From Vulcanimicrobiota bacterium (GTDB lineage: Bacteria; Vulcanimicrobiota; Vulcanimicrobiia; Vulcanimicrobiales; Vulcanimicrobiaceae), in the NCBI GenBank assembly GCA_013036105.1, contig JAAXCX010000001.1:62001-126000 (forward strand): a stretch of 64,000 nucleotides of DNA, written 5' to 3'. This document shows positions 1 through 64,000 of this stretch, in pieces. Position numbers and translations under genes: made by a program. The notes below the pieces were generated by a model that searched no databases, was not told the DNA's origin, and saw only the letters and a list, made by a program, of their open reading frames with translations. Within the stretch, counting starts at the first letter, position 1; every line of letters starts with the position of its first letter.

Positions 1-1011
1 CGCCCACAAGAACATGCCGCCTTGCGGCCGGTTGAAAGAAACGGTTTTCGGCATCGATTCGGCGAGCGCGTCGTACATGACGTCGCGGCGCTGGTGGTAG
101 ACGCGCCGGATCGCCTGGACGTGTTCCTCAAACTCTTTGGCACGCGCGACGACGCGCGCGAAAATATATTGCGTGAGCGTGCCGCTCTGTAGGTCTGCGC
201 CCTGCTTGGCAAGGACGAGCTTCTCGTGCACTTCGGGATCGCGCACGGCGAGCCACGCGACGCGCATGCCGGGCGCCAAGATTTTGCTACCCGTGCCGCA
301 ATAGATAATCGTCCCGCTGGTCGGGTAGCTCACGAGCGGCGGGAGATTCTCGCCTTCAAAGCGCAGCTCGCCGTAGGGGTCGTCTTCGATGATTGGAACG
401 CCGAAATGCTCGCAGATGCGCACGACCCGCTCGCGGCGCTCGCGTGAGAGCGTGCGTCCGGTCGGATTTTGAAAGTTGGCGACAACGTAAACGAACTTCG
501 GCGGCGGCTGCGCGTGCGCGAGTACGTGCTCGAGCGATTCGGGAATCATCCCGTCCTCGTCGGTGTCGACCGCGAGATAGCGCGCTTGGTACGCGTCGAA
601 GGCGTGAATCGCTCCCAAGTACGACGGGTTCTCCAGCACAATGTGATCGCCGGGGTCGACCAAAATCTTCGCAAGCAGATCGAGCCCCTGCTGCGAGCCG
701 TTGACGATGATGATTTGGTGTGCATCGAACGGCGTCCCGAGCCGTCGCGTTAGACGCTGCGCCACCCATTCACGCATTTCCGGAATGCCGTCGGTTACCG
801 TATATTGCAGCGCGCGCGCGCCGTACTCGTCCATGACCTCGCGCGTGCATTGCGCGATCGCTTCGGTGGGAAAGAGTTCGGGGGCCGGTAAGCCGCCGCC
901 GAACGAGATAACGTGGGGCTGGAGCGTGACCTTAAGCATCTCGCGGATGGTGGAGGCGCGCATGTGCGCGGTCCGCGCTGCGAAGCGCACGGTGCGCGGG
1001 ACGGTAGCCAT
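1..1011 (-). CDS. PLP-dependent aminotransferase, LysN/MocR-catalytic type (partial, 3' end missing)
   Basis: Fold-type I aminotransferase of the class I/II branch that includes 2-aminoadipate and aromatic aminotransferases; it would transfer an amino group from an amino acid to a 2-oxo acid. Reading inward from the ATG at 1011 there are 337 codons before the window edge, so the C-terminus is missing. Seen: an N-terminal ISFGGGLPAPELFP segment, the NGSQQGLDL cofactor loop, VANFQNPTGRTLS, EDDPYGELRF with the conserved Asp and Tyr, and GTGSKILAPGMRVAW holding the Schiff-base lysine. No N-terminal GntR domain is present, so it is an enzyme and not a MocR regulator. It is divergent from the toxin-antitoxin pair. 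Substrate cannot be fixed. Confidence 0.9.
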   Translation of the reverse strand, partial: MATVPRTVRFAARTAHMRASTIREMLKVTLQPHVISFGGGLPAPELFPTEAIAQCTREVMDEYGARALQYTVTDGIPEMREWVAQRLTRRLGTPFDAHQIIIVNGSQQGLDLLAKILVDPGDHIVLENPSYLGAIHAFDAYQARYLAVDTDEDGMIPESLEHVLAHAQPPPKFVYVVANFQNPTGRTLSRERRERVVRICEHFGVPIIEDDPYGELRFEGENLPPLVSYPTSGTIIYCGTGSKILAPGMRVAWLAVRDPEVHEKLVLAKQGADLQSGTLTQYIFARVVARAKEFEEHVQAIRRVYHQRRDVMYDALAESMPKTVSFNRPQGGMFLWA

Positions 1012-1077
1012 ACGCCAGCCGTATTCCCCGAAAACGGGGCTCCGCCCGCTGGCTTGGGCACCTCCTCAAGCACGGGA

Positions 1078-1106
1078 TTGCGGAATGTAGTCACAAGCGC
1101 TACAAT
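1078..1106 (+). promoter_or_regulatory. Promoter of the toxin-antitoxin operon, leaderless geometry
   Basis: TTGCGG at 1078-1083 and TACAAT at 1101-1106 are separated by exactly 17 bases, a near-consensus sigma-70 pair. The -10 box ends six bases before the antitoxin ATG at 1113, so transcription would begin at or next to the start codon and the mRNA would have essentially no leader. No Shine-Dalgarno sequence could be transcribed. Confidence 0.65.
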
Positions 1107-1112
1107 TCCGAA

Positions 1113-1415
1113 ATGGAACGCCGTACGGCCGGCATTCGGCATGCCAAGGAACATTTGAGCGCGCTCCTGCGGGACGTGAAAGAAGGGCATGAGTGGATTA
1201 TTTGCGACCGCGGAGTGCCGGTGGCGCGCCTGGTTCCCGCTAAAAGCGGGACGGAGGATTTGACCGCGTGGCTTCGCCGCATGGAAGAGATCGGCATGAT
1301 CGAGACCATGCCGTCCGACCCGGCGAGCCTGCCGTTGCGCATACGCCTTGATCCGCCGGACCTGGCGCAGCGGATGCTACAAGAAGATCGCAACGATGAT
1401 CGCCTCGCCCCTTAA
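1113..1415 (+). CDS. Type II antitoxin, Phd/YefM family
   Basis: A 100-residue protein with the Phd/YefM DNA-binding fold at its N-terminus: an IRHAKEHLSALLRDV segment (the usual 'xxxAKxxLSxLLxxV' helix) followed by a beta-hairpin with GVPVARLVP. The C-terminal half is the acidic, probably disordered part that neutralises the toxin. Its end overlaps the PIN-domain gene by 20 bases when that gene starts at 1396, so the two are translationally coupled. In this family the antitoxin represses its own promoter; a leaderless promoter lies directly upstream. A Phd-type antitoxin with a VapC-type toxin is a common mixed pairing. Confidence 0.85.
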   Translation: MERRTAGIRHAKEHLSALLRDVKEGHEWIICDRGVPVARLVPAKSGTEDLTAWLRRMEEIGMIETMPSDPASLPLRIRLDPPDLAQRMLQEDRNDDRLAP

Positions 1416-1821
1416 GCGGCTGACCTACTGGGACGCATCGGCAGTCATTGAAGCTTTGTTTCCGGCTCAACGTAGTGGGACGGCGGCAGCAGAAGCAAAG
1501 AGCGATGGCATAAATCTCGTGTCCTCGCTGGCTTGGGCTGAAGTGCACTCCGTCATCGCTCGTTTGCAGCAAGGGCGCAGCATCACAGATGTGTTGGCAA
1601 ATGACGCGCGCAAAGAGCTCCAAACGCGGCGGTGGCATTGGACCAATGTCGTTCCGGTACGGATAACGATCTTAGAACTGGCGAGCAGATGGCAGTTGCG
1701 CGGCGCTGACCTTTGGCATCTTGCTGCGGCAAAAACGTTGCAGAGAGATCGGCCCGAGCTGACGCTTCTTACATTCGATCAGCGCCTTCGCGTGGCCGCC
1801 GAAGGTGAAGGTCTGGCTTAA
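1396..1821 (+). CDS. vapC: PIN-domain ribonuclease toxin, VapC family
   Basis: A 141-residue PIN-domain protein, normal VapC length; VapC toxins are Mg-dependent RNases that cut tRNA or rRNA. The acidic metal-binding residues are visible: Asp13 in YWDASAVIEALF, Glu in SLAWAEVHSVIARL, Asp in LRGADLWHLAAA and Asp in LTFDQRL. I chose the ATG at 1396 because the frame upstream (from 1348) lies inside the antitoxin and shows no PIN sequence. The TAA stop at 1819-1821 sits in the same TTAA as the stop of the convergent gene, so both genes end within four shared bases. Confidence 0.88.
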   Translation: MIASPLKRLTYWDASAVIEALFPAQRSGTAAAEAKSDGINLVSSLAWAEVHSVIARLQQGRSITDVLANDARKELQTRRWHWTNVVPVRITILELASRWQLRGADLWHLAAAKTLQRDRPELTLLTFDQRLRVAAEGEGLA

Positions 1822-2663
1822 GCCGGCATCGGAGGCCCGCTCGGCGGCGCCGACATTGACGTGTGGGGTCCGCCGAACGTCGTTTCCCGGATGAAGGCCA
1901 GGATCGCAGAGCCAAGTCCTATCGTCCAGACCAGCGCCACCACGAACAGCCCGACCACCGGCAAGATCTCCGCGGCGCAGAGCACCACCAGGCCCAAGAT
2001 CAGCGCGCCAAGCGGCGACGGCGTGGTGTGCGGCGAGACGAGTTCGAAAAGCCGCCGCCCGATCAATAACCCGAGTGCGGATTGACCGATCAGCACGCAG
2101 GCGACAATGGCAACGAACTCAAGCGGTATGAGCGGAATTCCAACCAAACTGATGGCGAGCAAAATCGCGACCGGAACGCTTGCGATCAGCGCGATAACGC
2201 CGGTTGCCGCGGATAAGCCGGGATGCTTTTCGATGCGATCGAGCGCCGTGCGTACGCGCACCGGAAAGATCAGGAAGATCAGCACGACGACGAAGCTGTA
2301 TGCCAGCAAGGTCGTGATCTTGGCGGTGTCGGCCGCGATGCTCGAGACGCCGGCTGCCCACGGAACGAGAGAACCCAGTCCGCCGGCGTAGACCTGCTCG
2401 TGGCCGGTAACGACTGCGCCGGGCGCTTTTTCGATCGTGCCGCCGAACACCGTGACGTCTCCGTCCACCTCGCCCTCGATGATCGCGTTGCCGCCGAACA
2501 CCGTGACGTCGCCTTGCACCACTTGATCGGGCGCAACGACGACGTTCTCTCCGAAATAACTGTCGCCGCGATCGATCATCAGTGTCTTCGCGGACGCCGT
2601 TACCGTACAGATCGCGACTGCCGTCAGCACAAGCGCGAGAAAAGCTCCCAAGCGGTACGTCAT
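1818..2663 (-). CDS. Bactofilin-like / polymer-forming repeat membrane protein
   Basis: A 281-residue protein starting at the ATG at 2663, which overlaps the TGA of the anti-sigma gene (ATGA). It has an N-terminal signal or anchor helix (about residues 5-25), then repeats of the type VVQGDVTVFGGNAIIEGEV and GDVTVFGGTIEKAPGAVVTG, as in bactofilin-like 'polymer-forming cytoskeletal' proteins. The second half has four or five hydrophobic segments (about residues 95-255). The combination of a short beta-helical stack and a multi-pass membrane domain is often seen beside ECF sigma factors. A plausible role is envelope scaffolding under control of the adjacent sigma/anti-sigma pair; that role is inference. 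A longer frame to 2924 lies inside the anti-sigma gene and is not supported. Confidence 0.8.
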   Translation of the reverse strand: MTYRLGAFLALVLTAVAICTVTASAKTLMIDRGDSYFGENVVVAPDQVVQGDVTVFGGNAIIEGEVDGDVTVFGGTIEKAPGAVVTGHEQVYAGGLGSLVPWAAGVSSIAADTAKITTLLAYSFVVVLIFLIFPVRVRTALDRIEKHPGLSAATGVIALIASVPVAILLAISLVGIPLIPLEFVAIVACVLIGQSALGLLIGRRLFELVSPHTTPSPLGALILGLVVLCAAEILPVVGLFVVALVWTIGLGSAILAFIRETTFGGPHTSMSAPPSGPPMPA

Positions 2664-3205
2664 TGAGCCTCCGATGTCGATGCGAGGTGCGCGGCCAAGC
2701 GGGGACGGATGATGAAGTAGATCCCTGCGGCCGCTGCGGCTAACGTAAGATCGATCGAGAGAACGCCGGCGCCGAACGTTGCCAGAACCGGTGCGCCGTG
2801 GGCGATGCCGGCCGCGCCTCCGGCAAACGACTGCGCCAAATTTCCGAACGCCGCCGCGACTGCCACGCCGAGTTTCGGCAGGCTCGCGCCCGATACCGCA
2901 AAAACAGCCAGCGCCGCCATCCACGCCGCAGTCAGATAGAGCGCGAAAAAACTCCAGAGCCGATGCGTGTGCGGCTTGGGCGCGGGCATCGACAAGGTTT
3001 CGGCCATCACGGCAAAGGTGAAGTTGTTGGGCAGCTCAGGAACGTCCGTCGTGAACAGAAGCGCGTCGACGACTTTGACCTCTTCGAGCAAACGCGCGCA
3101 CGCAGAGCACGAGGCGATGTGCGCGTTCGTATCGATCATCTCGCGCGGCGAGAGCGTGCCCTCGAGATAGCGGTCGAGGAGCGGTTCACACGAGGAGCAG
3201 CGCAC
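2660..3205 (-). CDS. Zinc-finger anti-sigma factor, membrane-anchored
   Basis: A 181-residue protein beginning with a ZAS/zf-HC2 domain: CSSCEPLLDRYLEGTLSPRE, then HIASCSACARLLEE, which gives the His-x3-Cys-x2-Cys zinc motif. Two or three hydrophobic segments follow (about residues 70-100, 105-140 and 150-170). It should hold the adjacent ECF sigma factor at the membrane until a signal releases it. The GTG start at 3205 overlaps the end of the sigma gene by 20 bases; a start further upstream would read only through the sigma gene's repeat-derived tail. It is followed by the bactofilin-like gene through an ATGA overlap, so the three form one operon. Confidence 0.85.
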   Translation of the reverse strand: MRCSSCEPLLDRYLEGTLSPREMIDTNAHIASCSACARLLEEVKVVDALLFTTDVPELPNNFTFAVMAETLSMPAPKPHTHRLWSFFALYLTAAWMAALAVFAVSGASLPKLGVAVAAAFGNLAQSFAGGAAGIAHGAPVLATFGAGVLSIDLTLAAAAAGIYFIIRPRLAAHLASTSEAQ

Positions 3206-3833
3206 GCTTATCCCCTTTCCGCCCTTCGACCAGCTCAGGGCGACAACTGGTGGCCTGGCGTTCGCGCGCGAGCATTTTTTGCGCCAATGCAATTTTACCG
3301 CGATGGATCAGCGTCTTGACGTTTCCCAGCGATAGGCCGAGCGTACTTGCGATGGTGTGGTACTCCATATTGTTGTAGTAACGCAAGGTCAGCACCGTGC
3401 GCGTTCGCTCGGGCAGCTCGGCAAGCGCATCACGCAGCTCGCGTTCCGCTTCCGCGCGTACGACGCCGCCTTCGGGGTCGCCGTCGCGCGAAAGATCGGG
3501 AAGCGCGTTTTCGAGCGTTTGATCTTCCGGGAGTTCGGACGTTTGCACGCGGCGCTGCGATTTTCCCAAGTGCGTGCGCACGACGTTGCGAGCGATCTGA
3601 TACATCCAGGTCGAGAATTTTCCAAGCGCCGGATTGAACGTGCCCAAATGCGCGTAGGCGCGCAGGAACGTTTCCTGCGAGAGGTCGGCCACGTCGGCCG
3701 GAGTGCGCACGGATGCGCCGATGAAGCTTGCGATTCCACGTTTATAGCGGTCGACCAAAACGGAGAAGACCTCGCGCTCGCCGCTGCGGACTCGCCGCAC
3801 CAGAGCCTCGTCGCTCTGCCCCTCTATGGCCAT
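3186..3833 (-). CDS. ECF RNA polymerase sigma factor (sigma-E/RpoE-like)
   Basis: A 215-residue group 4 sigma factor. Region 2 reads DEALVRRVRSGEREVFSVLVDRYKR ... DVADLSQETFLRAY ... KFSTWMYQIARN, and region 4 reads LAELPERTRTVLTLRYYNNMEYHTIASTLGLSLGNVKTLIHRGK. It would direct RNA polymerase to envelope-stress-type promoters and is coupled to the anti-sigma gene downstream. The C-terminus is odd: after region 4 the protein continues SCRPELVEGRKGDK, which is a translation of the dispersed repeat at 3222-3245. The repeat has inserted here and extended the reading frame. AAGGGGGC just before the ATG is a fair ribosome binding site. Confidence 0.92.
   Translation of the reverse strand: MAIEGQSDEALVRRVRSGEREVFSVLVDRYKRGIASFIGASVRTPADVADLSQETFLRAYAHLGTFNPALGKFSTWMYQIARNVVRTHLGKSQRRVQTSELPEDQTLENALPDLSRDGDPEGGVVRAEAERELRDALAELPERTRTVLTLRYYNNMEYHTIASTLGLSLGNVKTLIHRGKIALAQKMLARERQATSCRPELVEGRKGDKRALLLV
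3222..3245 (-). repeat. Dispersed repeat copy 1, inside the sigma factor C-terminus
   Basis: On the minus strand it reads TGTCGCCCTGAGC then TGGTCGAAGGG, a one- or two-base variant of the family TGTCATCCTGAGC-NTGTCGAAGG found about seven times in the window. It is translated in frame as RPELVEGR at the end of the ECF sigma factor. Confidence 0.75.
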
Positions 3834-3925
3834 GCCCCCTTGAGTTCGGGTATTTGGGGAGTTCTACCGCCGGGCGCGCCGATGGTTACAAGGCCAAGGG
3901 GCCTGCCGGGCCGCATTTCACCTGC

Positions 3926-4627
3926 GTGCGCACCTATACGTTCGATAACTGCCTCGCTCAGCGCACCGACCGCTATCCTCAAGCTAAGCGCGAGCTGACC
4001 CGCCGCTGGCTCGTTCCCTACGCGCGGCCCGGGATGACGCTGATCAACATCGGCTGCGGCGCCGGCGATTTTAATGCGGTTGCCCACGCGATGGGTTTGA
4101 AGGTCATCGCCTGCGAGCCCGATCCGGCGCCGTTCGACGTCGCGCTTCGTGAGGCTCCCGCCGGCTGCGAAGTCTACCGTTGCGACCTGAGCGGTCTGGC
4201 GCAGCGCGGCGTGAAGGGCGACTTCGTCGTCATGCATGATGTGCTCGAGCACATCGAAGACGACGCCGGCGCCGTGGATATGCTGGCCGATCTGCTCAAT
4301 CCCGGCGGCCATGCGTTCGTGAGTGTGCCGGCGTTGCAGTGGCTCTTCGGCCGCCACGACGAGGAGCTCGGGCATTTCCGGCGCTACACGAAAACCACGC
4401 TTGGCGCGGTGCTTTCGCGGCGTTTCGAAGTCGTGCGCATGCGGTATTACGGCGCGCTCTCCATTCCGCTGGTTCTGGTTTTTTCAAAACTGCTGCGGCG
4501 GGAATATCCACGTAAAGCGGGCCGCGAGGGAGCGATCGGAGGAATCTATGGCGCGCTCTGCGACTTCGAAGTCGGCGTTACGTTCCCGACCGGCACGTCC
4601 GTAATGGCCGACGTGGTGGTGAAATGA
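3926..4627 (+). CDS. Class I SAM-dependent methyltransferase
   Basis: A soluble SAM-dependent methyltransferase of about 233 residues. Motif I is INIGCGAGDFN, the acidic loop after strand 2 is VIACEPDP, and motif II/III is FVVMHDVLEHIEDD followed by LLNPGGHAFVSVPAL. This subtype is common in lipopolysaccharide and polyprenyl-glycan clusters. The start is uncertain: the frame is open from 3728, but that region lies opposite the sigma gene; the GTG at 3926 gives VRTYTFDNCL, which fits family N-termini. Its TGA overlaps the ATG of the GtrA gene (ATGA), and the glycosyltransferase follows, so the three probably act together on a lipid-linked sugar or surface glycan. Confidence 0.8.
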   Translation: MRTYTFDNCLAQRTDRYPQAKRELTRRWLVPYARPGMTLINIGCGAGDFNAVAHAMGLKVIACEPDPAPFDVALREAPAGCEVYRCDLSGLAQRGVKGDFVVMHDVLEHIEDDAGAVDMLADLLNPGGHAFVSVPALQWLFGRHDEELGHFRRYTKTTLGAVLSRRFEVVRMRYYGALSIPLVLVFSKLLRREYPRKAGREGAIGGIYGALCDFEVGVTFPTGTSVMADVVVK

Positions 4628-5058
4628 TCGCCAAGCTCTTGCACAGCCGGACCGCGCTCGCGCAATTCGTGCGCTACGTCGTCGTCGGCTCGACGGTTTT
4701 TTGCATTGACGTCGGCTCGTTCCAGTGGCTGGTGCAATCGCGTGCTCTTTTGTGGGTCGCCGTAATCGTCTCATACCTGCTGGGCGTCGTCGTGCATTTT
4801 TCGCTGAACAAGTACTGGAACTTTCGCGATTATCAGCGCACGGTCGTGCAGCAATTCCGCACGTACGCACTCATCGCGGCCGGCCAGTTGATCACGACCC
4901 TCGCGATCGTTGAAGCCGGCGTGCATCTGGCGAAGCTCTCTCCGCTGGAATCAAAGATACTCGCCGTCTTTATCAACGTCCCGCTCTTTTTCTTTGCGCA
5001 CAAGCACATGACGTTCGGCCCGGGCATTCGCAATACGTTGCGCGGAGTGCACCGGTGA
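4624..5058 (+). CDS. GtrA-family membrane protein
   Basis: A 144-residue protein with four predicted membrane helices (about residues 15-35, 40-60, 80-100 and 110-130). The FVRYVVVGSTVFCIDVGSFQWLV start and the HFSLNKYWNF and INVPLFFFAHKHMTF segments are typical of GtrA proteins, which are thought to flip or help transfer undecaprenyl- or dolichyl-phosphate-linked sugars. Overlaps of four bases upstream (ATGA) and four downstream (GTGA) link it tightly to the methyltransferase and the GT2 enzyme, the usual partner of GtrA. Confidence 0.88.
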   Translation: MIAKLLHSRTALAQFVRYVVVGSTVFCIDVGSFQWLVQSRALLWVAVIVSYLLGVVVHFSLNKYWNFRDYQRTVVQQFRTYALIAAGQLITTLAIVEAGVHLAKLSPLESKILAVFINVPLFFFAHKHMTFGPGIRNTLRGVHR

Positions 5059-5849
5059 GCGAGCTCGATCTCAGCATCGTCATCCCGGCGTTTAAGGAAG
5101 CGCACAAGATTCCGGCGGACGTCGCGGCGGCGGATGAATTTCTGACGCGTTCCGGGCTGAGCGGCGAGATTATCTTGGTGAACGACGGATCGACCGACGC
5201 CACGCTCGAGACCGCGCGATCGTTGCAGGCGCGCTATCCGCGGCTAACGGTTCTGTCTTACAAGAAAAACCGCGGCAAGGGTCACGCGCTCAAGGCCGGA
5301 ATGCATTACGCGAGCGGCCGCTTCTTGATGTTTGCCGACGCCGGTTTGTGCGTGCCGTACGACATTGCGCGCATCGCGCTCACGATGCTCGAGCTCGATA
5401 TGTGCGATATCGCGCACGGTTCGCGCCGGATGCGCGGCAGCATTAAGCGGGAACAGCCGCTCTACCGACGCCTGGGCGCGCGCGCCTTTGCGCTGCTCAT
5501 CCACACGGCGGTCGGTGTTCCGCGCTCGATATCGGATACACAGTGCGGTTTCAAACTCTACCGCCGCGCGGTGGCCAAGCGCCTGTACGCGGAGCTGGTG
5601 ACCGACGGATTTATGTTCGACGTCGAAATGGTCTTGCGGGCGCTGCGCGACGGGTGCCGGATTCTTGAGTTTCCGGTGCTGTGGACCAACGATGCGGATA
5701 CGCGCATGAATCCGATGACCGATTCGGGGAAGTTTCTGCGCGATCTCGCCGCGATGCGCATCGCGCTTCTGCGCGGCACGCGCGCGAAGCCGCCCGAAAC
5801 GGTCGAGGTCTACAGCGCGACGGGTTTGGCGGATTCGGCCGACGCATAG
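5055..5849 (+). CDS. Family 2 glycosyltransferase, polyprenyl-phosphate sugar synthase-like
   Basis: A 264-residue GT-A fold glycosyltransferase resembling dolichyl-phosphate glucosyl/mannosyltransferases: LSIVIPAFKEAHKI at the nucleotide-binding start, ILVNDGSTDAT, NRGKGHALKAGM, and DTQCGFKLYRR near the acceptor site. It would move a sugar from a nucleotide donor onto a polyprenyl phosphate. The metal-binding motif is unusual: where DAD (DXD) is expected the sequence is FADAGLCVP (Asp95-Ala96-Gly97). The GTG at 5055 overlaps the GtrA stop. The 3' end overlaps the convergent oxidoreductase gene by 40 bases. Confidence 0.88.
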   Translation: MSELDLSIVIPAFKEAHKIPADVAAADEFLTRSGLSGEIILVNDGSTDATLETARSLQARYPRLTVLSYKKNRGKGHALKAGMHYASGRFLMFADAGLCVPYDIARIALTMLELDMCDIAHGSRRMRGSIKREQPLYRRLGARAFALLIHTAVGVPRSISDTQCGFKLYRRAVAKRLYAELVTDGFMFDVEMVLRALRDGCRILEFPVLWTNDADTRMNPMTDSGKFLRDLAAMRIALLRGTRAKPPETVEVYSATGLADSADA

Positions 5850-6823
5850 AGCGCGGCGACGACCTCCATGACCGCAAGTCCGTCCGCGGGCGTGCCCCAA
5901 TACGGTTTCCCGTGGAGCACTGCGCCCATGAAATCTTGCCACTCGAGCTCCCACGACCGGTCTTCGCCTTCGAACGCGAGCTCTTCGATTTCGGGAGCGC
6001 CGCCGTCGGGATTACGTTTGGCGACGGTCAGGCGCTGCGGACCGTAGCTGCCGCCCAGACCTTCGACCGCCAGCGAACCGGCCGTTCCGAATATTTCGAA
6101 CGAAAAAAGATTCTTCCATTGCGTCCAGCTCGCGTGCAAGCTCGCAACGGATCCGCCTTCGTAGCGCAGGAGCGCAAACGCGTTGTCTTCGAGCGGCGCG
6201 ATTGGCCACACGGCAGTTTGCAGGTAGGCAAACGCCTCGCGCGGTTTTCCGGCGAGCCACAACACGAGGTCGATTAAGTGCGCGCCCTGGTCGGTAAGTT
6301 CGCCGCCGCCCGCGAGCGCGGGATCGGCGCGCCACTCGCGTTCGTATCCGGGGCGAGCGCCGTGTCCGTAACGCGCGCGGATGTTGACGAGCGCCCCAAC
6401 TGCTCCGCCTGTGAATAAGTCGTGGGCCTTCATTAAAGCTCCGTGGTAGCGGTGGTTGAAGCCGACCTTCAAGATTTTTCCGGAGGCTTGCGCCGCTGCC
6501 GCGATCGCCGCGGCATCGGCGGCGTCTTTGCCCATCGGTTTTTCTACGAGCACGTCTCTGCCCGAACGCAGCGCGCCTTCAGCCACCTCGCGCAAGAACG
6601 CGTTGGGCGTGGCGGCGGCCACGATTCCGATGGAGTCGTCTTCAAGCGCGGCGCGCCAATCCGAAGCCGGGCGCGCGCCGTATTTTTGCGCGAGCGACCC
6701 GGCGGCGTCCGCGTTGGTATCGACCACGAGCCGTAGTTCGCAACGCGGATCGGCGGCCGCCGTGGCGGCGCGCCGGCTGCCGATCAGACCGCAGCCGACG
6801 ACGGCGACGCCCGTTCTAGACAT
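5810..6823 (-). CDS. Gfo/Idh/MocA-family NAD(P)-dependent oxidoreductase
   Basis: A 337-residue sugar-type dehydrogenase. The N-terminal Rossmann fold starts at once with VAVVGCGLIGSRRA, followed by VEKPMGKDAADA (the family's EKP motif with the catalytic lysine) and KVGFNHRYHGAL. The C-terminal domain carries GGGELTDQGAHLIDLVLWLAG, with the conserved Asp and His. Substrate is unknown; inositol, glucose and UDP-sugar substrates all occur in this family. I chose the ATG at 6823; an upstream start would run into the propeller gene, whose stop it already overlaps by eight bases. Confidence 0.9.
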   Translation of the reverse strand: MSRTGVAVVGCGLIGSRRAATAAADPRCELRLVVDTNADAAGSLAQKYGARPASDWRAALEDDSIGIVAAATPNAFLREVAEGALRSGRDVLVEKPMGKDAADAAAIAAAAQASGKILKVGFNHRYHGALMKAHDLFTGGAVGALVNIRARYGHGARPGYEREWRADPALAGGGELTDQGAHLIDLVLWLAGKPREAFAYLQTAVWPIAPLEDNAFALLRYEGGSVASLHASWTQWKNLFSFEIFGTAGSLAVEGLGGSYGPQRLTVAKRNPDGGAPEIEELAFEGEDRSWELEWQDFMGAVLHGKPYWGTPADGLAVMEVVAALYASAESAKPVAL

Positions 6824-8090
6824 GCTCGAGGGGCATCGCGACCACAATCGATCCGACGGCGTTGAAAATCGTATCGCCCGCGATGAGCGGCGGCGCGGAG
6901 GAGAAGGGCTGTAAGAACGAGCTCGTGTGAATGACGTCGCCGTTGCGTTCGTCCACCGCGTATAACACGCCGCCGGTATCGCCGAAATAGACGCGGCCTT
7001 GCTTGACCACCGGACTCATCTTGACGTTTGCCCAGGTCCGCAGGTTCCAGAGAACCTTTCCGGAGCGCGCGTCAAATGCGATGACGCGGCTCGCGTTTCC
7101 GATCGGCTGAAACAGTACTCCGTCGGCAACCGTGCCCGCGATCTGGCGTTCGTTGGTGGCGGGGAACGTGTACGGTCCCGGTTCGCCTTCGTAAGTCCAG
7201 CGTGTCTTTCCGGTGCGCTCGTCCAGCGCGGCGACGATATCGGTGCCGCCCGTGTGATAGTGGTACTCGTCGTTGCGGTTGCTGTTGACGAAGACCAATC
7301 CGTCCGCGACCGCCGGCGCGCAGTCGCTTCCACCGTTCGGGTTAGTCCACAGCGTATGTCCGTCGCGCACGTCGAGCGCGCGCGTCTCGCAAAAGTACGG
7401 CGCGTTGTGACACGAACTGATGAACGCGACGCCGTTATCGATTGCGGTCGACGCCATCGTCACCGCGCCCGCCAGCGGAACCTGCCACTTCTGTTTGCCG
7501 GTCGTGAGATCGAGCGCGTATGCGTGCGCGTCGCCGTTCCCAAAAACGATGGTGTCGCCGTCGATCGCCGGCGTCGGCATGTCCTCGCCCTCGGTGTGAA
7601 ATTTCCACAGCGGCTTCCCGGCGAGCGAGTAGGCAAAGACGTTGTTGCCTTCCGGGCGTCCCCATGTTTGTGAAACGGCATCGTCGGGTTTCATGAAGCC
7701 GTTGTGTCCGCTGCCGATAATCAGAACATCCTTGGCGTAGACGGGAGTGGACATGAGGATGTCGTCGGTTAGTAGACTCCACAGAATCTTTCCGGTCGGC
7801 GCATCAATCGCGTAGAGCCGGTGATCGAAACTCACCGCATACAGCGTCGTTCCTTCGAGAGCGAAACCACCGTTGATGCGATCGCCGAGCGCGGTCTGCC
7901 AGTCGGCTTGCATGATCGGTTGGTCGAAGACGGCGTTGTGCGTGGCGCCAAACTGGTACATCGGCCACGATCCGCTCACATGCTGCGGCGAAGATTGTGC
8001 CGTGGAGGTCCGCGGACTGAAGACGCAGCCGGCCGCCGTCAACGCCACGATGCCGGCCGCGATCACTGCCATACGCTGCGCTACGCTCAT
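6816..8090 (-). CDS. PQQ-binding-like beta-propeller lipoprotein
   Basis: A 424-residue secreted protein made of repeated WD/PQQ-type blades: LYAIDAPTGKILWS, AYALDLTTGKQKWQV, TRALDVRDGHTLWT, VAALDERTGKTRWTYE, VIAFDARSGKVLWNL and LYAVDERNGDVIHT. The start MAVIAAGIVALTAAGC ends in a lipobox-like TAAGC, so it is probably lipid-anchored outside the cytoplasmic membrane. Such proteins are either BamB-like scaffolds or PQQ-dependent dehydrogenases; a catalytic PQQ site cannot be shown from the sequence. I preferred the ATG at 8090, preceded by GGGGCGG, to the TTG at 8111, which would place extra residues before the signal peptide. Confidence 0.85.
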   Translation of the reverse strand: MSVAQRMAVIAAGIVALTAAGCVFSPRTSTAQSSPQHVSGSWPMYQFGATHNAVFDQPIMQADWQTALGDRINGGFALEGTTLYAVSFDHRLYAIDAPTGKILWSLLTDDILMSTPVYAKDVLIIGSGHNGFMKPDDAVSQTWGRPEGNNVFAYSLAGKPLWKFHTEGEDMPTPAIDGDTIVFGNGDAHAYALDLTTGKQKWQVPLAGAVTMASTAIDNGVAFISSCHNAPYFCETRALDVRDGHTLWTNPNGGSDCAPAVADGLVFVNSNRNDEYHYHTGGTDIVAALDERTGKTRWTYEGEPGPYTFPATNERQIAGTVADGVLFQPIGNASRVIAFDARSGKVLWNLRTWANVKMSPVVKQGRVYFGDTGGVLYAVDERNGDVIHTSSFLQPFSSAPPLIAGDTIFNAVGSIVVAMPLEHV

Positions 8091-8112
8091 TCCGCCCCTG
8101 GTTTGCCTCAAT

Positions 8113-8168
8113 TGTCATCCTGAGCCTGTCGAGTTGTCATCCTGAGCGAGCGGAGCGAGTCGAAGGAC
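8113..8168 (+). repeat. Dispersed repeat copies 2 and 3, tandem, in a divergent promoter region
   Basis: Two copies of the repeat lie head to tail between the divergent propeller and aminomutase genes. The first is TGTCATCCTGAGC plus CTGTCGAG (8113-8133). The second (8135-8168) is a longer variant with an internal GAGCGAGCGGAGCGAGTC stretch before GAAGGAC. They occupy most of the 129-base divergent spacer. Confidence 0.8.
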
Positions 8169-8219
8169 CCCAGCAGCGTCCCCAGGGGGACGCGAGACGA
8201 GGGGACGTACAAGGAGCAT

Positions 8220-9751
8220 ATGCAGATCCAGATCGACCTGAACGCCGTGGCGCGCTGCCGCAAATCGGCGGCGGCGATAGCCGATCCGGTCCAGGCGTTC
8301 GTCGAACGGCACTCGACGGTTTCGGTCGAGCGATCGATTCTGCGTTTGCTCGGCGTCGACGGCGTCGGCCCAAACGATACGCCCGTTCCCAACGTTATTG
8401 TCGAATCGCTCGACGCGGCGGAGCTTGCGGCCGGAGTCGCGATCCCGTTCGGGCGCGCGCTCGTGGAAACGGGATTGGAACCGCGCGAACTCGGCGAACG
8501 CCTTGCCAACGGCGGCGCGGTCCTCGCGCAGTTCAAGAGCGTTTCGCAAGAAGCGGCCCGCCGCGCGATCATTGCATCTGCGCGTGCGGCCTTCGATCGC
8601 ATTCTGGCTCGGCGCGGCGAGCGTAACGATCTCATGCACGAGCGGCCGCAGTTGCCTCCGCCGCTGCTATACATGATCGTCGCCTCCGGCAATATTTACG
8701 AAGATCGCACTGCAGCCGTAGCGGCGGCCGAAGCCGGTGCGCAGATCATCGCGGTGATTCGGTCCACCGGACAATCGCTCTTGGATTTCGTACCCTACGG
8801 GCCAACGACGGAAGGCTTCGGCGGCACCTACGCTACGCAAGCCAACTTTGCGATCGTGCGAGAGGCTTTGGACGAAGCGTCGCGGCGATTGGGCCGGTAC
8901 GTGATGCTGACGAATTACGCCAGCGGATTGTGCATGCCGGAGATCGCCGCGATGGCCGCGCTCGAGCGGCTCGATATGCTGCTCAACGATTCGATGTACG
9001 GCATTCTGTTTCGCGACATCAACATGAAGCGGACGTTTGTCGACCAGCATTTCAGCCGCAAGCTCAACGCCGCATCGGGCATTATCATCAACACGGGCGA
9101 AGACAACTATCTCACGACGGCCGATGCGGTCGAACAAGCGCCCGCGGTGCTGGCTTCGCAGTTCATCAACGAAGAGCTCGCCCATCGCGCGGGCATGCCC
9201 GGCCGGCAGATCGGGTTGGGCGACGCCTACGAAATCGATCCGAATCTGGAAGACGGCTTTCTGTTCGAAGTCGCGCAGGCGCAGCTCGCGCGCCAGATCT
9301 TTCCCGACTCGCCGCTCAAATATATGCCGCCGACCAAACACATGACGGGGGACATTTTCAAGGGTCATCTGATCGACGCGATGTTCAATCTCACGTCGGT
9401 GATGACCGGGCAAACGATTCACCTCTGCGGCATCCTCACCGAAGCGATTCATACGCCGTTTCTGGGCGACCGCGCGCTTTCGCTGGAAAATGCGCGCTAC
9501 GTCATGCGGACGGCGCGGCACTTCGGCGACGACGTCATCCCTAAGCCGGGCGGCCGCATCGAACGGCGCGCGGCCGATGTCTTAAGCGAGTGTGAAGTCT
9601 TACTGGAGCGCGTGGCGGCGCGGGGATTGATGGCGTCGATCAAAGCCGGCGTCTTTGCCGACGTCAAGCGATCGCCCGACGGCGGAAGAGGTTTCGACGG
9701 CGTCTTCGAGCGCGCGCCGGATTATTGGAACCCGTTCGAAGAGTTGTTATC

Positions 9752-9755
<4 letters not shown>
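8220..9755 (+). CDS. kamD: Lysine 5,6-aminomutase, alpha subunit
   Basis: A 511-residue protein matching the large subunit of D-lysine/beta-lysine 5,6-aminomutase, which moves the terminal amino group of lysine to C5 using adenosylcobalamin and PLP. Recognisable parts are FGRALVETGLEPRELGERLANGG near the N-terminus, RSTGQSLLDFVPYGPTTEGFGGTYATQ in the TIM-barrel core, MKRTFVDQHFSRKLNAASG, and PPTKHMTGDIFKGH. AAGGAGCAT just before the ATG is a strong ribosome binding site. Its TGA overlaps the GTG of the beta subunit (GTGA), so the subunits are coupled. No cobalamin riboswitch was recognised in the 129-base upstream spacer. Partners of lysine fermentation (kamA, kdd, kce, kal) are absent here. 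Confidence 0.92.
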
Positions 9756-11478
<1,723 letters not shown>

Positions 11479-11482
11479 AACT

Positions 11483-12418
11483 TTGCGCGCGATCGTAACC
11501 GGCGCAGACGGATTCGTCGGCAAATACCTCGTTCACGCATTGCAGGAGCGCGGCTACGAAGTAGCAGCAGCCGGAGGGCCTTCGTCCTCCGGCGAGCTGC
11601 GCATCAACGTCCTCGATACGGAAACGATCCTGCACGCGCTCGAGGCGGCGAAGCCCGACGTCATCTTTCATCTTGCCGGTCAAGCTTTCGTTCCGCACGC
11701 GGTCGAGCGGCCGCTGGAAGCCTTTGAGATCAACGCCATGGGAACGGTCCGCTTGGTGGAAGCCGTCCGCACGACCCGGGGCGGGAACTATCCGCGCATC
11801 GTCTTTGCCGGATCGGCTTCGGTTTACGGACGTGTTTCCGAGTCGAAGAATCCGCTGAAGGAAGATCATCCGATCTCGCCGGTCGATCCGTACGGAGCGA
11901 GTAAGGCCGCGGCGGAATGTTTCGGCATGGCCGCGTGGTGTTCGTACAAAGTGCCCGTGCTGATCGCGCGTTCGTTCAATCACATCGGGCCGGGTCAAGG
12001 CGCAGATTTTGTCGTGCCTTCGTTCGCCAAACAGCTCGCGCGAATCAAGGCGGCCGGAGAGAAGCCCGTCATGTACGTTGGCGACCTTACGACAGAGCGG
12101 GACTTTCTCGACGTGCGCGACGTCGTCGAAGCGTATATCGCGCTCGCCGAGAACGGCGATCCGGGCGAGATCTACAACGTCTGTAGCGGCGTCCCGATGC
12201 GGATCCAGGATATTCTGCGGCTGCTCATACAGATCGCCGACGTGCCGATCGAGGTTCGCGAAGATCCCACCAGGATGCGCCGATCGGATCTCAAGACGTT
12301 TTACGGTGACAACGCAAAACTCTGCGCGCTCGGCTGGGCGCCGAAGATTCCGCTCGGGCGTTCGCTGCGCGAAATTTTTGACGCCGCGCTCGCCGAGCAG
12401 CTCCAAACGACGCAATGA
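11483..12418 (+). CDS. rmd: GDP-4-dehydro-6-deoxy-D-mannose reductase-like epimerase/reductase
   Basis: A 311-residue extended SDR protein: AIVTGADGFVGKYL for NAD(P), HLAGQAFVPHAV, AGSASVYG for the catalytic serine, and YGASKAAAE for the Tyr-x3-Lys pair. Directly after gmd, the likely role is reduction to GDP-D-rhamnose; a related 4-reductase or epimerase (for example toward GDP-talose or fucose) cannot be excluded. Translation appears to start at the TTG at 11483, just after the gmd stop. The end overlaps the ATG of the next gene (ATGA). Confidence 0.85.
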   Translation: MRAIVTGADGFVGKYLVHALQERGYEVAAAGGPSSSGELRINVLDTETILHALEAAKPDVIFHLAGQAFVPHAVERPLEAFEINAMGTVRLVEAVRTTRGGNYPRIVFAGSASVYGRVSESKNPLKEDHPISPVDPYGASKAAAECFGMAAWCSYKVPVLIARSFNHIGPGQGADFVVPSFAKQLARIKAAGEKPVMYVGDLTTERDFLDVRDVVEAYIALAENGDPGEIYNVCSGVPMRIQDILRLLIQIADVPIEVREDPTRMRRSDLKTFYGDNAKLCALGWAPKIPLGRSLREIFDAALAEQLQTTQ

Positions 12419-13002
12419 GCGACGAGCTCGAAGCGCTCGTCTTTAAGAACCGTGGCGCCGCGCTGGCCGTTCCGGCGTTGCTGCTGCTGATCTTCGGAAA
12501 GCCTGACGCCCTCGGCGTGACGCTCGGATTGCCGCTCGCCTTTGCGGGCGAACTGCTGCGCTGCTGGGCCGTCGGTTATTCGGGCGTCACGACGCGCGGG
12601 AACGCCGTCACCGCGCCGGAACTGGTCACCGCGGGGCCCTACGCGTTCGTGCGCAACCCGCTTTACGTTGGAAACTTCGTGACGGCGGCGGGCTTTGCGA
12701 TCGCATTTACCGGAGCGAATTCGGCCGCCGCGAAAATCGCGCTGATAGCCGGGTGCCTGGGCGCGATGGCAGCCGTGTACGCGGTCATCATTCCGCACGA
12801 AGAGAAATTTTTGCGCGCGCGTTTCGGCGAGGCGTTCGTGCGCTATTGCGAGGCCGTTCCGCCGATCGTGCCGCGGTTGGAGGCAGCCGAGCTGCAACAA
12901 GGCACGTGGAAGCCCGGCGTGATCGCGCAAGCCGAAAGCAAAACGTTCATCACGTTCGGCGTGATGCTGGCCGCGCTCGCCGTGAAAGCGCTCCTGATCT
13001 AG
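12415..13002 (+). CDS. Isoprenylcysteine carboxyl methyltransferase-family membrane methyltransferase
   Basis: A 195-residue integral membrane protein with about five hydrophobic segments. The ICMT/PEMT signature is visible as TAGPYAFVRNPLYVGNF followed by HEEKFLRARFGEAFVRY, which binds SAM in this family. Bacterial members methylate small lipophilic or metal substrates, and most have no defined function. It overlaps rmd by four bases, and the CDF gene begins three bases after its stop, so it belongs to the same transcript. Confidence 0.85.
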   Translation: MSDELEALVFKNRGAALAVPALLLLIFGKPDALGVTLGLPLAFAGELLRCWAVGYSGVTTRGNAVTAPELVTAGPYAFVRNPLYVGNFVTAAGFAIAFTGANSAAAKIALIAGCLGAMAAVYAVIIPHEEKFLRARFGEAFVRYCEAVPPIVPRLEAAELQQGTWKPGVIAQAESKTFITFGVMLAALAVKALLI

Positions 13003-13004
13003 CC

Positions 13005-13913
13005 GTGCCGCGCCGGCGCCTTACCCTCGCGCTGGTTCTCGTGGCGATCGTTGCCGCGGTGGAATTCTGGGGCGGTGTGCGCGCGGGGAGCCTGGCATTG
13101 CTCGCCGACGCCGTGCACGTCTGCATGGACGTTTTCGCGCTGATCATCGCGCTCGCGGCGCTCGCCGGCGCGCAGCGGCCCGCCAACGTGCACAAGACCT
13201 TCGGATACGGGCGACTGGAAGTGCTCGGCGCGCTCGCCAACGGCACGCTGCTCTTAGCCGCGACGCTCTTCATTCTGTACGAAGCGGTCGGCCGTTTTTC
13301 CGTGGTCTATCATCCGCAGGGCGCCCTAATGAGCGCCGTCGCCGGTTTCGGTTTGATCGTTAATGCCGGCGTCGCGTTGCTGCTCGTGCGGGACCGGCAC
13401 GCAAATCTGAACGTGCAAGCGGCAATCTACCACGTGGCCGGCGATGCGCTGGGCGCGTTTGCCGTGATTGCGGGCGGCATCGCGATCGCGGCGACCGGGT
13501 TTTCTTGGATCGATCCGGCGCTCTCGATCTTCGTCGCCGCGATTATCGTCGCCGGCGTGCTGCGCATCTTACGCGACGCCACCGACGTGCTGCTCGAATC
13601 AACCCCGCGCGGGATGACGCTCGACGAGGTGCGCGCGACGCTCGCTCCGCTGGCCGGCATCGTTGCGGTGCACGATCTCCACGTCTGGACGATCGGAACG
13701 GGCGACCGCGCACTTTCCGCGCACGTGCTGGTCGACGACCGCCGGGTCAGCGAGGCCACCGCGATCGCGCGCGAAATCGACGCGCTGGTCCGCGCACGTT
13801 TCGGCATCACGCACGTTACGCTGCAGTTCGAGTGTGAAAGCTGCGCGCCCGAAGAGCGCGTCGTCTGCACGCAGCCGCGAGGGACGGGTTCGGAGCCTGC
13901 GCGAATCCGGTAG
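13005..13913 (+). CDS. Cation diffusion facilitator (CDF) metal efflux transporter
   Basis: A 302-residue protein with six membrane helices and a cytoplasmic C-terminal domain. The two metal-site motifs are present: LLADAVHVCMDV in helix 2 and YHVAGDALGAF in helix 5, each of the HxxxD type, which favours zinc. The C-terminal domain includes VHDLHVWTIGTGDRALSAHV, typical of CzcD/ZitB. It would export Zn(II), Co(II) or Cd(II) against protons. The GTG start at 13005 places the first membrane segment near the N-terminus as in homologues; reading further upstream only follows the previous gene. Confidence 0.9.
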   Translation: MPRRRLTLALVLVAIVAAVEFWGGVRAGSLALLADAVHVCMDVFALIIALAALAGAQRPANVHKTFGYGRLEVLGALANGTLLLAATLFILYEAVGRFSVVYHPQGALMSAVAGFGLIVNAGVALLLVRDRHANLNVQAAIYHVAGDALGAFAVIAGGIAIAATGFSWIDPALSIFVAAIIVAGVLRILRDATDVLLESTPRGMTLDEVRATLAPLAGIVAVHDLHVWTIGTGDRALSAHVLVDDRRVSEATAIAREIDALVRARFGITHVTLQFECESCAPEERVVCTQPRGTGSEPARIR

Positions 13914-13915
13914 TC

Positions 13916-15259
13916 ATGAACTCTAAAGCGGTTGTTCTTGGGTTGGCGCGCACTCCGTTCGGGCGCTTGAGCGGTTCGCTCGCGCCCCTTGAAGCCACGA
14001 CGCTCGGTGCGGCCGCACTCGTGGCGGCGATCGAACGGTCGGGCATCGATCCGGCCGACGTCGAGCACGTGATCTTCGGACACGTCTTGCAGGCCGGCGC
14101 CGGACAAAATCCGGCGCGGCAAGTCGGATTTAAGAGCGGCTTGGCAAAAACCGTCACCGCGGAGACGGTCAACAAAGTCTGTGCGTCCGGATTGCTCGCC
14201 GCCGTGAATGCCGCGCGGCTCATCAACGACGGCAGCAACGCGGTCGTGGCCGCCGGCGGTATGGAGTCCATGTCGAACGCGCCCTACCTGTTAAAGGACG
14301 CGCGCAGCGGTTACCGCTTCGGAGACGGACGCTTGATCGATGCGATGATCCATGACGGACTCTGGGACTACTATTTTCCGATGACGATGGCGGCGCAAGG
14401 CGCGAAGGTTGCGAGCGAACTCGGCGTATCGCGCGAAGAACAGGATCGTTTCGCGTACGAAAGCCACCGCCGCGCGATGCAGGCGCAAGAGAACGGCGAT
14501 CTAGCCGCGGAAATCGTGCCGCTGCGCATTGCCACCAAAGCCAAAGGAAAGATCGTCGTTGACAAACTTCGCGAACCGGCACGCGCGCGCGTTCCGGTTG
14601 CCGCAGGGTCGTCCAACGGCGCGGCCGACGCGGTGTGGGATCACGCACCTTCCAAAGAATTTTCGCTGAACTATGGCGAGTGGGCGCCGTTTGTGACCGG
14701 CGACGTGCCAAGCGCGCTCCTCGACCGCGACGAAGCGGTCCGCGCCGATGCAAGCCTGGAAACGATGGCAAAACTGCGTCCGATCGATAAGGACGGAACC
14801 ATTACCGCCGGCAACGCCCCGGGCGTGAACGACGGAGCGGCCGCGCTGATCATTGCAGACGAAAGCTACGCGCAGGCTAACGGCCGCGAGATCATGGCGC
14901 GGATTCTCGAGCACGCGACCGTTGCATGGGACTCGCCGTACATTGCGCTTACTCCGGCGATGGCGGCACAGAAGTTGCTGGCGAAAACCGGATTGCGCAA
15001 AGATCAGATCGACGTCTGGGAGATCAATGAGGCATTTTCCGCGGTCGCACTGACGTCGGCCAAACGCTTAGGAATAGATCCTGAGAAAATCAACCGCTTT
15101 GGCGGCGCGGTCGCGATGGGTCATCCGATCGGCGCTTCGGGTGCGCGCATCATCGGCACCGTCATCAACCAGCTCCGCAAGCGCGGCGGCGGGTATGGCA
15201 TCGCCGCGATCTGCAGCGGCGGCGGCCAGGGCGATGCGGTTCTCGTCAAAGTAGAGTAA
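13916..15259 (+). CDS. Acetyl-CoA C-acetyltransferase (thiolase II), with internal insertion
   Basis: A 447-residue thiolase that condenses two acetyl-CoA or cleaves acetoacetyl-CoA. The catalytic residues are Cys89 (NKVCASGLLA), His403 (AMGHPIGASGARI) and Cys433 (ICSGGGQGDA). The protein is about 50 residues longer than usual (about 390). The extra length lies around residues 215-275, where a charged loop including KLREPARARVPVAAG and EFSLNYGEWAPF interrupts the region before ASLETMAKLRP. The ends and active site are intact, so the insert is probably a surface loop. sucCD follow after an 80-base gap. Confidence 0.92.
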   Translation: MNSKAVVLGLARTPFGRLSGSLAPLEATTLGAAALVAAIERSGIDPADVEHVIFGHVLQAGAGQNPARQVGFKSGLAKTVTAETVNKVCASGLLAAVNAARLINDGSNAVVAAGGMESMSNAPYLLKDARSGYRFGDGRLIDAMIHDGLWDYYFPMTMAAQGAKVASELGVSREEQDRFAYESHRRAMQAQENGDLAAEIVPLRIATKAKGKIVVDKLREPARARVPVAAGSSNGAADAVWDHAPSKEFSLNYGEWAPFVTGDVPSALLDRDEAVRADASLETMAKLRPIDKDGTITAGNAPGVNDGAAALIIADESYAQANGREIMARILEHATVAWDSPYIALTPAMAAQKLLAKTGLRKDQIDVWEINEAFSAVALTSAKRLGIDPEKINRFGGAVAMGHPIGASGARIIGTVINQLRKRGGGYGIAAICSGGGQGDAVLVKVE

Positions 15260-15339
15260 TAAAAACGAGGCGCTCGTCCATGAGCGCCTAGGTCCCAGCA
15301 GGTAACAATCACGCCGAGGGAACATTCCGACAACCCCCT

Positions 15340-16499
<1,160 letters not shown>

Positions 16500-16503
<4 letters not shown>

Positions 16504-17378
16504 GTATTTTTCTAGACAAGAACACAAAAGTGATCGTGCAGGGCATCACCGGCAGCGAAGGGTCTTACCACACGTCGCGCATGCTCGAGTACGGTACGAA
16601 GATCGCCGGCGGCGTGACGCCGGGTAAGGGTGGCCAAAAGACCGAGCACGGTCTACCCGTCTTCGACACGGTGCGCGATGCGGTCGACGCGACCGGCGCG
16701 ACGCACACGTGCATCTTTGTTCCGCCGCCGTTTGCGGCCGACGCGCTCTTCGAAGCACACGACGCGGGGATTACGTTTGCGGTCTGCATCACCGAGGGCA
16801 TTCCGGTGCACGACGTGCTGCGGGTCGTCGCGACCACGCCCGGCATGCGCATCATCGGCCCGAACTGCCCCGGACTCATCTCGCCCGGGAAGTCGCTGAT
16901 CGGCATCATGCCCGGCCACGTATTTAAGGAAGGCAGCGTCGGCCTTGTCTCGCGCTCGGGCACGCTGACCTACGAAGTCGTCGATCTTCTGACGCGCGCG
17001 GGGTATGGCCAGTCCACTTGCGTGGGCATCGGGGGCGACCCGATCATCGGAACGACCTTCGTGGACTGCCTGCGGGAGTTTGCCAACGACTCCCAGACTG
17101 AGGCGCTCGTGCTCTGCGGCGAGATCGGGGGCTCAGACGAGGAAGACGCCGCTGCTTTTATCCGCGAGCACATGCCCGGGATGCCCATCGTGGCCTTCAT
17201 CGGCGGGATGAACGCCCCGCCCGGCAAGTCCCTGGGACACGCCGGGGCGATCATTTCGGGGGCCTTCGGGACCGCCCAGAGCAAAATCGCGGCCTTTGAA
17301 GCCGCCGGGGTCCCAGTAGCCGACCGGCCCTCCGCCATCCCAGGTCTGCTGGCCCAGCGGGTGCCTGCTACCGTTTAA
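16500..17378 (+). CDS. sucD: Succinate-CoA ligase, alpha subunit
   Basis: A 292-residue subunit. [14 protein letters not shown] is the CoA-binding Rossmann loop, [13 protein letters not shown] and [11 protein letters not shown] are typical, and [11 protein letters not shown] holds the phosphohistidine. It forms the catalytic dimer with SucC. The stop is followed by a 143-base spacer before the TonB-dependent receptor. Confidence 0.96.
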
Positions 17379-17400
17379 GGGCCTGCCTCCTTAGGGGATA

Positions 17401-17421
17401 CTCTCAGAGGGCTCTCAGAGG
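17401..17421 (+). repeat. Tandem 11-base direct repeat upstream of the TonB-dependent receptor
   Basis: CTCTCAGAGG occurs at 17401-17410 and again at 17412-17421, an 11-base period of about one helical turn. It sits about 100 bases before the receptor start, where an operator could lie. Nothing else was recognised in the 143-base spacer apart from the ribosome binding site. Confidence 0.4.
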
Positions 17422-17521
17422 ATTAAGACTCTGTGAAAAGAAGCCCAAACCAGTCGCATGGGCTGCGACTTAGGTCCCTATGCCCATCCGACATACTGGC
17501 CTCTACAACATAGGAGGAACC

Positions 17522-20500
17522 ATGCCAAGATTCCGAGTCAGGCATGCGTTCGTGGCCGTTCTGTTACTCGTGTCAATGCTTGCCCAGGGAACATGGGCAC
17601 TGGCGGGCACCACGGGTGGCATCAGCGGTACAGTTGTCGACGCTACGACGAACAGACCGGTTGCGGATGCAACGGTTACGGTCAGCTCGCCGTCTGGCGG
17701 AGCCACAGCTACAACGAACAATGCCGGGAATTTCAACTTCCTCACTTTGGCGCCTGATACGTACACGGTTTCGGCAACGAAAACCGGATACAACAGCTCG
17801 TCACAGTCGGGAGTTACGGTGTTTGCGGACCAAACGCACACACTCACCCTCGCCATCCAACCTTCGCTCCGAACCATTGCAAACGTCACGGCACGGGCAG
17901 CCGGTAATCTGGTCAAGCCCGGCACGACCGCAGATATTTATTCGGTCAATGCCGCGACACAGCAAGTAGTCTCGGGCACGAGCGGCGGTTTCAACCTGAA
18001 CCAAGCCTACTCGGGCATTTATTCACAACCGGGCGTTACGTCGTACATCGGCAACGCAGGTTGGGGACAAGTGTTCTACATCCGCGGAAGCGCGTATAGC
18101 CAAATCGGCTACGAGTTCGACGGCGTTCCGGTCAACCGCGCGTTCGATAACTATCAGGCCAACTCGCTTGCGAGCCTCGGCCAACAGGAACTGCAAGTCT
18201 ACACCGGCGGATCGCCTTCAGGCGCGTCATCGGCAACGCTTGGCGGTTTCATCAACCAAGTCATCAAGACGGGAACCTATCCGGGTTTCGGTACGCTCAA
18301 GGGCGGCATCGGCGCACCGGGTTTCTATCACGCCTTGACGGCTGAAGCCGGCGGATCCAATCCGAACCGGACGTTCTCGTATTATGTCGGCGTGCAAGGG
18401 TACAACCAGCACTTCCCCGCGGGCAGCTGGTCCAACCTGAGCAACATCGCTTCCAATGGTCTCAATCAGTACGGCATCACTGGCTCGGCGCAGGCCGCGA
18501 ACTGGTTGGGCGCGATCGACTGCGACATCAATTCGTGTAATCCAGCGTTTCTCACCACTGACGCAAGTCGTGCGGCAGAGGTCTATTCGAACGGACCGTT
18601 CGGACCTTGCCAAGGGACCGGCGCGAACGCCGGAATGCCGGTTGGATTCACGAACGCAAATCCGGGTCCGTTTAACGGCGCCTGTTTCGGATACTATCCG
18701 TTCCAGACGTCGCTTTCGGACATCTTCGAACGCGATAACGTCGTCAATCTGCACTTCGCGATCCCGCACAAATTCGACAGCGGCCGCGACGACTTGCAGT
18801 TGTTGTATGACAACTCCATGCAGGACCAGCTCAACGGCGACTCAGCCAATGACGCCGGCGGTCTTGCGAATATCAGCAACATGCTGACGCCGTACGCCGG
18901 CTTCAGCACGGGCGGAAGCCCGTTCCCGGGTCTTTGCGGATATGAAAACTTCTGGGGCTCACTCTTCGGCAAAATCGGGTGCGCTCAAGGAGCCAATCCG
19001 CTTCCGTACATGGACTCGCTCATCTGGGCGCCCGGTACGTCGTTCGGACAGCGTGCGAGCACTGCGGTAGCGCAGCCGTACTACTACCCGAATACGGCGA
19101 CGAACCGCTCGCTGAATGCGCCTTGCGCGTTTGGTCCTTCCTTCTCTGGAAGTTGCCAAGCCAACGGCAGCAAGAACAGCGGCATTCCGGCCAACGTCAA
19201 AGACGGCTTCTGGAATGACGTCGGAATCGTCAAAGCGCAGTACACGAAGAACATCGGCAGCAATGCCTATGCGCGTCTCTTCGGGTACTCGTTCTACTCC
19301 GACTGGCTCATCAGTGGTCCGGTCGCGGCAGGCACGGCCTACCTCGACGGTCTGATCACCGGTGCGTACGGCGGCGACGGAACGGCCGACTACGAACTCA
19401 CCACGCACACGCGCGGCGCAGAGTTCCAGTTTGCCGATCAAATCAACCAGCAGAACCTGCTTCGCCTCACCGCCAACTACACGACCGCATCGGTCGCGCG
19501 TTGGAATAACGGTTCGTGGGAAGCCGGTTACGTTGGCTCACGCACGGGCGTAACCGATTGGACCAACGGCGACCCGAACAATCCGATCTGTTATGGAAAG
19601 GCAACCGGAACGCCGGTGAACTGCGACTCGAGCGCGGCTTACGGAACGTACCCGTTCCCCGCGACGGCCGGAAGCCCGGCTAACGGCGGCCCCACCCCGG
19701 TGAATCTGGCAACGGTCTGCGCAGTCGGCGGTTCCCTCGCGGGCACGCCCGGCTGCAACAGCTTCAATGCCGGCACCTCGAACTGGCTCGTAACGACGCC
19801 GGGCGGACAAGGCACGTACAACACAGTGCGTCCCGTGTTCGCATCGGCTGCGCTCGAGGATGAGTTCAAGCCGAATGACAAACTGGATCTGAATCTCGGC
19901 CTTCGTTTTGAGTCTTACCAGTACAATCTGCAAAACCTCAACAACCCCGAGTTCAACTTCTGGTTTAACGCGTACGCGCAAGTGCTCTGCTACGATCCGG
20001 GAACGGGTCTGCCGCAGGTCACGCCGCTTGCGCCGGGACAACCGACGCCGCCCCTGCTAAAGACGACGGCTACGCCGTTCGGATCGTGCGGCACGGCGCC
20101 TTCGGGCCAACAGGGCTTGCATCCGACGGGATCGATCCCTGGGTGCGTAACATGCGGACCGCTAGTATACTCGGCTAAAGGCGCGACGCAGTTTACGCGT
20201 ACGATGCTCTCGCCTCGTATCGGCGGAACGTACACGCTGTCTCCGAATGACGTGTTGCGTTTCTCGGCCGGCAAATACACGCAGCCGACCGAAACCGCGT
20301 TCGAGCAATACTCCGATCAGTCGGGTAAACGCGCCGCGAACTTCGACTTCAGCCGCTTCTGGGCTCTCGGGTTCAACACGCCGTCACACGACAATCCGGT
20401 GCAGTACTCGAACAACTACGACTTCTCGTGGGAACACCGCTTCAACAATAGCGATGTCACCTTCAAGGTGTCGCCGTTCTATCGCGATACGCACAACCAG

Positions 20501-21601
20501 ATCGAAACCGTTGTTCTCGCGCCGGGATTCGTCTCGGGCACGAACAGCGGCCATCAGCACAGCTACGGACTCGAACTCCAAATTCAAAAAGGTGATCCGA
20601 GTCGCGATGGCTGGTCTGGAGCTCTTTCGTATACGTATACGAAAGCGCTGGTTCAATACGGCAACCTGCTGAGTGGAACCAACTCGATCGACTACCTGAA
20701 CACCTACATCACGGCGTGGAACGCCTTGACGTCGGCGGGCGGCGGATCGCAGTGCTACTATCAGGGCGCACCAAATCCGACTTGCGCTCCGACAGCGACA
20801 CAAACCGATCCAACGCTCATCGTTAAGAACCCGTACTACAACATGGCGGCGCAGCCGTTGCTCGATCGCATGGGATGGTACAATCCCTATCCGAACGAAG
20901 CTCCGAATGCACCGAACGATCAGGGCGGATCCAGCGCAATCTGGCCGCACGAGTTCGTTGGTTGGGTTCAGTACAAGCGCGGCCGTTTGGCAATTGCGCC
21001 AAACGTGACCGTGATATCAGGCGCATACTACGGATCGCCGACCGATACGTACGGCATCGATCCGCGAGTTTGCAACAACAATGAAGCGTCCGCTGTCACC
21101 GGCAGCGGAGCACCGATTGTGGTTCCTGCGGCAGATGCGCAGAACTGCGACTTCATGACGGCCGGAAATACCTTCTCGACGGACAGCGGATTGCTCGCAA
21201 TCCCCAATCCGTTCACGGGTAAGTTCGACGCGGTCGGTCAGTACCAGCAACCGTGGCAGGCCAACGTTGGCGCGCTCATCAGATACGACGTCTCACCCCG
21301 TGTGACGGCGAACCTGACGCTCACCAACATCCTGAACTACTGCTGGGGCGGTACGAACACGGCGTGGTCCTCGGCATTTAAGCCGGGCAGCATCGTGTGC
21401 GGTTACGGCCAAGGCAACGGCGGCTATGTCGGCCCTGTCGCAGGACAGCCCGGCTTCGGCGGTGGCTTCTTCTATGGAGACACCCCGGGATCGGCTCCCA
21501 ACGGCAGCCCGGTATATCCGGCTCAGTACAACTATCCCTTCGCTCCGTTCTCGGGCGCGCTGCCCTTCCAGGCTTACCTGGAAGTTCAGATCAAGCTCTA
21601 G
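17522..21601 (+). CDS. TonB-dependent receptor with N-terminal carboxypeptidase-regulatory-like domain
   Basis: A 1359-residue outer-membrane protein. A signal peptide covers about residues 1-28, followed by a CarboxypepD_reg/CnaB-like beta-sandwich (ISGTVVDATTNRPVADATV through TYTVSATKTGY, to about residue 115). The plug domain (about 125-260) includes FYIRGSAYSQIGYEFDGVPV and TLGGFINQVIKTG. The rest is a 22-strand-type barrel ending in FQAYLEVQIKL, whose last residues suit BAM recognition. It is rich in Asn, Gly, Tyr and paired cysteines in extracellular loops. AGGAGG lies six bases before the ATG at 17522. Such Oar/SusC-like receptors import large ligands or surface peptides; the ligand is unknown. 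A terminator follows. Confidence 0.9.
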   Translation: MPRFRVRHAFVAVLLLVSMLAQGTWALAGTTGGISGTVVDATTNRPVADATVTVSSPSGGATATTNNAGNFNFLTLAPDTYTVSATKTGYNSSSQSGVTVFADQTHTLTLAIQPSLRTIANVTARAAGNLVKPGTTADIYSVNAATQQVVSGTSGGFNLNQAYSGIYSQPGVTSYIGNAGWGQVFYIRGSAYSQIGYEFDGVPVNRAFDNYQANSLASLGQQELQVYTGGSPSGASSATLGGFINQVIKTGTYPGFGTLKGGIGAPGFYHALTAEAGGSNPNRTFSYYVGVQGYNQHFPAGSWSNLSNIASNGLNQYGITGSAQAANWLGAIDCDINSCNPAFLTTDASRAAEVYSNGPFGPCQGTGANAGMPVGFTNANPGPFNGACFGYYPFQTSLSDIFERDNVVNLHFAIPHKFDSGRDDLQLLYDNSMQDQLNGDSANDAGGLANISNMLTPYAGFSTGGSPFPGLCGYENFWGSLFGKIGCAQGANPLPYMDSLIWAPGTSFGQRASTAVAQPYYYPNTATNRSLNAPCAFGPSFSGSCQANGSKNSGIPANVKDGFWNDVGIVKAQYTKNIGSNAYARLFGYSFYSDWLISGPVAAGTAYLDGLITGAYGGDGTADYELTTHTRGAEFQFADQINQQNLLRLTANYTTASVARWNNGSWEAGYVGSRTGVTDWTNGDPNNPICYGKATGTPVNCDSSAAYGTYPFPATAGSPANGGPTPVNLATVCAVGGSLAGTPGCNSFNAGTSNWLVTTPGGQGTYNTVRPVFASAALEDEFKPNDKLDLNLGLRFESYQYNLQNLNNPEFNFWFNAYAQVLCYDPGTGLPQVTPLAPGQPTPPLLKTTATPFGSCGTAPSGQQGLHPTGSIPGCVTCGPLVYSAKGATQFTRTMLSPRIGGTYTLSPNDVLRFSAGKYTQPTETAFEQYSDQSGKRAANFDFSRFWALGFNTPSHDNPVQYSNNYDFSWEHRFNNSDVTFKVSPFYRDTHNQIETVVLAPGFVSGTNSGHQHSYGLELQIQKGDPSRDGWSGALSYTYTKALVQYGNLLSGTNSIDYLNTYITAWNALTSAGGGSQCYYQGAPNPTCAPTATQTDPTLIVKNPYYNMAAQPLLDRMGWYNPYPNEAPNAPNDQGGSSAIWPHEFVGWVQYKRGRLAIAPNVTVISGAYYGSPTDTYGIDPRVCNNNEASAVTGSGAPIVVPAADAQNCDFMTAGNTFSTDSGLLAIPNPFTGKFDAVGQYQQPWQANVGALIRYDVSPRVTANLTLTNILNYCWGGTNTAWSSAFKPGSIVCGYGQGNGGYVGPVAGQPGFGGGFFYGDTPGSAPNGSPVYPAQYNYPFAPFSGALPFQAYLEVQIKL

Positions 21602-21625
21602 TTCGAAGCTCGGTTAGTAAAGGTG

Positions 21626-21660
21626 AAGCGCCCCTGCGAAAGCAGGGGCGCTTTCTTTTT
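21626..21660 (+). terminator. Intrinsic terminator of the TonB-dependent receptor
   Basis: A perfect 12-base-pair stem, AAGCGCCCCTGC with GCAGGGGCGCTT around a GAAA loop, ends in a T-rich run (TTTCTTTTT). It is a textbook Rho-independent terminator placed 24 bases after the receptor stop. Confidence 0.93.
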
Positions 21661-21664
21661 AGGT

Positions 21665-21688
21665 TGTCATCCTGAGCATGTCGAAGGG
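21665..21688 (+). repeat. Dispersed repeat copy 4, just upstream of a small gene
   Basis: TGTCATCCTGAGC followed by ATGTCGAAGGG. Its last bases (GAAGGGGCGG) sit directly before the ATG at 21695 and would act as that gene's ribosome binding site. A partial copy (CTCACCATGACAA) is visible at about 21936-21948. Confidence 0.75.
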
Positions 21689-21694
21689 GCGGCG

Positions 21695-21904
21695 ATGACC
21701 GCTGGTTATTTTTGCGAGGATTGCGAAGTTTCGATTTGGCCGGCGGCGCCGCGCTCGGAGTTAGCGTGGCTCAAAGATCGTATCCACGTCGTGCGCGAAG
21801 TTACCAGGCATTCACAAGGCGGACTCGACATCTGGATGGCCGACGGCCTCACGTTTTTGGAAGAGCACCGCGATCATAGCGTGCTCGTCGTGACGAAGAG
21901 TTAG
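21695..21904 (+). CDS. Small hypothetical protein
   Basis: A 69-residue protein, MTAGYFCEDCEVSIW... with a Cys-x2-Cys pair near the N-terminus and no signal or membrane segment. I do not recognise the family. The ATG at 21695 is preceded by GAAGGGGCGG, supplied by the end of a dispersed repeat copy. It lies between two terminators, so it would need its own promoter. It could be a genuine small gene or a chance frame. Confidence 0.45.
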   Translation: MTAGYFCEDCEVSIWPAAPRSELAWLKDRIHVVREVTRHSQGGLDIWMADGLTFLEEHRDHSVLVVTKS

Positions 21905-21952
21905 CGTTCTCCTGATTTCGCGAAGATAGCAGCGACTCACCATGACAATAAA

Positions 21953-21976
21953 AAAAGGCCGCGTTTGCGGCCTTTT
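21953..21976. terminator. Bidirectional intrinsic terminator between convergent genes
   Basis: AAAAGGCCGC and GCGGCCTTTT pair as a 10-base stem around a GTTT loop, with an A-run on the left and a T-run on the right. It can therefore terminate transcripts from both the plus-strand small gene and the minus-strand LysM gene. Confidence 0.85.
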
Positions 21977-21993
21977 CATTAAGTGTACGCTAC

Positions 21994-22275
21994 TTAGAGC
22001 GGAACGCGCAGGCGCTGGCCCGGAATGATTGGCGCGCTGCCGAGGTGGTTCACTTCGGCGATGCGATCGATCGTGTCTTGGACGTCGGCGCTGCGGGTCG
22101 TGTGCGTCGCGGCGATGGCCCAGAGCGTGTCGCCCGGTTGTACGACGACGGTCGCATAGTGCTGAGCGCCGGCGGCGTACAGATGCATGCTGGAGAGAGC
22201 CGGAACGGTGACCATAAGGCTCAGCACGGCAAGCATGATGGCCGGCATGAGGGTGAAACGTCTGCGGTTGGTCAT
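21994..22275 (-). CDS. LysM-domain membrane protein divergent from lexA, YneA-like SOS division inhibitor candidate
   Basis: A 93-residue protein with one hydrophobic N-terminal segment (about residues 9-35, anchor or signal peptide) and a C-terminal LysM domain: YATVVVQPGDTLWAIAA ... RIAEVNHLGSAPIIPGQRL. This is the size and layout of Bacillus YneA and resembles the LysM gene beside lexA in actinobacteria (Rv2719c, DivS region); both are SOS-induced and slow cell division. Like them it is divergent from lexA. A perfect Gram-positive-type SOS box lies 30 bases upstream of its ATG. GAGGAAG precedes the start. Function is inferred from architecture and location only. Confidence 0.8.
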   Translation of the reverse strand: MTNRRRFTLMPAIMLAVLSLMVTVPALSSMHLYAAGAQHYATVVVQPGDTLWAIAATHTTRSADVQDTIDRIAEVNHLGSAPIIPGQRLRVPL

Positions 22276-22304
22276 GGCTCTTCCTCGCTCTCTCTATGTT
22301 GTGC

Positions 22305-22318
22305 CGAACGGGCGTTCG
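22305..22318. promoter_or_regulatory. SOS box 1 (LexA operator), proximal to the LysM gene
   Basis: CGAACGGGCGTTCG matches the Gram-positive LexA consensus CGAAC-RNRY-GTTYG at every position and is nearly palindromic. It lies 30 bases upstream of the LysM-gene ATG on the other strand, where its promoter should be. Confidence 0.85.
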
Positions 22319-22344
22319 TGAACTAGTATACCCATATTTTGTGG

Positions 22345-22358
22345 CAAACGCCTGTTCG
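22345..22358. promoter_or_regulatory. SOS box 2 (degenerate LexA operator)
   Basis: CAAACGCCTGTTCG matches the LexA consensus with two deviations (A for G at position 2, C for a purine at position 8). It lies between the other two boxes, 27 bases downstream of box 1, and may help LexA bind cooperatively. Confidence 0.5.
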
Positions 22359-22386
22359 TCCCCTAGATTTTACCACACCCGCTTGC

Positions 22387-22418
22387 TTGAGTGTCAATGG
22401 GCTTCGAACGTATGTTTG
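22387..22418 (+). promoter_or_regulatory. lexA promoter overlapped by SOS box 3
   Basis: TTGAGT at 22387-22392 and TATGTT at 22411-22416 are 18 bases apart. CGAACGTATGTTTG at 22405-22418, a full match to the Gram-positive LexA consensus, covers the -10 element. LexA bound here would block RNA polymerase, giving the usual autorepression. Confidence 0.7.
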
Positions 22419-22503
22419 CCTTCAAATCGGATTTATGGTACGTTTGTAACCGGCCCAAGTGCCATATGTATGGCATTTTGCTGTGGGTCAGGGGGCTTTT
22501 GGC

Positions 22504-23109
22504 ATGGAGGGAGCAACCGAGCGCCAGCGGCGCATCCTCGAGGTCATCGAAGAGTTTCGGGCCGAGCGGGGCTATCCGCCGTCGGTCCGCGAGATCGGTG
22601 AGCGGGTCGGCTTATCGTCGTCGTCGACGATTCACGCCCACCTCAAGACGCTCGAGCGCCGTGGGTACATCACCCGCGATCCCACGAAGCCGCGCGCGTT
22701 GCGCCGGGAAACGCCCAGTGGAAATCCGCCCGACAGCGTGGTTATGCCGATCATCGGCCGCGTCGCGGCGGGCGTTCCGATTACCGCTCAAGAGAACGTC
22801 GAGGGTGAATTCGTTCTGCCGGCGTCGTTTGCGCCGCGCGCATCCGATGCATTCATGTTGCGCGTTCAGGGCGACTCGATGGTCGGGGCGGCGATATTGG
22901 ATGGCGACTTAATTTTGGTCCGGCCCCAGCCGTCTGCCGAAAACGGCGAGATCGTGGTGGCCATGGTCGACGACGAAGCCACGGTGAAGCGCTTCTATAA
23001 GGAAGACGGGCGCATTCGTTTGCAGCCGGAGAATCCGCAGATGGCGCCAATCTTCTCGAACGATGTCACCGTCGTCGGACGCGTCGAAGCCGTCGTCCGT
23101 AAGATCTAA
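22504..23109 (+). CDS. lexA: LexA SOS repressor/autoprotease
   Basis: A 201-residue LexA. The N-terminal winged helix (residues 4-65) reads RQRRILEVIEEFRAERGYPPSVREIGERVGLSSSSTIHAHLKTLERRGYI. The self-cleavage site is Ala89-Gly90 in VAAGVP, and the catalytic pair is Ser125 (GDSMVGA) and Lys162 (ATVKRF). It represses SOS genes until RecA filaments trigger cleavage. The start at 22504 follows a CAGGGGGC site and puts the helix at the usual position; an upstream ATG at 22459 would add unrelated residues. Three SOS boxes lie upstream. Confidence 0.97.
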   Translation: MEGATERQRRILEVIEEFRAERGYPPSVREIGERVGLSSSSTIHAHLKTLERRGYITRDPTKPRALRRETPSGNPPDSVVMPIIGRVAAGVPITAQENVEGEFVLPASFAPRASDAFMLRVQGDSMVGAAILDGDLILVRPQPSAENGEIVVAMVDDEATVKRFYKEDGRIRLQPENPQMAPIFSNDVTVVGRVEAVVRKI

Positions 23110-23157
23110 CTGCTAGCGTCCCTTCGCGCGTTCGGCGATCTGCCCGCACTGATCGCC

Positions 23158-24231
23158 GTGCGCGAGAGCTTGCCGCGCAGCTTCTTTGCGCTCTTGGCGG
23201 CTATTCCCGTATTCATGCTCTTTGGAAGCGGCTCGTTCTTGCAGCGGCTGGTCGCCGCGGAGCTGCCCGGATTTGGGGTTATGGCCGCCGCACTGGCGGC
23301 CATACTCGCTTATCGTCTTGCGCTGCACTTGCGATTGATGCGTCTTCTGCTCGTGAGCGCGACGTGCGCGGCTTTTTTACTTGCGCTGCCGCAACCGATC
23401 GATCTGTCGCGGCCGCTCGCCTACCTAAATCTCGTCGGGGGAACCGGTTTATTCTTGGCGATCGGGTTGGCGCTCGTCATCGCAGGCGCCGCGGCTGTTG
23501 GGCGCCGACTCGGCCAGGCCGGAGAAATAGGCGGCGTCGCAATTGTTCTCGCCATATTTCTGGCAGCTTTTCTCTTGCACTACTCGCCGGCGAACGCCGC
23601 GGCCGCGGCGCTACACCCATTGGGACGGCTTGGTGATTCGTACGGCGCGCTGATGCTGGTGGTGACCTTGGAAACATTGCTGTGGACCGTGGGCGTTCAC
23701 GGTCCGGCAATGCTCGCCGCCGTGGTCACGCCGCTGTACTTGGCGCTGCAGCGGCAGAACACCGATGCGTTCTTGCATCACGCGCCGCTGCCGCACATTG
23801 TGGTCGTCTCGCTGTTTCTGTTCGTCTTTCCCGGCGGTGCAGGTGCGACGCTGCCGGTGGCATTTTTACTGCTGTTCAGCCGCGCCCCGCGCCTGCGGCT
23901 GCTTGCGCGCGCAACGGTCGGACCGGCGCTGTGCAACATCAACGAGCCGCTGCTATTCGGCCTGCCGATCGTCGCCAATCCGTTTCTCGTCGTGCCGTTT
24001 GTCGGCGTGCCGCTGATAACGGCAACGATCGCGTATTTCGCAACGGCGAATAACTTCGTATCGCGCGCCTACACGTACATGCCCGGCATCGTGCCCGCTC
24101 CGGCTGCGGCTTATCTCGCGACGCTGGATTGGCGCGCAGTGGTATTGGTGCTCTTCAATATCGCATTGGCGACCGTGGTGTACTTGCCGTTCGTGCGCGC
24201 TTACGAACGGCACGAGGCGGCGTTGCCGTGA
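23158..24231 (+). CDS. Orphan PTS EIIC-family sugar permease
   Basis: A membrane protein of about 357 residues with roughly ten hydrophobic segments. LETLLWTVGVHGPAML and NINEPLLFGLPIVANPFLVVPF are signatures of the lactose/cellobiose-type EIIC domain of the phosphotransferase system. No EIIA, EIIB, HPr or EI gene lies nearby, so it may work as a non-phosphorylating transporter or with partners encoded elsewhere. The start is uncertain: the frame is open back to the lexA stop (CTG at 23110), and the extra residues, LLASLRAFGDLPALIAVRES, look like a real EIIC N-terminus. It overlaps the next gene by four bases (GTGA). Confidence 0.8.
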   Translation: MRESLPRSFFALLAAIPVFMLFGSGSFLQRLVAAELPGFGVMAAALAAILAYRLALHLRLMRLLLVSATCAAFLLALPQPIDLSRPLAYLNLVGGTGLFLAIGLALVIAGAAAVGRRLGQAGEIGGVAIVLAIFLAAFLLHYSPANAAAAALHPLGRLGDSYGALMLVVTLETLLWTVGVHGPAMLAAVVTPLYLALQRQNTDAFLHHAPLPHIVVVSLFLFVFPGGAGATLPVAFLLLFSRAPRLRLLARATVGPALCNINEPLLFGLPIVANPFLVVPFVGVPLITATIAYFATANNFVSRAYTYMPGIVPAPAAAYLATLDWRAVVLVLFNIALATVVYLPFVRAYERHEAALP

Positions 24232-25544
24232 GTGTGCAGCTTCTCTGCGAACGATTCGGTTTCGCCGGCGCGGTTCGTGAAGCGGCCCTGCGAGCCGAAG
24301 CGATCGCTTCGGAGATTCGCTATGAAGCGCAGGCGCGCGTAAAGACCAATGTGCTGGCGGCATTTCTGGAAGAAGGGGTCTCCGAAAGCGATTTTGCCGG
24401 CTCGTTCGGTTACGGCTACGATGATCCGGCGCGCGCGAAATACGAAGCGTTGCTCGCGCGCATCTTTGGCGTGGAGCGCGTTCTCGCGCGGCTCTCGCTT
24501 GTCAGCGGCACTCATGCCATCGTTACGGCGCTCGCCGCTTGCGTGCCGCACGGCAAGACCCTGCTCAGCATTACGGGCCGTCCATACGATACGCTTCGCA
24601 ACGCGATTGCCGACGCGCCGAACTCGCTTGTCAGCCAGGGTGTGAAATATAAGGAACTCGCGCTGCCCTCGACAGGGACGCCGACGGCGTCCCGCTCGGG
24701 CGTGGTTCGACAAGCTCACCATGACAATGCGTTTCACGACACCAATTTTCACGACGCAATAGAAAAAGAGCTCGAGGATAAGAGTGTCGCGGCGGTTTTC
24801 GTGCAGCGTTCGCGCGGTTATGCCCCGCGGCCCGCGCTTTCGATCGCGCAGTGCGAGCCGATTTTCGCGGCGATCAAAAAGAAGCGGTCCGACGTCGCCA
24901 TTATCGTCGATAATTGTTACGGCGAATTGGTGGAGGATCGCGAACCGACGCATGTGGGTGCGGATCTCGCGATCGGATCGCTTATCAAGAATCTGGGCGG
25001 ATCGCTTGCGCCGGGCGGCGCGTATGTCGCCGGACGCGGCGACTTGATCGAGCGCGTCGCCGATCGATTGTATGCGCCCGGACTAAAAGACGGCGTCGGT
25101 CCCACGCTGGGCTTCGGCCGCGCCTTCATTCAAGGGCTGTTCATCGCGCCGCTCGTGGTCGAACAATGCTTGCGCGGTTTGGATTTTGCGGCTGCGCTTT
25201 TTGCCGAGCTGGGCTACGATGTCGATCCGCGCGCCGGGGAAACGCGAACGGACATCGTGCAGGCGATCCGGCTGGGGTCGGCGGCGCGCTTGCGCACGTT
25301 TGCCGAGGGACTGCAATCGGCCATGCCGGTAAACGCGCGTTTTCGCCCCGAACCCGGCCGCGTTCCGGGCTATGCCGAGCCGGTCATTATGTCGAGCGGT
25401 TCCTTCATCAGCGGCGCCACGATCGAGCTCTCGTGCGACGCGCCGATGCGCGAGCCGTTTGAAGTCTATGTGCAAGGCGGAATCGTCCGCGAGCACGCGG
25501 TTTTGGGCGCGCTTTTCGCGGCACGCGCGTTGACCAGCTCCTAA
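24228..25544 (+). CDS. Methionine gamma-lyase-family (aluminium-resistance) PLP enzyme
   Basis: A 438-residue fold-type I PLP protein of the Met_gamma_lyase (YnbB-type) family, originally tied to aluminium resistance; the reaction is undefined. Seen: SFGYGYDDPARAKYEALLARIFG, LVSGTHAIVTALAACVPHG for phosphate binding, DNCYGELVEDREP for the conserved Asp, and GSLIKNLGGSLAPGGAYVAG with the Schiff-base lysine. Residues of about 148-168 (LPSTGTPTASRSGVVRQAHHDN) look foreign: they are translated from a dispersed repeat and neighbouring GC-rich sequence inserted in frame. The GTG at 24228 overlaps the EIIC stop. Confidence 0.85.
   Translation: MSVQLLCERFGFAGAVREAALRAEAIASEIRYEAQARVKTNVLAAFLEEGVSESDFAGSFGYGYDDPARAKYEALLARIFGVERVLARLSLVSGTHAIVTALAACVPHGKTLLSITGRPYDTLRNAIADAPNSLVSQGVKYKELALPSTGTPTASRSGVVRQAHHDNAFHDTNFHDAIEKELEDKSVAAVFVQRSRGYAPRPALSIAQCEPIFAAIKKKRSDVAIIVDNCYGELVEDREPTHVGADLAIGSLIKNLGGSLAPGGAYVAGRGDLIERVADRLYAPGLKDGVGPTLGFGRAFIQGLFIAPLVVEQCLRGLDFAAALFAELGYDVDPRAGETRTDIVQAIRLGSAARLRTFAEGLQSAMPVNARFRPEPGRVPGYAEPVIMSSGSFISGATIELSCDAPMREPFEVYVQGGIVREHAVLGALFAARALTSS
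24704..24726 (-). repeat. Dispersed repeat copy 5, in frame inside the Met-gamma-lyase-family gene
   Basis: On the plus strand GGTTCGACAAGC then TCACCATGACA, a variant of the reverse complement of the family consensus. It is translated as VRQAHHDN in a position where the PLP enzyme would be expected to have a short loop. Confidence 0.75.
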
Positions 25545-25591
25545 CATTTCCAGTGCAGGGCGCTCAGCTTCCACACAGAAGCGGCTAATAC

Positions 25592-25963
25592 GTGAGCACA
25601 GAGCAACCGTTGGGCTCGGGGCCGCAGCAGCGCCGCTTTTTTCGCGCCGCCGTTGAATTTCCCGTCGCGGTCACCGTATCGGGAAATGATGCCGCGATGG
25701 AGGGCAGCGCCGTCGACTTGAGCGGCGGCGGCATGCGCATCATCACCAAGAACGATTTGAGCGCCGGCCAGAACATCACCCTGCGGTTTTCGCTACCGGA
25801 AGGCGAGCGCGAAATGATGGTGCGCGGACGCGTGGTGCTTTCGTTTTTCGATGCGTCGCGTCAGCAGTACGCGCATGGCGTCGCGTTCACGCAAATCGCC
25901 GCGCCCGACCAAAGCGAGCTCGTCGAATTCATCCACGAGCTGCAGCAGCGCGCGCGAACTTAG
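25592..25963 (+). CDS. PilZ-domain protein (c-di-GMP receptor candidate)
   Basis: A 123-residue single-domain PilZ protein. The c-di-GMP-binding residues are present: QRRFFRAAVEFPV (RxxxR motif) and AVDLSGGGMRI (the D/N-x-S-x2-G motif). It would link cyclic di-GMP to surface behaviour or motility. It starts with GTG at 25592. Its TAG overlaps the 3' end of the convergent small gene by four bases. Confidence 0.88.
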   Translation: MSTEQPLGSGPQQRRFFRAAVEFPVAVTVSGNDAAMEGSAVDLSGGGMRIITKNDLSAGQNITLRFSLPEGEREMMVRGRVVLSFFDASRQQYAHGVAFTQIAAPDQSELVEFIHELQQRART

Positions 25964-26166
25964 ACTAAGCCCAAGAAACCGTAGAAGAAATATTTGTTGC
26001 CGTCGGAGGTCGTGATGACGATCCGGGTGTCTTCGAGCTCGGCCGAGGTCACGGTCTTGCCGACCAGCGTCTCCAGAATGGACGCGGCCTGCGCAAATTC
26101 CGCCTCGCGGAGCGCATCGGGTTCCACCTCCATGAGGTTGAGCAGCTCGTCGATTCTGTCGTTCAC
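25960..26166 (-). CDS. Small conserved-looking hypothetical protein, probable leaderless GTG start
   Basis: A 68-residue protein (VNDRIDELLNLMEVEPD ... RIVITTSDGNKYFFYGFLGLV) with a helical N-terminal half and a beta-rich C-terminal half; no family recognised. An ATG at 26175 would add three residues, but its first two bases belong to a perfect TATAAT at 26174-26179, so that ATG cannot lie in the transcript. The GTG at 26166 is seven bases downstream of the -10 box and is the likely start on a leaderless mRNA. It ends against the PilZ gene and is divergent from the FHA gene. Confidence 0.65.
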   Translation of the reverse strand: MNDRIDELLNLMEVEPDALREAEFAQAASILETLVGKTVTSAELEDTRIVITTSDGNKYFFYGFLGLV

Positions 26167-26173
26167 CGTGCCC

Positions 26174-26179
26174 ATTATA
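26174..26179 (-). promoter_or_regulatory. Consensus -10 box of the small minus-strand gene
   Basis: TATAAT on the minus strand, overlapping the first ATG of the frame and followed after seven bases by an in-frame GTG. No clear -35 hexamer was seen. Confidence 0.55.
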
Positions 26180-26232
26180 CAGCTGCGCCGCCCTAGAGAG
26201 TATCGTCCTCTTGCAGAGAATAGTTAGCGCTC

Positions 26233-26538
26233 ATGCACTCGACCTTTGTTCTGGAGGTCTTGAGCGGGCCGCTTGACGGGAAGACCTGGCCCTTCGAAGA
26301 CGAGATCGTGATCGGCCGGGACGAGACCTTGGCCGGCGCCTGCATTACCCTGGACCGGTACATTTCGCGCCGCCACGCGCGGCTGCGCAGCGACGCCGGC
26401 AGCTTGCTTTTGAGCGACCTTGAAAGCCGCAACGGCACGCGCGTCAACGAGCGGCGCGTGCGCGGCGAGCAGCGGATCGAGCCCGGCACGCCCTTCCAGG
26501 TCGGTCGCACCGTGCTGAGGGTTACGCGCAGCTCCTAA
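26233..26538 (+). CDS. FHA-domain protein
   Basis: A 101-residue forkhead-associated domain, which binds phosphothreonine peptides. The conserved residues are present: EIVIGRDETLAG (Gly-Arg), YISRRHARLR (Ser-Arg-x-His) and LESRNGTRVN (Asn-Gly). No other domain is fused, so it should act as an adaptor for Ser/Thr-kinase signalling; no kinase is encoded in the window. It lies directly upstream of panC with a one-base gap. Confidence 0.9.
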   Translation: MHSTFVLEVLSGPLDGKTWPFEDEIVIGRDETLAGACITLDRYISRRHARLRSDAGSLLLSDLESRNGTRVNERRVRGEQRIEPGTPFQVGRTVLRVTRSS

Positions 26539-26539
26539 T

Positions 26540-27373
26540 GTGAAGATGAAGGTTGAAAGCGAGCTGGCGTCTGCGCGCGCCGAGCTTGAAAAACTTGCGC
26601 GGCCGCTCGGTTTCGTTCCCACGATGGGCGCGCTGCACACCGGACATCTGCGCCTGGTCGCGGCGGCGCGCGACATGTGCAAGTCGGTTGCGGTGAGCCT
26701 GTTTGTGAACCCCATGCAGTTTGGACCGCAAGAAGATTTCGAACGCTATCCGCGCGACTTGGAGACCGATTCGGAAAAACTCGCGCAGGCCGGCGTCGAT
26801 CTGCTGTTCGCGCCGGAAACCGCCGCGATTTATCCGCCCGATTTCACGACGTTCGTCGACGTCGGAAAGCTCGGAACGCGTTTCGAAGGCGCGGCGCGGC
26901 CTACGCATTTTCGCGGAGTGGCGACGGTCGTTGCAAAGCTGCTCAACATCGTGCGTCCCGACGTGCTGTTCTTGGGACAAAAGGATGCGCAGCAAACGGC
27001 CGTGCTGATCAAGCTCGTCGAGGATTTGAACTTCACCACGCGCGTCGAGATCGTCGAAACGGTGCGCGAGCCCGATGGACTGGCGATGTCGAGCCGAAAC
27101 GCCTATCTCTCCGGCGAAGAACGCGCCGCCGCACCGACGCTCTACGCGGCGTTGCAGACGATGCTCGAAAAGATCAGGGCCGGAAAAACGGTGGAAGAAG
27201 CGCGCGAAGCGGCGGCCGGCGTGTTAAGTCCGCGTGCACGTTTGGAGTACCTCAACCTGGTCGACGCGCGCACATTTTCGCGCTTGCAAACGCTGCGCGC
27301 GCCCGCCTTTCTGATCGGCGCGGCGCGGTTTGGACGCACCCGCCTGCTCGATAACCTGTGGATCCGGCAATGA
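26540..27373 (+). CDS. panC: Pantothenate synthetase
   Basis: A 277-residue ATP-dependent ligase joining pantoate to beta-alanine. FVPTMGALHTGHLRL carries the HIGH-like ATP motif, followed by SLFVNPMQFGPQEDFERYPR, THFRGVATVVAKLLNIVRPD, LFLGQKDAQQ (KDxQQ) and REPDGLAMSSRNAYLS (the KMSKS-like loop). The start is either the GTG at 26540 or the ATG two codons later. Its stop overlaps the coaBC ATG (ATGA), making a pantothenate-to-CoA operon with coaX. Confidence 0.96.
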   Translation: MKMKVESELASARAELEKLARPLGFVPTMGALHTGHLRLVAAARDMCKSVAVSLFVNPMQFGPQEDFERYPRDLETDSEKLAQAGVDLLFAPETAAIYPPDFTTFVDVGKLGTRFEGAARPTHFRGVATVVAKLLNIVRPDVLFLGQKDAQQTAVLIKLVEDLNFTTRVEIVETVREPDGLAMSSRNAYLSGEERAAAPTLYAALQTMLEKIRAGKTVEEAREAAAGVLSPRARLEYLNLVDARTFSRLQTLRAPAFLIGAARFGRTRLLDNLWIRQ

Positions 27374-28566
27374 GCGCTTTTTCCGGCAGGCGCGTGCTGC
27401 TCTGCGTGACCGGCGGCATCGCCGCCTATAAATCTGCGGCGCTGACCAGCGCGCTCGTTCAGCGCGGGGCCGTCGTGGATGTCGCGATGACCAAGGCTGC
27501 CGAGGAATTCGTCGGCCCGCTGACTTTTGCCGCGCTGACTGGGCGGCAAGTCTATTCTTCGCTCTGGGATGCGCCCGAATCGATCCCGCACATCCGGCTG
27601 GTGCGCGAAGCACAGGTTGCGCTCGTCGCTCCCGCCACCGCCGATGTGATCGCGAAGCTCGTCCAGGGCATCGCCGACGACTTGGTGACGAGCGCGCTGC
27701 TGGCGGCGCGCATTCCGGTGCTAATCGCGCCGGCGATGAACGACGCGATGTACAACGATGCGGCCACGCAGGCAAATCTGCGCACGCTGCGCGAGCGCGG
27801 CTACGAATTCATCGAACCCGAGAGCGGCTTCTTGGCCGAACGCGAAACCGGCATCGGCCGTCTCGCTTCCGAGGACGCAATCTTGCAAGCGCTGGAAACG
27901 ATTCTCACCCGGACGCAATCGCTGAAAGGGAAGCGCGTGCTGATCACGGGCGGTCCGACGCGCGAAGCTTTCGATCCCGTTCGTTTCGTGAGCAACCCTT
28001 CGACCGGCGCGACGGGCATCGCGCTCGCGCGCGAAGCTGCGCTGCGCGGTGCGGAAGTGACGCTCATACTCGGGCCGACGCATCTCACCGCGCCGGCCGG
28101 CGTTGAAGTCGTCCAGGTCGTTTCGGCGCAGGACATGTATGACGCCGCCGTCGGCCCGGCTCAGACCGCGGATCTGATCATCGCGACAGCGGCCGTTTCC
28201 GATTGGCGTCCCGAAAAGTCTTCGCCGCAGAAAACGAAAAAGGGCGAAGGCGATCTCGACGTGCACATGGTGCGCACGTCCGACGTGCTGGCGGCTATTG
28301 GAGAAGAAAAGCACTCCGGAATACTCGTCGGTTTCGCGGCGGAAACGGAGAATCACGAAACCAACGCGCGCGAGAAGATGGCGCGCAAACATCTGGACGC
28401 GATCGCCGTCAATGACGTCGCGGGCGGACGCGGATTCGGCGCGCAAACCAACGCGTTGACCGTGCTGTGGGGAACTGCCGGCCGGCGCGACTTAGGCGCC
28501 GCTTCGAAAGAGGTTTTGGCCGCCAGACTGCTCGATTGCATACTGAACGATGTTATTAACGGTTGA
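27370..28566 (+). CDS. coaBC: Bifunctional phosphopantothenoylcysteine decarboxylase/synthetase
   Basis: A 398-residue two-domain enzyme for CoA synthesis. The N-terminal CoaC flavoprotein (about residues 1-180) has LLCVTGGIAAYKSAAL and IAPAMNDAMYND (PAMN motif). The C-terminal CoaB domain (about 185-398) has VLITGGPTREAFDPVRFVSN, AAVSDWRP and LVGFAAETEN. It adds cysteine to phosphopantothenate and then decarboxylates the product. It overlaps panC by four bases and coaX by 17. Confidence 0.96.
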   Translation: MSAFSGRRVLLCVTGGIAAYKSAALTSALVQRGAVVDVAMTKAAEEFVGPLTFAALTGRQVYSSLWDAPESIPHIRLVREAQVALVAPATADVIAKLVQGIADDLVTSALLAARIPVLIAPAMNDAMYNDAATQANLRTLRERGYEFIEPESGFLAERETGIGRLASEDAILQALETILTRTQSLKGKRVLITGGPTREAFDPVRFVSNPSTGATGIALAREAALRGAEVTLILGPTHLTAPAGVEVVQVVSAQDMYDAAVGPAQTADLIIATAAVSDWRPEKSSPQKTKKGEGDLDVHMVRTSDVLAAIGEEKHSGILVGFAAETENHETNAREKMARKHLDAIAVNDVAGGRGFGAQTNALTVLWGTAGRRDLGAASKEVLAARLLDCILNDVING

Positions 28567-29323
28567 CGTCGGCAACACCGAGACCAAACTGGGCTGCTTC
28601 GCGCCCGGGGAGGCCGAGCTTGCGCAGGCGTGGCGGATCCGCACCGATTCCAAACGCACTGCCGACGAACTCGGCGCGCTTTTCGTGCAGCTCTTCGGAA
28701 CGACATCGCTGCGTCCGGCCGACGTGGATGCTATCGTGGTCGCCAGCGTCGTCCCGAATCTCGATCAAACGCTGGAAGAAGCATGCGCGCGCTACTTTAA
28801 CTGCGCGCCGCTCTTTTTCAAAGCGCACCGGCAGTCGCTGATGCGCATCGGCACCGAACGGCCGGGCGAAGTCGGTGCCGATCTCGTAGCTTCGGCGATC
28901 GGCGCGCAAGAATTGTACGGCGCGCCGCTGATCGTGATCAGCTATGGAACGGCGACGGTCTTTATGGCCATCGACGCCCACGGACTCTACCTCGGCGTTG
29001 CAATCGCACCCGGCATTGGGATTTCGATCGACGCGCTTGTGGAACGCACCGCGAAACTTCCGCAGATCGCGCTCGAAGCGCCGGGCAAAGCCCTTGGAAC
29101 GGATACGATCTCGGCGTTACAATCGGGAATCATCTACGGCTTTGTCGGCCAAACCGAGGCGCTCGTCGCGCGCATCCGATCCGAGCTCGGCACCGACGCG
29201 AAAGTCGTTGCGACCGGCGGAATGGCGGAAGTGGTGGCGCGTCACACCAAGATCATCCACGCCGTCAATCCGCATCTGAGTCTCTATGGACTACGACGAT
29301 TTTATTCTGACGGTAAAAAATAA
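28550..29323 (+). CDS. coaX: Type III pantothenate kinase-like protein, catalytic Asp replaced
   Basis: A 257-residue ASKHA-fold protein of the CoaX family, which phosphorylates pantothenate. LLTVDVGNTETKLG is the phosphate-1 motif; RPGEVGADLVASAIGA and APGIGISIDALVERTAKLP match the pantothenate-binding region. One key residue differs: in phosphate-2 the usual Asp before F/L/C-GTA is Ser131 (IVISYGTATVF). That Asp is the proposed general base, so activity may be lost or altered. Being encoded with panC and coaBC still supports a role in CoA supply. Confidence 0.88.
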   Translation: MLLTVDVGNTETKLGCFAPGEAELAQAWRIRTDSKRTADELGALFVQLFGTTSLRPADVDAIVVASVVPNLDQTLEEACARYFNCAPLFFKAHRQSLMRIGTERPGEVGADLVASAIGAQELYGAPLIVISYGTATVFMAIDAHGLYLGVAIAPGIGISIDALVERTAKLPQIALEAPGKALGTDTISALQSGIIYGFVGQTEALVARIRSELGTDAKVVATGGMAEVVARHTKIIHAVNPHLSLYGLRRFYSDGKK

Positions 29324-29443
29324 CAAGGGGACGCGTTACCGCATCCCCTCGCCGTAGCTACCTCGTAGCAGGCTCCTCGCAGAACGCGTCCAGTATATCA
29401 CGGTTCGCAACCTCCGTCTGTCCACGCCTGCGAGAGACCTGTT

Positions 29444-29515
29444 GGCGCCCGGCGGGGTTCGAACCCGCATCCTGGTTCTGCGAAAAACCCGCTCGTCCAA
29501 TTGAGCTACGGGCGC
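29444..29515 (-). tRNA. tRNA, Arg-like body, anticodon uncertain
   Basis: On the minus strand GCGCCCG and CGGGCGC pair as a 7-base acceptor stem, GCTC/GAGC form the D arm, and GCGGG-TTCGAAC-CCCGC is a perfect T arm. The anticodon arm is irregular: between the D stem and the variable loop only 17 bases (GGGTTTTTCGCAGAACC) remain, one short, giving either a mismatched 5-base stem with loop TTTCGCA (anticodon TCG, Arg) or a better stem with a 6-base loop. The body resembles bacterial tRNA-Arg. CCA is not encoded. The rest of the 29324-29572 gap shows only a GC hairpin at about 29331-29353. Confidence 0.78.
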
Positions 29516-29572
29516 TACCCCTCTATCACGCCGATAGCCGGGAAGCGCAAGGGGTGATAGAATACCGTCGCT

Positions 29573-30571
29573 ATGAAGCCTCTGGTCATCGGGCCGCACG
29601 AGATTTGGCCGCCGCTGGTGCTGGCGCCGATGTCGGGCGTGACCAACCGCACCATGCGCGCCCTCTATAAACCGTTTGGCCTGGGCCTGACGGTGACGGA
29701 GTTCGTCTCGTCCAACGCGCTGCAGTATGCGTCGAGTGCCAAGCGCACGATGGAAATGATCGACCAGCACGGGCTCGAGAAGCCGGTCAGCACCCAACTG
29801 TGGGGCGATGATCCGGCGGTGATGGCGAAGGCCGCAAAGATCGTCCGCGAATGTGGCGCCGACATTGTCGACATTAACTTCGGCTGTCCCGCGCCCAAAG
29901 TCACGAAAACGAACGGCGGCTCGGCGTGCTTGCGCGATCTCGATCGCTGCGAGGCGATCATGCGCGCGGTGGTTGAAGCCGTCGATTGTCCGGTGACGAT
30001 GAAGATGCGCCTGGGCTGGAGCGACGATAAGCTCGTCTACGTCGAAGCTGCGCAGCGCGCGCAGAAAGCCGGCGTGAAAGCGCTGACGCTGCACGCGCGC
30101 ACTGCGAAACAATTTTATAAAGGAAACGCCGACTGGGCGCACATCAAGCGTTTGAAAGAGTCGGTCGATATTCCGGTTATAGGCAACGGCGATCTCGCCG
30201 ACGCGCACGACGCGATTCGCCGCATGGAAGAAAGCGGCGTGGACGCGATCATGCTTGGCCGCGCGACGCTCGGTAATCCGTGGCTCATCTCGCAGATCCG
30301 CGATCTGATGGAAGGCCGACCGGTGCAACCGGTGCCGTCCGCGGCCGATCGCCTGCGCTACGCCATCGGCATGCACTATCGCGCGATGCTCGAAGAACTC
30401 GGCGAAACACGCGCCGTGCCGCAGATGCGCAAACATCTCGCGCTCTATTTAAAGAACATTCCGGGCGCGGCGGCCTTGCGCGAGCGCATTATGCGTCTCG
30501 ATCGCGCTCAAGACGTCGTCGCGGTCATCGAGGAAACCATCGAATCGTTAGAGCGCTCCGTCGCCGCCTAG
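29573..30571 (+). CDS. dusB: tRNA-dihydrouridine synthase B-like
   Basis: A 332-residue FMN-dependent TIM-barrel enzyme that reduces uridines in the tRNA D loop. LVLAPMSGVTNRTMR, VTEFVSSNAL and QLWGDDPAVMAKAAKI open the barrel; INFGCPAPKVTKTNGGSACLRD holds the catalytic cysteine; TLHARTAKQFYKGNADW and PVIGNGDLADAHDA bind FMN. The C-terminal helical domain (about 245-332) is present. It starts 57 bases from the divergent tRNA. Confidence 0.94.
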   Translation: MKPLVIGPHEIWPPLVLAPMSGVTNRTMRALYKPFGLGLTVTEFVSSNALQYASSAKRTMEMIDQHGLEKPVSTQLWGDDPAVMAKAAKIVRECGADIVDINFGCPAPKVTKTNGGSACLRDLDRCEAIMRAVVEAVDCPVTMKMRLGWSDDKLVYVEAAQRAQKAGVKALTLHARTAKQFYKGNADWAHIKRLKESVDIPVIGNGDLADAHDAIRRMEESGVDAIMLGRATLGNPWLISQIRDLMEGRPVQPVPSAADRLRYAIGMHYRAMLEELGETRAVPQMRKHLALYLKNIPGAAALRERIMRLDRAQDVVAVIEETIESLERSVAA

Positions 30572-30574
30572 CAA

Positions 30575-30599
30575 TGTCATCGTGAGCTTGTCGAACGAC
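30575..30599 (+). repeat. Dispersed repeat copy 6, forming the start of the aminotransferase gene
   Basis: TGTCATCGTGAGC followed by TTGTCGAACGAC. The GTG inside it at 30582 is the first possible start of the aminotransferase reading frame, and the repeat encodes its N-terminal residues SLSND. Confidence 0.75.
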
Positions 30600-31871
30600 C
30601 CCGAGCAGGACACCGTAGGTGGCCGAGTCGAGGGGCTATATGACGAAACGTACGAGAATTACAAGCTCTACGTAAATCCGACGCTCGCCCGCGTGATGAA
30701 AGTGTCGGGCAGTCCCGTAGAAGTGCGCGCGCAAGGCTGCACCATTTGGGATCAAAACGGCAAGGCGTATTTGGATTTCGCCGGCGGATATGGCGTCTTC
30801 ACGCTCGGGCACCGGCATCCCAAAGTGGTGGCCGCCGTCAAAGCGCAGCTCGATCTGATGGCGCTGTCGGGCAAAACGATGTTCAACATCATGCTCGGGC
30901 GCGCGTCCAAACGCCTGGCCGAACTCGCGCCGGGCGATCTGCAGATTTCATTTTTTTGCAACAGCGGAACCGAAGCCGTTGAGGGCGCGATCAAACTCGC
31001 GCGGGCGGCCACCAAGCGCCGATCGATCGTGGCGACTCAAGACGCCTTTCACGGCAAGACCCTCGGCTCTCTTTCGGCCAGCGGACGCGAATATTTCAAA
31101 GATACGTACGCGCCGCTGCTCGAAGACGTCGCCCACCTCGAGTACGGTTCGACCACGGGTCTCGAAGAGGCGCTGCGCGACGCGGCAGCCTTCATCGTCG
31201 AACCGGTGCAGGGAGAGGGCGGCGTGAACGTTCCGGCCGCCGGGTATTTACGGCAAGTGCGCGAGATTTGCGACCGGACGGGCGCGCTCTTGATCGCCGA
31301 TGAGGTGCAGACCGGATTGGGCCGCTGCGGCACGATGTTCGCCTGCGACCGCGACGGCGTCGTACCCGACATCATGACGCTGGCAAAAGGGCTTTCGGGC
31401 GGTGTGATTCCGGTCGGCGCGTACATCGCGCGCACTCCGGTATGGAATGCGGGCTATGCCAAACATCCGGTCATGCACACGTCCACATTCGGCGGAAGCG
31501 AGATTGCCTGCGCGGCGGCGCTCGCCGCAATGGATGCGCTCGTTGAGGAAGATCTGGTGGAGAACGCACGCGTTCGTGGCGCGCAGTTGCTCGCGGGCGC
31601 GCAAGAGCTGGCACGCAAATATTCCAGTGTGGCGCGCGAGGCGCGCGGACTCGGATTGCTGGTCGGCGTGGAGCTGACCAACGAAGGCTACGGCGGCTGG
31701 ATCATTCCGGAGATGATGAAACACGGCGTGACTGCCGCATGGACGCTCAATATGCAGCGCGTCATCCGGCTCGAGCCTCCGCTGGTTGTAACCGAGTCCG
31801 AGATCGACAAAGCGCTGGCAGCACTAGAGGCAGGGCTGTCCACCGCCCGCGAGAAGCTCGGCGCACTGTAG
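30582..31871 (+). CDS. Class III aminotransferase (acetylornithine/putrescine/omega-amino-acid type)
   Basis: A 429-residue fold-type I PLP enzyme. FAGGYGVFTLGHRHPKVV, FFCNSGTEAVEGAIKLAR (phosphate site), DAFHGKTLGSLSASG, EPVQGEGGVNVP, IADEVQTGLGRCG and TLAKGLSGGVIPVG with Lys269 as Schiff base are all present. The motif set is closest to putrescine/ornithine-type omega-transaminases. The N-terminus is odd: the only nearby start codons (GTG 30582, TTG 30588) lie inside a dispersed repeat, which has apparently supplied or replaced the original start. First gene of a five-gene run ending with an amino-acid permease, which suggests amine or amino-acid catabolism. Confidence 0.9.
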   Translation: MSLSNDPEQDTVGGRVEGLYDETYENYKLYVNPTLARVMKVSGSPVEVRAQGCTIWDQNGKAYLDFAGGYGVFTLGHRHPKVVAAVKAQLDLMALSGKTMFNIMLGRASKRLAELAPGDLQISFFCNSGTEAVEGAIKLARAATKRRSIVATQDAFHGKTLGSLSASGREYFKDTYAPLLEDVAHLEYGSTTGLEEALRDAAAFIVEPVQGEGGVNVPAAGYLRQVREICDRTGALLIADEVQTGLGRCGTMFACDRDGVVPDIMTLAKGLSGGVIPVGAYIARTPVWNAGYAKHPVMHTSTFGGSEIACAAALAAMDALVEEDLVENARVRGAQLLAGAQELARKYSSVAREARGLGLLVGVELTNEGYGGWIIPEMMKHGVTAAWTLNMQRVIRLEPPLVVTESEIDKALAALEAGLSTAREKLGAL

Positions 31872-31880
31872 CAGCAGCAC

Positions 31881-32321
31881 ATGCCTTATGTTGAAACGTC
31901 AATCGTGATCGCCGCTCCGCCCCGCGCCGTCTACGAATTGGCCAAACAGCAGGATCGTTTTCCGGAGTTTATGCCCGATGTGGAATCGGTCACCGTCCTC
32001 GAACGTCACGCCGATCATATGCTGACGCGCTGGAAGACGCTGGTCGAAGAAGCGCCCATCGAATGGACCGAAGAGGATCGTTTCGACGATGCCAATTTGC
32101 GCATCGACTACACATTGCTCGAAGGCGACCTCGATAAATTCGAAGGCAGTTGGACGTTTGCCGAGGAGGCCGGCAAAACGCACGTGGTGCTGAGCGTGGA
32201 CTACGATTTCGGCGTGCCGACGCTGGCGGAGCTGATCGGCCCGACGCTCGAACGCAAGGTCCGCGAAAACAGCGAGATGATGCTGGCCGCGCTCAAGCGC
32301 GAGGCGGAGGGCGCTTCGTGA
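31881..32321 (+). CDS. SRPBCC (START-like/polyketide-cyclase) family protein
   Basis: A 146-residue helix-grip protein. ETSIVIAAPPRAVYELAKQQDRFPEFMPDVESVTVLER is the usual opening of COQ10/aromatase-cyclase-type SRPBCC domains, which bind hydrophobic ligands in a deep pocket. No signal peptide. It lies nine bases after the aminotransferase, and its TGA overlaps the next gene's GTG (GTGA), so it may carry or shape a ligand used by the neighbouring reductase. That link is inference. Confidence 0.85.
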   Translation: MPYVETSIVIAAPPRAVYELAKQQDRFPEFMPDVESVTVLERHADHMLTRWKTLVEEAPIEWTEEDRFDDANLRIDYTLLEGDLDKFEGSWTFAEEAGKTHVVLSVDYDFGVPTLAELIGPTLERKVRENSEMMLAALKREAEGAS

Positions 32322-33454
32322 GCGCAAACACCGCGAAGTTTTGTTTTGTGATCCACCCGCTCTCGCTGGAAGACGTCGTGCGTTACGAGCCCAGCGCGAA
32401 AGGCAAAGGCGCTCCGATCATCCGCAAAATCATGGAGTGGATGCCGGCGTGGAATGTCGCGCACGTCACCGGGATACGCACGCCCGACGGACGTGAAACC
32501 GAAGGATGGTTCGTTTCGGCGGCGCTCTTGCCCGAACAGATCATCGGATTCCCACGCGAGAAAGTCTACGAACGGATCTTGCGCGCGATCGAGATCGGTA
32601 CCGAACTCGGCGCCGGCATCGCGGGGCTTGGCGCGTTTACGGGAGTCGTCGGCGACGGCGGTGTGACCGTTGCCGAACGTTCGCCGATTCCGGTGACCAC
32701 CGGAAACTCGCTCACCATTGCGGCGGGCATTGCCAGCCTCTTTCGAGGCGCGCAAGAGATGGGGATCGATTCCGTGGAAGCTACGGCGGTCGTCGTGGGC
32801 GCGACCGGCTCGATCGGTTCGGCGTGCGTGAAACTGATCGCGCCCCGCGTGAAGCGTCTGATTATGGTCGCCCGCAACAACACGCGCTTGGCAAAGTTCC
32901 ATGATTCGATCGCCGGCGAGTTGCCGTGCGAAACATCGTATACGGCCGACCTCTCCGCCGCCGTCCGGCAAGGGCAGTTGATCTTGACCGCAACCAGCTC
33001 GACGCAAGACGTCATCGAGCCTGAAGATCTGCAAACGGGCGCGGTCGTTTGCGAGCTGTCGTTGCCGCACGACGTGAGCCGGCGCGTCGCGCAAGAACGC
33101 CCCGACGTCTTGGTCACCGAAGGCGGTAACATGCTGTTGCCGGGCAACCCGCGGTTCGAACGCGTGCGTGAGCCTGGGCAAGATTTCGATTTGAATCTGC
33201 CGCCGCGCACGGCGCTTGCATGCATGAGCGAAACGATGGTGCTCGCTCTCGAAAATCGCCTAGAGCCTTTTTCGCTCGGACGCGGCATCGACGTGAACAA
33301 AGTCGTCGAGATTCAAGAGCTCGCTACCAAAGACGGCTTCGAACTGGCCGACATGCGCGCATTCGATGCCGCGATCACGCCGGAGAAGATCGCCGCAATC
33401 CGCCATGCGGCCGAGCTGCGACGTGCGAACGCGGCGCCCTCGGGGATAGCATGA
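32318..33454 (+). CDS. Acyl-ACP reductase (AAR)-like / shikimate dehydrogenase-fold oxidoreductase
   Basis: A 378-residue protein whose layout follows cyanobacterial fatty acyl-ACP reductase. The N-terminal part has FCFVIHPLSLEDV, FVSAALLPEQI, GLGAFTGVVGDGG and TTGNSLTIAAGI; the Rossmann fold has VVGATGSIGSACVKL (Gly161 onward); the C-terminal part has LACMSETMVLALENRLEPFSLGRGIDVNKV, with Cys302 at the place of the AAR catalytic cysteine. AAR reduces acyl thioesters to aldehydes with NADPH. Here the genes around it concern amino acids, so the substrate may be another thioester. Databases often label such proteins shikimate dehydrogenase, but the match to AAR is better. It overlaps both neighbours by four bases. 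Confidence 0.72.
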   Translation: MSANTAKFCFVIHPLSLEDVVRYEPSAKGKGAPIIRKIMEWMPAWNVAHVTGIRTPDGRETEGWFVSAALLPEQIIGFPREKVYERILRAIEIGTELGAGIAGLGAFTGVVGDGGVTVAERSPIPVTTGNSLTIAAGIASLFRGAQEMGIDSVEATAVVVGATGSIGSACVKLIAPRVKRLIMVARNNTRLAKFHDSIAGELPCETSYTADLSAAVRQGQLILTATSSTQDVIEPEDLQTGAVVCELSLPHDVSRRVAQERPDVLVTEGGNMLLPGNPRFERVREPGQDFDLNLPPRTALACMSETMVLALENRLEPFSLGRGIDVNKVVEIQELATKDGFELADMRAFDAAITPEKIAAIRHAAELRRANAAPSGIA

Positions 33455-34353
33455 AGCGAGTTGTCTCGGTTTCGCTCGGCTCAAGCGCGCGCGATCACAG
33501 CGCAAAAGTAAATTTGCTGGGCGAAGATTTTGAGATTTCGCGCGTGGGCACCGACGGAAAGCTCGACGAAGCGATTGCGAAGGTCAAAGAGTTAGACGGC
33601 AAGGTCGACGCGATAGGGCTGGGTGGAATCGACGTCTATCTCTACGCGGGCAAACACCGGTTCGCGCTGCGCGACGGTTTGCGGCTCCTCGAAGCCGCAA
33701 AAGTAACACCCGTCGTGGACGGCAGCGGGCTGAAGAATACGCTCGAGCGCGAGGCCGTACGCTTCATGCAAGAAGACCTGGGCATCGATCTCAAAGGGAA
33801 GCACGTGCTGATGGTCAGTGCGCTCGACCGCTTCGGCATGGCGCAAGCGTTAGTGGATGCGGGCGCCGACGTACTCTTCGGCGACTTCATCTTTGCGCTC
33901 GACCTCGACAAGCCGGTCAAAGGCTTGCGCGAGTTTGAAGAGATGGCCGAAAAATATCTTCCCGATGCTTGCAAACTGCCGTTTCAGTTCTTCTATCCGA
34001 CCGGGAAGAAACAAGACAAGCCGCCCGAGCCGAAATACCCGCAGTATTATCGCGAAGCCGAGATCATCGCCGGCGACTTCCACTTCATGCGCCAGTTCAT
34101 GCCCGACGATCTCAACGGAAAGATCGTGCTGACGAACACGGTGACCGAGAAAGACGTCGACGAATTGCGCAAGCGCGGCGTGAAGATGCTGATCACGACC
34201 ACGCCCGACTTTCAGGGCCGCTCGTTCGGCACGAACGTTGTGGAAGCTGCACTGCTCGCATTGCTCGGAAAGAAGTGGGCCGACGTGACGCCTGAAGACT
34301 ACGAGCGCGTGCTGCACGAGCTTCACTTAAAGCCAAGGGTAATCGAGCTATAG
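33451..34353 (+). CDS. Quinate 5-dehydrogenase-like protein of unknown function
   Basis: A 300-residue soluble protein resembling uncharacterised proteins labelled 'quinate 5-dehydrogenase'. It starts VVSVSLGSSARDHSAKVNLLGEDFEISRVGTDG, has a nucleotide-fold-like centre, KGKHVLMVSALDRFGMAQALVDAGADVLFGDFIFAL, and ends with VKMLITTTPDFQGRSFGTNVVEAALLALLG. No classical GxGxxG is visible in the centre, so the dehydrogenase label is doubtful. It is coupled to the acyl-ACP-reductase-like gene by an ATGA overlap, a pairing that probably reflects shared function. Confidence 0.6.
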   Translation: MKRVVSVSLGSSARDHSAKVNLLGEDFEISRVGTDGKLDEAIAKVKELDGKVDAIGLGGIDVYLYAGKHRFALRDGLRLLEAAKVTPVVDGSGLKNTLEREAVRFMQEDLGIDLKGKHVLMVSALDRFGMAQALVDAGADVLFGDFIFALDLDKPVKGLREFEEMAEKYLPDACKLPFQFFYPTGKKQDKPPEPKYPQYYREAEIIAGDFHFMRQFMPDDLNGKIVLTNTVTEKDVDELRKRGVKMLITTTPDFQGRSFGTNVVEAALLALLGKKWADVTPEDYERVLHELHLKPRVIEL

Positions 34354-34418
34354 CCTCGGAGAAACACCTCCCGCGGGTTCTGCGGTTTTTCGATATTTCG
34401 GTACTGTCGTCGGCGTCG

Positions 34419-35741
34419 ATGGCGCCGGCCTACAGCTTGGCTTCGACGATGGGGCCGATGATCGTGGCGGCCGGAACGTTTGCGCCGCTTTCGCTGCTCT
34501 CGGTTTCCGCGATCATGCTATGCATCGCGATCGGCTACGCGCAGCTCTCGCGCGTCGCGCCCAACGCGGGATCGTCGTATTCGTGGATCCGCTTGGCGTT
34601 CGGAGCGTATGCCGGCGCCTACGGCGCATGGCTGCTCATCCTTTCAAATGTTTTCGCCACGTTAGCGACCGCAGTGCCTGCGGGCATCTACACGCTCGAT
34701 CTGATCGCGCCGGCTCGCGCGCAAAACCCGGTTTGGGATGCGGCCGTGGGCGCCGCGTGGATCGCCGGCAGTGCGATACTGCTCTACGCGGGAGTGCGTC
34801 CGACGGCGATCGTTACCGCCGCGGCGCTGGCGCTCGAGATCGGGGTCGTAGCGGTGGCCGCCGTATTCGCGTGGCTCTCGCCGCACGCGAACGTCGTGCA
34901 CGCGGCGTCGGGAAGCGACGTGAAAGCGCTGGCGTTTAGCGGTTTCGGTTTCATCTATGCGATGACGCTGGGCGTGTGGATGAGCGACGGTTGGGAGTTG
35001 TCCGCCGCCACGTCGGAAGAGGTGGCAAAGGATCCGACCGCTTCCGGACGCGGGGGCATAACGGGCTTGCTCGTCACCACCGCAACCCTCGCGGTGGCAA
35101 TGTTTGCGTTTGACCGTCTGGGTACGCTTGGCGGATTCAAAACCAACGAGGCCGACGCGATGCGCTACGTCGCGGATTTGCTCGGCGCGCCTATCTGGCG
35201 GCCGATCATTTTAACCACGGTACTCGTTTCGACCAGCTCCGCGTTGTGGACGACGCTACTCTATCTCTCGCGATCGATCTTCGCCATGGGGCGCGATCGC
35301 GTATTGCCGCGCGCACTCGGCACGCTCGACGCGCGCGAAGAGCCGTTCTGGTCGCTGGTCGTGACGGCAGTTCTGGTGATCGCCGTGGAGTTGCTCACCG
35401 GATTGTCGCCCAGCGCTCGCGCCCAGCTGGATTTCGTCGTCAACGGCAGCTCGCTGTTCCTGGGTTTGCTCTTTGCCGCCAGCGCCGCAGCCGCGGTACG
35501 GATATTCTGGCGCAAACCCGCCTTCCGCTGGACGGGCGTGGTCATCCCGGGGTTCGGACTGGTGGCGCTCATGGTCGTCCTCGGCGCGACTGTAATTTTT
35601 GAGGATCGAACGTCGCAAATATACGCCGCCGGGGGTATAGTGGTAGGCGTTCCGCTGGCGCTCTGGCGGGGGTGGGCCTCATCGAAGGCCATGGCAGGCG
35701 AGCCTCCCGGACAGGGTGAACCAACGGCGCTGGCGCTCTGA
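34419..35741 (+). CDS. APC-family amino acid permease
   Basis: An integral membrane protein of about 440 residues with 11-12 helices, of the amino acid-polyamine-organocation superfamily. LASTMGPMIVAAGTFAPLSLL covers the broken helix 1, and SEEVAKDPTASGRGGITG is the conserved loop between helices 6 and 7. It would import an amino acid or amine for the upstream enzymes. The start is unclear: the frame is open back to 34350 and encodes LRFFDISVLSSASMAPAYSL, an N-terminus typical of the family, but no ATG, GTG or TTG occurs between 34350 and 34419. The frame meets the preceding stop as ATAG. Confidence 0.88.
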   Translation: MAPAYSLASTMGPMIVAAGTFAPLSLLSVSAIMLCIAIGYAQLSRVAPNAGSSYSWIRLAFGAYAGAYGAWLLILSNVFATLATAVPAGIYTLDLIAPARAQNPVWDAAVGAAWIAGSAILLYAGVRPTAIVTAAALALEIGVVAVAAVFAWLSPHANVVHAASGSDVKALAFSGFGFIYAMTLGVWMSDGWELSAATSEEVAKDPTASGRGGITGLLVTTATLAVAMFAFDRLGTLGGFKTNEADAMRYVADLLGAPIWRPIILTTVLVSTSSALWTTLLYLSRSIFAMGRDRVLPRALGTLDAREEPFWSLVVTAVLVIAVELLTGLSPSARAQLDFVVNGSSLFLGLLFAASAAAAVRIFWRKPAFRWTGVVIPGFGLVALMVVLGATVIFEDRTSQIYAAGGIVVGVPLALWRGWASSKAMAGEPPGQGEPTALAL

Positions 35742-35773
35742 GGGGCGCTTTCCTTATCGCTGGCCGGGGAAGT

Positions 35774-36286
35774 ATGAACGACAAAGAGATCGTCCTCACC
35801 AAAGAGGGCCTGGAAAAGATGGAGCGGGAGCTCGACGATTTGAAGAGCGTCCACCGCCGCGAAGTCAACGACCGCATCCGCCAGGCCAAAGAATTCGGTG
35901 ACCTGAGCGAAAACGCCGAGTACGAAGACGCTAAGCAAGAGCAGGCGTTCATCGAAGGCCGCATCATGAAGCTGGAGTCGATGGTTCGCAACGCTCGTCT
36001 GATCGACGAGTCGGACTACTCCGCCGATGAAGTGCACCTTGGCGCTACGGTCAAGGTCAAGGACGTCAAGTCGAACTCCAGCCACGAGTTCTGGATCGTC
36101 GGTTCGGCCGAAGCCGACCCGGTGAACCAGCGCATCAGCAACGAGTCGCCGCTGGGACGCGCGCTGATCGGCCACAAAAAGGGCGAGACGGTCGACGTCG
36201 CCACGCCGCGCGGCGTCGTGAAATACAAGATTGAATCGATCCGGCGGGGAACGCCGTCGAAGAAGGCCGCGAAGAAAGCGAGTTAA
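35774..36286 (+). CDS. greA: Transcription elongation factor GreA
   Basis: A 170-residue GreA. The coiled-coil N-terminus carries the acidic tip FGDLSENAEYEDAKQEQAFIEGRI, which enters the RNA polymerase secondary channel and stimulates RNA cleavage; the C-terminal FKBP-like domain includes VGSAEADPVNQRISNESPLGRALIGHKKGE. An added lysine-rich tail (SKKAAKKAS) extends beyond the usual end. GGGGAAG precedes the ATG. lysS follows with no gap. Confidence 0.97.
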   Translation: MNDKEIVLTKEGLEKMERELDDLKSVHRREVNDRIRQAKEFGDLSENAEYEDAKQEQAFIEGRIMKLESMVRNARLIDESDYSADEVHLGATVKVKDVKSNSSHEFWIVGSAEADPVNQRISNESPLGRALIGHKKGETVDVATPRGVVKYKIESIRRGTPSKKAAKKAS

Positions 36287-36357
36287 ACACGGACTCCCGC
36301 GAACTCGGCAAAACGGAAGAAGCGCTCGTAGCGGCCAGACGTGAAAATCTGGCCGTT

Positions 36358-37785
36358 TTGCGTTCGCGCGGAGCGGACCCGTTCGCGCAGACGCGCTACG
36401 GCGTCGACACCAACGCCGGCGAGCTGTTGGAGAAGTACGATTTTCTCGAAACCGGCGCAAAAGCGGAAAGCGAAAACTGGTCTATCGCCGGGCGCCTGAT
36501 GTCGCAGCGCCCGCACGGCAAGACCGCGTTCGCGGATCTCGCCGACCGCACCGGAAAGTTGCAGCTCTACGTGCGGCGCGACGAAGTCGGCGACGGTAAG
36601 TTTGCCGATTGGACCGTGCTCGACATCGGCGATATCGTCGGCGTGCACGGCTATATGTTCAGATCGCAAAAGGGCGAGCTTTCACTGCACGTCCTGAAGT
36701 TCGACGTGCTGGCCAAAGCGATGTACCCGCTGCCCGACAAGTGGCATGGGCTGACCGACGTGGAGAAGCGCTACCGCCAGCGCTACGTGGATTTGATCGT
36801 GAACCCCGAAGTGCGCGACGTCTTCTTCGCGCGCAGCAAAATTCTCGCCGAGATGCGGCGCTTTATCGACGCGCAGGGTTTCTACGAAGTCGAAACGCCG
36901 ACACTGCTGCACGTCGCCGGCGGCGCGGCCGCGCGTCCGTTCGTCACGCACGTCAACGCGCTCGATCAGATGATGCAGCTGCGCATCGCGACCGAACTCA
37001 ATCTCAAGCGGCTGATCGTCGGCGGGTTCGAACGCGTCTACGAAATCGGACGGATCTTTCGCAACGAGGGGATCGATCCGGTCCATAATCCCGAGTTCAC
37101 GATGCTCGAACTCTACGCGGCGTACTGGGACGTCAACGACATGCGCGAATTCAACGAGGCGCTCATCGCGCACTTGGTTGACGTCGTGACGGGCGGCAAA
37201 GACGAGCTGCAAATCGGCGAAAAGACGCTATCGTTTAAGCGACCGTTCAAGCGCGTGGAGTACTTGGAGCTTTTGCGCGAGCATGGCGGCTACACGCGCG
37301 AACAATTGCTCGATCCGGGCGGCGCGGCTGCCATACTGAAGACGTTGGGTTTGCCGGAGTCGCCTTCGCACGCGCACGCTCTGGACAAGATATTCGAACG
37401 CGCCGCCGAGCCGCACTTGCACGAGCCGACCTTCGTGACGGGGTACCCCGTCGCTATCTCGCCGCTGGCCAAGCGGCGGCAAGACGATCCGGAGATCACC
37501 GACCGCTACGAACTGTTCATCGCCAACGCCGAGATCAGCAACGCGTTCACCGAGCTAAACGATCCCGACGATCAGCGCGCGCGCTTCGAAGGGCAAATCA
37601 CGCAGCGCTCGGCCGGCGACGAAGAGATTCCCGAACCGGACTGGGATTTCGTGCGCGCGCTCGAGTACGGCATGCCGCCGACGGCCGGCATCGGCATCGG
37701 CGTGGATCGTTTGGTGATGCTGCTGACGAATCAGCCGAGCATCAAAGACGTCCTACTCTTTCCGCTCCAACGGCAGCACGGATGA
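36358..37785 (+). CDS. lysS: Lysyl-tRNA synthetase, class II
   Basis: At least 475 residues. An OB-fold anticodon-binding domain (SIAGRLMSQRPHGKTAFADLADRTGKLQLYV) precedes the class II catalytic core: KRYRQRYVDLIVNPEVRDVFFARSKI (motif 1), YEIGRIFRNEGIDPVHNPEFTMLE (motif 2) and GMPPTAGIGIGVDRLVMLL (motif 3). It charges tRNA-Lys. The TTG at 36358 is the first conventional start, but homology continues upstream: the 24 codons back to the greA stop encode TEEALVAARRENLAVLRSRG, the normal LysRS N-terminal helix, with no ATG/GTG/TTG there. The true start is probably non-canonical. Confidence 0.95.
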   Translation: MRSRGADPFAQTRYGVDTNAGELLEKYDFLETGAKAESENWSIAGRLMSQRPHGKTAFADLADRTGKLQLYVRRDEVGDGKFADWTVLDIGDIVGVHGYMFRSQKGELSLHVLKFDVLAKAMYPLPDKWHGLTDVEKRYRQRYVDLIVNPEVRDVFFARSKILAEMRRFIDAQGFYEVETPTLLHVAGGAAARPFVTHVNALDQMMQLRIATELNLKRLIVGGFERVYEIGRIFRNEGIDPVHNPEFTMLELYAAYWDVNDMREFNEALIAHLVDVVTGGKDELQIGEKTLSFKRPFKRVEYLELLREHGGYTREQLLDPGGAAAILKTLGLPESPSHAHALDKIFERAAEPHLHEPTFVTGYPVAISPLAKRRQDDPEITDRYELFIANAEISNAFTELNDPDDQRARFEGQITQRSAGDEEIPEPDWDFVRALEYGMPPTAGIGIGVDRLVMLLTNQPSIKDVLLFPLQRQHG

Positions 37786-38549
37786 AACGCGCGGCTGCCG
37801 CCATCGCGTTCGCCTTGCTCTGGGCGGGCGTCGCGCGCGCAGACGACCGGCCCAGTATCGGCTTGACGCTCAACGCGAGTATCGGCACGCACGAGGAAAG
37901 GGCGGGGCGCGAACGCGTGCCGCTTCTCCCGATCCCGCTGCTCGATGTGCGCATACCGTTCAAACGTTTCGAACTCGAAGTCGAAGGGGTGCCAGCGATC
38001 GGCCCGGTCGGATACAATAGCGGCATTATGGCGGCGAGCCGCACCACGAAGATCAGTTACGGCTTCGGAACACTGCGCTACCGCATACCGAATACGCCCT
38101 GGAGCGCCGGGCTGGGAGCGATTTTGTACAATCAGGAAACGGTGACAACTCAAACGACGGTCGTGCCGTGTTTGAATCCTTGCACTCCGACGCCGTTGAC
38201 GATTACAGAATACGATCGCTCGCGCGTCGGAGGAATGCGTTATGAAATCGGGTACGCCGTCGCGCTCTCGCCCATCCGGTCGCTGAGCCTGCAAATCGGA
38301 TTGACTCCGGTGATGCACTCGACCATTCACGAAGCAGTTACGCCTTTTAACGAAACCCTCGACGAGCCGGAACGCGCGTCCCAGGTTGACGGGCAGTTGC
38401 GGTATTCTCTGCAGACCCGCGGCGCGGTGTGGGCCTATGGGATCCGGTATATCAACTATCTCGCTCACTTCGAACAAAACGGGGCGCTTTCAGACCGCAA
38501 CACGCTGCTGATGCCCTTTGCCGGAGTCTCCTTCCCGCTCGGCCATTAG
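37782..38549 (+). CDS. Secreted hypothetical protein, probable outer-membrane beta-barrel
   Basis: A 255-residue protein with a signal peptide (KRAAAAIAFALLWAGVARAD, cut after about residue 20) and alternating hydrophobic/polar segments such as GFGTLRYRIPNTPWSAGLGAIL and VWAYGIRYINYLAHF, ending LLMPFAGVSFPLGH. The pattern suits an 8-12-strand barrel. Two cysteines (PCLNPC) may pair in a loop. No family recognised. The ATG overlaps the lysS stop (ATGA). Confidence 0.65.
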   Translation: MKRAAAAIAFALLWAGVARADDRPSIGLTLNASIGTHEERAGRERVPLLPIPLLDVRIPFKRFELEVEGVPAIGPVGYNSGIMAASRTTKISYGFGTLRYRIPNTPWSAGLGAILYNQETVTTQTTVVPCLNPCTPTPLTITEYDRSRVGGMRYEIGYAVALSPIRSLSLQIGLTPVMHSTIHEAVTPFNETLDEPERASQVDGQLRYSLQTRGAVWAYGIRYINYLAHFEQNGALSDRNTLLMPFAGVSFPLGH

Positions 38550-38586
38550 CTCGGAACGTTTCGCCGCCGGCGAGCGTATTGGGGAC

Positions 38587-39447
38587 ATGCTGAAGATCGC
38601 GTTCGTGCTTGGCGGCATGCTGCTCGGTGCCATGCAGCTCGCGCAAGCGGATGCGCCCGCGCCCTCGCCCTCGCCCGCCGAGAGCCTGTATCTTTCAGCC
38701 GTGAAAGCGACCTCGTCTCGCGCGCAGCCCGCATTTGAAAGTGCGGTGCTGCACTCGACCGACGAAGGCATGCCGGTAAAGCTTATCGTCCGAAATCATT
38801 TCGTTTGGCTTGGTATCGGAAGCGGCGACGGACCGAGCACGTGGCAACTGCGGCATCGCACCGACGATTACGCGACAGAGATTATCGATGAAAACGGAAA
38901 GCGTTACGTAACCGGCCGTTCGTTCTTCGATGCGACGTGGTACGGCACGTATCGCGCCTTGCGCGACGGGATGCTGAATTACCAAGACGTCGAGCAACCC
39001 GTTTCGGAACGAGCGACGCCTGCACCGCAAGAGGCGTCGTCACTGCGTCAGATTGCGGCCATACACGTGATGGGTCCGACGATCTACGCGCTGGAAGAGC
39101 GCGGTGCGCAACCCTGTCCCGATGGAAGTCCGGGCCACGCGTTGCACTTGGTCGCGCGCGATCGCGCGCCGGAGCATCAATTGAGCGACGTCACGATCAA
39201 CGTGCAAACGCACGAGTTCTGCCTGATGCGCTACGGCGTTCGTGACGCCTTCGGCTTTCACGGAGTCGTGGAGCAGCACTTTGGGGACGTGGGAGGCTAC
39301 TGGACGCTGACCGACGGGTTCATTGACGGGACGATTCGCTTCTTTGGGATTTCTACGCACCACGGCATCTGGCGGTTCAGGCTCGACGGCATTACCTATC
39401 CGCGCTCGATTCCGGCGGACGTCTTCGTGCCGCCCCTGGACCAATAG
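38587..39447 (+). CDS. Secreted hypothetical protein
   Basis: A 286-residue protein with a signal peptide (MLKIAFVLGGMLLGAMQLAQADA) and a Pro/Ser linker, then a beta-rich domain with two widely spaced cysteines (QPCPDG and HEFCLM). No family recognised. The ATG at 38587 is chosen because it places the signal peptide at the N-terminus; an in-frame ATG at 38518 lies inside the previous gene. Envelope location is likely. It follows the barrel-like gene by 37 bases. Confidence 0.65.
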   Translation: MLKIAFVLGGMLLGAMQLAQADAPAPSPSPAESLYLSAVKATSSRAQPAFESAVLHSTDEGMPVKLIVRNHFVWLGIGSGDGPSTWQLRHRTDDYATEIIDENGKRYVTGRSFFDATWYGTYRALRDGMLNYQDVEQPVSERATPAPQEASSLRQIAAIHVMGPTIYALEERGAQPCPDGSPGHALHLVARDRAPEHQLSDVTINVQTHEFCLMRYGVRDAFGFHGVVEQHFGDVGGYWTLTDGFIDGTIRFFGISTHHGIWRFRLDGITYPRSIPADVFVPPLDQ

Positions 39448-39484
39448 GCCGCCCGCCTGCAACCTACTTTAAGTAAGCCGGGTT

Positions 39485-39925
39485 ATGAGGGGCATGGATT
39501 TAACAAAAACATACCCCCGCAGCGTGCACGAAAAATACCTGGGCATCGTGCAGCTGGGCCGCGCCCTCGATAAGGGCAAAGCCAAAGCCCACGGCAACGT
39601 CGGAGAATACCACTTCGACTGCCCGATGGACCACGCGGTCTTCGAATTTCTCGGCATCAACGGTGAAGAATTCTTGAGCGTCATCAAGAACGCCAAGAGC
39701 GATGCTGAAATCGATGCCTACGCCAAGCAGTTCGTCGACAAAAAGACGCCCGCTGAAATCGAGCAGTGGAACCGTGAATGGGTGAGTCACGAGCCCGAAG
39801 GCGAGTCGAAGACGTACTTCCTGGGTCTGCGCAACCAAGTAGCGCCGGACCGGACGGACGTCACGACCTGGGCCGACTTGCTGGATCTGGACGAGAAGCG
39901 CCAGGTCCCGCGCCGCGCAGCCTAA
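39485..39925 (+). CDS. DUF5069-domain protein
   Basis: A 146-residue soluble protein whose opening, MDLTKTYPRSVHEKYLGIVQLGRALDKGKA, and GEYHFDCPMDHAVFEFLGINGEEFL match the DUF5069 family of unknown function. The start may be the ATG at 39485 or 39494. Its TAA directly abuts the truA reading frame. Confidence 0.8.
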   Translation: MRGMDLTKTYPRSVHEKYLGIVQLGRALDKGKAKAHGNVGEYHFDCPMDHAVFEFLGINGEEFLSVIKNAKSDAEIDAYAKQFVDKKTPAEIEQWNREWVSHEPEGESKTYFLGLRNQVAPDRTDVTTWADLLDLDEKRQVPRRAA

Positions 39926-40704
39926 CGACTATCAGAGCCGTCGTCGAGTACGACGGCTCTGCTTTTTCCGGCTTCCAATTTCAACCTGAACTGCGCACGG
40001 TAGCGGGCGAGCTCGAGCGCGCTTTCTCGACGCTGTTCGCAAACGAGGTGAAAGTGACGGGCGCCGGCCGGACCGATACGGGCGTGCATGCCACCGGACA
40101 AGTCGTTTCGCTCAGAACCGCGGCTGCGTTTCCGTTCGAGCGTTTAACGCTGGCGGCGAATACCGAGTTGCCCCCCGACGTCTCCGTGCGCGAAGCCGGC
40201 ATCGCACCGGCCGATTTCTCCGCGCGCTTTTCCGCGCTTGAGCGCACGTACATTTATGTTATTCTGAACCGGCGCGACCGGTCGCCGCTGTACGCTCGGC
40301 ACACGTGCCATGTCTGGCTGCCGCTCGATATCGAAGCGATGAAAGCGGCCACGGCGCCGCTGATCGGCGAGCATGATTTTCGTTCGTTCTGCGGGATGCT
40401 GCCCGAAAGCGGGCCGACGCTGCGGACGCTGCGCGCGATCGACATTCGCCGCACCGGCGATGTGATTCGCATTGAAATCCGCGCCGACGGATTTTTGCAC
40501 CGCATGGCGCGCAACATCGTCGGAACGCTCGTTGAGTGCGGAACGGGAAAACGCGATCCGGCGAGTATCGCGCCGGCGCTGGCCGCGCTCGATCGTTCCG
40601 CTACGGGGATGACCGCGCCGCCGCAAGGTTTGTACTTAGCCGGCGTGCGTTACGCCGACGGCTTCAATTCGTTTGCGGAGCCGCCCATTAGCGCCGGATG
40701 GTAA
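39922..40704 (+). CDS. truA: tRNA pseudouridine(38-40) synthase, non-canonical start
   Basis: About 260 residues. RAVVEYDGSAFSGFQFQP opens the enzyme, GAGRTDTGVHATGQVV has the catalytic aspartate, and FLHRMARNIVGTLVECGTGKR is the C-terminal signature. It modifies U38-U40 in tRNA anticodon stems. The start is unresolved: TruA proteins begin about nine residues before YDG, which here falls on CTA (39922) or ACG (39925), overlapping or touching the TAA of the previous gene, with no ATG/GTG/TTG nearby. An in-frame ATG at 39778 would add 48 residues with no TruA similarity. The 3' end overlaps the convergent gene by 17 bases. Confidence 0.93.
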   Translation, partial: LTTIRAVVEYDGSAFSGFQFQPELRTVAGELERAFSTLFANEVKVTGAGRTDTGVHATGQVVSLRTAAAFPFERLTLAANTELPPDVSVREAGIAPADFSARFSALERTYIYVILNRRDRSPLYARHTCHVWLPLDIEAMKAATAPLIGEHDFRSFCGMLPESGPTLRTLRAIDIRRTGDVIRIEIRADGFLHRMARNIVGTLVECGTGKRDPASIAPALAALDRSATGMTAPPQGLYLAGVRYADGFNSFAEPPISAGW

Positions 40705-41524
40705 AACCGACCCCCAGGTAATGCGCTTTCGAGTGGCCGGCGGCGTTAAAAGCTGTGCCGAGCTGCAGATTCGCCAAGACGTTACGTCCGATTTCATGCT
40801 GCAAACTCAGCGTTCCCGAACTTTGCGCGGACGAATGAATCGCCGCTTCGGAAAAACTGCGAAGCTGGAGCGTGAGCCAGGTCTTGCGCATGATCGGCGC
40901 CGTGACGCCGATGGCAAAGGTTGCGGCGGTGCGCTGCTCGTGACCCATTCCCCGCTGACGGAACCAGAACGCGCCGGCTTGCGCGCTGAAAATCAGGTTC
41001 GATCGGCGCGGCATCCACGAGCCGGTGAATGTGAGGTCGGTAACCGGAATCAAACTCAAGTGGGCGAGCGCGTGCAGCTGCGGGTTGGTTTCAAACGAGA
41101 CGCTCGAAGCGAACGTGCTGCTGCTCGAGAGCAGCGCCTTTACGCCGAAACCCGGGTGCGTGAAGTAGAAGACGCCCAGGCCGTTGTTCCCTGATTTGGC
41201 CACATCGGAGGGTGCATCCACGAAGACTTCGACGCGGGGGGAGAGCGCGAGCCGGATGGTCGCTTCCGGGTAGGCCGCCAGCGCCGTCCCGCCCACGCTG
41301 GAGGCGTTTTGGTAGTACATGGTCTCGATGACGATCTGCCCCCGGCGCACGATGCAGGGGGTCATACGGGCATGACTGGTGTTGGCGATGGACCGCAGCG
41401 ACTGGTCGCAGATGGCCTTGACCGGCGGTCCCTTGGGGGCCGGCTGATCGACGGCGAGGGCCATGGTCGTACAAGCAAAAAAGGCGGCGGCTATACCGCC
41501 GGAGATCCGAAGCTCCATTCTCAT
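40688..41524 (-). CDS. Secreted hypothetical protein, probable outer-membrane beta-barrel
   Basis: A 278-residue protein with a signal peptide (ELRISGGIAAAFFACTTMALA) and many short amphipathic strands, for example ATIRLALSPRVEVFVDAP, GLGVFYFTHPGFGVKALL and RKTWLTLQLRSF, ending with HYLGVGFTIRR. The terminal aromatic/arginine pattern suits an outer-membrane barrel of the 'transporter/phenol-degradation meta-pathway' type, but this is tentative. The start is the ATG at 41524 or two codons later. It is divergent from rplM. Confidence 0.65.
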   Translation of the reverse strand: MRMELRISGGIAAAFFACTTMALAVDQPAPKGPPVKAICDQSLRSIANTSHARMTPCIVRRGQIVIETMYYQNASSVGGTALAAYPEATIRLALSPRVEVFVDAPSDVAKSGNNGLGVFYFTHPGFGVKALLSSSSTFASSVSFETNPQLHALAHLSLIPVTDLTFTGSWMPRRSNLIFSAQAGAFWFRQRGMGHEQRTAATFAIGVTAPIMRKTWLTLQLRSFSEAAIHSSAQSSGTLSLQHEIGRNVLANLQLGTAFNAAGHSKAHYLGVGFTIRR

Positions 41525-41590
41525 CAGTTTTTTATCTTCGAAGGCGCTTGCCTGCTCCTATGCCGAACCATGACAGGGCCTTAATGAGGC

Positions 41591-41620
41591 TTGACGCGTG
41601 CGGCGGGCTGCGCGTATAGT
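41591..41620 (+). promoter_or_regulatory. Promoter of the rplM-rpsI operon
   Basis: TTGACG at 41591-41596 and TATAGT at 41615-41620, 18 bases apart, form a strong sigma-70 promoter. The leader runs about 25 bases to the rplM ATG at 41652 and contains AAGGAAG as ribosome binding site. Confidence 0.75.
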
Positions 41621-41651
41621 AGGTCGGTTGCCCACGCTTATAAGGAAGACC

Positions 41652-42077
41652 ATGCGCACGTACCAGCAGAAAACCGCGGAGACGAAGCACGATTGGTATA
41701 TCGTCGACGCCGCGGGCCAGCGTCTCGGCACGCTCGCGGTGCGTATTTCGCGCGTCCTGGCGGGCAAACACAAGCCGACCTGGACGCCGCACATCGACGA
41801 CGGCGACTTCGTGATCGTGATCAACGCCGAAAAGGTCGAGCTGGGCGGCAACAAGTGGGACCAAAAAGTGTATTACCGGCACAGCGGCTATCCCGGCGGT
41901 TTGAAACTGCAGACCGCGCGCGATTTGATGGAGAAACATCCGGAGCGCCTGGTCGAACGCGCCGTGCGCGGCATGCTGCCCACTAACAGACTGCGCGACG
42001 TGCGCCTGGGCCGCTTAAAAGTCTATACCGGTGCGACGCATTCGCATGACGCGCAAAAACCGCAGGAGCTGCCTTGA
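41652..42077 (+). CDS. rplM: 50S ribosomal protein L13
   Basis: A 141-residue L13. [47 protein letters not shown] and [12 protein letters not shown], followed by [23 protein letters not shown], are the family signatures. It organises the 5' end of 23S rRNA early in 50S assembly. Its stop overlaps the TTG start of rpsI (TTGA), the standard L13-S9 operon. Confidence 0.97.
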
Positions 42078-42463
42078 ACGATAACTTCCTAGGAACCGGT
42101 CGGCGTAAACGTTCCATCGCGCGCGTGAGACTCGCGCTTGGCGAAGGGAAGATCACTGTCAACAAACGCCCGCTCGAAGAGTATTTCACCCGCCAGACGC
42201 TCCAGCAAATCGTGAAGCAGCCGCTCGAAGCCACGCAAAGTTTGACGCGCTTCAACATCGACGTCAAGGTCGAAGGCGGCGGCACGTCCGGTCAAGCCGG
42301 CGCGCTGCGCCACGGTATTGCGCGTGCCCTGGTTGCGATGGACGAATCGCTGCGCGAGATTTTGCGCAAAGCCGGCCTCTTGACGCGCGACGACCGCGAA
42401 AAAGAATCCAAGAAGTACGGCCGCAAACGCGCCCGCAAGCGCTTCCAATTTAGCAAACGCTAA
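42074..42463 (+). CDS. rpsI: 30S ribosomal protein S9
   Basis: A 129-residue S9. [26 protein letters not shown] opens it, [19 protein letters not shown] is the core, and the basic tail ends [13 protein letters not shown], whose final Lys-Arg contacts P-site tRNA. It starts with TTG at 42074, overlapping the rplM stop by four bases, which implies coupled translation. Confidence 0.97.
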
Positions 42464-42636
42464 GACTCCGCGTACAACTGTTCGCCGACGCGCTACTGAT
42501 CGTAGCGGGGCTCTTTGCCGCGCTCTGGCATCCGCCCGCCGCCTGGGTCGAAAGCGCGTTCAGCAACGGCTGGTATCCCAAGTGGGAGAACTTCTGGGGC
42601 TCGATCACGCCGGCGCTGCCGTTTTCGCTCGGCGAC

Positions 42637-43548
42637 GTGGTGATCTTGGCCGGCGCGGTCGTGGTGATCGTCAAGATCTGGCGCAACATTGAACGCATGC
42701 GCCGCGGACGCTTCGGCTTACCGCTGCTGCGCATGCTGTTCGGAATTGCCGGCGTCGCCGGATTATACGCGCTCTGGTTTTACGGCGGGTGGGGCTGGGG
42801 TTACGACCGTGCGCCGCTGCAGACGCGTGTCGCCTACGACAGCTCGCGCTTAACACCGGCGAACGTCGACGCGCTGCGCCGGCGCTCGATCTCCGAACTC
42901 AATACGCTCGCGCGTCCGGCGCACGCGCTCAACGATAACGCTCCGCGCGGAGAAGCGCTTGCCTTCGAGCTGCTGCGCAATGCGTGGCTGCCCGTGGTCC
43001 AACGGCTGGGCGACCGCTGGACTCCCGAAGTGGGAGCCGCCAAACCCACGCTGGCCGGATTTTTCATGGATAAGAACGGCACGAGCGGTTTCACCAATCC
43101 GTTTACGCTCGAGACGCAGCTCGCGCCCGACTTGCTGTGGTTCGAGCGCCCGTTTTCGCAAGCGCACGAATGGAGCCACGTCGCCGGTTACAATCGCGAG
43201 GACGAGGCCAACTACATCGCCGCGCTCACTTGCATGCGCGACTCCGACACCGTTGCGCAGTACTCGGGCTGGCTCGAGATATTCTTGTATCTACCGCCTC
43301 TGCCGCATTATCCGCACAAGATGTTCGCGCCGGAAGTCTGGCAAGATTTCGCCGCGCTGCGCGAACGCAACGCGCGCTTCGTGAACATCGATTTCTCGCG
43401 GTTCTCTTGGCGGATGTACAATAATTACCTGAAGTCGAACCGCATCGCTTCGGGCGTGCGCAACTATACCGAGGTCACGCAGTTGCTGATTACCATCCCA
43501 TTGGATCGAAGTGGACTGCCGGTTCCGGGGCCGGACACCGCGCGGTAA
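42637..43548 (+). CDS. DUF3810-family membrane protein with zinc-protease-like motif
   Basis: A DUF3810 protein of at least 303 residues. The soluble part carries QAHEWSHVAGYNREDEANYIAAL, a gluzincin-like HExxH with a downstream Glu, so it may be a membrane-bound zinc peptidase; this is not proven for the family. The GTG at 42637 is the first conventional start, but the frame is open back to the rpsI stop and encodes another membrane helix (LRVQLFADALLIVAGLFAAL) and PFSLGDVVILAG, which belong to the family. As with lysS and truA, no ATG/GTG/TTG occurs in that stretch; the frame meets the stop as CTAA. Confidence 0.82.
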   Translation: MVILAGAVVVIVKIWRNIERMRRGRFGLPLLRMLFGIAGVAGLYALWFYGGWGWGYDRAPLQTRVAYDSSRLTPANVDALRRRSISELNTLARPAHALNDNAPRGEALAFELLRNAWLPVVQRLGDRWTPEVGAAKPTLAGFFMDKNGTSGFTNPFTLETQLAPDLLWFERPFSQAHEWSHVAGYNREDEANYIAALTCMRDSDTVAQYSGWLEIFLYLPPLPHYPHKMFAPEVWQDFAALRERNARFVNIDFSRFSWRMYNNYLKSNRIASGVRNYTEVTQLLITIPLDRSGLPVPGPDTAR

Positions 43549-43560
43549 CATTTACGCACA

Positions 43561-43587
43561 GTTTCGGACATGACCGTCGTGTAGCGT
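43561..43587 (+). promoter_or_regulatory. Leaderless-type promoter of the flagellar locus
   Basis: GTTTCGG at 43561-43567, 14 bases, then TAGCGT at 43582-43587, ending six bases before the ATG at 43594. The same layout (GTTCCGG, 14 bases, TAACGT, six bases, ATG) precedes fliQ. The -10-like box so close to the ATG implies a leaderless transcript. Confidence 0.5.
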
Positions 43588-43593
43588 GACGTC

Positions 43594-43812
43594 ATGTTCG
43601 ACACAGCCGGTTCCCTCATGCGAGCGCTTGCGGGTGCGCGAACGGACCTCACGGCGGCAGCCGGGGCCGTATCGCGGTCGCAAACGGCATTTGGCTCGCC
43701 GCGCACCGACGGCGTCCTCGCATCCGCCGCGGATCGCGCAGTTTTTACCGAGGCCCTCCTCAATGCGGTTCATGCCCGCCTCGCGGAAATCAAAGCCGTC
43801 ACTCATGGATAA
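43594..43812 (+). CDS. Short FlgB-like rod protein (candidate)
   Basis: A 72-residue protein in the place of flgB, directly before flgC. FTEALLNAVHARLAEIKAVTHG resembles the C-terminal helix of FlgB, but canonical FlgB is about 130 residues, so this would be a reduced form. Position is the main argument. It overlaps flgC by eight bases. Confidence 0.5.
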   Translation: MFDTAGSLMRALAGARTDLTAAAGAVSRSQTAFGSPRTDGVLASAADRAVFTEALLNAVHARLAEIKAVTHG

Positions 43813-44137
43813 TCTCGATCTGTTACGTACGGCCGCGAGCGGCATGGATGCGCAACGCGCCGCGCTCGACGTTCTCGCGCGCAACGTTGCCGCTTCTCAG
43901 GCCGCGGGACCAAAAGGCTCTTACGAACGCCTTGTGCCGCAGTTCGCGATCGCAGAAGACGGCGAATCGCAGCGTGTCGTTTTTGCGGGCGCGATTCCCC
44001 AAAAAGACGACGGCGGCGGGATTCTGGCCGAGATGGTCTCCGTGCTCAATGCGTCGCGCGCGTACGAAGCGAACGCCTCGGTCTTCGAAATCGGAAAACA
44101 TTTGGCCGAGCGCACGATCGATATGGGGCGCTTGTGA
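43805..44137 (+). CDS. flgC: Flagellar proximal rod protein FlgC
   Basis: A 110-residue rod protein. DLLRTAASGMDAQRAALDVLARNVA is the conserved N-terminal helix, and GGILAEMVSVLNASRAYEANASVFEIGKHLAERTIDMG is the C-terminal coiled-coil helix of FlgC/FlgG proteins. The core is shorter than usual (FlgC is about 134). It would polymerise on FliE inside the basal body. GTGA overlap with fliE. Confidence 0.88.
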   Translation: MDNLDLLRTAASGMDAQRAALDVLARNVAASQAAGPKGSYERLVPQFAIAEDGESQRVVFAGAIPQKDDGGGILAEMVSVLNASRAYEANASVFEIGKHLAERTIDMGRL

Positions 44138-44415
44138 CGACGTTTGTGCCCGACGTTGCGGGTCCGTTCCCGACGATATCGCGCACCGTCCCCACTGCCG
44201 CGCCGCCGGCGGACGCATTCGGTAAAGCGATGGACGATCTGGGTTCGGTTTTGAGTTCGGCCGGCGCCGCCGAAGATCGCTTCGCGTCGGGTGCGGGCGA
44301 TCTTCAAGAAGCTGTCTACGAACGTGCGCGCGCCGACGTTGCGTTGGCCGTCGCAACAGCGGCAGCTCAGCGAACGGCGCAGGCGCTGCAAGCGATCTTC
44401 ACGATGCAGGTGTAG
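44134..44415 (+). CDS. fliE: Flagellar hook-basal body protein FliE
   Basis: A 93-residue protein of normal FliE length, with a disordered start and a helical C-terminus: DLQEAVYERARADVALAVATAAAQRTAQALQAIFTMQV. FliE joins the MS ring to the rod and is the first exported substrate. GTG start overlapping flgC by four bases; fliF begins three bases later. Confidence 0.85.
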   Translation: MTTFVPDVAGPFPTISRTVPTAAPPADAFGKAMDDLGSVLSSAGAAEDRFASGAGDLQEAVYERARADVALAVATAAAQRTAQALQAIFTMQV

Positions 44416-44418
44416 CGC

Positions 44419-45882
44419 GTGCAGCTCGCCCGGCTGTTCGAATCGTGGAACCGCTTGCCAAAAGGTGCGCGGCTGGCAGCTTTGCCGGCGCTGGCAGCCG
44501 TTGTTGTCATCTCCGTCATCGCCGCGGTCGCGGCGCATCCGCAGCGCGTGCCGCTGTTCTCGTCGGCTCTGCATGCCGAACAGCTCAGCGAGATCGAAGA
44601 GCGGCTCGCCGGCTGGAACGTGCCGTTTACGCCCATGACCGATAACGTCTTGGTGCCGGCCGGCCGCCGCGGCGATCTCTTGCTGCGTCTCTCGCTCGCC
44701 GGCGTGCCGCATGCGCACGTCGAGAGCTCGGGCGATCTGCTGGATAAAGTCGGCGCGCTGACGCCGCAGTCGGTGATCGACGCGCAAGCCCGCGACGGCT
44801 TAGCGGGTGACATAGAGTTGGCGCTGCGCGGAATCGACGGCGTGGCGGACGCCAAGATCATCGTCGCTCCAGCCAAGGCGGCGTATTTTGCGGACGAAAC
44901 CGCGCACGATGCGAGCGCCAGCGTGCGCTTGCGCCTGCAGCCCGGCGCGCATCTTTCATCAAACGCCGTGGACGGCATTCGGTCGTTCGTCGCGGCAAGT
45001 GTCGCAGGCCTGGACAGCCGGCGCGTGACGATCGTCGACGATCGCGGAATCGCGCTTGGCGATTCGATCGAGAGCGGCGACGCAAACGATCTTCAATCAT
45101 CTTTGCAATCGGCGCTCGACGCCGCCGTCGGCGCCGGCGCGACGATCGTGCGCGTGCACGTGGATTACGATCGCCGGGCGCTGCAAAGCTCGGTTGAGCG
45201 GCGCCTCCCCTCGGGGAGTGCGGCGATCGACGGAACGCTGCAGCGCGAACGGTACGATGGGGGCGGCAAACACTACGAACGCTCGGAACAGCAGTTGGAC
45301 CGGGGGAGCGAGACCCGGCAATTTTCCGCGACGTCGGCCGGAGCGCGAATCGCGCGCATAACGGCGGCGGTATTCGTCGATGCCGCGCGTGGCGCCGACC
45401 TCTATCAAGTTCGCGCGCTGGCAGCCGCCGCACTCGGCATCGATCCGCATCGCGGCGATTCACTCGAGGTCGGAGCGATCGCATTCGCGCACGCGGCTGT
45501 GCCGCGAAAGGACGGGTGGTGGCTCGCGTACGGCGCGATCGTGCCGCTCTTACCGACGCTGGTTAGTGCGCTGGCAGCTCTCGTCGCATTGCGTTGGAGT
45601 ATTCCGGCACTGGGCGCATTGCTGCGTCCGCTGATAGAACGGTCGCGCATAGCGCGCGGCGCCGCCGCGGTGTCGGGCATCCCCGCGGCCAAGGTGCGCG
45701 GCGCGCTTAAGGACGAGCCGCCGCATGCAGCGGCCGCGATCATCAGCGCGCTGCCGGCGTCAACGGCTGCAGCGGTTCTGGACATGTATCCGCCGGAAGA
45801 ACGCTCGGCGATCGTGCGCCGCATGCAGCGTCCGCTTTCGCCGCTGCTCGCGGATCCGGAGAGTTTCATTGCACACGCCTGA
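44419..45882 (+). CDS. fliF: Flagellar MS-ring protein FliF with FliG-like C-terminal segment
   Basis: A 487-residue FliF. One membrane helix (about 18-39) precedes the ring-building domains: VPLFSSALHAEQLSEIEERLAGWNVPF and GDLLLRLSLAGVPHA; SVRLRLQPGAHLSSNAVDGIRSFVAASVAGLDSRRVTIVDDRG follows. A second helix lies at about 370-392. After it, residues of about 422-470 (GALKDEPPHAAAAIISALPASTAAAVLDMYPPEERSAIVRRM) resemble the FliG/MgtE-N helical repeat rather than the usual acidic FliG-binding tail. No separate fliG is found. This looks like a natural FliF-FliG fusion lacking the FliG torque domain. GTG start. Confidence 0.88.
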   Translation: MQLARLFESWNRLPKGARLAALPALAAVVVISVIAAVAAHPQRVPLFSSALHAEQLSEIEERLAGWNVPFTPMTDNVLVPAGRRGDLLLRLSLAGVPHAHVESSGDLLDKVGALTPQSVIDAQARDGLAGDIELALRGIDGVADAKIIVAPAKAAYFADETAHDASASVRLRLQPGAHLSSNAVDGIRSFVAASVAGLDSRRVTIVDDRGIALGDSIESGDANDLQSSLQSALDAAVGAGATIVRVHVDYDRRALQSSVERRLPSGSAAIDGTLQRERYDGGGKHYERSEQQLDRGSETRQFSATSAGARIARITAAVFVDAARGADLYQVRALAAAALGIDPHRGDSLEVGAIAFAHAAVPRKDGWWLAYGAIVPLLPTLVSALAALVALRWSIPALGALLRPLIERSRIARGAAAVSGIPAAKVRGALKDEPPHAAAAIISALPASTAAAVLDMYPPEERSAIVRRMQRPLSPLLADPESFIAHA

Positions 45883-46345
45883 CGAATTTCGGAGCTTGGC
45901 GGACCTGCTGCGCGAGGAACAGTTTCTTGCCGCGCCGTCGACCGAAGCGATCGAAAACGCGGCCGTCGATGCGCCCGATCTGAGCGGCGAGATCGCCGCA
46001 GCTCGCGATGTACGCTTGTTCCACGCGCGAGTTGAAGAGGCGATCGAATCGGCGGTCGCGACCCTGCGATGCGACATCGCAGCCGAAGTTATCGGCCGCG
46101 AGTTACAGCTCGCCCCCGCGTCGATCGCCGAGATCGTGCGGCGCGCGCTGTGGCGTTTCCATGCAGAGTCTCCGGTTCGCGTGCGCGTGCATCCCGAGGA
46201 CATTAGCGCGCTGGCAGAGGACGGTATCCAAACCGTTGCCGATTCCGGTCTGCGCCGTGGCGATGCCGTTTTGGAACTCGGCGCCGGCACGATCGATGTT
46301 ACGCTCGGCGTCCGGCTGGATGCCGTTCTGCGAGCGTACCGGTGA
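45869..46345 (+). CDS. fliH: Flagellar export stator FliH-like
   Basis: A 158-residue protein with the FliH/YscL C-terminal fold: EEAIESAVATLRCDIAAEVIGRELQLAPASIAEIVRRAL, then VRVRVHPEDISALAEDGI and DAVLELGAGTIDVTLGVRLDAVLRAYR. FliH links the export ATPase to the C ring. It is short (FliH is usually about 230), lacking most of the N-terminal region. Starts with TTG at 45869, overlapping fliF by 14 bases; GTGA overlap with fliI. Confidence 0.82.
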   Translation: MHTPDEFRSLADLLREEQFLAAPSTEAIENAAVDAPDLSGEIAAARDVRLFHARVEEAIESAVATLRCDIAAEVIGRELQLAPASIAEIVRRALWRFHAESPVRVRVHPEDISALAEDGIQTVADSGLRRGDAVLELGAGTIDVTLGVRLDAVLRAYR

Positions 46346-47589
46346 TCGCTTATGGTTCCGTCGTCTCGGCGCGCGCCTCCGCCATAGAAGCGCGTCTGCC
46401 CGCGGCGACGGTCGGCTCGGGCGTGCGCATCGCTTGCGCCCGCGGCGTGCTGTACGGCCGCGTCGCAGCCCTTTGCGACGGCACGATCCTTGTGACGCCG
46501 CACGGCGCAATTGACGGAATTGCGCCGGGGAACGTGATTTGTACCGACGCCGCCGCACTCGAAGCGCCGCTAGGGCTCTGCTCACTGGGACGGTCTTTCG
46601 ATGCCAACGGCAAACCGCTCGATGGGAAACGCGCTGTGCTTCCGCGCCGGCGAATCGGCGTTGCGCCTCCGCCGCCGCAGACACGTCGCGCTATCTGCCA
46701 ACCTTTTTGGACAGGCGTTGCGGCGGTAGACTCGCTGCTCACGGTCGGCACGGGCGCGCGCGTCGGCATCTTCGGCAGCGCGGGCTCGGGGAAATCCACG
46801 CTCCTCAATGCGCTCGTGCGCGGTTCGCAGGCAGATGCAATCGTCATCGCCCTCATCGGCGAGCGGGGCCGCGAAGCCGAAGAGTGGCTGCGCGGCATCC
46901 CGGATCGCGCAACCCTGTATTGCGCGACCGGCGATCGCCCGGCGGCCGAACGCGCCGGAGCCGCACAGCTTGCGATGTCGCAAGCAAACGCCCTGCGATC
47001 GCGCGGCTTGCACGTCCTGCTGATCGTCGATAGTCTGGCGCGGCTCGCCGCGGCGCTGCGCGAGATCGCCGCCGCAGCCGGTGAGGGCGCCGGTCGCGGC
47101 GGATATCCGCCGCGCGTTTTCGCCGAGATCGCCTCGTTCACGGAAATGGCGGGCGCCTTCCAAACCGGATCGATAACGCTTTTTGCAACCATTCTGAATG
47201 ATGGCGACGATCGCGATCCGGTCAGCGAAGCTGCGCGCGCTTTGCTCGACGGTCACGTGCAGCTTTCAACGGTTCTCGCCGGCGCGGGGAAGTTTCCGGC
47301 GATCGACGTGACGGCCAGCGTGAGCCGGACGATGCATGCGGTCGTGAGCGCGGAGCACGCGCGCGATGCCGCCGTCGTGCGATCGGCGATTGCGGCGTTG
47401 GCGCAGTCGAACGACGCGCGGTTGCTCGGGATGCTCTCACAGTCTGACGCCGACTCAGCCGCCGATCGGGAGCACGCGATCGAACGTCTCTTGTACGGCG
47501 GCGCCGTCGATCCAAAGACTGCGGTACAGCGCCTGCGCGAGCTCGCAGCATACTTGGAGGAAAAGACATCGAACTGCCTGCCGCGCTGA
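46342..47589 (+). CDS. fliI: Flagellar export ATPase FliI
   Basis: A 415-residue ATPase related to the F1 beta subunit. Walker A is GSAGSGKST (residues 145-153), Walker B is VLLIVDSLARLAAALREI, and GYPPRVFAEIASFTEMAG is a FliI/YscN hallmark, as is the IALIGERGREAEEWL strand. It drives unfolding and release of export substrates. No FliJ gene follows. Confidence 0.93.
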   Translation: MIAYGSVVSARASAIEARLPAATVGSGVRIACARGVLYGRVAALCDGTILVTPHGAIDGIAPGNVICTDAAALEAPLGLCSLGRSFDANGKPLDGKRAVLPRRRIGVAPPPPQTRRAICQPFWTGVAAVDSLLTVGTGARVGIFGSAGSGKSTLLNALVRGSQADAIVIALIGERGREAEEWLRGIPDRATLYCATGDRPAAERAGAAQLAMSQANALRSRGLHVLLIVDSLARLAAALREIAAAAGEGAGRGGYPPRVFAEIASFTEMAGAFQTGSITLFATILNDGDDRDPVSEAARALLDGHVQLSTVLAGAGKFPAIDVTASVSRTMHAVVSAEHARDAAVVRSAIAALAQSNDARLLGMLSQSDADSAADREHAIERLLYGGAVDPKTAVQRLRELAAYLEEKTSNCLPR

Positions 47590-47597
47590 GCGCGGTC

Positions 47598-48059
47598 TTG
47601 CGCCGCATCGAGCAGATCGATCCGGCTCAGGGCCCGGAGATGGCCGCGCCTTTTCCGGCGCTTCCGGCCGGAGACTTCGACGGATTGATCGCCTCGAGCG
47701 CTGCGGCTTGGCATGTTGACAAAGCGCTCGTAAAAGCCGTTGTCGCCAACGAATCGGCATTTAATTCGCGCGCAACGTCGGCGACGGGCGCGCAAGGGTT
47801 AATGCAGCTGGAACCGGCGACGGCAGGGCAGTTGGGTGTGACCGACGCCTACGATCCGGCGCAAAACGTCAACGGGGGAACGCGCTACATTCGCGGACTC
47901 CTCGACCGTTTTCGCGGAGACGTACCGTTGGCCATAGCCGCCTACAATGCAGGGCCGGGCGCGGTCGAGAAGTATGGCGGCATTCCGCCTTATGCAGAAA
48001 CTCGCGCGTACGTCGAAAACGTCCTGGAGAGCTACCGCCGCTATAAGTTGCGGCCTTAA
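47598..48059 (+). CDS. Lytic transglycosylase (SLT), rod-associated
   Basis: A 153-residue soluble lytic transglycosylase. VKAVVANESAFNSRATSATGAQGLMQLEPATAGQLGV holds the catalytic Glu52, and LAIAAYNAGPGAVEKYGGIPPYAETRAYVENVL completes the domain. In flagellar loci this enzyme opens peptidoglycan for the rod, the job of FlgJ. TTG at 47598 is the first conventional start, but GGAGG at 47556-47560 lies seven bases before an in-frame ATC at 47568, which would add ten residues; the real start may be that ATC. Confidence 0.88.
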   Translation: MRRIEQIDPAQGPEMAAPFPALPAGDFDGLIASSAAAWHVDKALVKAVVANESAFNSRATSATGAQGLMQLEPATAGQLGVTDAYDPAQNVNGGTRYIRGLLDRFRGDVPLAIAAYNAGPGAVEKYGGIPPYAETRAYVENVLESYRRYKLRP

Positions 48060-49614
48060 CCGGCTGCTTTGCGCGCTGTGCGCGCTGACGCTTGCCTTGC
48101 CGCTTGCGGCGCGCGCGCAGTCCGCGCCGGATCTGACGAGCGCGCTCGCGGCGCGCAAAGCAGCGATCGCTGCGATGCACGTCCGCGATGCGCATTCGGT
48201 CGAGCTGGCCGGCATGGTGAGCGGCGCCGCCCTGCAAGGGATCTTTCACAGCTGGCGATCCGGCGGCGATCAGCGCTACGACGAGAATACCGGCGTCCGC
48301 CGCGAATCGAATCTGCGTCTGGGCGGACGCGAGTATGCCGTCAACGAGAACGGCGCGATTCGAGAGCTGCGGGGATTGCTTCTGCGGCGGCAGCGGACGG
48401 AAGATTTCATCGAGAGCGACGGGTTCGTCGCCCAGCCGCAATTCGATCGTTTCTTGGGAGAACAGCAGCTTCCCGGCGGCCGCGACGTCTATGCCATCGC
48501 CGTCGCTCCGCCGCAAGGGCAGCCGGAAACCATCTATCTCGATCGCAAGACGTCGATGCTGGATCGCATTGCCTATGACGATACGGACGGAACCGATACG
48601 CAGGATTACTACGATTACAAGCTTTTTGCGGGAGTGCTGATCGCGCAGCGCTCGGTTGAATCCAACGGTGACCACGCGTTCGATCTCACGCGCGACACGC
48701 TCAAGGTGATCATCGACCGTCCCATCGCCGCCGCTACCTTCACGCTGCCCGAAGCTCCGGCGGTGCAAACGGCAGTGCCGGTAACGGTGCCGCTGGAAGT
48801 GCACGACGCTCACGACTACGTGCGCGTGAAAATTTCGGGACGCGAGTACACGTTTCTGCTCGACAGCGGCGCGCAGGCGGTGGTCCTTGACGCGCACGTT
48901 GCCAAAGAGGCCGGATTAACGCCGCAGGGTCAGCTCGAAGTTGCGGGCGCACAGCGCACGGGCGGGCTCGGAGTCGCGGCACTGGATTCGATTCACATCG
49001 GCGGCGTCTCGCTGCCCGTGCGCATGGTGACCGTGCTCGACTTGCGCGGAGTTACAGGCGCGCAGCCCATTGACGGTATTCTGGGCTACCCGTTTTTCGC
49101 TGAGGCTGAAGTCAGGATCGATCCCGACGCGCAGACGATGACCTTCGCCAAACCGGGCGCGCTGAAGACCGACGGCACGAGCTTCACCCTCGATAGCGAT
49201 CGCGAGCTGACCGAACTTCAGGCCAGGGTCAACGGCACCGACGGGCGCTTTGTGATCGACACGGGCAACGGCAACGAGCTTTTGGTGTATGGTCCCTTCG
49301 TCCGCGCGCATGCCGGTCTCATCGAATATGCCGGCGGTGGATTCGCCAACAACATGGGCGTCGGCGGATCGGCTAGCGCCGTAGCTGCGGTCGTCGCCGA
49401 ACTCGACATCGGGCCGTACCGATTTTTTAACAACTACGCCAACGTCATGCTCGGTACGCAAGGTGCGTTCGCCGATCGCTTCGCGGCGGGCAATATCGGT
49501 CTGGGCCTGCTCAAGAATTTCGTCCTCACCTTCGATTTGGCCAACGCCAAGCTCTACGTGAAACCGGCGGCGCACTTCGATGACGGGCGATATCGTACAG
49601 TTCGGCAACAATAG
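47992..49614 (+). CDS. Secreted retropepsin/pepsin-like aspartyl protease family protein
   Basis: About 540 residues with a hydrophobic signal segment (LLCALCALTLALPLAARAQ), an N-terminal lipoprotein-carrier-like region (about 45-250), and two aspartyl-protease lobes: FLLDSGAQAVVLDAHVAK (Asp291) and FVIDTGNGNELLVYG (Asp423), with ILGYPFF as the flap/hydrophobic-Gly motif. Both catalytic D-S/T-G triads are present. The start is uncertain: ATG 47992 gives a long basic lead, while a CTG at 48064 would give a standard signal peptide. It sits inside the flagellar locus with no known flagellar role. Confidence 0.78.
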   Translation: MQKLARTSKTSWRATAAISCGLNRLLCALCALTLALPLAARAQSAPDLTSALAARKAAIAAMHVRDAHSVELAGMVSGAALQGIFHSWRSGGDQRYDENTGVRRESNLRLGGREYAVNENGAIRELRGLLLRRQRTEDFIESDGFVAQPQFDRFLGEQQLPGGRDVYAIAVAPPQGQPETIYLDRKTSMLDRIAYDDTDGTDTQDYYDYKLFAGVLIAQRSVESNGDHAFDLTRDTLKVIIDRPIAAATFTLPEAPAVQTAVPVTVPLEVHDAHDYVRVKISGREYTFLLDSGAQAVVLDAHVAKEAGLTPQGQLEVAGAQRTGGLGVAALDSIHIGGVSLPVRMVTVLDLRGVTGAQPIDGILGYPFFAEAEVRIDPDAQTMTFAKPGALKTDGTSFTLDSDRELTELQARVNGTDGRFVIDTGNGNELLVYGPFVRAHAGLIEYAGGGFANNMGVGGSASAVAAVVAELDIGPYRFFNNYANVMLGTQGAFADRFAAGNIGLGLLKNFVLTFDLANAKLYVKPAAHFDDGRYRTVRQQ

Positions 49615-49641
49615 CGCAGCTTCGCGTTCATCTCCGGCGCG

Positions 49642-49647
49642 TAGCTT
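49642..49647 (+). promoter_or_regulatory. -10-like box six bases before the FliK-like gene
   Basis: TAGCTT at 49642-49647 followed by six bases and ATG 49654, the same spacing as at the flgB-like and fliQ genes. AGCTTCGCGT occurs twice here (49619-49628 and 49643-49652) as a direct repeat. Confidence 0.4.
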
Positions 49648-49653
49648 CGCGTC

Positions 49654-50193
49654 ATGACGATCTCCGAACAATTGCATTTCAGCATCTTGAGCGCACCCAT
49701 CGCGTGCGCGGATCGCCGCGCACTCTCGCAAGCGTGGTACTCTGCGCTGTATCGTCCCAAAGACGCGAAAGCTCCGCTCAGCCCTCGAGGGCTTGCACGT
49801 CAGAAGAGAACGGCGGCCCACTTGGCGCCTGCCCCAAGATCTTCGAGCCCGCCGGCTCTGGGGACGATTTCACGGCCCGGGCGCTTCCCCGCGTTAGCGG
49901 CACCGGTAGCGCCGGAAGAACGCCGGACGCCGCCGCTGCGCCTGGCGCGCCAAATCGAGCAGCTCGTCCGGCAGCGCTCGAGTACGCGAACCGCGGCGAC
50001 ATTTCTTTTGGATGGGACGCGCGCCCGGGTTCGCGTGCTGGTCGTCGCAGCCGGCGGATCCGTGCGGTTGATTGCCATATGCTCCAAACGCGTGCGCGAT
50101 GCGGTCGCCTGCGCCTTGGAGCAAGCACGCTACGCATCCGCCGCGCACGGGATCGTCTTGCACGCAAGCATGCGGGAGGACGTGCGGTGCTGA
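49654..50193 (+). CDS. Hypothetical protein, possible FliK-like hook/rod-length protein
   Basis: A 179-residue protein with a proline/alanine-rich, probably disordered first half (about 40-95) and a compact C-terminal part: TAATFLLDGTRARVRVLVVAAGGSVRLIAICSKRVRDAVACALEQARYASAAHGIVL. That layout and pattern recall the substrate-switching domain of FliK, and the position just before a rod-type gene agrees. The similarity is weak. It overlaps the next gene by seven bases. Confidence 0.5.
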   Translation: MTISEQLHFSILSAPIACADRRALSQAWYSALYRPKDAKAPLSPRGLARQKRTAAHLAPAPRSSSPPALGTISRPGRFPALAAPVAPEERRTPPLRLARQIEQLVRQRSSTRTAATFLLDGTRARVRVLVVAAGGSVRLIAICSKRVRDAVACALEQARYASAAHGIVLHASMREDVRC

Positions 50194-50876
50194 TCTCCGA
50201 TTCGACCGCACGCGCTCTGGAAAACGTTGCGGCGCGCGAACGGGAATTGCTGCGTACGCTGCCTGCCGAAAACTCAACACTCGGGGATCCGTATGCCGCT
50301 CAGATTCCATGTGAACCGCCGCAAGGCACGTATTTCATCACGCGCGACGAAGCCGGCCGGCGTCTTTTCATGCGTCCCAACGGCCTGTATCTGAACGGAG
50401 CGAACCTCACCGATGGGAGCGGACGGGGGATTTTAGGATACACGAGTCCGGATGGAGCGCTGCAGCCGCTGCGAGTCGATCCGGTGGACGCATCGCTCGG
50501 CCTGGCGCAAAACGCGCGCGCCGGTTCCGATGGAACCATTACCTACGATCGAAGCGCTGTCGATCCCGCCACGGGGGCTCGCTCATTCCAGCATGTGACG
50601 ATCGGACGCGTCGCCGTAGCCCGTTTCCCCGCCGGTACGCTCCTGGATGGCGACGATAATTACGCGGCCGCGCCCGCCGGCATTGCGCCGCATATCGGCG
50701 TTCCGGGGGATGGCAGTTTTGCACCGCTGCAACCGCTCTTGCAGGCGGACAGAAACGGCGACTTGGATTCCGGACTCGCGCGGCTGCAAGAAGCGTATTT
50801 GGTATTGGACGCTCTGCGCGCGGCGGGCGCGGCGCAAGGAAACGTTCAGAAAACCGTGATGGACTTGCTGAAGTGA
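50187..50876 (+). CDS. FlgF/FlgG-like flagellar rod protein, N-terminally reduced
   Basis: A 229-residue protein. The middle matches the FlgG/FlgF D1 region: RRLFMRPNGLYLNGANLTDGSGRGILGYTSPDG, then FQHVTIGRVAVARFPAGTLLDGDDNYAAAPAG and PHIGVPGDGSFAPLQP. The canonical N-terminal rod motif (the 'ANNLANxxT' helix) is not evident, and the C-terminus ends in a helix (LDSGLARLQEAYLVLDALRAAG) unlike the standard FlgG coil. It is likely an unusual distal rod subunit. GTG start; GTGA overlap with the next gene. Confidence 0.7.
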   Translation: MLISDSTARALENVAARERELLRTLPAENSTLGDPYAAQIPCEPPQGTYFITRDEAGRRLFMRPNGLYLNGANLTDGSGRGILGYTSPDGALQPLRVDPVDASLGLAQNARAGSDGTITYDRSAVDPATGARSFQHVTIGRVAVARFPAGTLLDGDDNYAAAPAGIAPHIGVPGDGSFAPLQPLLQADRNGDLDSGLARLQEAYLVLDALRAAGAAQGNVQKTVMDLLK

Positions 50877-51646
50877 AGGCCCTGGGATTTGCGCGGCGCA
50901 GCTGCGTGGTGAACGGACTGCGCGTACGTCCGAGTTTTTTTCAATCGCGGTCGACCTTGCCCGTCTCGGCTGCGTGCCTCGTTGCCAACGCGGCACGGCA
51001 GACGTTGTCAGAGCTCCTGGGCGCCGAGGTGACGTTAAAACTCCTCGAACCGGTCATTCCCGACGCCGCGGCCTGGAGCAGCATCGGGGCCAGCGCGCTG
51101 ATCTTCGCAGTACGCGGCGCGCAGTCGGACGCCGCCATCGTGTTGCGCGCGCACGACGCGCTTACGCTCGCATGTGCGGCGCTGGGCGAATGCGTTGAAT
51201 CTGCGCGCAGCCTTTCGACCATTGAAGCCGAGGTGACTGCGCGCATCGCTTCGGCGCTCTGCGCTTGCCTCACGGCAGTTTGCGGATTGCCCGACGCACG
51301 GCACGCCGATCGCGTCAAGACTCTGGAGGGCTACGTCACGTATTTTGAATTGGTCGTAGAAGACCCGGCGCGCGTGCGCATTGGAATCGCGCTCTCGCGC
51401 GAGCCGGCATCGCACATCGTGCCCAAACTGAGCACCGCCCACTTGCACGAGATTGACGTGCGCCTCGGCGCGGAGGTCGCGCATGGATTTTTGCCTGCTG
51501 CCTCGATACTCTCGCTTCAGCCCGGCGATGTGTTCAAGCTCGATTCGGCGCTGGGCGATGCCGCGTGCCTTTGCGCGGACGGCGCCATCGTGGCCCGTGG
51601 CCAGTGCGGAAACCTGGGCGCGCGCCGCGCGTTCGCGATGCGATGA
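50873..51646 (+). CDS. FliM/SctQ-like C-ring protein
   Basis: A 257-residue protein whose C-terminus is a SpoA domain: LHEIDVRLGAEVAHGFLPAASILSLQPGDVFKLDSALGDAACLCADGAIVARGQCGNLGARRAF. The first 170 residues are FliM-middle-domain-like. Canonical FliM is about 330 residues and begins with a CheY-binding LSQxEIDALL motif, which is absent here. It would form the sorting platform with FliN without a chemotactic switch. ATGA overlap with fliN. Confidence 0.8.
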   Translation: MKALGFARRSCVVNGLRVRPSFFQSRSTLPVSAACLVANAARQTLSELLGAEVTLKLLEPVIPDAAAWSSIGASALIFAVRGAQSDAAIVLRAHDALTLACAALGECVESARSLSTIEAEVTARIASALCACLTAVCGLPDARHADRVKTLEGYVTYFELVVEDPARVRIGIALSREPASHIVPKLSTAHLHEIDVRLGAEVAHGFLPAASILSLQPGDVFKLDSALGDAACLCADGAIVARGQCGNLGARRAFAMR

Positions 51647-51900
51647 CGGCGGATCGTGACCTCGACGTGCTGGGCGGCGTCAACGTGCGCGTTTCGGTCG
51701 AAGCGGGCGCGTGCACGATGCCGATCGCGCAGCTCCTCAAATTGGGTACCGGCTCGCTCGTCGCTCTCGACCGGGCCGCCGGTTCCCCGGTCGACTTGCT
51801 GGTGAACGGAAAACTGATTGCGCGCGGCGAGATTGTGGCCATTGACGATAATTATGGCCTGCGGATCACGGAGCTCGCCGCAAGATCCGCGACGCCGTGA
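51643..51900 (+). CDS. fliN: Flagellar C-ring protein FliN
   Basis: An 85-residue SpoA-domain protein: LGGVNVRVSVEAGACTMPIAQLLKLGTGSLVALDRAAGSPVDLLVNGKLIARGEIVAIDDNYGLRITEL. Standard FliN size and sequence pattern. It docks FliH and the ATPase to the base of the export gate. Confidence 0.92.
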   Translation: MTADRDLDVLGGVNVRVSVEAGACTMPIAQLLKLGTGSLVALDRAAGSPVDLLVNGKLIARGEIVAIDDNYGLRITELAARSATP

Positions 51901-51910
51901 GGAAGCTCTG

Positions 51911-52567
51911 ATGGAAGATCTGTTGACGATCGCCGGCCGCGCTCACGCAGCGCTGCCGCTCGACGTGCTGGCCGCTCTTACCGCGTTGACCGTGGCGCCA
52001 TTCGCGCTCGTCATGTGCACGTCGTTCGTTCGCATCGTGGTCGTGCTTTCGCTCGTGCGCTCCGCAATCGGGGCTGCGGCGCTTCCGCCCAACGCGGTGC
52101 TCACCGGGCTCGCGCTCGTGTTGAGCGCGTCGATCATGGCCCCGGCATTTTCGCGCATGTCGCGCGACGCGATCGACCCCTATGCGAAAGGAAAAATATC
52201 GCAGTCGCAGTTTCTGAATCGCGCGGTACTTCCGTTGCGCGAGTTCATGCTGCGCCAGTCGCACACCGCCGACATCGAACTCTTTGCGCGCGTTGCCCGG
52301 CGTTCGCCCGAAGCGCCGCAGAAGACGCCGCTTTCCGTGCTCGTACCGGCCTACGTCGTGGGCGAGCTGCGCGACGCCTTTGCGATCGGATTCGCGCTCT
52401 ACTTGCCGTTTGTCGTCATCGACTTGGCCGTCGCCTCGATTTTGATGGGACTGGGAATGTTCATGCTGAGTCCGCCGGTCGTTTCGCTGCCGGTGAAACT
52501 CTTGCTCTTCGTCATGGCCGACGGATGGGCGCTCGTCTGTGGAGGCGTCGCCGCGAGTTTTCGTTAA
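51911..52567 (+). CDS. fliP: Flagellar export gate protein FliP
   Basis: A 218-residue membrane protein: LTALTVAPFALVMCTSFVRIVVVLSLVRSAIG, LVLSASIMAPAF, LVPAYVVGELRDAFAIGFALYLPFVVIDLAVASILMGLGMFML and SLPVKLLLFVMADGW are the FliP signatures. Five FliP subunits form the export channel. No signal peptide and no FliO gene were found. It starts 10 bases after fliN; metF follows. Confidence 0.95.
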   Translation: MEDLLTIAGRAHAALPLDVLAALTALTVAPFALVMCTSFVRIVVVLSLVRSAIGAAALPPNAVLTGLALVLSASIMAPAFSRMSRDAIDPYAKGKISQSQFLNRAVLPLREFMLRQSHTADIELFARVARRSPEAPQKTPLSVLVPAYVVGELRDAFAIGFALYLPFVVIDLAVASILMGLGMFMLSPPVVSLPVKLLLFVMADGWALVCGGVAASFR

Positions 52568-52576
52568 GAGAAGGTC

Positions 52577-53473
52577 ATGCGAATCAGCGACGCGCTGGCG
52601 GCGCAGCGTCCGTTTTTTTCGTTCGAGTTCTTTCCGCCGAAGAACGATGAAGCCCACGCGCAGCTGTTGGAAACCGCGCGGACACTGCGCGAGCTGCGGC
52701 CGGCGTTTGTTTCGGTAACATACGGCGCCGGCGGGTCGACGCGTTCGCGCACCGTCGAGGTCTCCAAGCAGATCCGCCACGACGTCGGACTCAACGTCAT
52801 GGCGCACGTCACCTGTGTCGGAAGCTCGCGCTCGGATTTGCGCTTACTGCTCGGCGACCTGGAGGCGGCCGGCATCGAGAACGTGCTCGCGCTGCGAGGC
52901 GATCCGCCCCGCGATACGGCTTTCGTACAGCCGGCCGGCGGCTTCGCGCACGCCGACGAGCTCGTCGCGATGATCAAGCGCACCTTCGATTTTTGCGTTG
53001 GCGGAGCGTGCCATCCCGAAAAGCATCTCGAAGCGCCCGATTTCGAAACCGACATCAAGCATCTGCGCGGAAAGGTTGACGCGGGCGCGGAATTTCTCAT
53101 CACGCAGCTTTTTTTCGATAACGACAAGTACTTTGCGTTTGTCGAGCGCGCTCGGGCGGCCGGCATAGGCGTCCCGATTCTGCCCGGCATCATGCCGATT
53201 ACGAACTACGAACAGATCAGGCGCTTTACCGCTCTGTGCGGGGCGACGATTCCGCCGAAGCTTCTCGTCGAGCTCGAGGAACGCAAGTCCGAACCTAAGG
53301 CGGTGGAAGATCTGGGCGTTGCTTTTGCGACGCTCCAGTGCGCCGACTTGTTGCGCCGCGGTGCGCCGGGCATTCATTTTTACACGCTCAACAAGTCACC
53401 GGCGAGCCGCGCTATCGTCAGCTCGTTGATAGCGGCGACGGCCTGGAGTCCGTCCTTCTCGGCAATTCACTAG
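52577..53473 (+). CDS. metF: 5,10-methylenetetrahydrofolate reductase
   Basis: A 298-residue FAD-dependent TIM-barrel enzyme that makes 5-methyl-THF for methionine synthesis. FFSFEFFPPKNDEA (with the proton-relay Glu), VSVTYGAGGSTRSRT, MAHVTCVGSSRSDL, NVLALRGDPP, GGACHPEKHLEAP and GAEFLITQLFFDNDKYF are all family motifs. Its insertion between fliP and fliQ splits the export-gate genes. AGAGAAGG precedes the ATG. No SAM riboswitch is possible in the nine-base gap, so it probably relies on the fliP transcript. Confidence 0.96.
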   Translation: MRISDALAAQRPFFSFEFFPPKNDEAHAQLLETARTLRELRPAFVSVTYGAGGSTRSRTVEVSKQIRHDVGLNVMAHVTCVGSSRSDLRLLLGDLEAAGIENVLALRGDPPRDTAFVQPAGGFAHADELVAMIKRTFDFCVGGACHPEKHLEAPDFETDIKHLRGKVDAGAEFLITQLFFDNDKYFAFVERARAAGIGVPILPGIMPITNYEQIRRFTALCGATIPPKLLVELEERKSEPKAVEDLGVAFATLQCADLLRRGAPGIHFYTLNKSPASRAIVSSLIAATAWSPSFSAIH

Positions 53474-53477
53474 CAAC

Positions 53478-53504
53478 GTTCCGGCAATCCGCGCGGGCTA
53501 ACGT
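53478..53504 (+). promoter_or_regulatory. Leaderless-type promoter of fliQ-fliR-flhB-flhA
   Basis: GTTCCGG at 53478-53484, a 14-base spacer, and TAACGT at 53499-53504, ending six bases before the fliQ ATG. Spacing and sequence match the element before the flgB-like gene, so the two units are probably co-regulated. Confidence 0.5.
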
Positions 53505-53510
53505 CGCCTT

Positions 53511-53777
53511 ATGGAGGCGTTTGACGGACTGCTGCATCACGCGCTCGTGCTTGCGGCGCTGTTGTGCCTGCCGGTGCTCGGCGTAGCCACGCTGATTGGT
53601 ATGCTCGTCGCAGTCGCGCAAGCCGCGACTCAAGTGCAGGAACAGACGCTCTCGCTGCTGCCCAAACTCGTCGCGGTCGGCGCCTGCGTTGCACTGCTCG
53701 GGGGTTTCGGCATGCGTGCCTGCGAGGCGCTGCTGCTCGAGGCGATCGGGCAGATGCATGCGCTCATTGCGGGATGA
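53511..53777 (+). CDS. fliQ: Flagellar export gate protein FliQ
   Basis: An 88-residue two-helix membrane protein: HHALVLAALLCLPVLGVATLIGMLVAVAQAATQVQEQTLSLLPKLVAVGACVALLGGFGM. The QVQEQTLSLLPKL loop is diagnostic. Four FliQ subunits wrap the FliP-FliR core. ATGA overlap with fliR. Confidence 0.93.
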   Translation: MEAFDGLLHHALVLAALLCLPVLGVATLIGMLVAVAQAATQVQEQTLSLLPKLVAVGACVALLGGFGMRACEALLLEAIGQMHALIAG

Positions 53778-54487
53778 GCAGCGCGGCGCTGCTCGTTTTC
53801 GCGCGCTGTACGGGATTCGTTTTTCGGGCGCCGGGATTGTCGCATCCGTCGGTGCCGGCGCCGGTGCGCGCGGGGCTGGCGTTGGCAATGACCGGCGCAC
53901 TCGCGAGCCGGGTCAGGCCCTCGGGGGTAGACGGCGTGGCTCTGGTCGCGGCGGCCGGACTGGAATTGGCGATCGGCGCCGCGATCGGGATCGCCGCTTC
54001 CATATTGTATGACGGCGCGTACGCGGGCGGCCGCGCGCTGGACGACTACGTCGGCATTCGCGGAAGCGTCCCCAACGCACAAATATATGCGGCTTCCGGC
54101 TTCGGCCGTATTTGGTCGCTCGTGTTCACCGCCGGGTTCTTTTTGCTGGGCGGTTACCGGATCGCCATCCTGGCGTTCGCGCACTCATTTGACGCCTTTC
54201 CGCCCGGCAGCATTCCGCAAGCGCACGATCTCTACGCATTCGCGCTGACTTTGCCGGCATCGATCGTCGAGGCTGCGATCCTGGTTGCGGGACCCGCGAT
54301 CGCTCTAGTGTTCGTCGCGCAGATCGCGCTCGGCTCGCTGGCGCGCGTGACCCCCCGCTTCAGCGGTTTCACGCTGACGTTTCCGGTGATGTTCGGGGCG
54401 GCGCTTTTGGCAACGATCGCGGGGGTGCCCGCGCTCTTCGGGCGCAGCGGGATTCCCTGGCTGAGATTGGTTTTCGTTCATGGCTGA
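53774..54487 (+). CDS. fliR: Flagellar export gate protein FliR
   Basis: A 237-residue protein with about six membrane helices: FARCTGFVFRAPGLSHPSVPAPVRAGLALAMTG, LELAIGAAIGIAASILYDGAYAGGRALDD and LVFVAQIALGSLARVTPRFSGFTLTFPVMFGA. It completes the FliP5-Q4-R1 export channel. It overlaps flhB by eight bases. Confidence 0.92.
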   Translation: MSSAALLVFARCTGFVFRAPGLSHPSVPAPVRAGLALAMTGALASRVRPSGVDGVALVAAAGLELAIGAAIGIAASILYDGAYAGGRALDDYVGIRGSVPNAQIYAASGFGRIWSLVFTAGFFLLGGYRIAILAFAHSFDAFPPGSIPQAHDLYAFALTLPASIVEAAILVAGPAIALVFVAQIALGSLARVTPRFSGFTLTFPVMFGAALLATIAGVPALFGRSGIPWLRLVFVHG

Positions 54488-55475
54488 CGAGAAGCAGTTC
54501 GAAGCCACGCACTCGCGGTTGGAAAAAGCGAAGCGCGAGGGCGACGTCGCGCGGTCGCAAGATCTGTGCGCGCTCTTCGCCTTCGCGGGAGGGGGCGCGG
54601 CTGTCGCCGCCATCGTTCCGTCGCTGGCCGGAGCTTTTCGCCTGAGTCTTGTTTTGGCGGCCCGCGGCGAAAGCTGGCTCGGCGCTGCACAGCTCGTCAC
54701 GACCCTCGTACTCTTGCCCGTCGCTGCAGCCGGCGCTGCGTCGCTCGCATGCGCGACGCTGCAAGGAGGCCTGACGCTAACCGTACCGCGCGCAAAGTTC
54801 GAGCGGCTCTCGCCGGTTGAAAACGGCAAACGCATTCTTTCACGCGAAGCGCTGTTTTCTGCGCTGCGATCGCTCGCCGCGTTCGCGTGCGCGGCGTGTG
54901 CGGCGGTTCCGGCGCTGCGAGACGTGGCGGGGGGCGCGCTGCGCGGTGCGAGTATGACGGATTTGACCCGCGCGGCCTGGCAGGGCTCGCTCTTTGCGGC
55001 CGGCGCGGCATGCATTTCAGCCGGAGCTTTTGCGGTTGGCGATTACTTCACTCAGATGAAGCGGCGGCGCAGCCGCCTGCGCATGTCGCACGATGAAATG
55101 CGGCGCGACCGGAAAGAACAGGACGGCGACCCGCTGGCGCGCAGCAGACGCCGCTCGTTGCACCGCACGCTGGCGCGCGGCTCGCTGCGCCGCGTAAAAG
55201 ACGCCGCTTTCATCGTCTGCAACCCCGAGCACATCGCGGTTGCGCTGGAGTACCGGCCGCCGTCGGTCCCCGTTCCTCGTGTGCTGGTGCGGGCGGCCGA
55301 CGAAACCGCCGCTCGCGTACGCGCGATTGCAACAGAGTGCGGCATTCCGCTCGTGCGCAACGCCGCGCTCGCGCGCATCCTTTACGAAACCCGCGTCGAG
55401 CAGTATATTCCGGCGGAGTGCTATGTGGCGGTCGCGGAGATCGTCGCGCAGCTGCGCGGGATGCCATGCCGGTGA
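54480..55475 (+). CDS. flhB: Flagellar export switch protein FlhB, with NPEH cleavage motif
   Basis: A 331-residue protein: DEKQFEATHSRLEKAKREGDVARSQDL is the typical N-terminus, four membrane helices follow, and the cytoplasmic domain has MKRRRSRLRMSHDEMRRDRKEQDGDP. The self-cleavage motif NPTH, needed for substrate switching, reads NPEH here (Asn248-His251 in VCNPEHIAVALEY). Asn and Pro, the reactive pair, remain, so cleavage is possible. It overlaps flhA by ten bases. Confidence 0.93.
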   Translation: MADEKQFEATHSRLEKAKREGDVARSQDLCALFAFAGGGAAVAAIVPSLAGAFRLSLVLAARGESWLGAAQLVTTLVLLPVAAAGAASLACATLQGGLTLTVPRAKFERLSPVENGKRILSREALFSALRSLAAFACAACAAVPALRDVAGGALRGASMTDLTRAAWQGSLFAAGAACISAGAFAVGDYFTQMKRRRSRLRMSHDEMRRDRKEQDGDPLARSRRRSLHRTLARGSLRRVKDAAFIVCNPEHIAVALEYRPPSVPVPRVLVRAADETAARVRAIATECGIPLVRNAALARILYETRVEQYIPAECYVAVAEIVAQLRGMPCR

Positions 55476-57487
55476 ACCGTATCGCGACATACGCGTTTGC
55501 GGCGCTGCTGCTGTGCATCGTCGGGATCTTGATCGTTCCGCTGCCGCCCGCGCTCCTGGACGTGCTGCTGGGAATCAATATTTTCGCCTCGGCGTTAGTG
55601 CTGCTGCTGAGCGTGACGATCGAACAACCGTTGCAGTTTTCGGCCTTCGCGCCGGCACTGCTGATAGCCACGCTCTTCCGGCTCTCGCTCGAAGTCTCCG
55701 CGACGCGTTTGATTCTGACGCAAGGTCACGAACCGGGCGGCGTGGGCGCTATCATTCCGGCCTTCGGCGCCTTTGTCGTTCGGGGAAACTTGGTCGTCGG
55801 GCTGATCGTCTTCCTTATTCTGATTACCATTCAATTTGTCGTCATTGCCAGCGGTTCGCAGCGGGTCGCTGAAGTGGCCGCGCGGTTTACCCTCGATGCG
55901 CTTCCCGGAAAACAAATGGCGATTGATGCCGACGTGCACGCCGGAGCGCTAGATTCCGAAGGAGCGCGCGAAAAACGCGAGCTGGTCCAGCGGGAAGCGG
56001 ACTTTTACGGAGCCATGGACGGAGCCGGAAAGTTCGTGAAGGGCGATGCGATAGCTGCGCTTGTGATCGTGGCTTTGAATCTGGCCGGCGGCGTGATCGT
56101 CGGCATCGCGTATCGCGGAATGCCGCCGGCCGATGCCTTTGCAACCTTCGCGCTGCTTTCCATTGGAAACGCGTTGGTGACGACGCTGCCCGCCTTCCTG
56201 ATATCGACGTCCATGGGCATGATGGTGACCCGCGTTTCGGCCGATGGTTCGCTCGGGTCGGATTTGGCGGCGCAGCTGTTCGCGCGGCCGGAGATTTTGC
56301 GCGCCGCCGGCGGCCTTTTGATCGCGTTGGCGCTCGTGCCGGGGTTACCAAGAGCGTTATTCGCAACGCTGGGCTGCGCGGCGTTGGCCGGCGCGCACCT
56401 CGCGAGGAAGCGCCAGCGAGAGGGCGAGCTCCGCAACGCGCGCGACCGCGATCAGGCAAAGCGCCAAGCGATCCGGCGGCCTGAAATGGCGCTGAGTTTG
56501 GTCGGCGTGGACGCGATCGCGATCGAATTCGGTTCCCATCTGGGTGCGTTGCTCGTGCCGCCGTCCGCCGAAGCGCTGCTGGATCGGATCGGCGAAGTGC
56601 GCCGCGCGCTCGCAGCCGAGATCGGCGTCGTGATTCCCGGCGTCCGCTTACGCGACGATCTTGCGCGTGATCCAGACTCTTATGCGATTCGCGTTCGCGA
56701 CGAACTGGCCGGCGAAGGCGTGCTCGATCTCGGCAAGCTCCTGGCGGTCGGCGACGCTGCGGCCATATCCGGAATCGGGGGAGAGACCGTTACCGAACCG
56801 GTCTACGGGTTTCCGGCGGCATGGATCGCGCCGGAACGGCGCGACGCCGCGTTGCAAAACGGGACGCTGGTCTTCGATCCGGTCTCCGTCATCGGCTCGC
56901 ATCTCGCCGAGGTCGCGCGAACGCACGCCGAGGCGCTCTTCGGACGGCAAGAGCTGCAGACGCTGCTCGAACATCTTAAAGCGACGGTTCCTACCGTTGT
57001 AAAAGAGATCGGAACCGAAGGATTGCCGTTCGCATCGGTGCATCGCGCTTTTGTCTTGCTTTTGCGCGAGCGCGCCTGGCCGCGCGATCCGGTCGCCGTA
57101 TTGGAGAGCATGATCGAGTGCGCCGCGTCGTCGCGCGACCCGCGGGAACTTGCCGAATCTGCCCGGCGGTGTGCGATTCCGGCGTTGCTGCGCCGCAAAC
57201 AGACGCCCGAGCTGGAGCCGCTGCTTCTCGATCCGCAGCTCGAGCAGGCCATCGCGTCGGGCGGAGCTTCGGCCGACCCGCAACTCGTCATGCGGATCCG
57301 CGACCAGGCCGAAAGCTACGCAAAGGCCGTTCCTCCGCAGCGCGCGGCGATCGTCTGCACGAGCGCGGTCCGGCCGCTCGTCGCGGACTTTCTGGCGCGC
57401 TCGGGGCTTCGCATCGCCGTATTCAGTTACGCCGAGGTGCCTCCTGAGGTGCGGCTGGCGCCGGCCGGAATCGTGAAGGCGGCCTGA
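55466..57487 (+). CDS. flhA: Flagellar export gate protein FlhA
   Basis: A 673-residue protein with eight membrane helices and a large cytoplasmic ring domain. LLDVLLGINIFASALVLLLSV, ATLFRLSLEVSATRLIL, VVIASGSQRVAEVAARFTLDALPGKQMAIDADVHAG (FHIPEP-type region) and READFYGAMDGAGKFVKGDAIA are conserved. It forms the nonameric gate that receives chaperone-substrate complexes. The last gene of the export block; only 48 bases separate it from secD. Confidence 0.96.
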   Translation: MPVNRIATYAFAALLLCIVGILIVPLPPALLDVLLGINIFASALVLLLSVTIEQPLQFSAFAPALLIATLFRLSLEVSATRLILTQGHEPGGVGAIIPAFGAFVVRGNLVVGLIVFLILITIQFVVIASGSQRVAEVAARFTLDALPGKQMAIDADVHAGALDSEGAREKRELVQREADFYGAMDGAGKFVKGDAIAALVIVALNLAGGVIVGIAYRGMPPADAFATFALLSIGNALVTTLPAFLISTSMGMMVTRVSADGSLGSDLAAQLFARPEILRAAGGLLIALALVPGLPRALFATLGCAALAGAHLARKRQREGELRNARDRDQAKRQAIRRPEMALSLVGVDAIAIEFGSHLGALLVPPSAEALLDRIGEVRRALAAEIGVVIPGVRLRDDLARDPDSYAIRVRDELAGEGVLDLGKLLAVGDAAAISGIGGETVTEPVYGFPAAWIAPERRDAALQNGTLVFDPVSVIGSHLAEVARTHAEALFGRQELQTLLEHLKATVPTVVKEIGTEGLPFASVHRAFVLLLRERAWPRDPVAVLESMIECAASSRDPRELAESARRCAIPALLRRKQTPELEPLLLDPQLEQAIASGGASADPQLVMRIRDQAESYAKAVPPQRAAIVCTSAVRPLVADFLARSGLRIAVFSYAEVPPEVRLAPAGIVKAA

Positions 57488-57535
57488 GGCCTGAAGGCCC
57501 CACAGGGGCTTGTCCACAACATTCCGCGGTTAGCC

Positions 57536-58912
57536 ATGACCTGGAATAGATGGAAGAACCCGGTGAAGGCGCTGGTCGTCCTCGCCATCGTCGCGCTGTG
57601 CCTGTACGCTGCGCTGCCGCTGCAAAAGAAGATCCACCTCGGGTTGGATCTCCAAGGCGGAGCGCGCCTGTTGCTGCAGCTCAATCCGACGCCCGAGGTC
57701 AAGACCGTCACGGCGGACGTGCAGAACGAAACGATCGACGTCATCGACAACCGCATCAACGGCCTCGGCGTCACCGAGCCGCAGATTAGCAAAGTCGGCA
57801 CCGATCGCATTTTGGTCGAACTCCCGCAGGTCAAGAACGCCGAGCAGGCCGAGACCCTGCTCAAGCAAGTCGCCGTGCTGGAATACAAGATCGTCCCGCC
57901 CGCAATCGCGCAGCAGGCTGAAGCCGCGCTCGCGTATTTAGGGCCGAATCCGACCGCTGCCAAATGCAATGCGAATAAAGCCGCCAAGGCGGCGTGCGCG
58001 CTGATCACTATCGGCGCGTACAGAGCGAGCGGCCCCACCGTCTACACCGGAAAAGAATTGAAAGCGGCGCAAGCGGCCTACAGTCAAGCCGGCGCGCCGC
58101 AGATCAACTTCCAAACGAAGGACCCCAAAAAGTTTTTCGCGCTGACGCAAGCCAATCTCGGCAAGCCGCTCGGCATTTTCTTGGACAAGCGCTACATTTC
58201 GGCGCCCACGATTAACGGCGCAATCTCCGACAGCGGCGAGATCTACGGACAGTTCACCGAAGATCAAACGATTACGCTGGCCAACGAACTCAACGCCGGC
58301 GCGCTGCCCGTTCCCATCACGTTCATCGAAAACGAAACGATCGGACCGACGCTCGGCAAGATCGATCTCGTCAAGTCGCTTTACGCGTCGATGCTCGGCC
58401 TGGGACTCGTGCTGCTCTTCATGATCGTGATGTACCGCCTGCCGGGATTTTTGGCCGACATCGCGCTGATCATCTACGTCATCATGATGTTCGGTTTGCT
58501 GGCGGCTGCGCACGCGACGCTCACGCTGCCGGGCATCGCCGGATTCGTGCTCTCGATCGGTATGGCGGTTGACGCCAATGTGCTGATCTTCGAACGGATG
58601 AAAGAAGAACTCTGGGCGGGCAAATCGATGCGCGCCTCAGTGCGCACAGGGTTCGCGCGCGCGTTCACGGCCGTCTTCGACAGCCACTTCACGACGATCG
58701 TCGGTGCGGGTGTGCTGTTCATGCTGGGCACCGGCACGGTCAAAGGCTTTGCCTACACGCTCTTTTGGGGCACCGTCTTCTCGCTCTTCACGGCCGTCTT
58801 CATTACGCGGTTCTTCGTCGATCTGCTTGTTGACAATAACGTCGCGACCAACCCGACTCTCTATGGCGTGAAGCCCGAAGAAGTCGGCATCCTGGCCAAG
58901 GCGGGGACGTAA
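57536..58912 (+). CDS. secD: Protein translocase subunit SecD
   Basis: A 458-residue RND-type membrane protein. The first helix is followed by HLGLDLQGGARLLLQL, the P1 head includes NRINGLGVTEPQISKVGTDRILVELPQ, and the membrane half has ANELNAGALPVPITFIENETIGPTLG, FVLSIGMAVDANVLIFERMKEEL and FDSHFTTIVGAGVLFMLGTGTVKGFA. With SecF it uses proton flow to pull secreted proteins out of SecYEG. Its TAA overlaps the secF ATG (TAATG). Confidence 0.95.
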   Translation: MTWNRWKNPVKALVVLAIVALCLYAALPLQKKIHLGLDLQGGARLLLQLNPTPEVKTVTADVQNETIDVIDNRINGLGVTEPQISKVGTDRILVELPQVKNAEQAETLLKQVAVLEYKIVPPAIAQQAEAALAYLGPNPTAAKCNANKAAKAACALITIGAYRASGPTVYTGKELKAAQAAYSQAGAPQINFQTKDPKKFFALTQANLGKPLGIFLDKRYISAPTINGAISDSGEIYGQFTEDQTITLANELNAGALPVPITFIENETIGPTLGKIDLVKSLYASMLGLGLVLLFMIVMYRLPGFLADIALIIYVIMMFGLLAAAHATLTLPGIAGFVLSIGMAVDANVLIFERMKEELWAGKSMRASVRTGFARAFTAVFDSHFTTIVGAGVLFMLGTGTVKGFAYTLFWGTVFSLFTAVFITRFFVDLLVDNNVATNPTLYGVKPEEVGILAKAGT

Positions 58913-60246
58913 TGTTTTTCCGCCGCCTCAATTGGAACATCGTCGGTTGGTTCCGGATCGTTTCGTATATTTCGTACGCGATTATTTTTGCCGGCCTTGG
59001 GCTCATGCTGTTCCGTTCGGTTACGGCGCCGGGGGGCGGATTCCAGCCGTCGCACGCGCTGCGTCTGGGCCTCTCGTTCACCGGCGGCACCGCGGTCGAC
59101 GTCGTTTTCACCAAGCCGGTCACGCAAGATCAGGTGCGCGAGGCCCTGACGAAGCTGCACGTTACCGACGAGCGCGTCACGACCGTCGGCCAGCCCGCGG
59201 GCCCCAACGCTTGGACGAAATACTCGATTGAAACGCAGACCGCATTCGGAAATAACACGGCCGCCCTGTGGAGCGCTCTGCAAGCCGTTGCGCCCGTCGA
59301 CCGGAATTCGTCTGCCGTAACCTCGGTCGGACCGACGCTGGGCAGCGAATACCTGACCAAGGCGATCGAGGCGCTGATTATCGCGCTGCTGATCCAGTTC
59401 ATCTACATCGCGTTCCGTTTCGGCTGGAACTACATCTTTGGTTTGGTGACCGTTATCGCGCTCGTGCGCGACGCCGCGATGATGATCGGCATCTACGCGC
59501 TGGCAGACAAACGCGCAGACGACGCGTTCCTGGCCGCGGTGCTCACGGTCATCGGCTATTCGGTCATGGACACGATCGTGATTCTCGATCGCATACGAGA
59601 AAACACCCGAGTGATGGCGGGGCAGCCGTACGACCGGATCGTCAACACGTCGATCCTGCAGACGATGACGCGTTCGTTCAATACGCTGGCGACCGTCGTG
59701 ATTACGCTGGTAGCATTGCTGGCGCTGGGCGGCGCATCGCTGCAGAACTTCGCGTTCGCGTTGCTGGTCGGCATCTGCTCGGGCGGATACCACTCGATCT
59801 TTTACTCGGCGCCGCTGGTGCTTTTTTTCCGCAAACGCCAACTCGACTCGGCCGCGCGCAAACGCGCGGCGGGCTTGGCTGCGCAAGGCAGCCGTTCCGC
59901 GCGCACCGTTGCGGAGAGCCGCGCGCTCGGCGCGCACTCGGGCATGGCGCGCGAAGACATCGTGGCGGCGCGCAAGGCGCGCCGCGAGAAAGCCAAAGCT
60001 TCGCGTACGGTGACGCCGGGTTCGCCCGCGCGTTACAAACGGAGGCGCGACGAGAACGCGGCTGCGGGCAACGAGCTCGCGCCGGCGGCAGCTGAAGATG
60101 CGGGCGCGATGGATCCGCTGGACGCGCAAGCCGCGGGCGGGGACGAAACCGCGTTCGATCAGGGCCACGAAGAAATCACCATGAATCTGGAAGGCTTCGA
60201 ACCGGAACGGCCGCTGCCACCGGATGACGCGCAGCGCGAAGAATAG
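58912..60246 (+). CDS. secF: Protein translocase subunit SecF with long charged C-terminal tail
   Basis: A 444-residue SecF. LGLSFTGGTAVDVVFTKPVT, SVGPTLGSEYLTKAIEALIIALL, ADDAFLAAVLTVIGYSVMDTIVILDRIRENTR and NTSILQTMTRSFNTLATVVITL are conserved. The core ends near residue 305; about 130 further residues form a charged, low-complexity cytoplasmic tail (for example ARKARREKAKASRTV, ending PERPLPPDDAQREE) not usual in SecF. The end overlaps the helicase gene by 23 bases. Confidence 0.93.
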   Translation: MFFRRLNWNIVGWFRIVSYISYAIIFAGLGLMLFRSVTAPGGGFQPSHALRLGLSFTGGTAVDVVFTKPVTQDQVREALTKLHVTDERVTTVGQPAGPNAWTKYSIETQTAFGNNTAALWSALQAVAPVDRNSSAVTSVGPTLGSEYLTKAIEALIIALLIQFIYIAFRFGWNYIFGLVTVIALVRDAAMMIGIYALADKRADDAFLAAVLTVIGYSVMDTIVILDRIRENTRVMAGQPYDRIVNTSILQTMTRSFNTLATVVITLVALLALGGASLQNFAFALLVGICSGGYHSIFYSAPLVLFFRKRQLDSAARKRAAGLAAQGSRSARTVAESRALGAHSGMAREDIVAARKARREKAKASRTVTPGSPARYKRRRDENAAAGNELAPAAAEDAGAMDPLDAQAAGGDETAFDQGHEEITMNLEGFEPERPLPPDDAQREE

Positions 60247-62206
60247 GAAACTCCCTCTCCCGACTCCCTCGGAGGCCGCGTTCGAGCGTCTCTTAGAAAG
60301 CTTTGACGCGACGCCCGTCGTCCTTCGACAAGCTCAGGATGACAATCAAGAAGAGTCCATTGACGACTTCGTGGCGCGCATGTTCGCGCAGCAGAAGAAG
60401 TTCTTGGAGCGCGATGCGTTTGCCGGAATCGGCGAGCGCGATGCGTTTCCGACCAAGATCATGGGCGTTTCGTTCGAGGGGCGGCAAGACGTCGCAGCGG
60501 GCATCGTACCCGGCGTCGATCTGCAGCTCGAGCGCGAGCCGGCAAACCCGTTCGACGCAAACGCCATCGCCGTGCGGTATGGTAATCTGCAACTCGGGTT
60601 CCTGCGCAAACAGATAGCCAAACATCTGGCGCCGCTGATCGATGCGGGAATCGCATACGGCGCCCGCGTCGAGCACGTAACCGGCGGCACCGGCGGCAAG
60701 AATTTCGGCGTGAATATCCGCGTCTTTCGCGTGCAAAGCAACACCCTCGATGCGTTTGCAGTGCAAGCGCGCGCTCAATCCGATCACGCGAGCATTCGCC
60801 GGGCGCTCATCGGCGAGTCGGAGATGCACAAAGCGCAGCGCGACGTGCTGGCGCGGCTCGAGGCCGGAAAAAATACGCTCGCCGTCATGGGAACCGGTCG
60901 CGGCAAGTCATTTTGCTTTCAATACCCGGCCGCGTACCGCGCGCTCGAGTCGGGTCAAAAAACCTTAGTGCTCTACCCGCTGCGCGCGCTCGCCAACGAT
61001 CAGTACGAAGCGCTCAAGCGCCGGCTCGACGGATTCGGCTTGCGCATTCTGCGCGCGAACGGCGCCATTGGAGCAGAAGAGCGCGCGCATTTGATGTCGT
61101 CGCTCGAATCAGGCGACTGGGACATCATTCTGGGAACGCCGGAATTCTTGCAATTCCACCGTGACGCGTTCACGGGAAAAAGCGCGCCCGGTTTGCTGGT
61201 CGTTGATGAAGCGCACCACGCGTACGAATCCAGCCACCGGCCGGCGTATGGAAAATTATCGGCCACGATCGCGTTGCTCGGCACACCGCAGGTCTTGGGT
61301 TTAACCGCAACGGCGCGCGACGAAGCTTTCGGTCACGTCGTCGCCGAGTTGGGAATAAACGCGTGGGTGATCGATCCGTCCGTGCGCGAAAATCTGCACG
61401 TCGTCGACGCGCGCGGCACGAAAGATAAGCTTCGTTATCTGCGCGACACTTTGGCCGGAAGCGGAAAAGCGATCGTCTATTGCAATTCGCGCACCGAAGT
61501 ATCGAAGGTCGCCGACGGGCTGCGCCGCGATCTCGGCGCGGGCGTCGTGTTCTACCATGCCGGAATGCCGGCCGCCGACCGCGCAGACGTCGAAAAATAT
61601 TTCCGTTCGGGCGAGCTGCGCGCGGTCATCGCCACGTCGGCCTTCGGCGAGGGAATCGATCTTCCCGATGTCCGCAACGTGGTGCTCTATCACCTCAACT
61701 TTTCGTTCACCGAATTCAATCAGCAGGCCGGCCGCGCCGGCCGCGACGGAGACCCTGCGCACATCCATCTGCTCTTCGGCGAAAGCGACCGCCGCATCAA
61801 TGAGTACATCATCGATCAGGAAGCGCCCACCATCGGCGTTTTGCGCGAGCTCTACCGCGGAATCCGCGGGTTGTCTCAGGACGGCGTCGTCCGCATGACG
61901 CAAGGCGATATCGCCGATACCCTGCAGTTCGATAAGGTCAGAGAACGGACGGTGGGCGCGGCGTTACGCATCTTCGAAGACGAGGGACTCATCGAAACGG
62001 GCATCGACGACGACGGGCGCTTTGTCCGTTTTCTGCCGGCCTCGGGAAAAATCGACCTGACGCGCAACGAACGCTTCGCTGAAGGGGAAGCCGAGCGTGA
62101 GAATTTCGCGAAGTTCAGCGACTTCGTCCTCACCTCCAAAGCCGAAACCCTCGAACGTATTGTGAATCGTCCGATTTATCCGCAGGGTCAACCGCTCATT
62201 CGCTGA
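60224..62206 (+). CDS. HIRAN-RecQ-type DNA helicase
   Basis: A 660-residue superfamily 2 helicase. A HIRAN domain (about residues 76-170; TKIMGVSFEGRQDVAAGI, REPANPFDANAIAVRYGNLQLGFL) precedes the RecQ-like core: Walker A MGTGRGKSFCFQYPAA (about 222-237), DEAH at 328-331, GLTATARDEAF, IVYCNSRTEVSKVADGL, ATSAFGEGIDLPDVRNVV and QQAGRAGRDG. HIRAN binds 3' ssDNA ends at stalled forks, so this is probably a fork-repair helicase. A winged-helix-like C-terminus follows; no RQC zinc cysteines or HRDC domain were seen. Residues 32-41 (VVLRQAQDDN) are translated from a dispersed repeat in the N-terminal tail. Confidence 0.88.
   Translation: MTRSAKNRKLPLPTPSEAAFERLLESFDATPVVLRQAQDDNQEESIDDFVARMFAQQKKFLERDAFAGIGERDAFPTKIMGVSFEGRQDVAAGIVPGVDLQLEREPANPFDANAIAVRYGNLQLGFLRKQIAKHLAPLIDAGIAYGARVEHVTGGTGGKNFGVNIRVFRVQSNTLDAFAVQARAQSDHASIRRALIGESEMHKAQRDVLARLEAGKNTLAVMGTGRGKSFCFQYPAAYRALESGQKTLVLYPLRALANDQYEALKRRLDGFGLRILRANGAIGAEERAHLMSSLESGDWDIILGTPEFLQFHRDAFTGKSAPGLLVVDEAHHAYESSHRPAYGKLSATIALLGTPQVLGLTATARDEAFGHVVAELGINAWVIDPSVRENLHVVDARGTKDKLRYLRDTLAGSGKAIVYCNSRTEVSKVADGLRRDLGAGVVFYHAGMPAADRADVEKYFRSGELRAVIATSAFGEGIDLPDVRNVVLYHLNFSFTEFNQQAGRAGRDGDPAHIHLLFGESDRRINEYIIDQEAPTIGVLRELYRGIRGLSQDGVVRMTQGDIADTLQFDKVRERTVGAALRIFEDEGLIETGIDDDGRFVRFLPASGKIDLTRNERFAEGEAERENFAKFSDFVLTSKAETLERIVNRPIYPQGQPLIR
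60320..60345 (-). repeat. Dispersed repeat copy 7, in frame near the helicase N-terminus
   Basis: Plus strand GTCCTTCGACAAGC then TCAGGATGACAA, the exact reverse complement of the family consensus. It is translated as VVLRQAQDDN before the HIRAN domain. Confidence 0.8.
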
Positions 62207-62256
62207 AATTCATAGGTCTGGGCGCCTGAGGCGCCCCTAACTAATCCGGAGGGTTC

Positions 62257-64000
62257 ATGACGACCAGTCTCTTTCGCGTTATACTCGGCGGCTTTTTTGT
62301 GTTGGCTTTGGCCGCTCCGGCCGCCGCACAAACGGCTCCGCCACCGGGCGCCGCCGCGGCGGCAGCGGCAGCCGCGGCAGCAGCAGCGGCACAGCAAGGC
62401 GGCCCCGCGCCTTACGATAGTTTCATGCGGGGCGCGACGTTCCAAGACGGACTCATTCCGATCATTCATAAAGCCGGCCGCGTCTATTTGGCGCTCAAGC
62501 GCTCGCAACTCGGCGCCGACTTCATCCAAACTTCCGTGCCCTCCAGTGGACTTGGCGGATTGGGTCCGGCCCAAGGCGAGCCGTACGTTGCGCCGGCCCG
62601 CGTGCTCCGTTTTGAAAAGGTTGACGACACCGTCGTCATTCGCTGGCCCAACACGTACACGATCACGCGGCCGAACACGCCTGAAGCCGCAGGCGTGGGA
62701 CAGTCGCTGCCCAGTTCGGTCGTCGCGGTAGCGCCGATTGCGGCCGCCGATGACAGTACCGTCGTCATTCCGGCGTCTTTCTTACTCGGCGACATCGCGG
62801 ACTTTGACGCGAGCATCAACACCGGTCCGCCCAGCTTGGGATCGTACCGGCTCGATCCGACGCGCTCGTTTTTTGCGGTGACCAAAGCTTTTCCGCAAAA
62901 CGACGTCTTGCGCGTCGATCAGACGTGGCAATCGGCCGCGCCCAACCGCATCGATAATGCGCCCGACCCGCGCAGTCTCGAAATCTTGATGACCTATAAC
63001 ATTATCCAGGCGCCATCGGACGGGTACGTTCCGCGCTTGGCCGATGCGCGCGTTGGCTACTTTACGCAGCCGCTGGTCAACTTCTCGACCGATCAGCTGG
63101 CGGCGGGCCGCACCGTTCATTACATCATGCGCTGGAACTTTGGAAAGCGTACGTCATCGGCGCCGATGCGCGCCACGAACCCGCTGATCTTTTATCTCAG
63201 CAGCGATATTCCGTACCAGTATCGCAATACGGTAAAGTCGGCGCTGCTCACCTGGAACAATGCGTTCCGGAAGATCGGCATCTTGGATGCGGTGCAGGTC
63301 ATGCAGCAGCCCAGCGATGCGTCGTTCGACCCGGAAGACATCCGTCACAACATGCTTCGCTGGCTGAACACCACGTCGCCGGCGTTCGGCGCCGAAGCCC
63401 TGCTCGTTACCGATCCGCGTACGGGCGAAGAACTCAATATCGGCGTGAACTTCGACGCGGTCGAGGGTCTCGCGGGCCGGACCTACCGGTATGTCGTCGC
63501 TCCCGCGCGCGGAATTCCCGATACGGCAGCTGCTGAGAACCAATTCGTGCAAGACCTGATCGGTTCGGTCATCTTGCATGAATCGGGACACGATTTCGGA
63601 TTGCAGCACAACTTCATCGGTACGTACGCGTACACGGCGAAGCAAATGCAGAGCAAGGCCTTTACGTCACGCTACGGCGTATCAAATTCCGTCATGGAAT
63701 ACAGTCCGGTCAACCTGTGGCCAAAAGGCACGCCGCAAGGCGATTATTTCCAAACGGCACTCGGACCGTACGACTATTATGCTATCCGTTATGGATACGG
63801 CTACATCCCCAACGCCTCGTCGCCAAATGCCGAACTCCCGACACTCCGGCGATGGGCGTCGAGCTGGTCGAACCCCTGGTATCGCTTTGCCAGCGACGAG
63901 GACAACTCGCATCAAAGCGGTCACGCGATCGATCCGCGCGTCGTCACCTACGATCTTACGAATCACCCGCTGGAATGGTGCGACGTGCAGATGAAGACGA
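62257..64000 (+). CDS. Secreted zinc-dependent metalloprotease, DUF5117-type (partial, 3' end missing)
   Basis: 581 complete codons to the window edge. A signal peptide (about residues 1-27) is followed by a 13-alanine run, then a large beta-rich domain and a metzincin-type catalytic site: VILHESGHDFGLQHNF gives HExxHxxGxxH, with His441, Glu442, His445, Gly448 and His451. NSVMEYSPVNLWP supplies the Met-turn. This matches secreted zinc proteases with DUF5117/DUF5118 regions. CCGGAGGG lies before the ATG. A GC hairpin (GGGCGCC-TGA-GGCGCCC, about 62219-62236) precedes it without a T-run. Confidence 0.9.
   Translation, partial: MTTSLFRVILGGFFVLALAAPAAAQTAPPPGAAAAAAAAAAAAAAQQGGPAPYDSFMRGATFQDGLIPIIHKAGRVYLALKRSQLGADFIQTSVPSSGLGGLGPAQGEPYVAPARVLRFEKVDDTVVIRWPNTYTITRPNTPEAAGVGQSLPSSVVAVAPIAAADDSTVVIPASFLLGDIADFDASINTGPPSLGSYRLDPTRSFFAVTKAFPQNDVLRVDQTWQSAAPNRIDNAPDPRSLEILMTYNIIQAPSDGYVPRLADARVGYFTQPLVNFSTDQLAAGRTVHYIMRWNFGKRTSSAPMRATNPLIFYLSSDIPYQYRNTVKSALLTWNNAFRKIGILDAVQVMQQPSDASFDPEDIRHNMLRWLNTTSPAFGAEALLVTDPRTGEELNIGVNFDAVEGLAGRTYRYVVAPARGIPDTAAAENQFVQDLIGSVILHESGHDFGLQHNFIGTYAYTAKQMQSKAFTSRYGVSNSVMEYSPVNLWPKGTPQGDYFQTALGPYDYYAIRYGYGYIPNASSPNAELPTLRRWASSWSNPWYRFASDEDNSHQSGHAIDPRVVTYDLTNHPLEWCDVQMKT

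Follow-up and report, generated by a model that had tools for sequence, protein, structure and literature searches.

A small gene lying divergent from lexA in a member of Candidatus Eremiobacterota, a diderm phylum, encodes, with a probability that we put at about 0.78 from sequence comparisons, an FtsW-type inhibitor of division that is SOS induced and of the same kind as YneA and ChiZ. A whole class of diderm bacteria would then possess a brake on division after DNA damage of the Gram-positive type. Whether the YneA/FtsW mechanism can operate within a diderm envelope could be tested on this case, and the clear promoter architecture of the locus is a handle for tracing the history of the lexA-linked checkpoint. 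No published account of the lexA/LysM module in this phylum was found among open-licence PubMed Central papers.

The window, i.e., the whole stretch of DNA that was analyzed (64,000 nucleotides), spans positions 62001 to 126000 of contig C1 of a 2.34-Mb genome in 29 contigs. The window LexA is 96 to 99% identical to LexA of named Candidatus Eremiobacterota genomes, and by this measure the host is a member of that group. The original prediction held that the genome also encodes an outer membrane, and we found the TonB receptor in the window to be real (PF00593, 45.4 bits; cut-off, 27) and recovered matches to Omp85/BamA (75.3 bits; cut-off, 24) and LptF/LptG (162.6 bits) genome-wide. BamA and lipopolysaccharide genes are published for WPS-2 (PMC6664022). 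The presence of genes for outer-membrane assembly and lipopolysaccharide export supports a diderm host.

The anchor-plus-LysM protein predicted to be divergent from lexA was recovered as an open reading frame with a hydrophobic segment and a PF01476 match, and its neighbor as lexA (Table 1). The window LexA retains the AAG cleavage site and the motifs of the Ser/Lys dyad (AAG, DSM, and VK were all located). Three exact boxes matching CGAACRNRYGTTYG lie between the two genes; the LexA boxes of Bacillus subtilis and Staphylococcus aureus are given as CGAACN4GTTCG (PMC9578287). A perfect box before each gene and a weaker third between them had been predicted. Exact sites are indeed present before both genes and between them, but only the LysM-proximal box has perfect CGAAC/GTTCG arms, while the lexA-proximal one, like the middle one, carries GTTTG. 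The predicted LysM promoter sits between boxes 2 and 3.

Table 1. Features of the lexA/LysM locus, with positions counted in the window
Feature	Coordinates	Strand	Remarks
LysM gene	21994..22275	-	93 aa; predicted SOS-induced division inhibitor of the YneA/ChiZ kind
LexA box 1	22305..22318		CGAACGGGCGTTCG, exact; perfect palindromic arms; in predicted LysM 5'UTR
LexA box 2	22345..22358		Reverse strand CGAACAGGCGTTTG, exact; just downstream of LysM -10, over predicted start site
Predicted LysM -10	22367..22372	-	TAAAAT
Predicted LysM -35	22392..22397	-	TTGACA
LexA box 3	22405..22418		CGAACGTATGTTTG, exact; adjoins LysM -35, overlaps predicted lexA -35
Predicted lexA -35	22416..22421	+	TTGCCT; overlaps box 3; 17 bp upstream of predicted -10
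Predicted extended -10 of lexA	22436..22444	+	TGGTACGTT
Inverted repeat/stem-loop	22460..22475	+	TGCCATATGTATGGCA; near start of predicted lexA transcript
lexA	~22504..23109	+	TIGR00498, 235.7 bits (cut-off, 110.95)

A survey of lexA neighborhoods in related genomes had been proposed together with the prediction. Our first survey covered 60 relatives, 55 of them in the class; a lexA match was obtained in 51 of these 55 and none in the other 4, and the LysM gene was retained, divergent from lexA, at all 51 loci. At least two boxes (with at most one mismatch) were present at every one of the 51 and at least three at 18, and the boxes bracketing the LysM promoter were 57 to 63 bp apart at 49. The GTTTG arm of the lexA-proximal box, determined by reading the aligned sites, was common to all. 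On the LysM strand, TTGAC followed by a 17- to 19-bp spacer and TANNNT occurred at 51 of 51 class loci versus 1.2% of shuffles (TTGAC alone, 51 of 51 versus 19%), and the extended -10 of lexA, TGNTA, was found at a matching offset in all 51 leaders. Judged by these motifs, the LysM gene has a near-consensus sigma-70 promoter at all 51 loci.

For lexA autoregulation alone, one or two boxes are commonly needed. The boxes could accordingly serve lexA only, with the LysM gene a bystander outside LexA control, yet we regard this as very improbable: box 2 covers the predicted LysM start site and box 3 adjoins its -35, in a spacing kept at 49 of 51 loci, and the LysM neighbor was never lost. On this retention and the promoter geometry, the bystander gene was rejected as a candidate. 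The predicted LexA control of both genes, by comparison, agrees with the operators and promoter geometry conserved at the 51 loci.

The pairing extended to a wider listing of the class, in which lexA and the LysM gene were adjacent on one contig in 48 of 49 further genomes with both matches, as judged by eye from the coordinates; the exception (G077) was split by a contig end. Three genomes (G086, G098, and G114) had a strong lexA match and no LysM match, and in each the contig ends shortly upstream of lexA; the remaining sequence includes the boxes in all three and, in G086 and G098, also the beginning of the LysM protein. Three others with weak or partial lexA matches (G069, G091, and G103) were left out of the count. 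In the set of named genomes, the pair was present at 24 of 25 Eremiobacterota-like loci (L193 to L217), and the remaining one was cut by a contig end.

We then determined the distribution of boxes over the whole 2.34-Mb genome. Since it holds only 10 distinct exact sites, the occurrence of three of them within 240 bp at this locus is far beyond chance. One-mismatch sites numbered 92/93 per strand, compared with 38/43 for a reversed control pattern. The remaining seven exact boxes adjoin (i) an imuA/imuB-type operon, (ii) a class II ribonucleotide reductase, (iii) an Lhr-type helicase, (iv) a small open reading frame plus a methylpurine-DNA glycosylase, (v) an mraZ/lptF-side pair, (vi) a tyrosine recombinase, and (vii) one uncharacterized region. 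The matches of imuA (RecA, 23.6 bits) and imuB (IMS, 21.8 bits) are just below the Pfam cut-offs, and these names lean also on the gene pair. Because several of the exact sites precede DNA-damage genes, they point to a real SOS regulon, and by its sites the genome has a Gram-positive-type LexA regulon, with CGAAC-N4-GTTCG-type boxes before SOS genes. A one-mismatch box, CGAACAGGAGTTCG (G000:C4:11685-11698), precedes ftsY in what looks like an ftsY-recA-recX run (ftsY called by Pfam SRP54, recX labeled by eye), and no box nearer to recA was found at that locus. Chance boxes were dismissed as an explanation on the low genome-wide count (10 distinct exact sites) together with the conservation at 51 of 51 loci.

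Some individual observations deserve mention in their own right. The box at G000:C1:316951-316964 precedes a 137-amino-acid open reading frame without a Pfam match, followed by the methylpurine-DNA glycosylase gene; the two genes possibly form a new SOS operon. An exact box at G000:C6:123039-123052 separates mraZ, with which the division cluster begins, from a divergently transcribed gene preceding lptF/lptG; at 13 of 30 loci, this genome's among them, a box was present within 260 bp upstream of mraZ, versus 0.02 expected from shuffles. LexA may act on the division cluster or on the gene divergent from mraZ; the open-licence PubMed Central literature yielded no paper that connects LexA with mraZ and an SOS box in this way. 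At L084 (G028:C20), a second, shorter LexA-like match covers residues 80 to 198 of LexA only, as would that of a UmuD-type protein.

The LysM protein consists of a basic (arginine-rich) N-terminus, one hydrophobic segment, and a LysM domain at residues 44 to 92 (Pfam PF01476, 43.3 bits; cut-off, 20.9), so that a single N-terminal membrane helix and a single C-terminal LysM domain make up a protein of 93 residues. An AlphaFold2 model built on a 32-row alignment (mean pLDDT, 78) has a helix over residues 10 to 28 and a LysM fold over residues 40 to 92. In a Foldseek search, the best PDB matches of the model were LysM domains, with a best E value of 0.021 and none at E ≤ 0.001. The best named family was NCBIfam NF010723, YneA, in keeping with the predicted YneA-like character, but the score of 54.4 bits missed the equivalog cut-off of 60 bits, which none of the 149 genomes searched in the phylum reached. 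The designation "YneA-like" is supported, and "YneA" in the equivalog sense is not. Second YneA-like matches away from lexA were noted in two class genomes (G125:C32:3274-3495 and G009:C42:169524-169718).

Conservation within the protein was found in both halves. Residues L9, P11, and P25 of the membrane segment were invariant in the 51 class sequences, as were G48, W52, N76, G86, and P92 of the LysM part; in the G-D-T motif of LysM, G48 was kept in 51, D49 in 47, and T50 in 40 of the 51. Comparison of the six genomes of the window's genus (15 pairs) gave pN/pS values of 0.068 in the membrane segment, 0.167 in the LysM part, and 0.061 in the linker. The constraint on the membrane segment equals or exceeds that on the LysM domain. 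A conserved L-Y-A-A motif follows the membrane helix; signal peptidase might cleave there and would then leave a soluble mature protein. The low pN/pS and the invariant L9, P11, and P25 nevertheless favor a functional membrane anchor over a simple signal peptide, and the reading of the segment as a signal peptide only is disfavored on the same grounds.

These features bear on another role for an SOS-induced envelope protein, for example, binding peptidoglycan in the periplasm to protect or remodel the wall while repair proceeds, or assisting a hydrolase. That LysM is the sole domain and that LYAA might be cleaved would suit such a role, and ChiZ of Mycobacterium tuberculosis is reported as a wall hydrolase (PMC3989709). 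We nevertheless think it unlikely, given a membrane segment as constrained as the LysM domain, the lack of any catalytic domain in Pfam/NCBIfam profile searches, and a lexA-divergent position matching that of proven division inhibitors. Such lexA-linked inhibitors are described for Bacillus, Listeria, mycobacteria, and others (PMC6851548, PMC3989709).

As a division inhibitor, the protein would operate as follows. In undamaged cells, LexA would repress both lexA and the LysM gene. Upon DNA damage, RecA would trigger the self-cleavage of LexA, and the strong LysM promoter would fire. The protein would be inserted with its N-terminus in the cytoplasm and its LysM domain in the periplasm; the conserved membrane helix would dock on a membrane protein of the divisome, most probably FtsW by analogy with B. 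subtilis YneA, while the LysM domain would grip nascent septal peptidoglycan and septum synthesis would stop. Once LexA recovered, lexA and the LysM gene would be shut off together. Because the host genome is diderm, a Gram-positive type of brake would here work in the periplasm.

Four FtsW/RodA/SpoVE-family genes were found in the genome. The best of them (C6:112318-113379, minus strand) is ~9 kb from mraZ (C6:122491-122931, minus strand), on the same contig and strand. For B. subtilis YneA, it is described that the membrane helix binds transmembrane segment 7 of FtsW and that LysM must bind peptidoglycan to stop septal synthesis, with D46 and T47 needed for peptidoglycan binding and toxicity and K5, E6, F10, V11, and F14 being the critical membrane residues (PMC13396833). 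We take D46 and T47 to be the same positions as D49 and T50 in the G-D-T motif of the LysM protein; counterparts of the five membrane residues were not evident by inspection. The contact with FtsW is thus an assumption by analogy, the YneA contact residues not being recognizable in this way. Since the LysM motif is kept and the YneA membrane residues are not recognizable, a like action through a target contact of its own seems probable.

Like YneA, the LysM protein combines a single membrane helix with a predicted extracytoplasmic LysM domain in which the G-D-T motif is kept, and its gene lies beside lexA with Gram-positive-type boxes. It differs from YneA in the score below the cut-off, the unrecognizable membrane residues, the diderm host, and a class promoter placed between two boxes ~60 bp apart, often with a third. 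With ChiZ (Rv2719c) and other actinobacterial LysM proteins it shares the orientation divergent from lexA, the boxes between the genes, and the GTTTG lexA-side arm; the actinobacterial open frames, however, are 99 to 331 amino acids long (30 loci listed) and their hosts are not diderm, and unlike for ChiZ, hydrolase activity is not claimed for the LysM protein of the class. By analogy, it resembles SosA of S. aureus, a small SOS inhibitor of division that spans the membrane once and is encoded divergently from lexA, although SosA is without a LysM domain. A looser analogy is with SulA of Escherichia coli, likewise an SOS-induced division inhibitor of a diderm. SulA is soluble, without a membrane helix or LysM. 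It blocks FtsZ polymerization (PMC13396833).

Outside the phylum, we examined 87 strong lexA loci in 72 genomes, all of different families. A LysM open reading frame lay by lexA in 2 of the 72, divergent in both (L101, actinobacterial in look, and L093, Bacillota-like), in a sample of single families that may miss phyla with the pair and in which some flanks stop at contig ends. Named genomes outside the Eremiobacterota-like set had the pair in 1 of 30, a Clostridiaceae genome. In a sample of the actinobacterial phylum (that of G257), 52 of 100 genomes matched the class LysM profile at E 1e-4; among the 30 matching loci listed, 22 also hold lexA, 21 were scored as divergent with boxes between, and a lexA-side box with the GTTTG arm was seen by eye at 19 of the 22. 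The original prediction had likened the arrangement to that of Bacillus and actinobacteria, and the actinobacterial loci and the Bacillota-like and Clostridiaceae genomes bear this likeness out. The lexA-proximal operator, CGAAC[A/G]TATGTTTG, is very similar in the class and in actinobacteria. Because its GTTTG arm overlaps the predicted lexA -35, the likeness may reflect either shared ancestry or shared constraint.

In the other classes of the phylum, the pair was found in 0 of 14 genomes (flanks of ~1.5 kb, some cut by contig ends), a distribution that fits either acquisition of the module by transfer or its loss from the other classes. A LexA tree (122 rows, quick method) placed the class within a 26-row group with an SH-aLRT of 92, the inner forks being open; the group also contains five rows of other classes of the phylum and four rows from outside it, of which two bear LysM and two do not. 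Tentatively, and with odds below even, we suggest that the lexA/LysM checkpoint and the shared operator are older than the split of the diderm class from the monoderm actinobacteria and Bacillota, and that LexA may also act via the mraZ box. If the checkpoint does predate the split, FtsW braking by a LysM anchor would be an old solution, also working in a diderm envelope. Alternatively, a generic LysM gene might have landed beside lexA in the class and converged on a YneA-like layout, an origin that would suit the absence from the 14 genomes of other classes. We find it improbable, in view of the domain order, the divergent orientation, and the very similar lexA-proximal operator common to actinobacteria and of YneA as the top family; the GTTTG arm, possibly forced by the overlapping lexA -35, is not decisive here. 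An independent origin is compatible with division-inhibitor function, and its probability is not additive with those of the other alternatives.

Two observations concern lexA and its surroundings. A stem in the lexA leader was present at a matching offset in 31 of 51 class leaders versus 2 to 9 in control windows; it has 23 different 5' arms and starts ~37 to 46 nucleotides past the lexA-proximal box, and it is possibly a 5'-terminal hairpin of the lexA mRNA. An Rfam search of region 22200-22620 gave no match, and no paper on a lexA leader hairpin was found in the open-licence PubMed Central literature. The pattern TGCCAYN4RTGGCA has two copies in the genome; the second lies beside an HNH-endonuclease-like open reading frame and an apparent tRNA gene (by eye) and is not obviously related. 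Directly 3' of lexA, at 23158-24231, is a PTS EIIC-like gene (PF02378, 69.4 bits), which lactose/cellobiose IIC models match only from ~position 180.

Follow-up and report, generated by a model that had tools for sequence, protein, structure and literature searches.

A putative fusion of FliF with a shortened FliG middle domain points to a flagellar base retained for protein export in Eremiobacterota

Introduction

In the window analysed here, which is the whole stretch of 64,000 nucleotides, a flagellar-type export operon contains a gene that appears to be a natural fusion of FliF with the middle domain of FliG (FliG_M). We think it quite probable that this is so, and that FliF thereby docks a FliM/FliN ring whose task is export instead of rotation. 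Ordinary flagella are built differently: the C-terminal tail of FliF holds FliG_N, FliG_M connects to FliM/FliN, and FliG_C takes the torque from MotA/B. Here the MS-ring protein has no FliG-binding tail and ends in a shortened FliG middle domain, so that the chain would be reduced to FliF, FliG_M and FliM/FliN, and the C ring would therefore hang directly on the MS ring. The fusion thus suggests that a flagellar base has been kept for protein export rather than for swimming.

We met no earlier description of a natural FliF-FliG fusion in the literature that we searched, though one may exist elsewhere, and the searches made on type III secretion systems (T3SS) in Eremiobacterota/WPS-2 returned nothing on a fusion system. 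The features discussed below are collected in Table 1.

Table 1. Features of the fusion gene and of the export operon, with positions in the window.
Feature	Residues	Position	Strand	Basis
fliF-fliG_M fusion gene	1-487	44419..45882	+	GTG start at 44419, TGA ending at 45882, 487 aa; Pfam YscJ_FliF, YscJ_FliF_C, FliG_M; homologues in relatives
Second membrane helix, predicted	~368-392	45520..45594	+	hydrophobic stretch read from translation
Variable linker	393-421	45595..45681	+	least conserved segment measured, pairwise identity 0.24
FliG middle domain, first ~45 of 76 profile positions	426-470	45694..45828	+	Pfam, hhalign, AlphaFold2 and Foldseek; conservation 0.72
EPPH in place of FliG EHPQ		45715..45726	+	ungapped alignment to FliG
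FlgC-like rod protein		43805..44137	+	Flg_bbr_C 2.8e-4, Flg_bb_rod 1.4e-3 (above cut-off genome-wide); conserved position
FliE		44134..44415	+	Pfam FliE 2.9e-5
FliH, short, TTG start	158 aa	45869..46345	+	Pfam FliH 3.2e-14; NCBIfam FliH matches
FliI/SctN-type ATPase		46342..47589	+	NCBIfam SctN 3.1e-99, FliI 2.7e-94
Lytic transglycosylase (SLT)		47598..48059	+	Pfam SLT 2.3e-28; conserved beside fliI
Retropepsin-like aspartyl protease, start uncertain		47947..49614	+	Pfam Asp_protease_2 3.2e-18
FlgE/F/G-like axial protein, diverged		50187..50876	+	D1-domain matches in relatives
FliM-like, middle domain and SpoA		50873..51646	+	Pfam FliMN_C 1.8e-9; predicted fold FliM, E 5e-11
FliN		51643..51900	+	NCBIfam fliN 91.6 vs 84.05 bits, above cut-off
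FliP		51911..52567	+	NCBIfam fliP 229.6 vs 217.45 bits, above cut-off
FliQ		53511..53777	+	NCBIfam fliQ 5.2e-15
FliR		53774..54487	+	operon position; conserved homologues
FlhB/SctU		54480..55475	+	NCBIfam SctU 1.1e-60, flhB 1.6e-51
FlhA		55466..57487	+	NCBIfam FlhA 3.4e-189 vs hrcV 1.9e-145; tree

The fusion protein and its tail

By its profile matches the fusion protein is a diverged FliF: Pfam recognises YscJ_FliF (residues 40-213, 5.5e-26) and YscJ_FliF_C (residues 269-356, 5e-11), both over their cut-offs, and the NCBIfam fliF equivalog cut-off is missed (85.4 vs 129.75 bits). Behind the predicted second membrane helix and the linker, FliG_M is matched with 3.6e-7 and 30.7 bits (cut-off 25), covering positions 4-48 of the 76 in the profile, which is only about its first two thirds. 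The protein stops after this domain, having neither FliG_C nor the charged torque helix, and FliG_N has no match anywhere in it. The C-terminal tail that binds FliG_N is absent and has been replaced; ordinary FliF tails in the same phylum end ...ENPDSIAKLVKLWLAE. A first-pass annotation had claimed that this FliF lacks its usual FliG-binding tail, and that residues of about 422-470 look like a helical repeat of FliG/MgtE-N type. The former claim is borne out by hhalign, which finds no relation between the fused tails and ordinary FliF. The latter was correct in pointing to FliG, with the match at residues 426-470, but what lies there is a truncated FliG_M instead of a generic repeat.

The comparison of the tail with the FliG_N, FliG_M and MgtE_N profiles had been set beforehand, and it returned a significant, though shortened, FliG_M. 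When taken alone, the tail scores 35.4 bits on FliG_M (1.3e-8) and 17.5 bits on MgtE_N (PF03448; 0.006), the latter below the cut-off of 25.9. Because the Pfam match is to FliG_M, the FliG part is the middle domain, and not FliG_N or a full FliG. For the test of the FliG_M profile, 40 related tails were collected together with 12 ordinary FliFs of the same phylum; all 40 tails match at E ≤ 0.1 and none of the ordinary FliFs does, so that chance is excluded as the source of the match. Aligned to the FliGs of the phylum by hhalign (E 5.7e-6), the tails place EPPHAAAAII on EHPQTIALIL. The structure prediction of the tail alone also came out FliG-like. The AlphaFold2 model is helical, its core reaching a pLDDT of 88-91; Foldseek ranks seven FliG entries (probability 1.00) ahead of everything else in the PDB, and the model fits 3usy_A with 1.0 Å over 50 columns. 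The Foldseek E-values of about 0.01-0.1 (best 0.012) are modest, given how small the domain is.

FliG_M and MgtE_N are related domains, and the tail could accordingly be a generic ARM/MgtE_N-like helical module for assembly of the FliF ring or for another partner, and not a FliG_M holding FliM. The MgtE_N profile does match 36 of the 40 related tails weakly, but FliG_M lies about 18 bits above it in the tail of the window and is the higher of the two in nine of ten further tails scanned singly; among the five tails of family f3 (class-level relatives), one is slightly higher on MgtE_N. In single-sequence hhalign the scores are close (6.9e-5 for FliG and 1.5e-4 for MgtE), whereas the alignment covers 89 columns with FliG and 55 with MgtE, which Foldseek lists after FliG. 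The EHPQ motif is not intact, yet the f3 tails keep the E-x-P and the following A, as their motif E-[SAL]-P-[HRQ]-[AT]-[AI]-A is nearer to the EHPQTIA of FliG. Moreover, FliM/FliN proteins are found in all tail-bearing genomes, many of which have no FliG. The tails share a related ARM-like repeat and a weak match with the intracellular N domain of MgtE, but they have no CBS or transporter domains and they sit behind FliF. We thus regard a generic module as unlikely. What favours FliG_M over MgtE_N is its higher profile score, the longer alignment, and the place of the tail behind FliF in an operon with FliM/FliN genes; these points support reading the fused piece as the truncated FliM-binding domain FliG_M.

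It could also be that the tail is a normal FliF C-tail that has diverged, with a cryptic FliG encoded elsewhere. Normal FliF tails do have a helix of E-x-P-x-x-[IV]-A type; nevertheless, an ordinary diverged tail was rejected on the hhalign and FliG_M comparisons given above. As for the cryptic FliG, the 95% completeness of the own assembly would leave some room for it, but FliG_C is missing in 30 of the 49 relatives with a fusion FliF, and we consider this explanation extremely improbable. A candidate at G000:C1:281330 was also rejected; it belongs to an MgtE_N/CBS/PRC protein in the own genome, where FliG_C is absent. The gene of this protein (G000:C1:280742-282112; L150:443-1813, minus strand) encodes MgtE_N, CBS and PRC-barrel domains with no transporter part recognised. 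The protein scores 28.5 bits on FliG_M, and its MgtE_N repeats are matched by both FliG_M and FliG_N.

The export operon

The operon encodes, in an order that is nearly constant across the family, FlgC-like, FliE, FliF, FliH, FliI, a lytic transglycosylase, an aspartyl protease, FlgE/F/G-like, FliM-like, FliN, FliP, metF, FliQ, FliR, FlhB and FlhA. Judged from these genes, the machine is a flagellar-type T3SS, as FlhA, FliP and FliN lie closer to the flagellar than to the injectisome families and FliE and rod proteins are present. FlhA reaches 630 bits on the flagellar family vs 486 on hrcV, though for FliI and FlhB the scores on SctN/SctU are slightly better than those on the flagellar families. 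No gene for a secretin, SctD or a needle subunit was recognised within the operon, and injectisome membership was rejected because FlhA is far from SctV in the tree. The axial protein has no Pfam match in its own copy; in relatives it matches the FlgE/F/G D1 domain with 1.9e-5 and 4.4e-4, below the cut-off of that profile.

The middle domain of the FliM-like protein is predicted with a pLDDT of about 95 and is matched by Foldseek to the FliM of the C ring (Table 1); therefore, the domain that meets FliG_M is present. We infer that the FliF tail would bind this FliM-like protein. In FliG, the EHPQ motif sits at the contact with FliM, where it pairs with the FliM GGXG motif (PMC4642947). Both motifs have drifted here: EHPQ has become EPPH, with the E kept, and GGXG reads FGE by eye. 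This drift is consistent with an altered, possibly matched contact between the FliF tail and FliM.

A second locus lies at the edge of the same contig, outside the window (G000:C1:1-2450; L161), where a divergent lipoprotein gene accompanies those for FlgF, FlgG and a sigma-70-family factor. It is conserved in relatives, and its FlgG has homologues in nearly all of them. Genome-wide, Flg_bb_rod matches only this FlgF and FlgG and the FlgC-like protein of the operon, which is why no hook gene was found. No filament gene was found either.

Missing rotor and filament parts

The claims that the charged torque helix is missing and that there is no stand-alone fliG nearby can be extended to the whole genome. 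FliG_C has no match in the fusion protein or elsewhere in the assembly (95% complete), and the single other FliG_M-like match is the MgtE-type protein described above. Profile searches of the own genome also found no MotB plug, flagellin or FlgI, the P-ring protein. With FliG_C and MotB absent no torque would be expected, and the absence of MotB, flagellin and FlgI strengthens the reading of the first-pass annotation, a C ring that would anchor export without rotating.

The same pattern extends to many of the relatives that have a tailed FliF. All four of FliG_C, MotB plug, flagellin and FlgI are absent in 29 of 49, and 24 of those 29 genomes are at least 90% complete. The 30 relatives in which FliG_C is missing include G040 (82% complete), which has other flagellar genes, and the 19 in which it is present mostly carry it beside a second, ordinary flagellar FliF. 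FliMN_C proteins are kept in all 49, and none was found in four same-genus genomes without FliF. A FliM/FliN ring without FliG needs another anchor, for which the FliF tail is the obvious candidate.

That the ring is still turned, by an unrecognised torque protein or stator, seems to us hardly credible. Such a motor would explain why FliM and FliN are kept, and the stators were probed by the MotB plug profile alone; however, besides the losses in the own genome, the restriction of Flg_bb_rod matches to FlgC/F/G-like proteins leaves nothing to turn. Vulcanimicrobium alpinus, a cultured strain of Eremiobacterota with an outer membrane, has no flagella and no flagellin gene (PMC9758169), which likewise speaks against a working motor. 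The ring presumably does not turn and the machine presumably secretes.

Conservation and distribution

Of 60 relatives, 49 encode a fusion-type FliF, and in most of these the match includes the tail. When the most conserved stretch of the tail was used as the query against bacterial and archaeal genomes, one for each species, 58 relatives were obtained; those with a name are Eremiobacterota, except two labelled Rhodospirillales. Genomes G013 and G021 are placed in the family of the window, and G014 also carries the fusion system. In families f1 and f2, no other 39-residue window of the protein is as well conserved as the FliG_M segment (0.75 vs a median of 0.50), which comes directly behind the linker, the least conserved segment (0.24). 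These data support the fusion as a conserved trait of the whole class in these soil bacteria, and not as a peculiarity of one genome.

They also bear on whether the system is a decaying flagellar relic, with the fusion an accident in a dying gene cluster. Loss does occur, as G001, G005 and G006 are without FliF and FlhA and G005 still has FlgG. Against decay in the window, the operon is intact with its order kept across family and order, the tail is the best conserved part of the protein, and the system is present throughout class-level relatives, always together with FliM/FliN. We therefore hold a relic to be very unlikely.

The three same-genus genomes just mentioned are 94-98% complete and lack FliM/FliN as well; G006 has a FlgF-like gene. 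These absences, together with such remnants, indicate that the genus is in the course of losing the system. In genome G028, two systems of the fusion type occur together with a FliF/FliG set of the ordinary flagellar kind (L046, L047, L067).

Origin of the fusion

The FlhA tree unites the fusion systems in one clade (100/100), which is sister (100/100) to the FlhA of other Eremiobacterota families, both being apart from SctV. As FlhA groups with flagellar FlhA of Eremiobacterota and not with injectisome SctV, the fusion probably arose secondarily. The FliF tree agrees with such an origin, and an ancestral, un-split FliF-FliG is disfavoured, since by FlhA and FliF the system falls among Eremiobacterota systems in which FliF and FliG are separate. 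In the FliI tree, by contrast, the sister lineage groups with the true flagella and the fusion systems are left outside on a long branch; it gives no support to a derived fusion, so the polarity is probable and not certain.

Several sister genomes carry separate FliF and FliG. In the three of their FliGs that were read (L060, L062 and L063, in G056, G057 and G058), D or E stands where E. coli has the torque-helix residue R281, and searches of G057 and G058 found no MotB plug, flagellin or FlgI. This suggests a series of steps from a rotor to an idle rotor, and from there to a FliG cut to its FliM-binding piece and fused to FliF, in which sister systems with a separate FliG are possible intermediates. 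The wider picture would be that the class carries, beside or instead of a true flagellum, a secretion machine without hook or filament whose C ring is bolted to the membrane ring by FliF-FliG_M, and that the sisters in other families of the phylum, which have a full-length FliG with D or E at R281 and in two genomes no detected MotB or flagellin, are intermediates; we give this picture about an even chance.

Proposed working and comparison with known systems

In the arrangement that we propose, the C ring would most likely be a mere platform for the FliH-FliI ATPase and for the substrates of the FlhAB-FliPQR gate. The machine would send out rod proteins, and perhaps further cargo, through a rod that has neither hook nor filament, and nothing would rotate.

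The closest precedent is a laboratory product, the Salmonella fliFGd-f fusion, in which FliF without its C-tail is joined to FliG without FliG_N, as here, and the C ring still assembles; this fusion keeps FliG_C, and the cells swim and switch (PMC6445934). The fusion described here is, in contrast, natural and class-wide, and has no FliG_C and a shortened FliG_M. With the flagellar C ring (8WIW, 8VIB, 8UMX) it shares the MS-ring domains, a FliG_M-like fold, the FliM middle domain and SpoA, FliN and FlhAB-FliPQR; it differs from an ordinary flagellum in lacking the FliF C-tail, FliG_N and FliG_C, and no MotB, flagellin or FlgI was found. Basal bodies of Buchnera aphidicola also keep the base and the export gate after loss of flagellin and motor genes; unlike the present system, they have a separate FliG, P/L-ring proteins and a partial hook, in an unrelated lineage (PMC8109811). 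The non-flagellar T3SS of early-branching Myxococcales is likewise a flagellum-derived export system without FliG and MotAB, and it is also without FliE and FlgBC (PMC3459982), whereas here FliE, FlgC/F/G-like proteins and a flagellar FlhA that does not group with SctV are kept.

The system could be a natural experiment that parts the two jobs of the C ring, as export platform and as rotor. In the course of evolution FliG seems to have lost its torque and linker parts and to have retained only the piece facing FliM, which makes it possible to test which part of FliG export by itself requires. The system would also represent a second route, independent of the injectisome, by which a flagellum became a machine that does not rotate, and the same phylum may hold intermediates.

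Additional observations

The metF gene (window 52577-53473) lies between fliP and fliQ in the same order across much of the family. The transglycosylase and protease genes (window 47598-49614) are inside the export operon and are kept in many relatives; the aspartyl protease may have a role in the export system. The stretch at window 60224-62206 looks by eye like a putative RecQ-type helicase with an N-terminal HIRAN-like domain.
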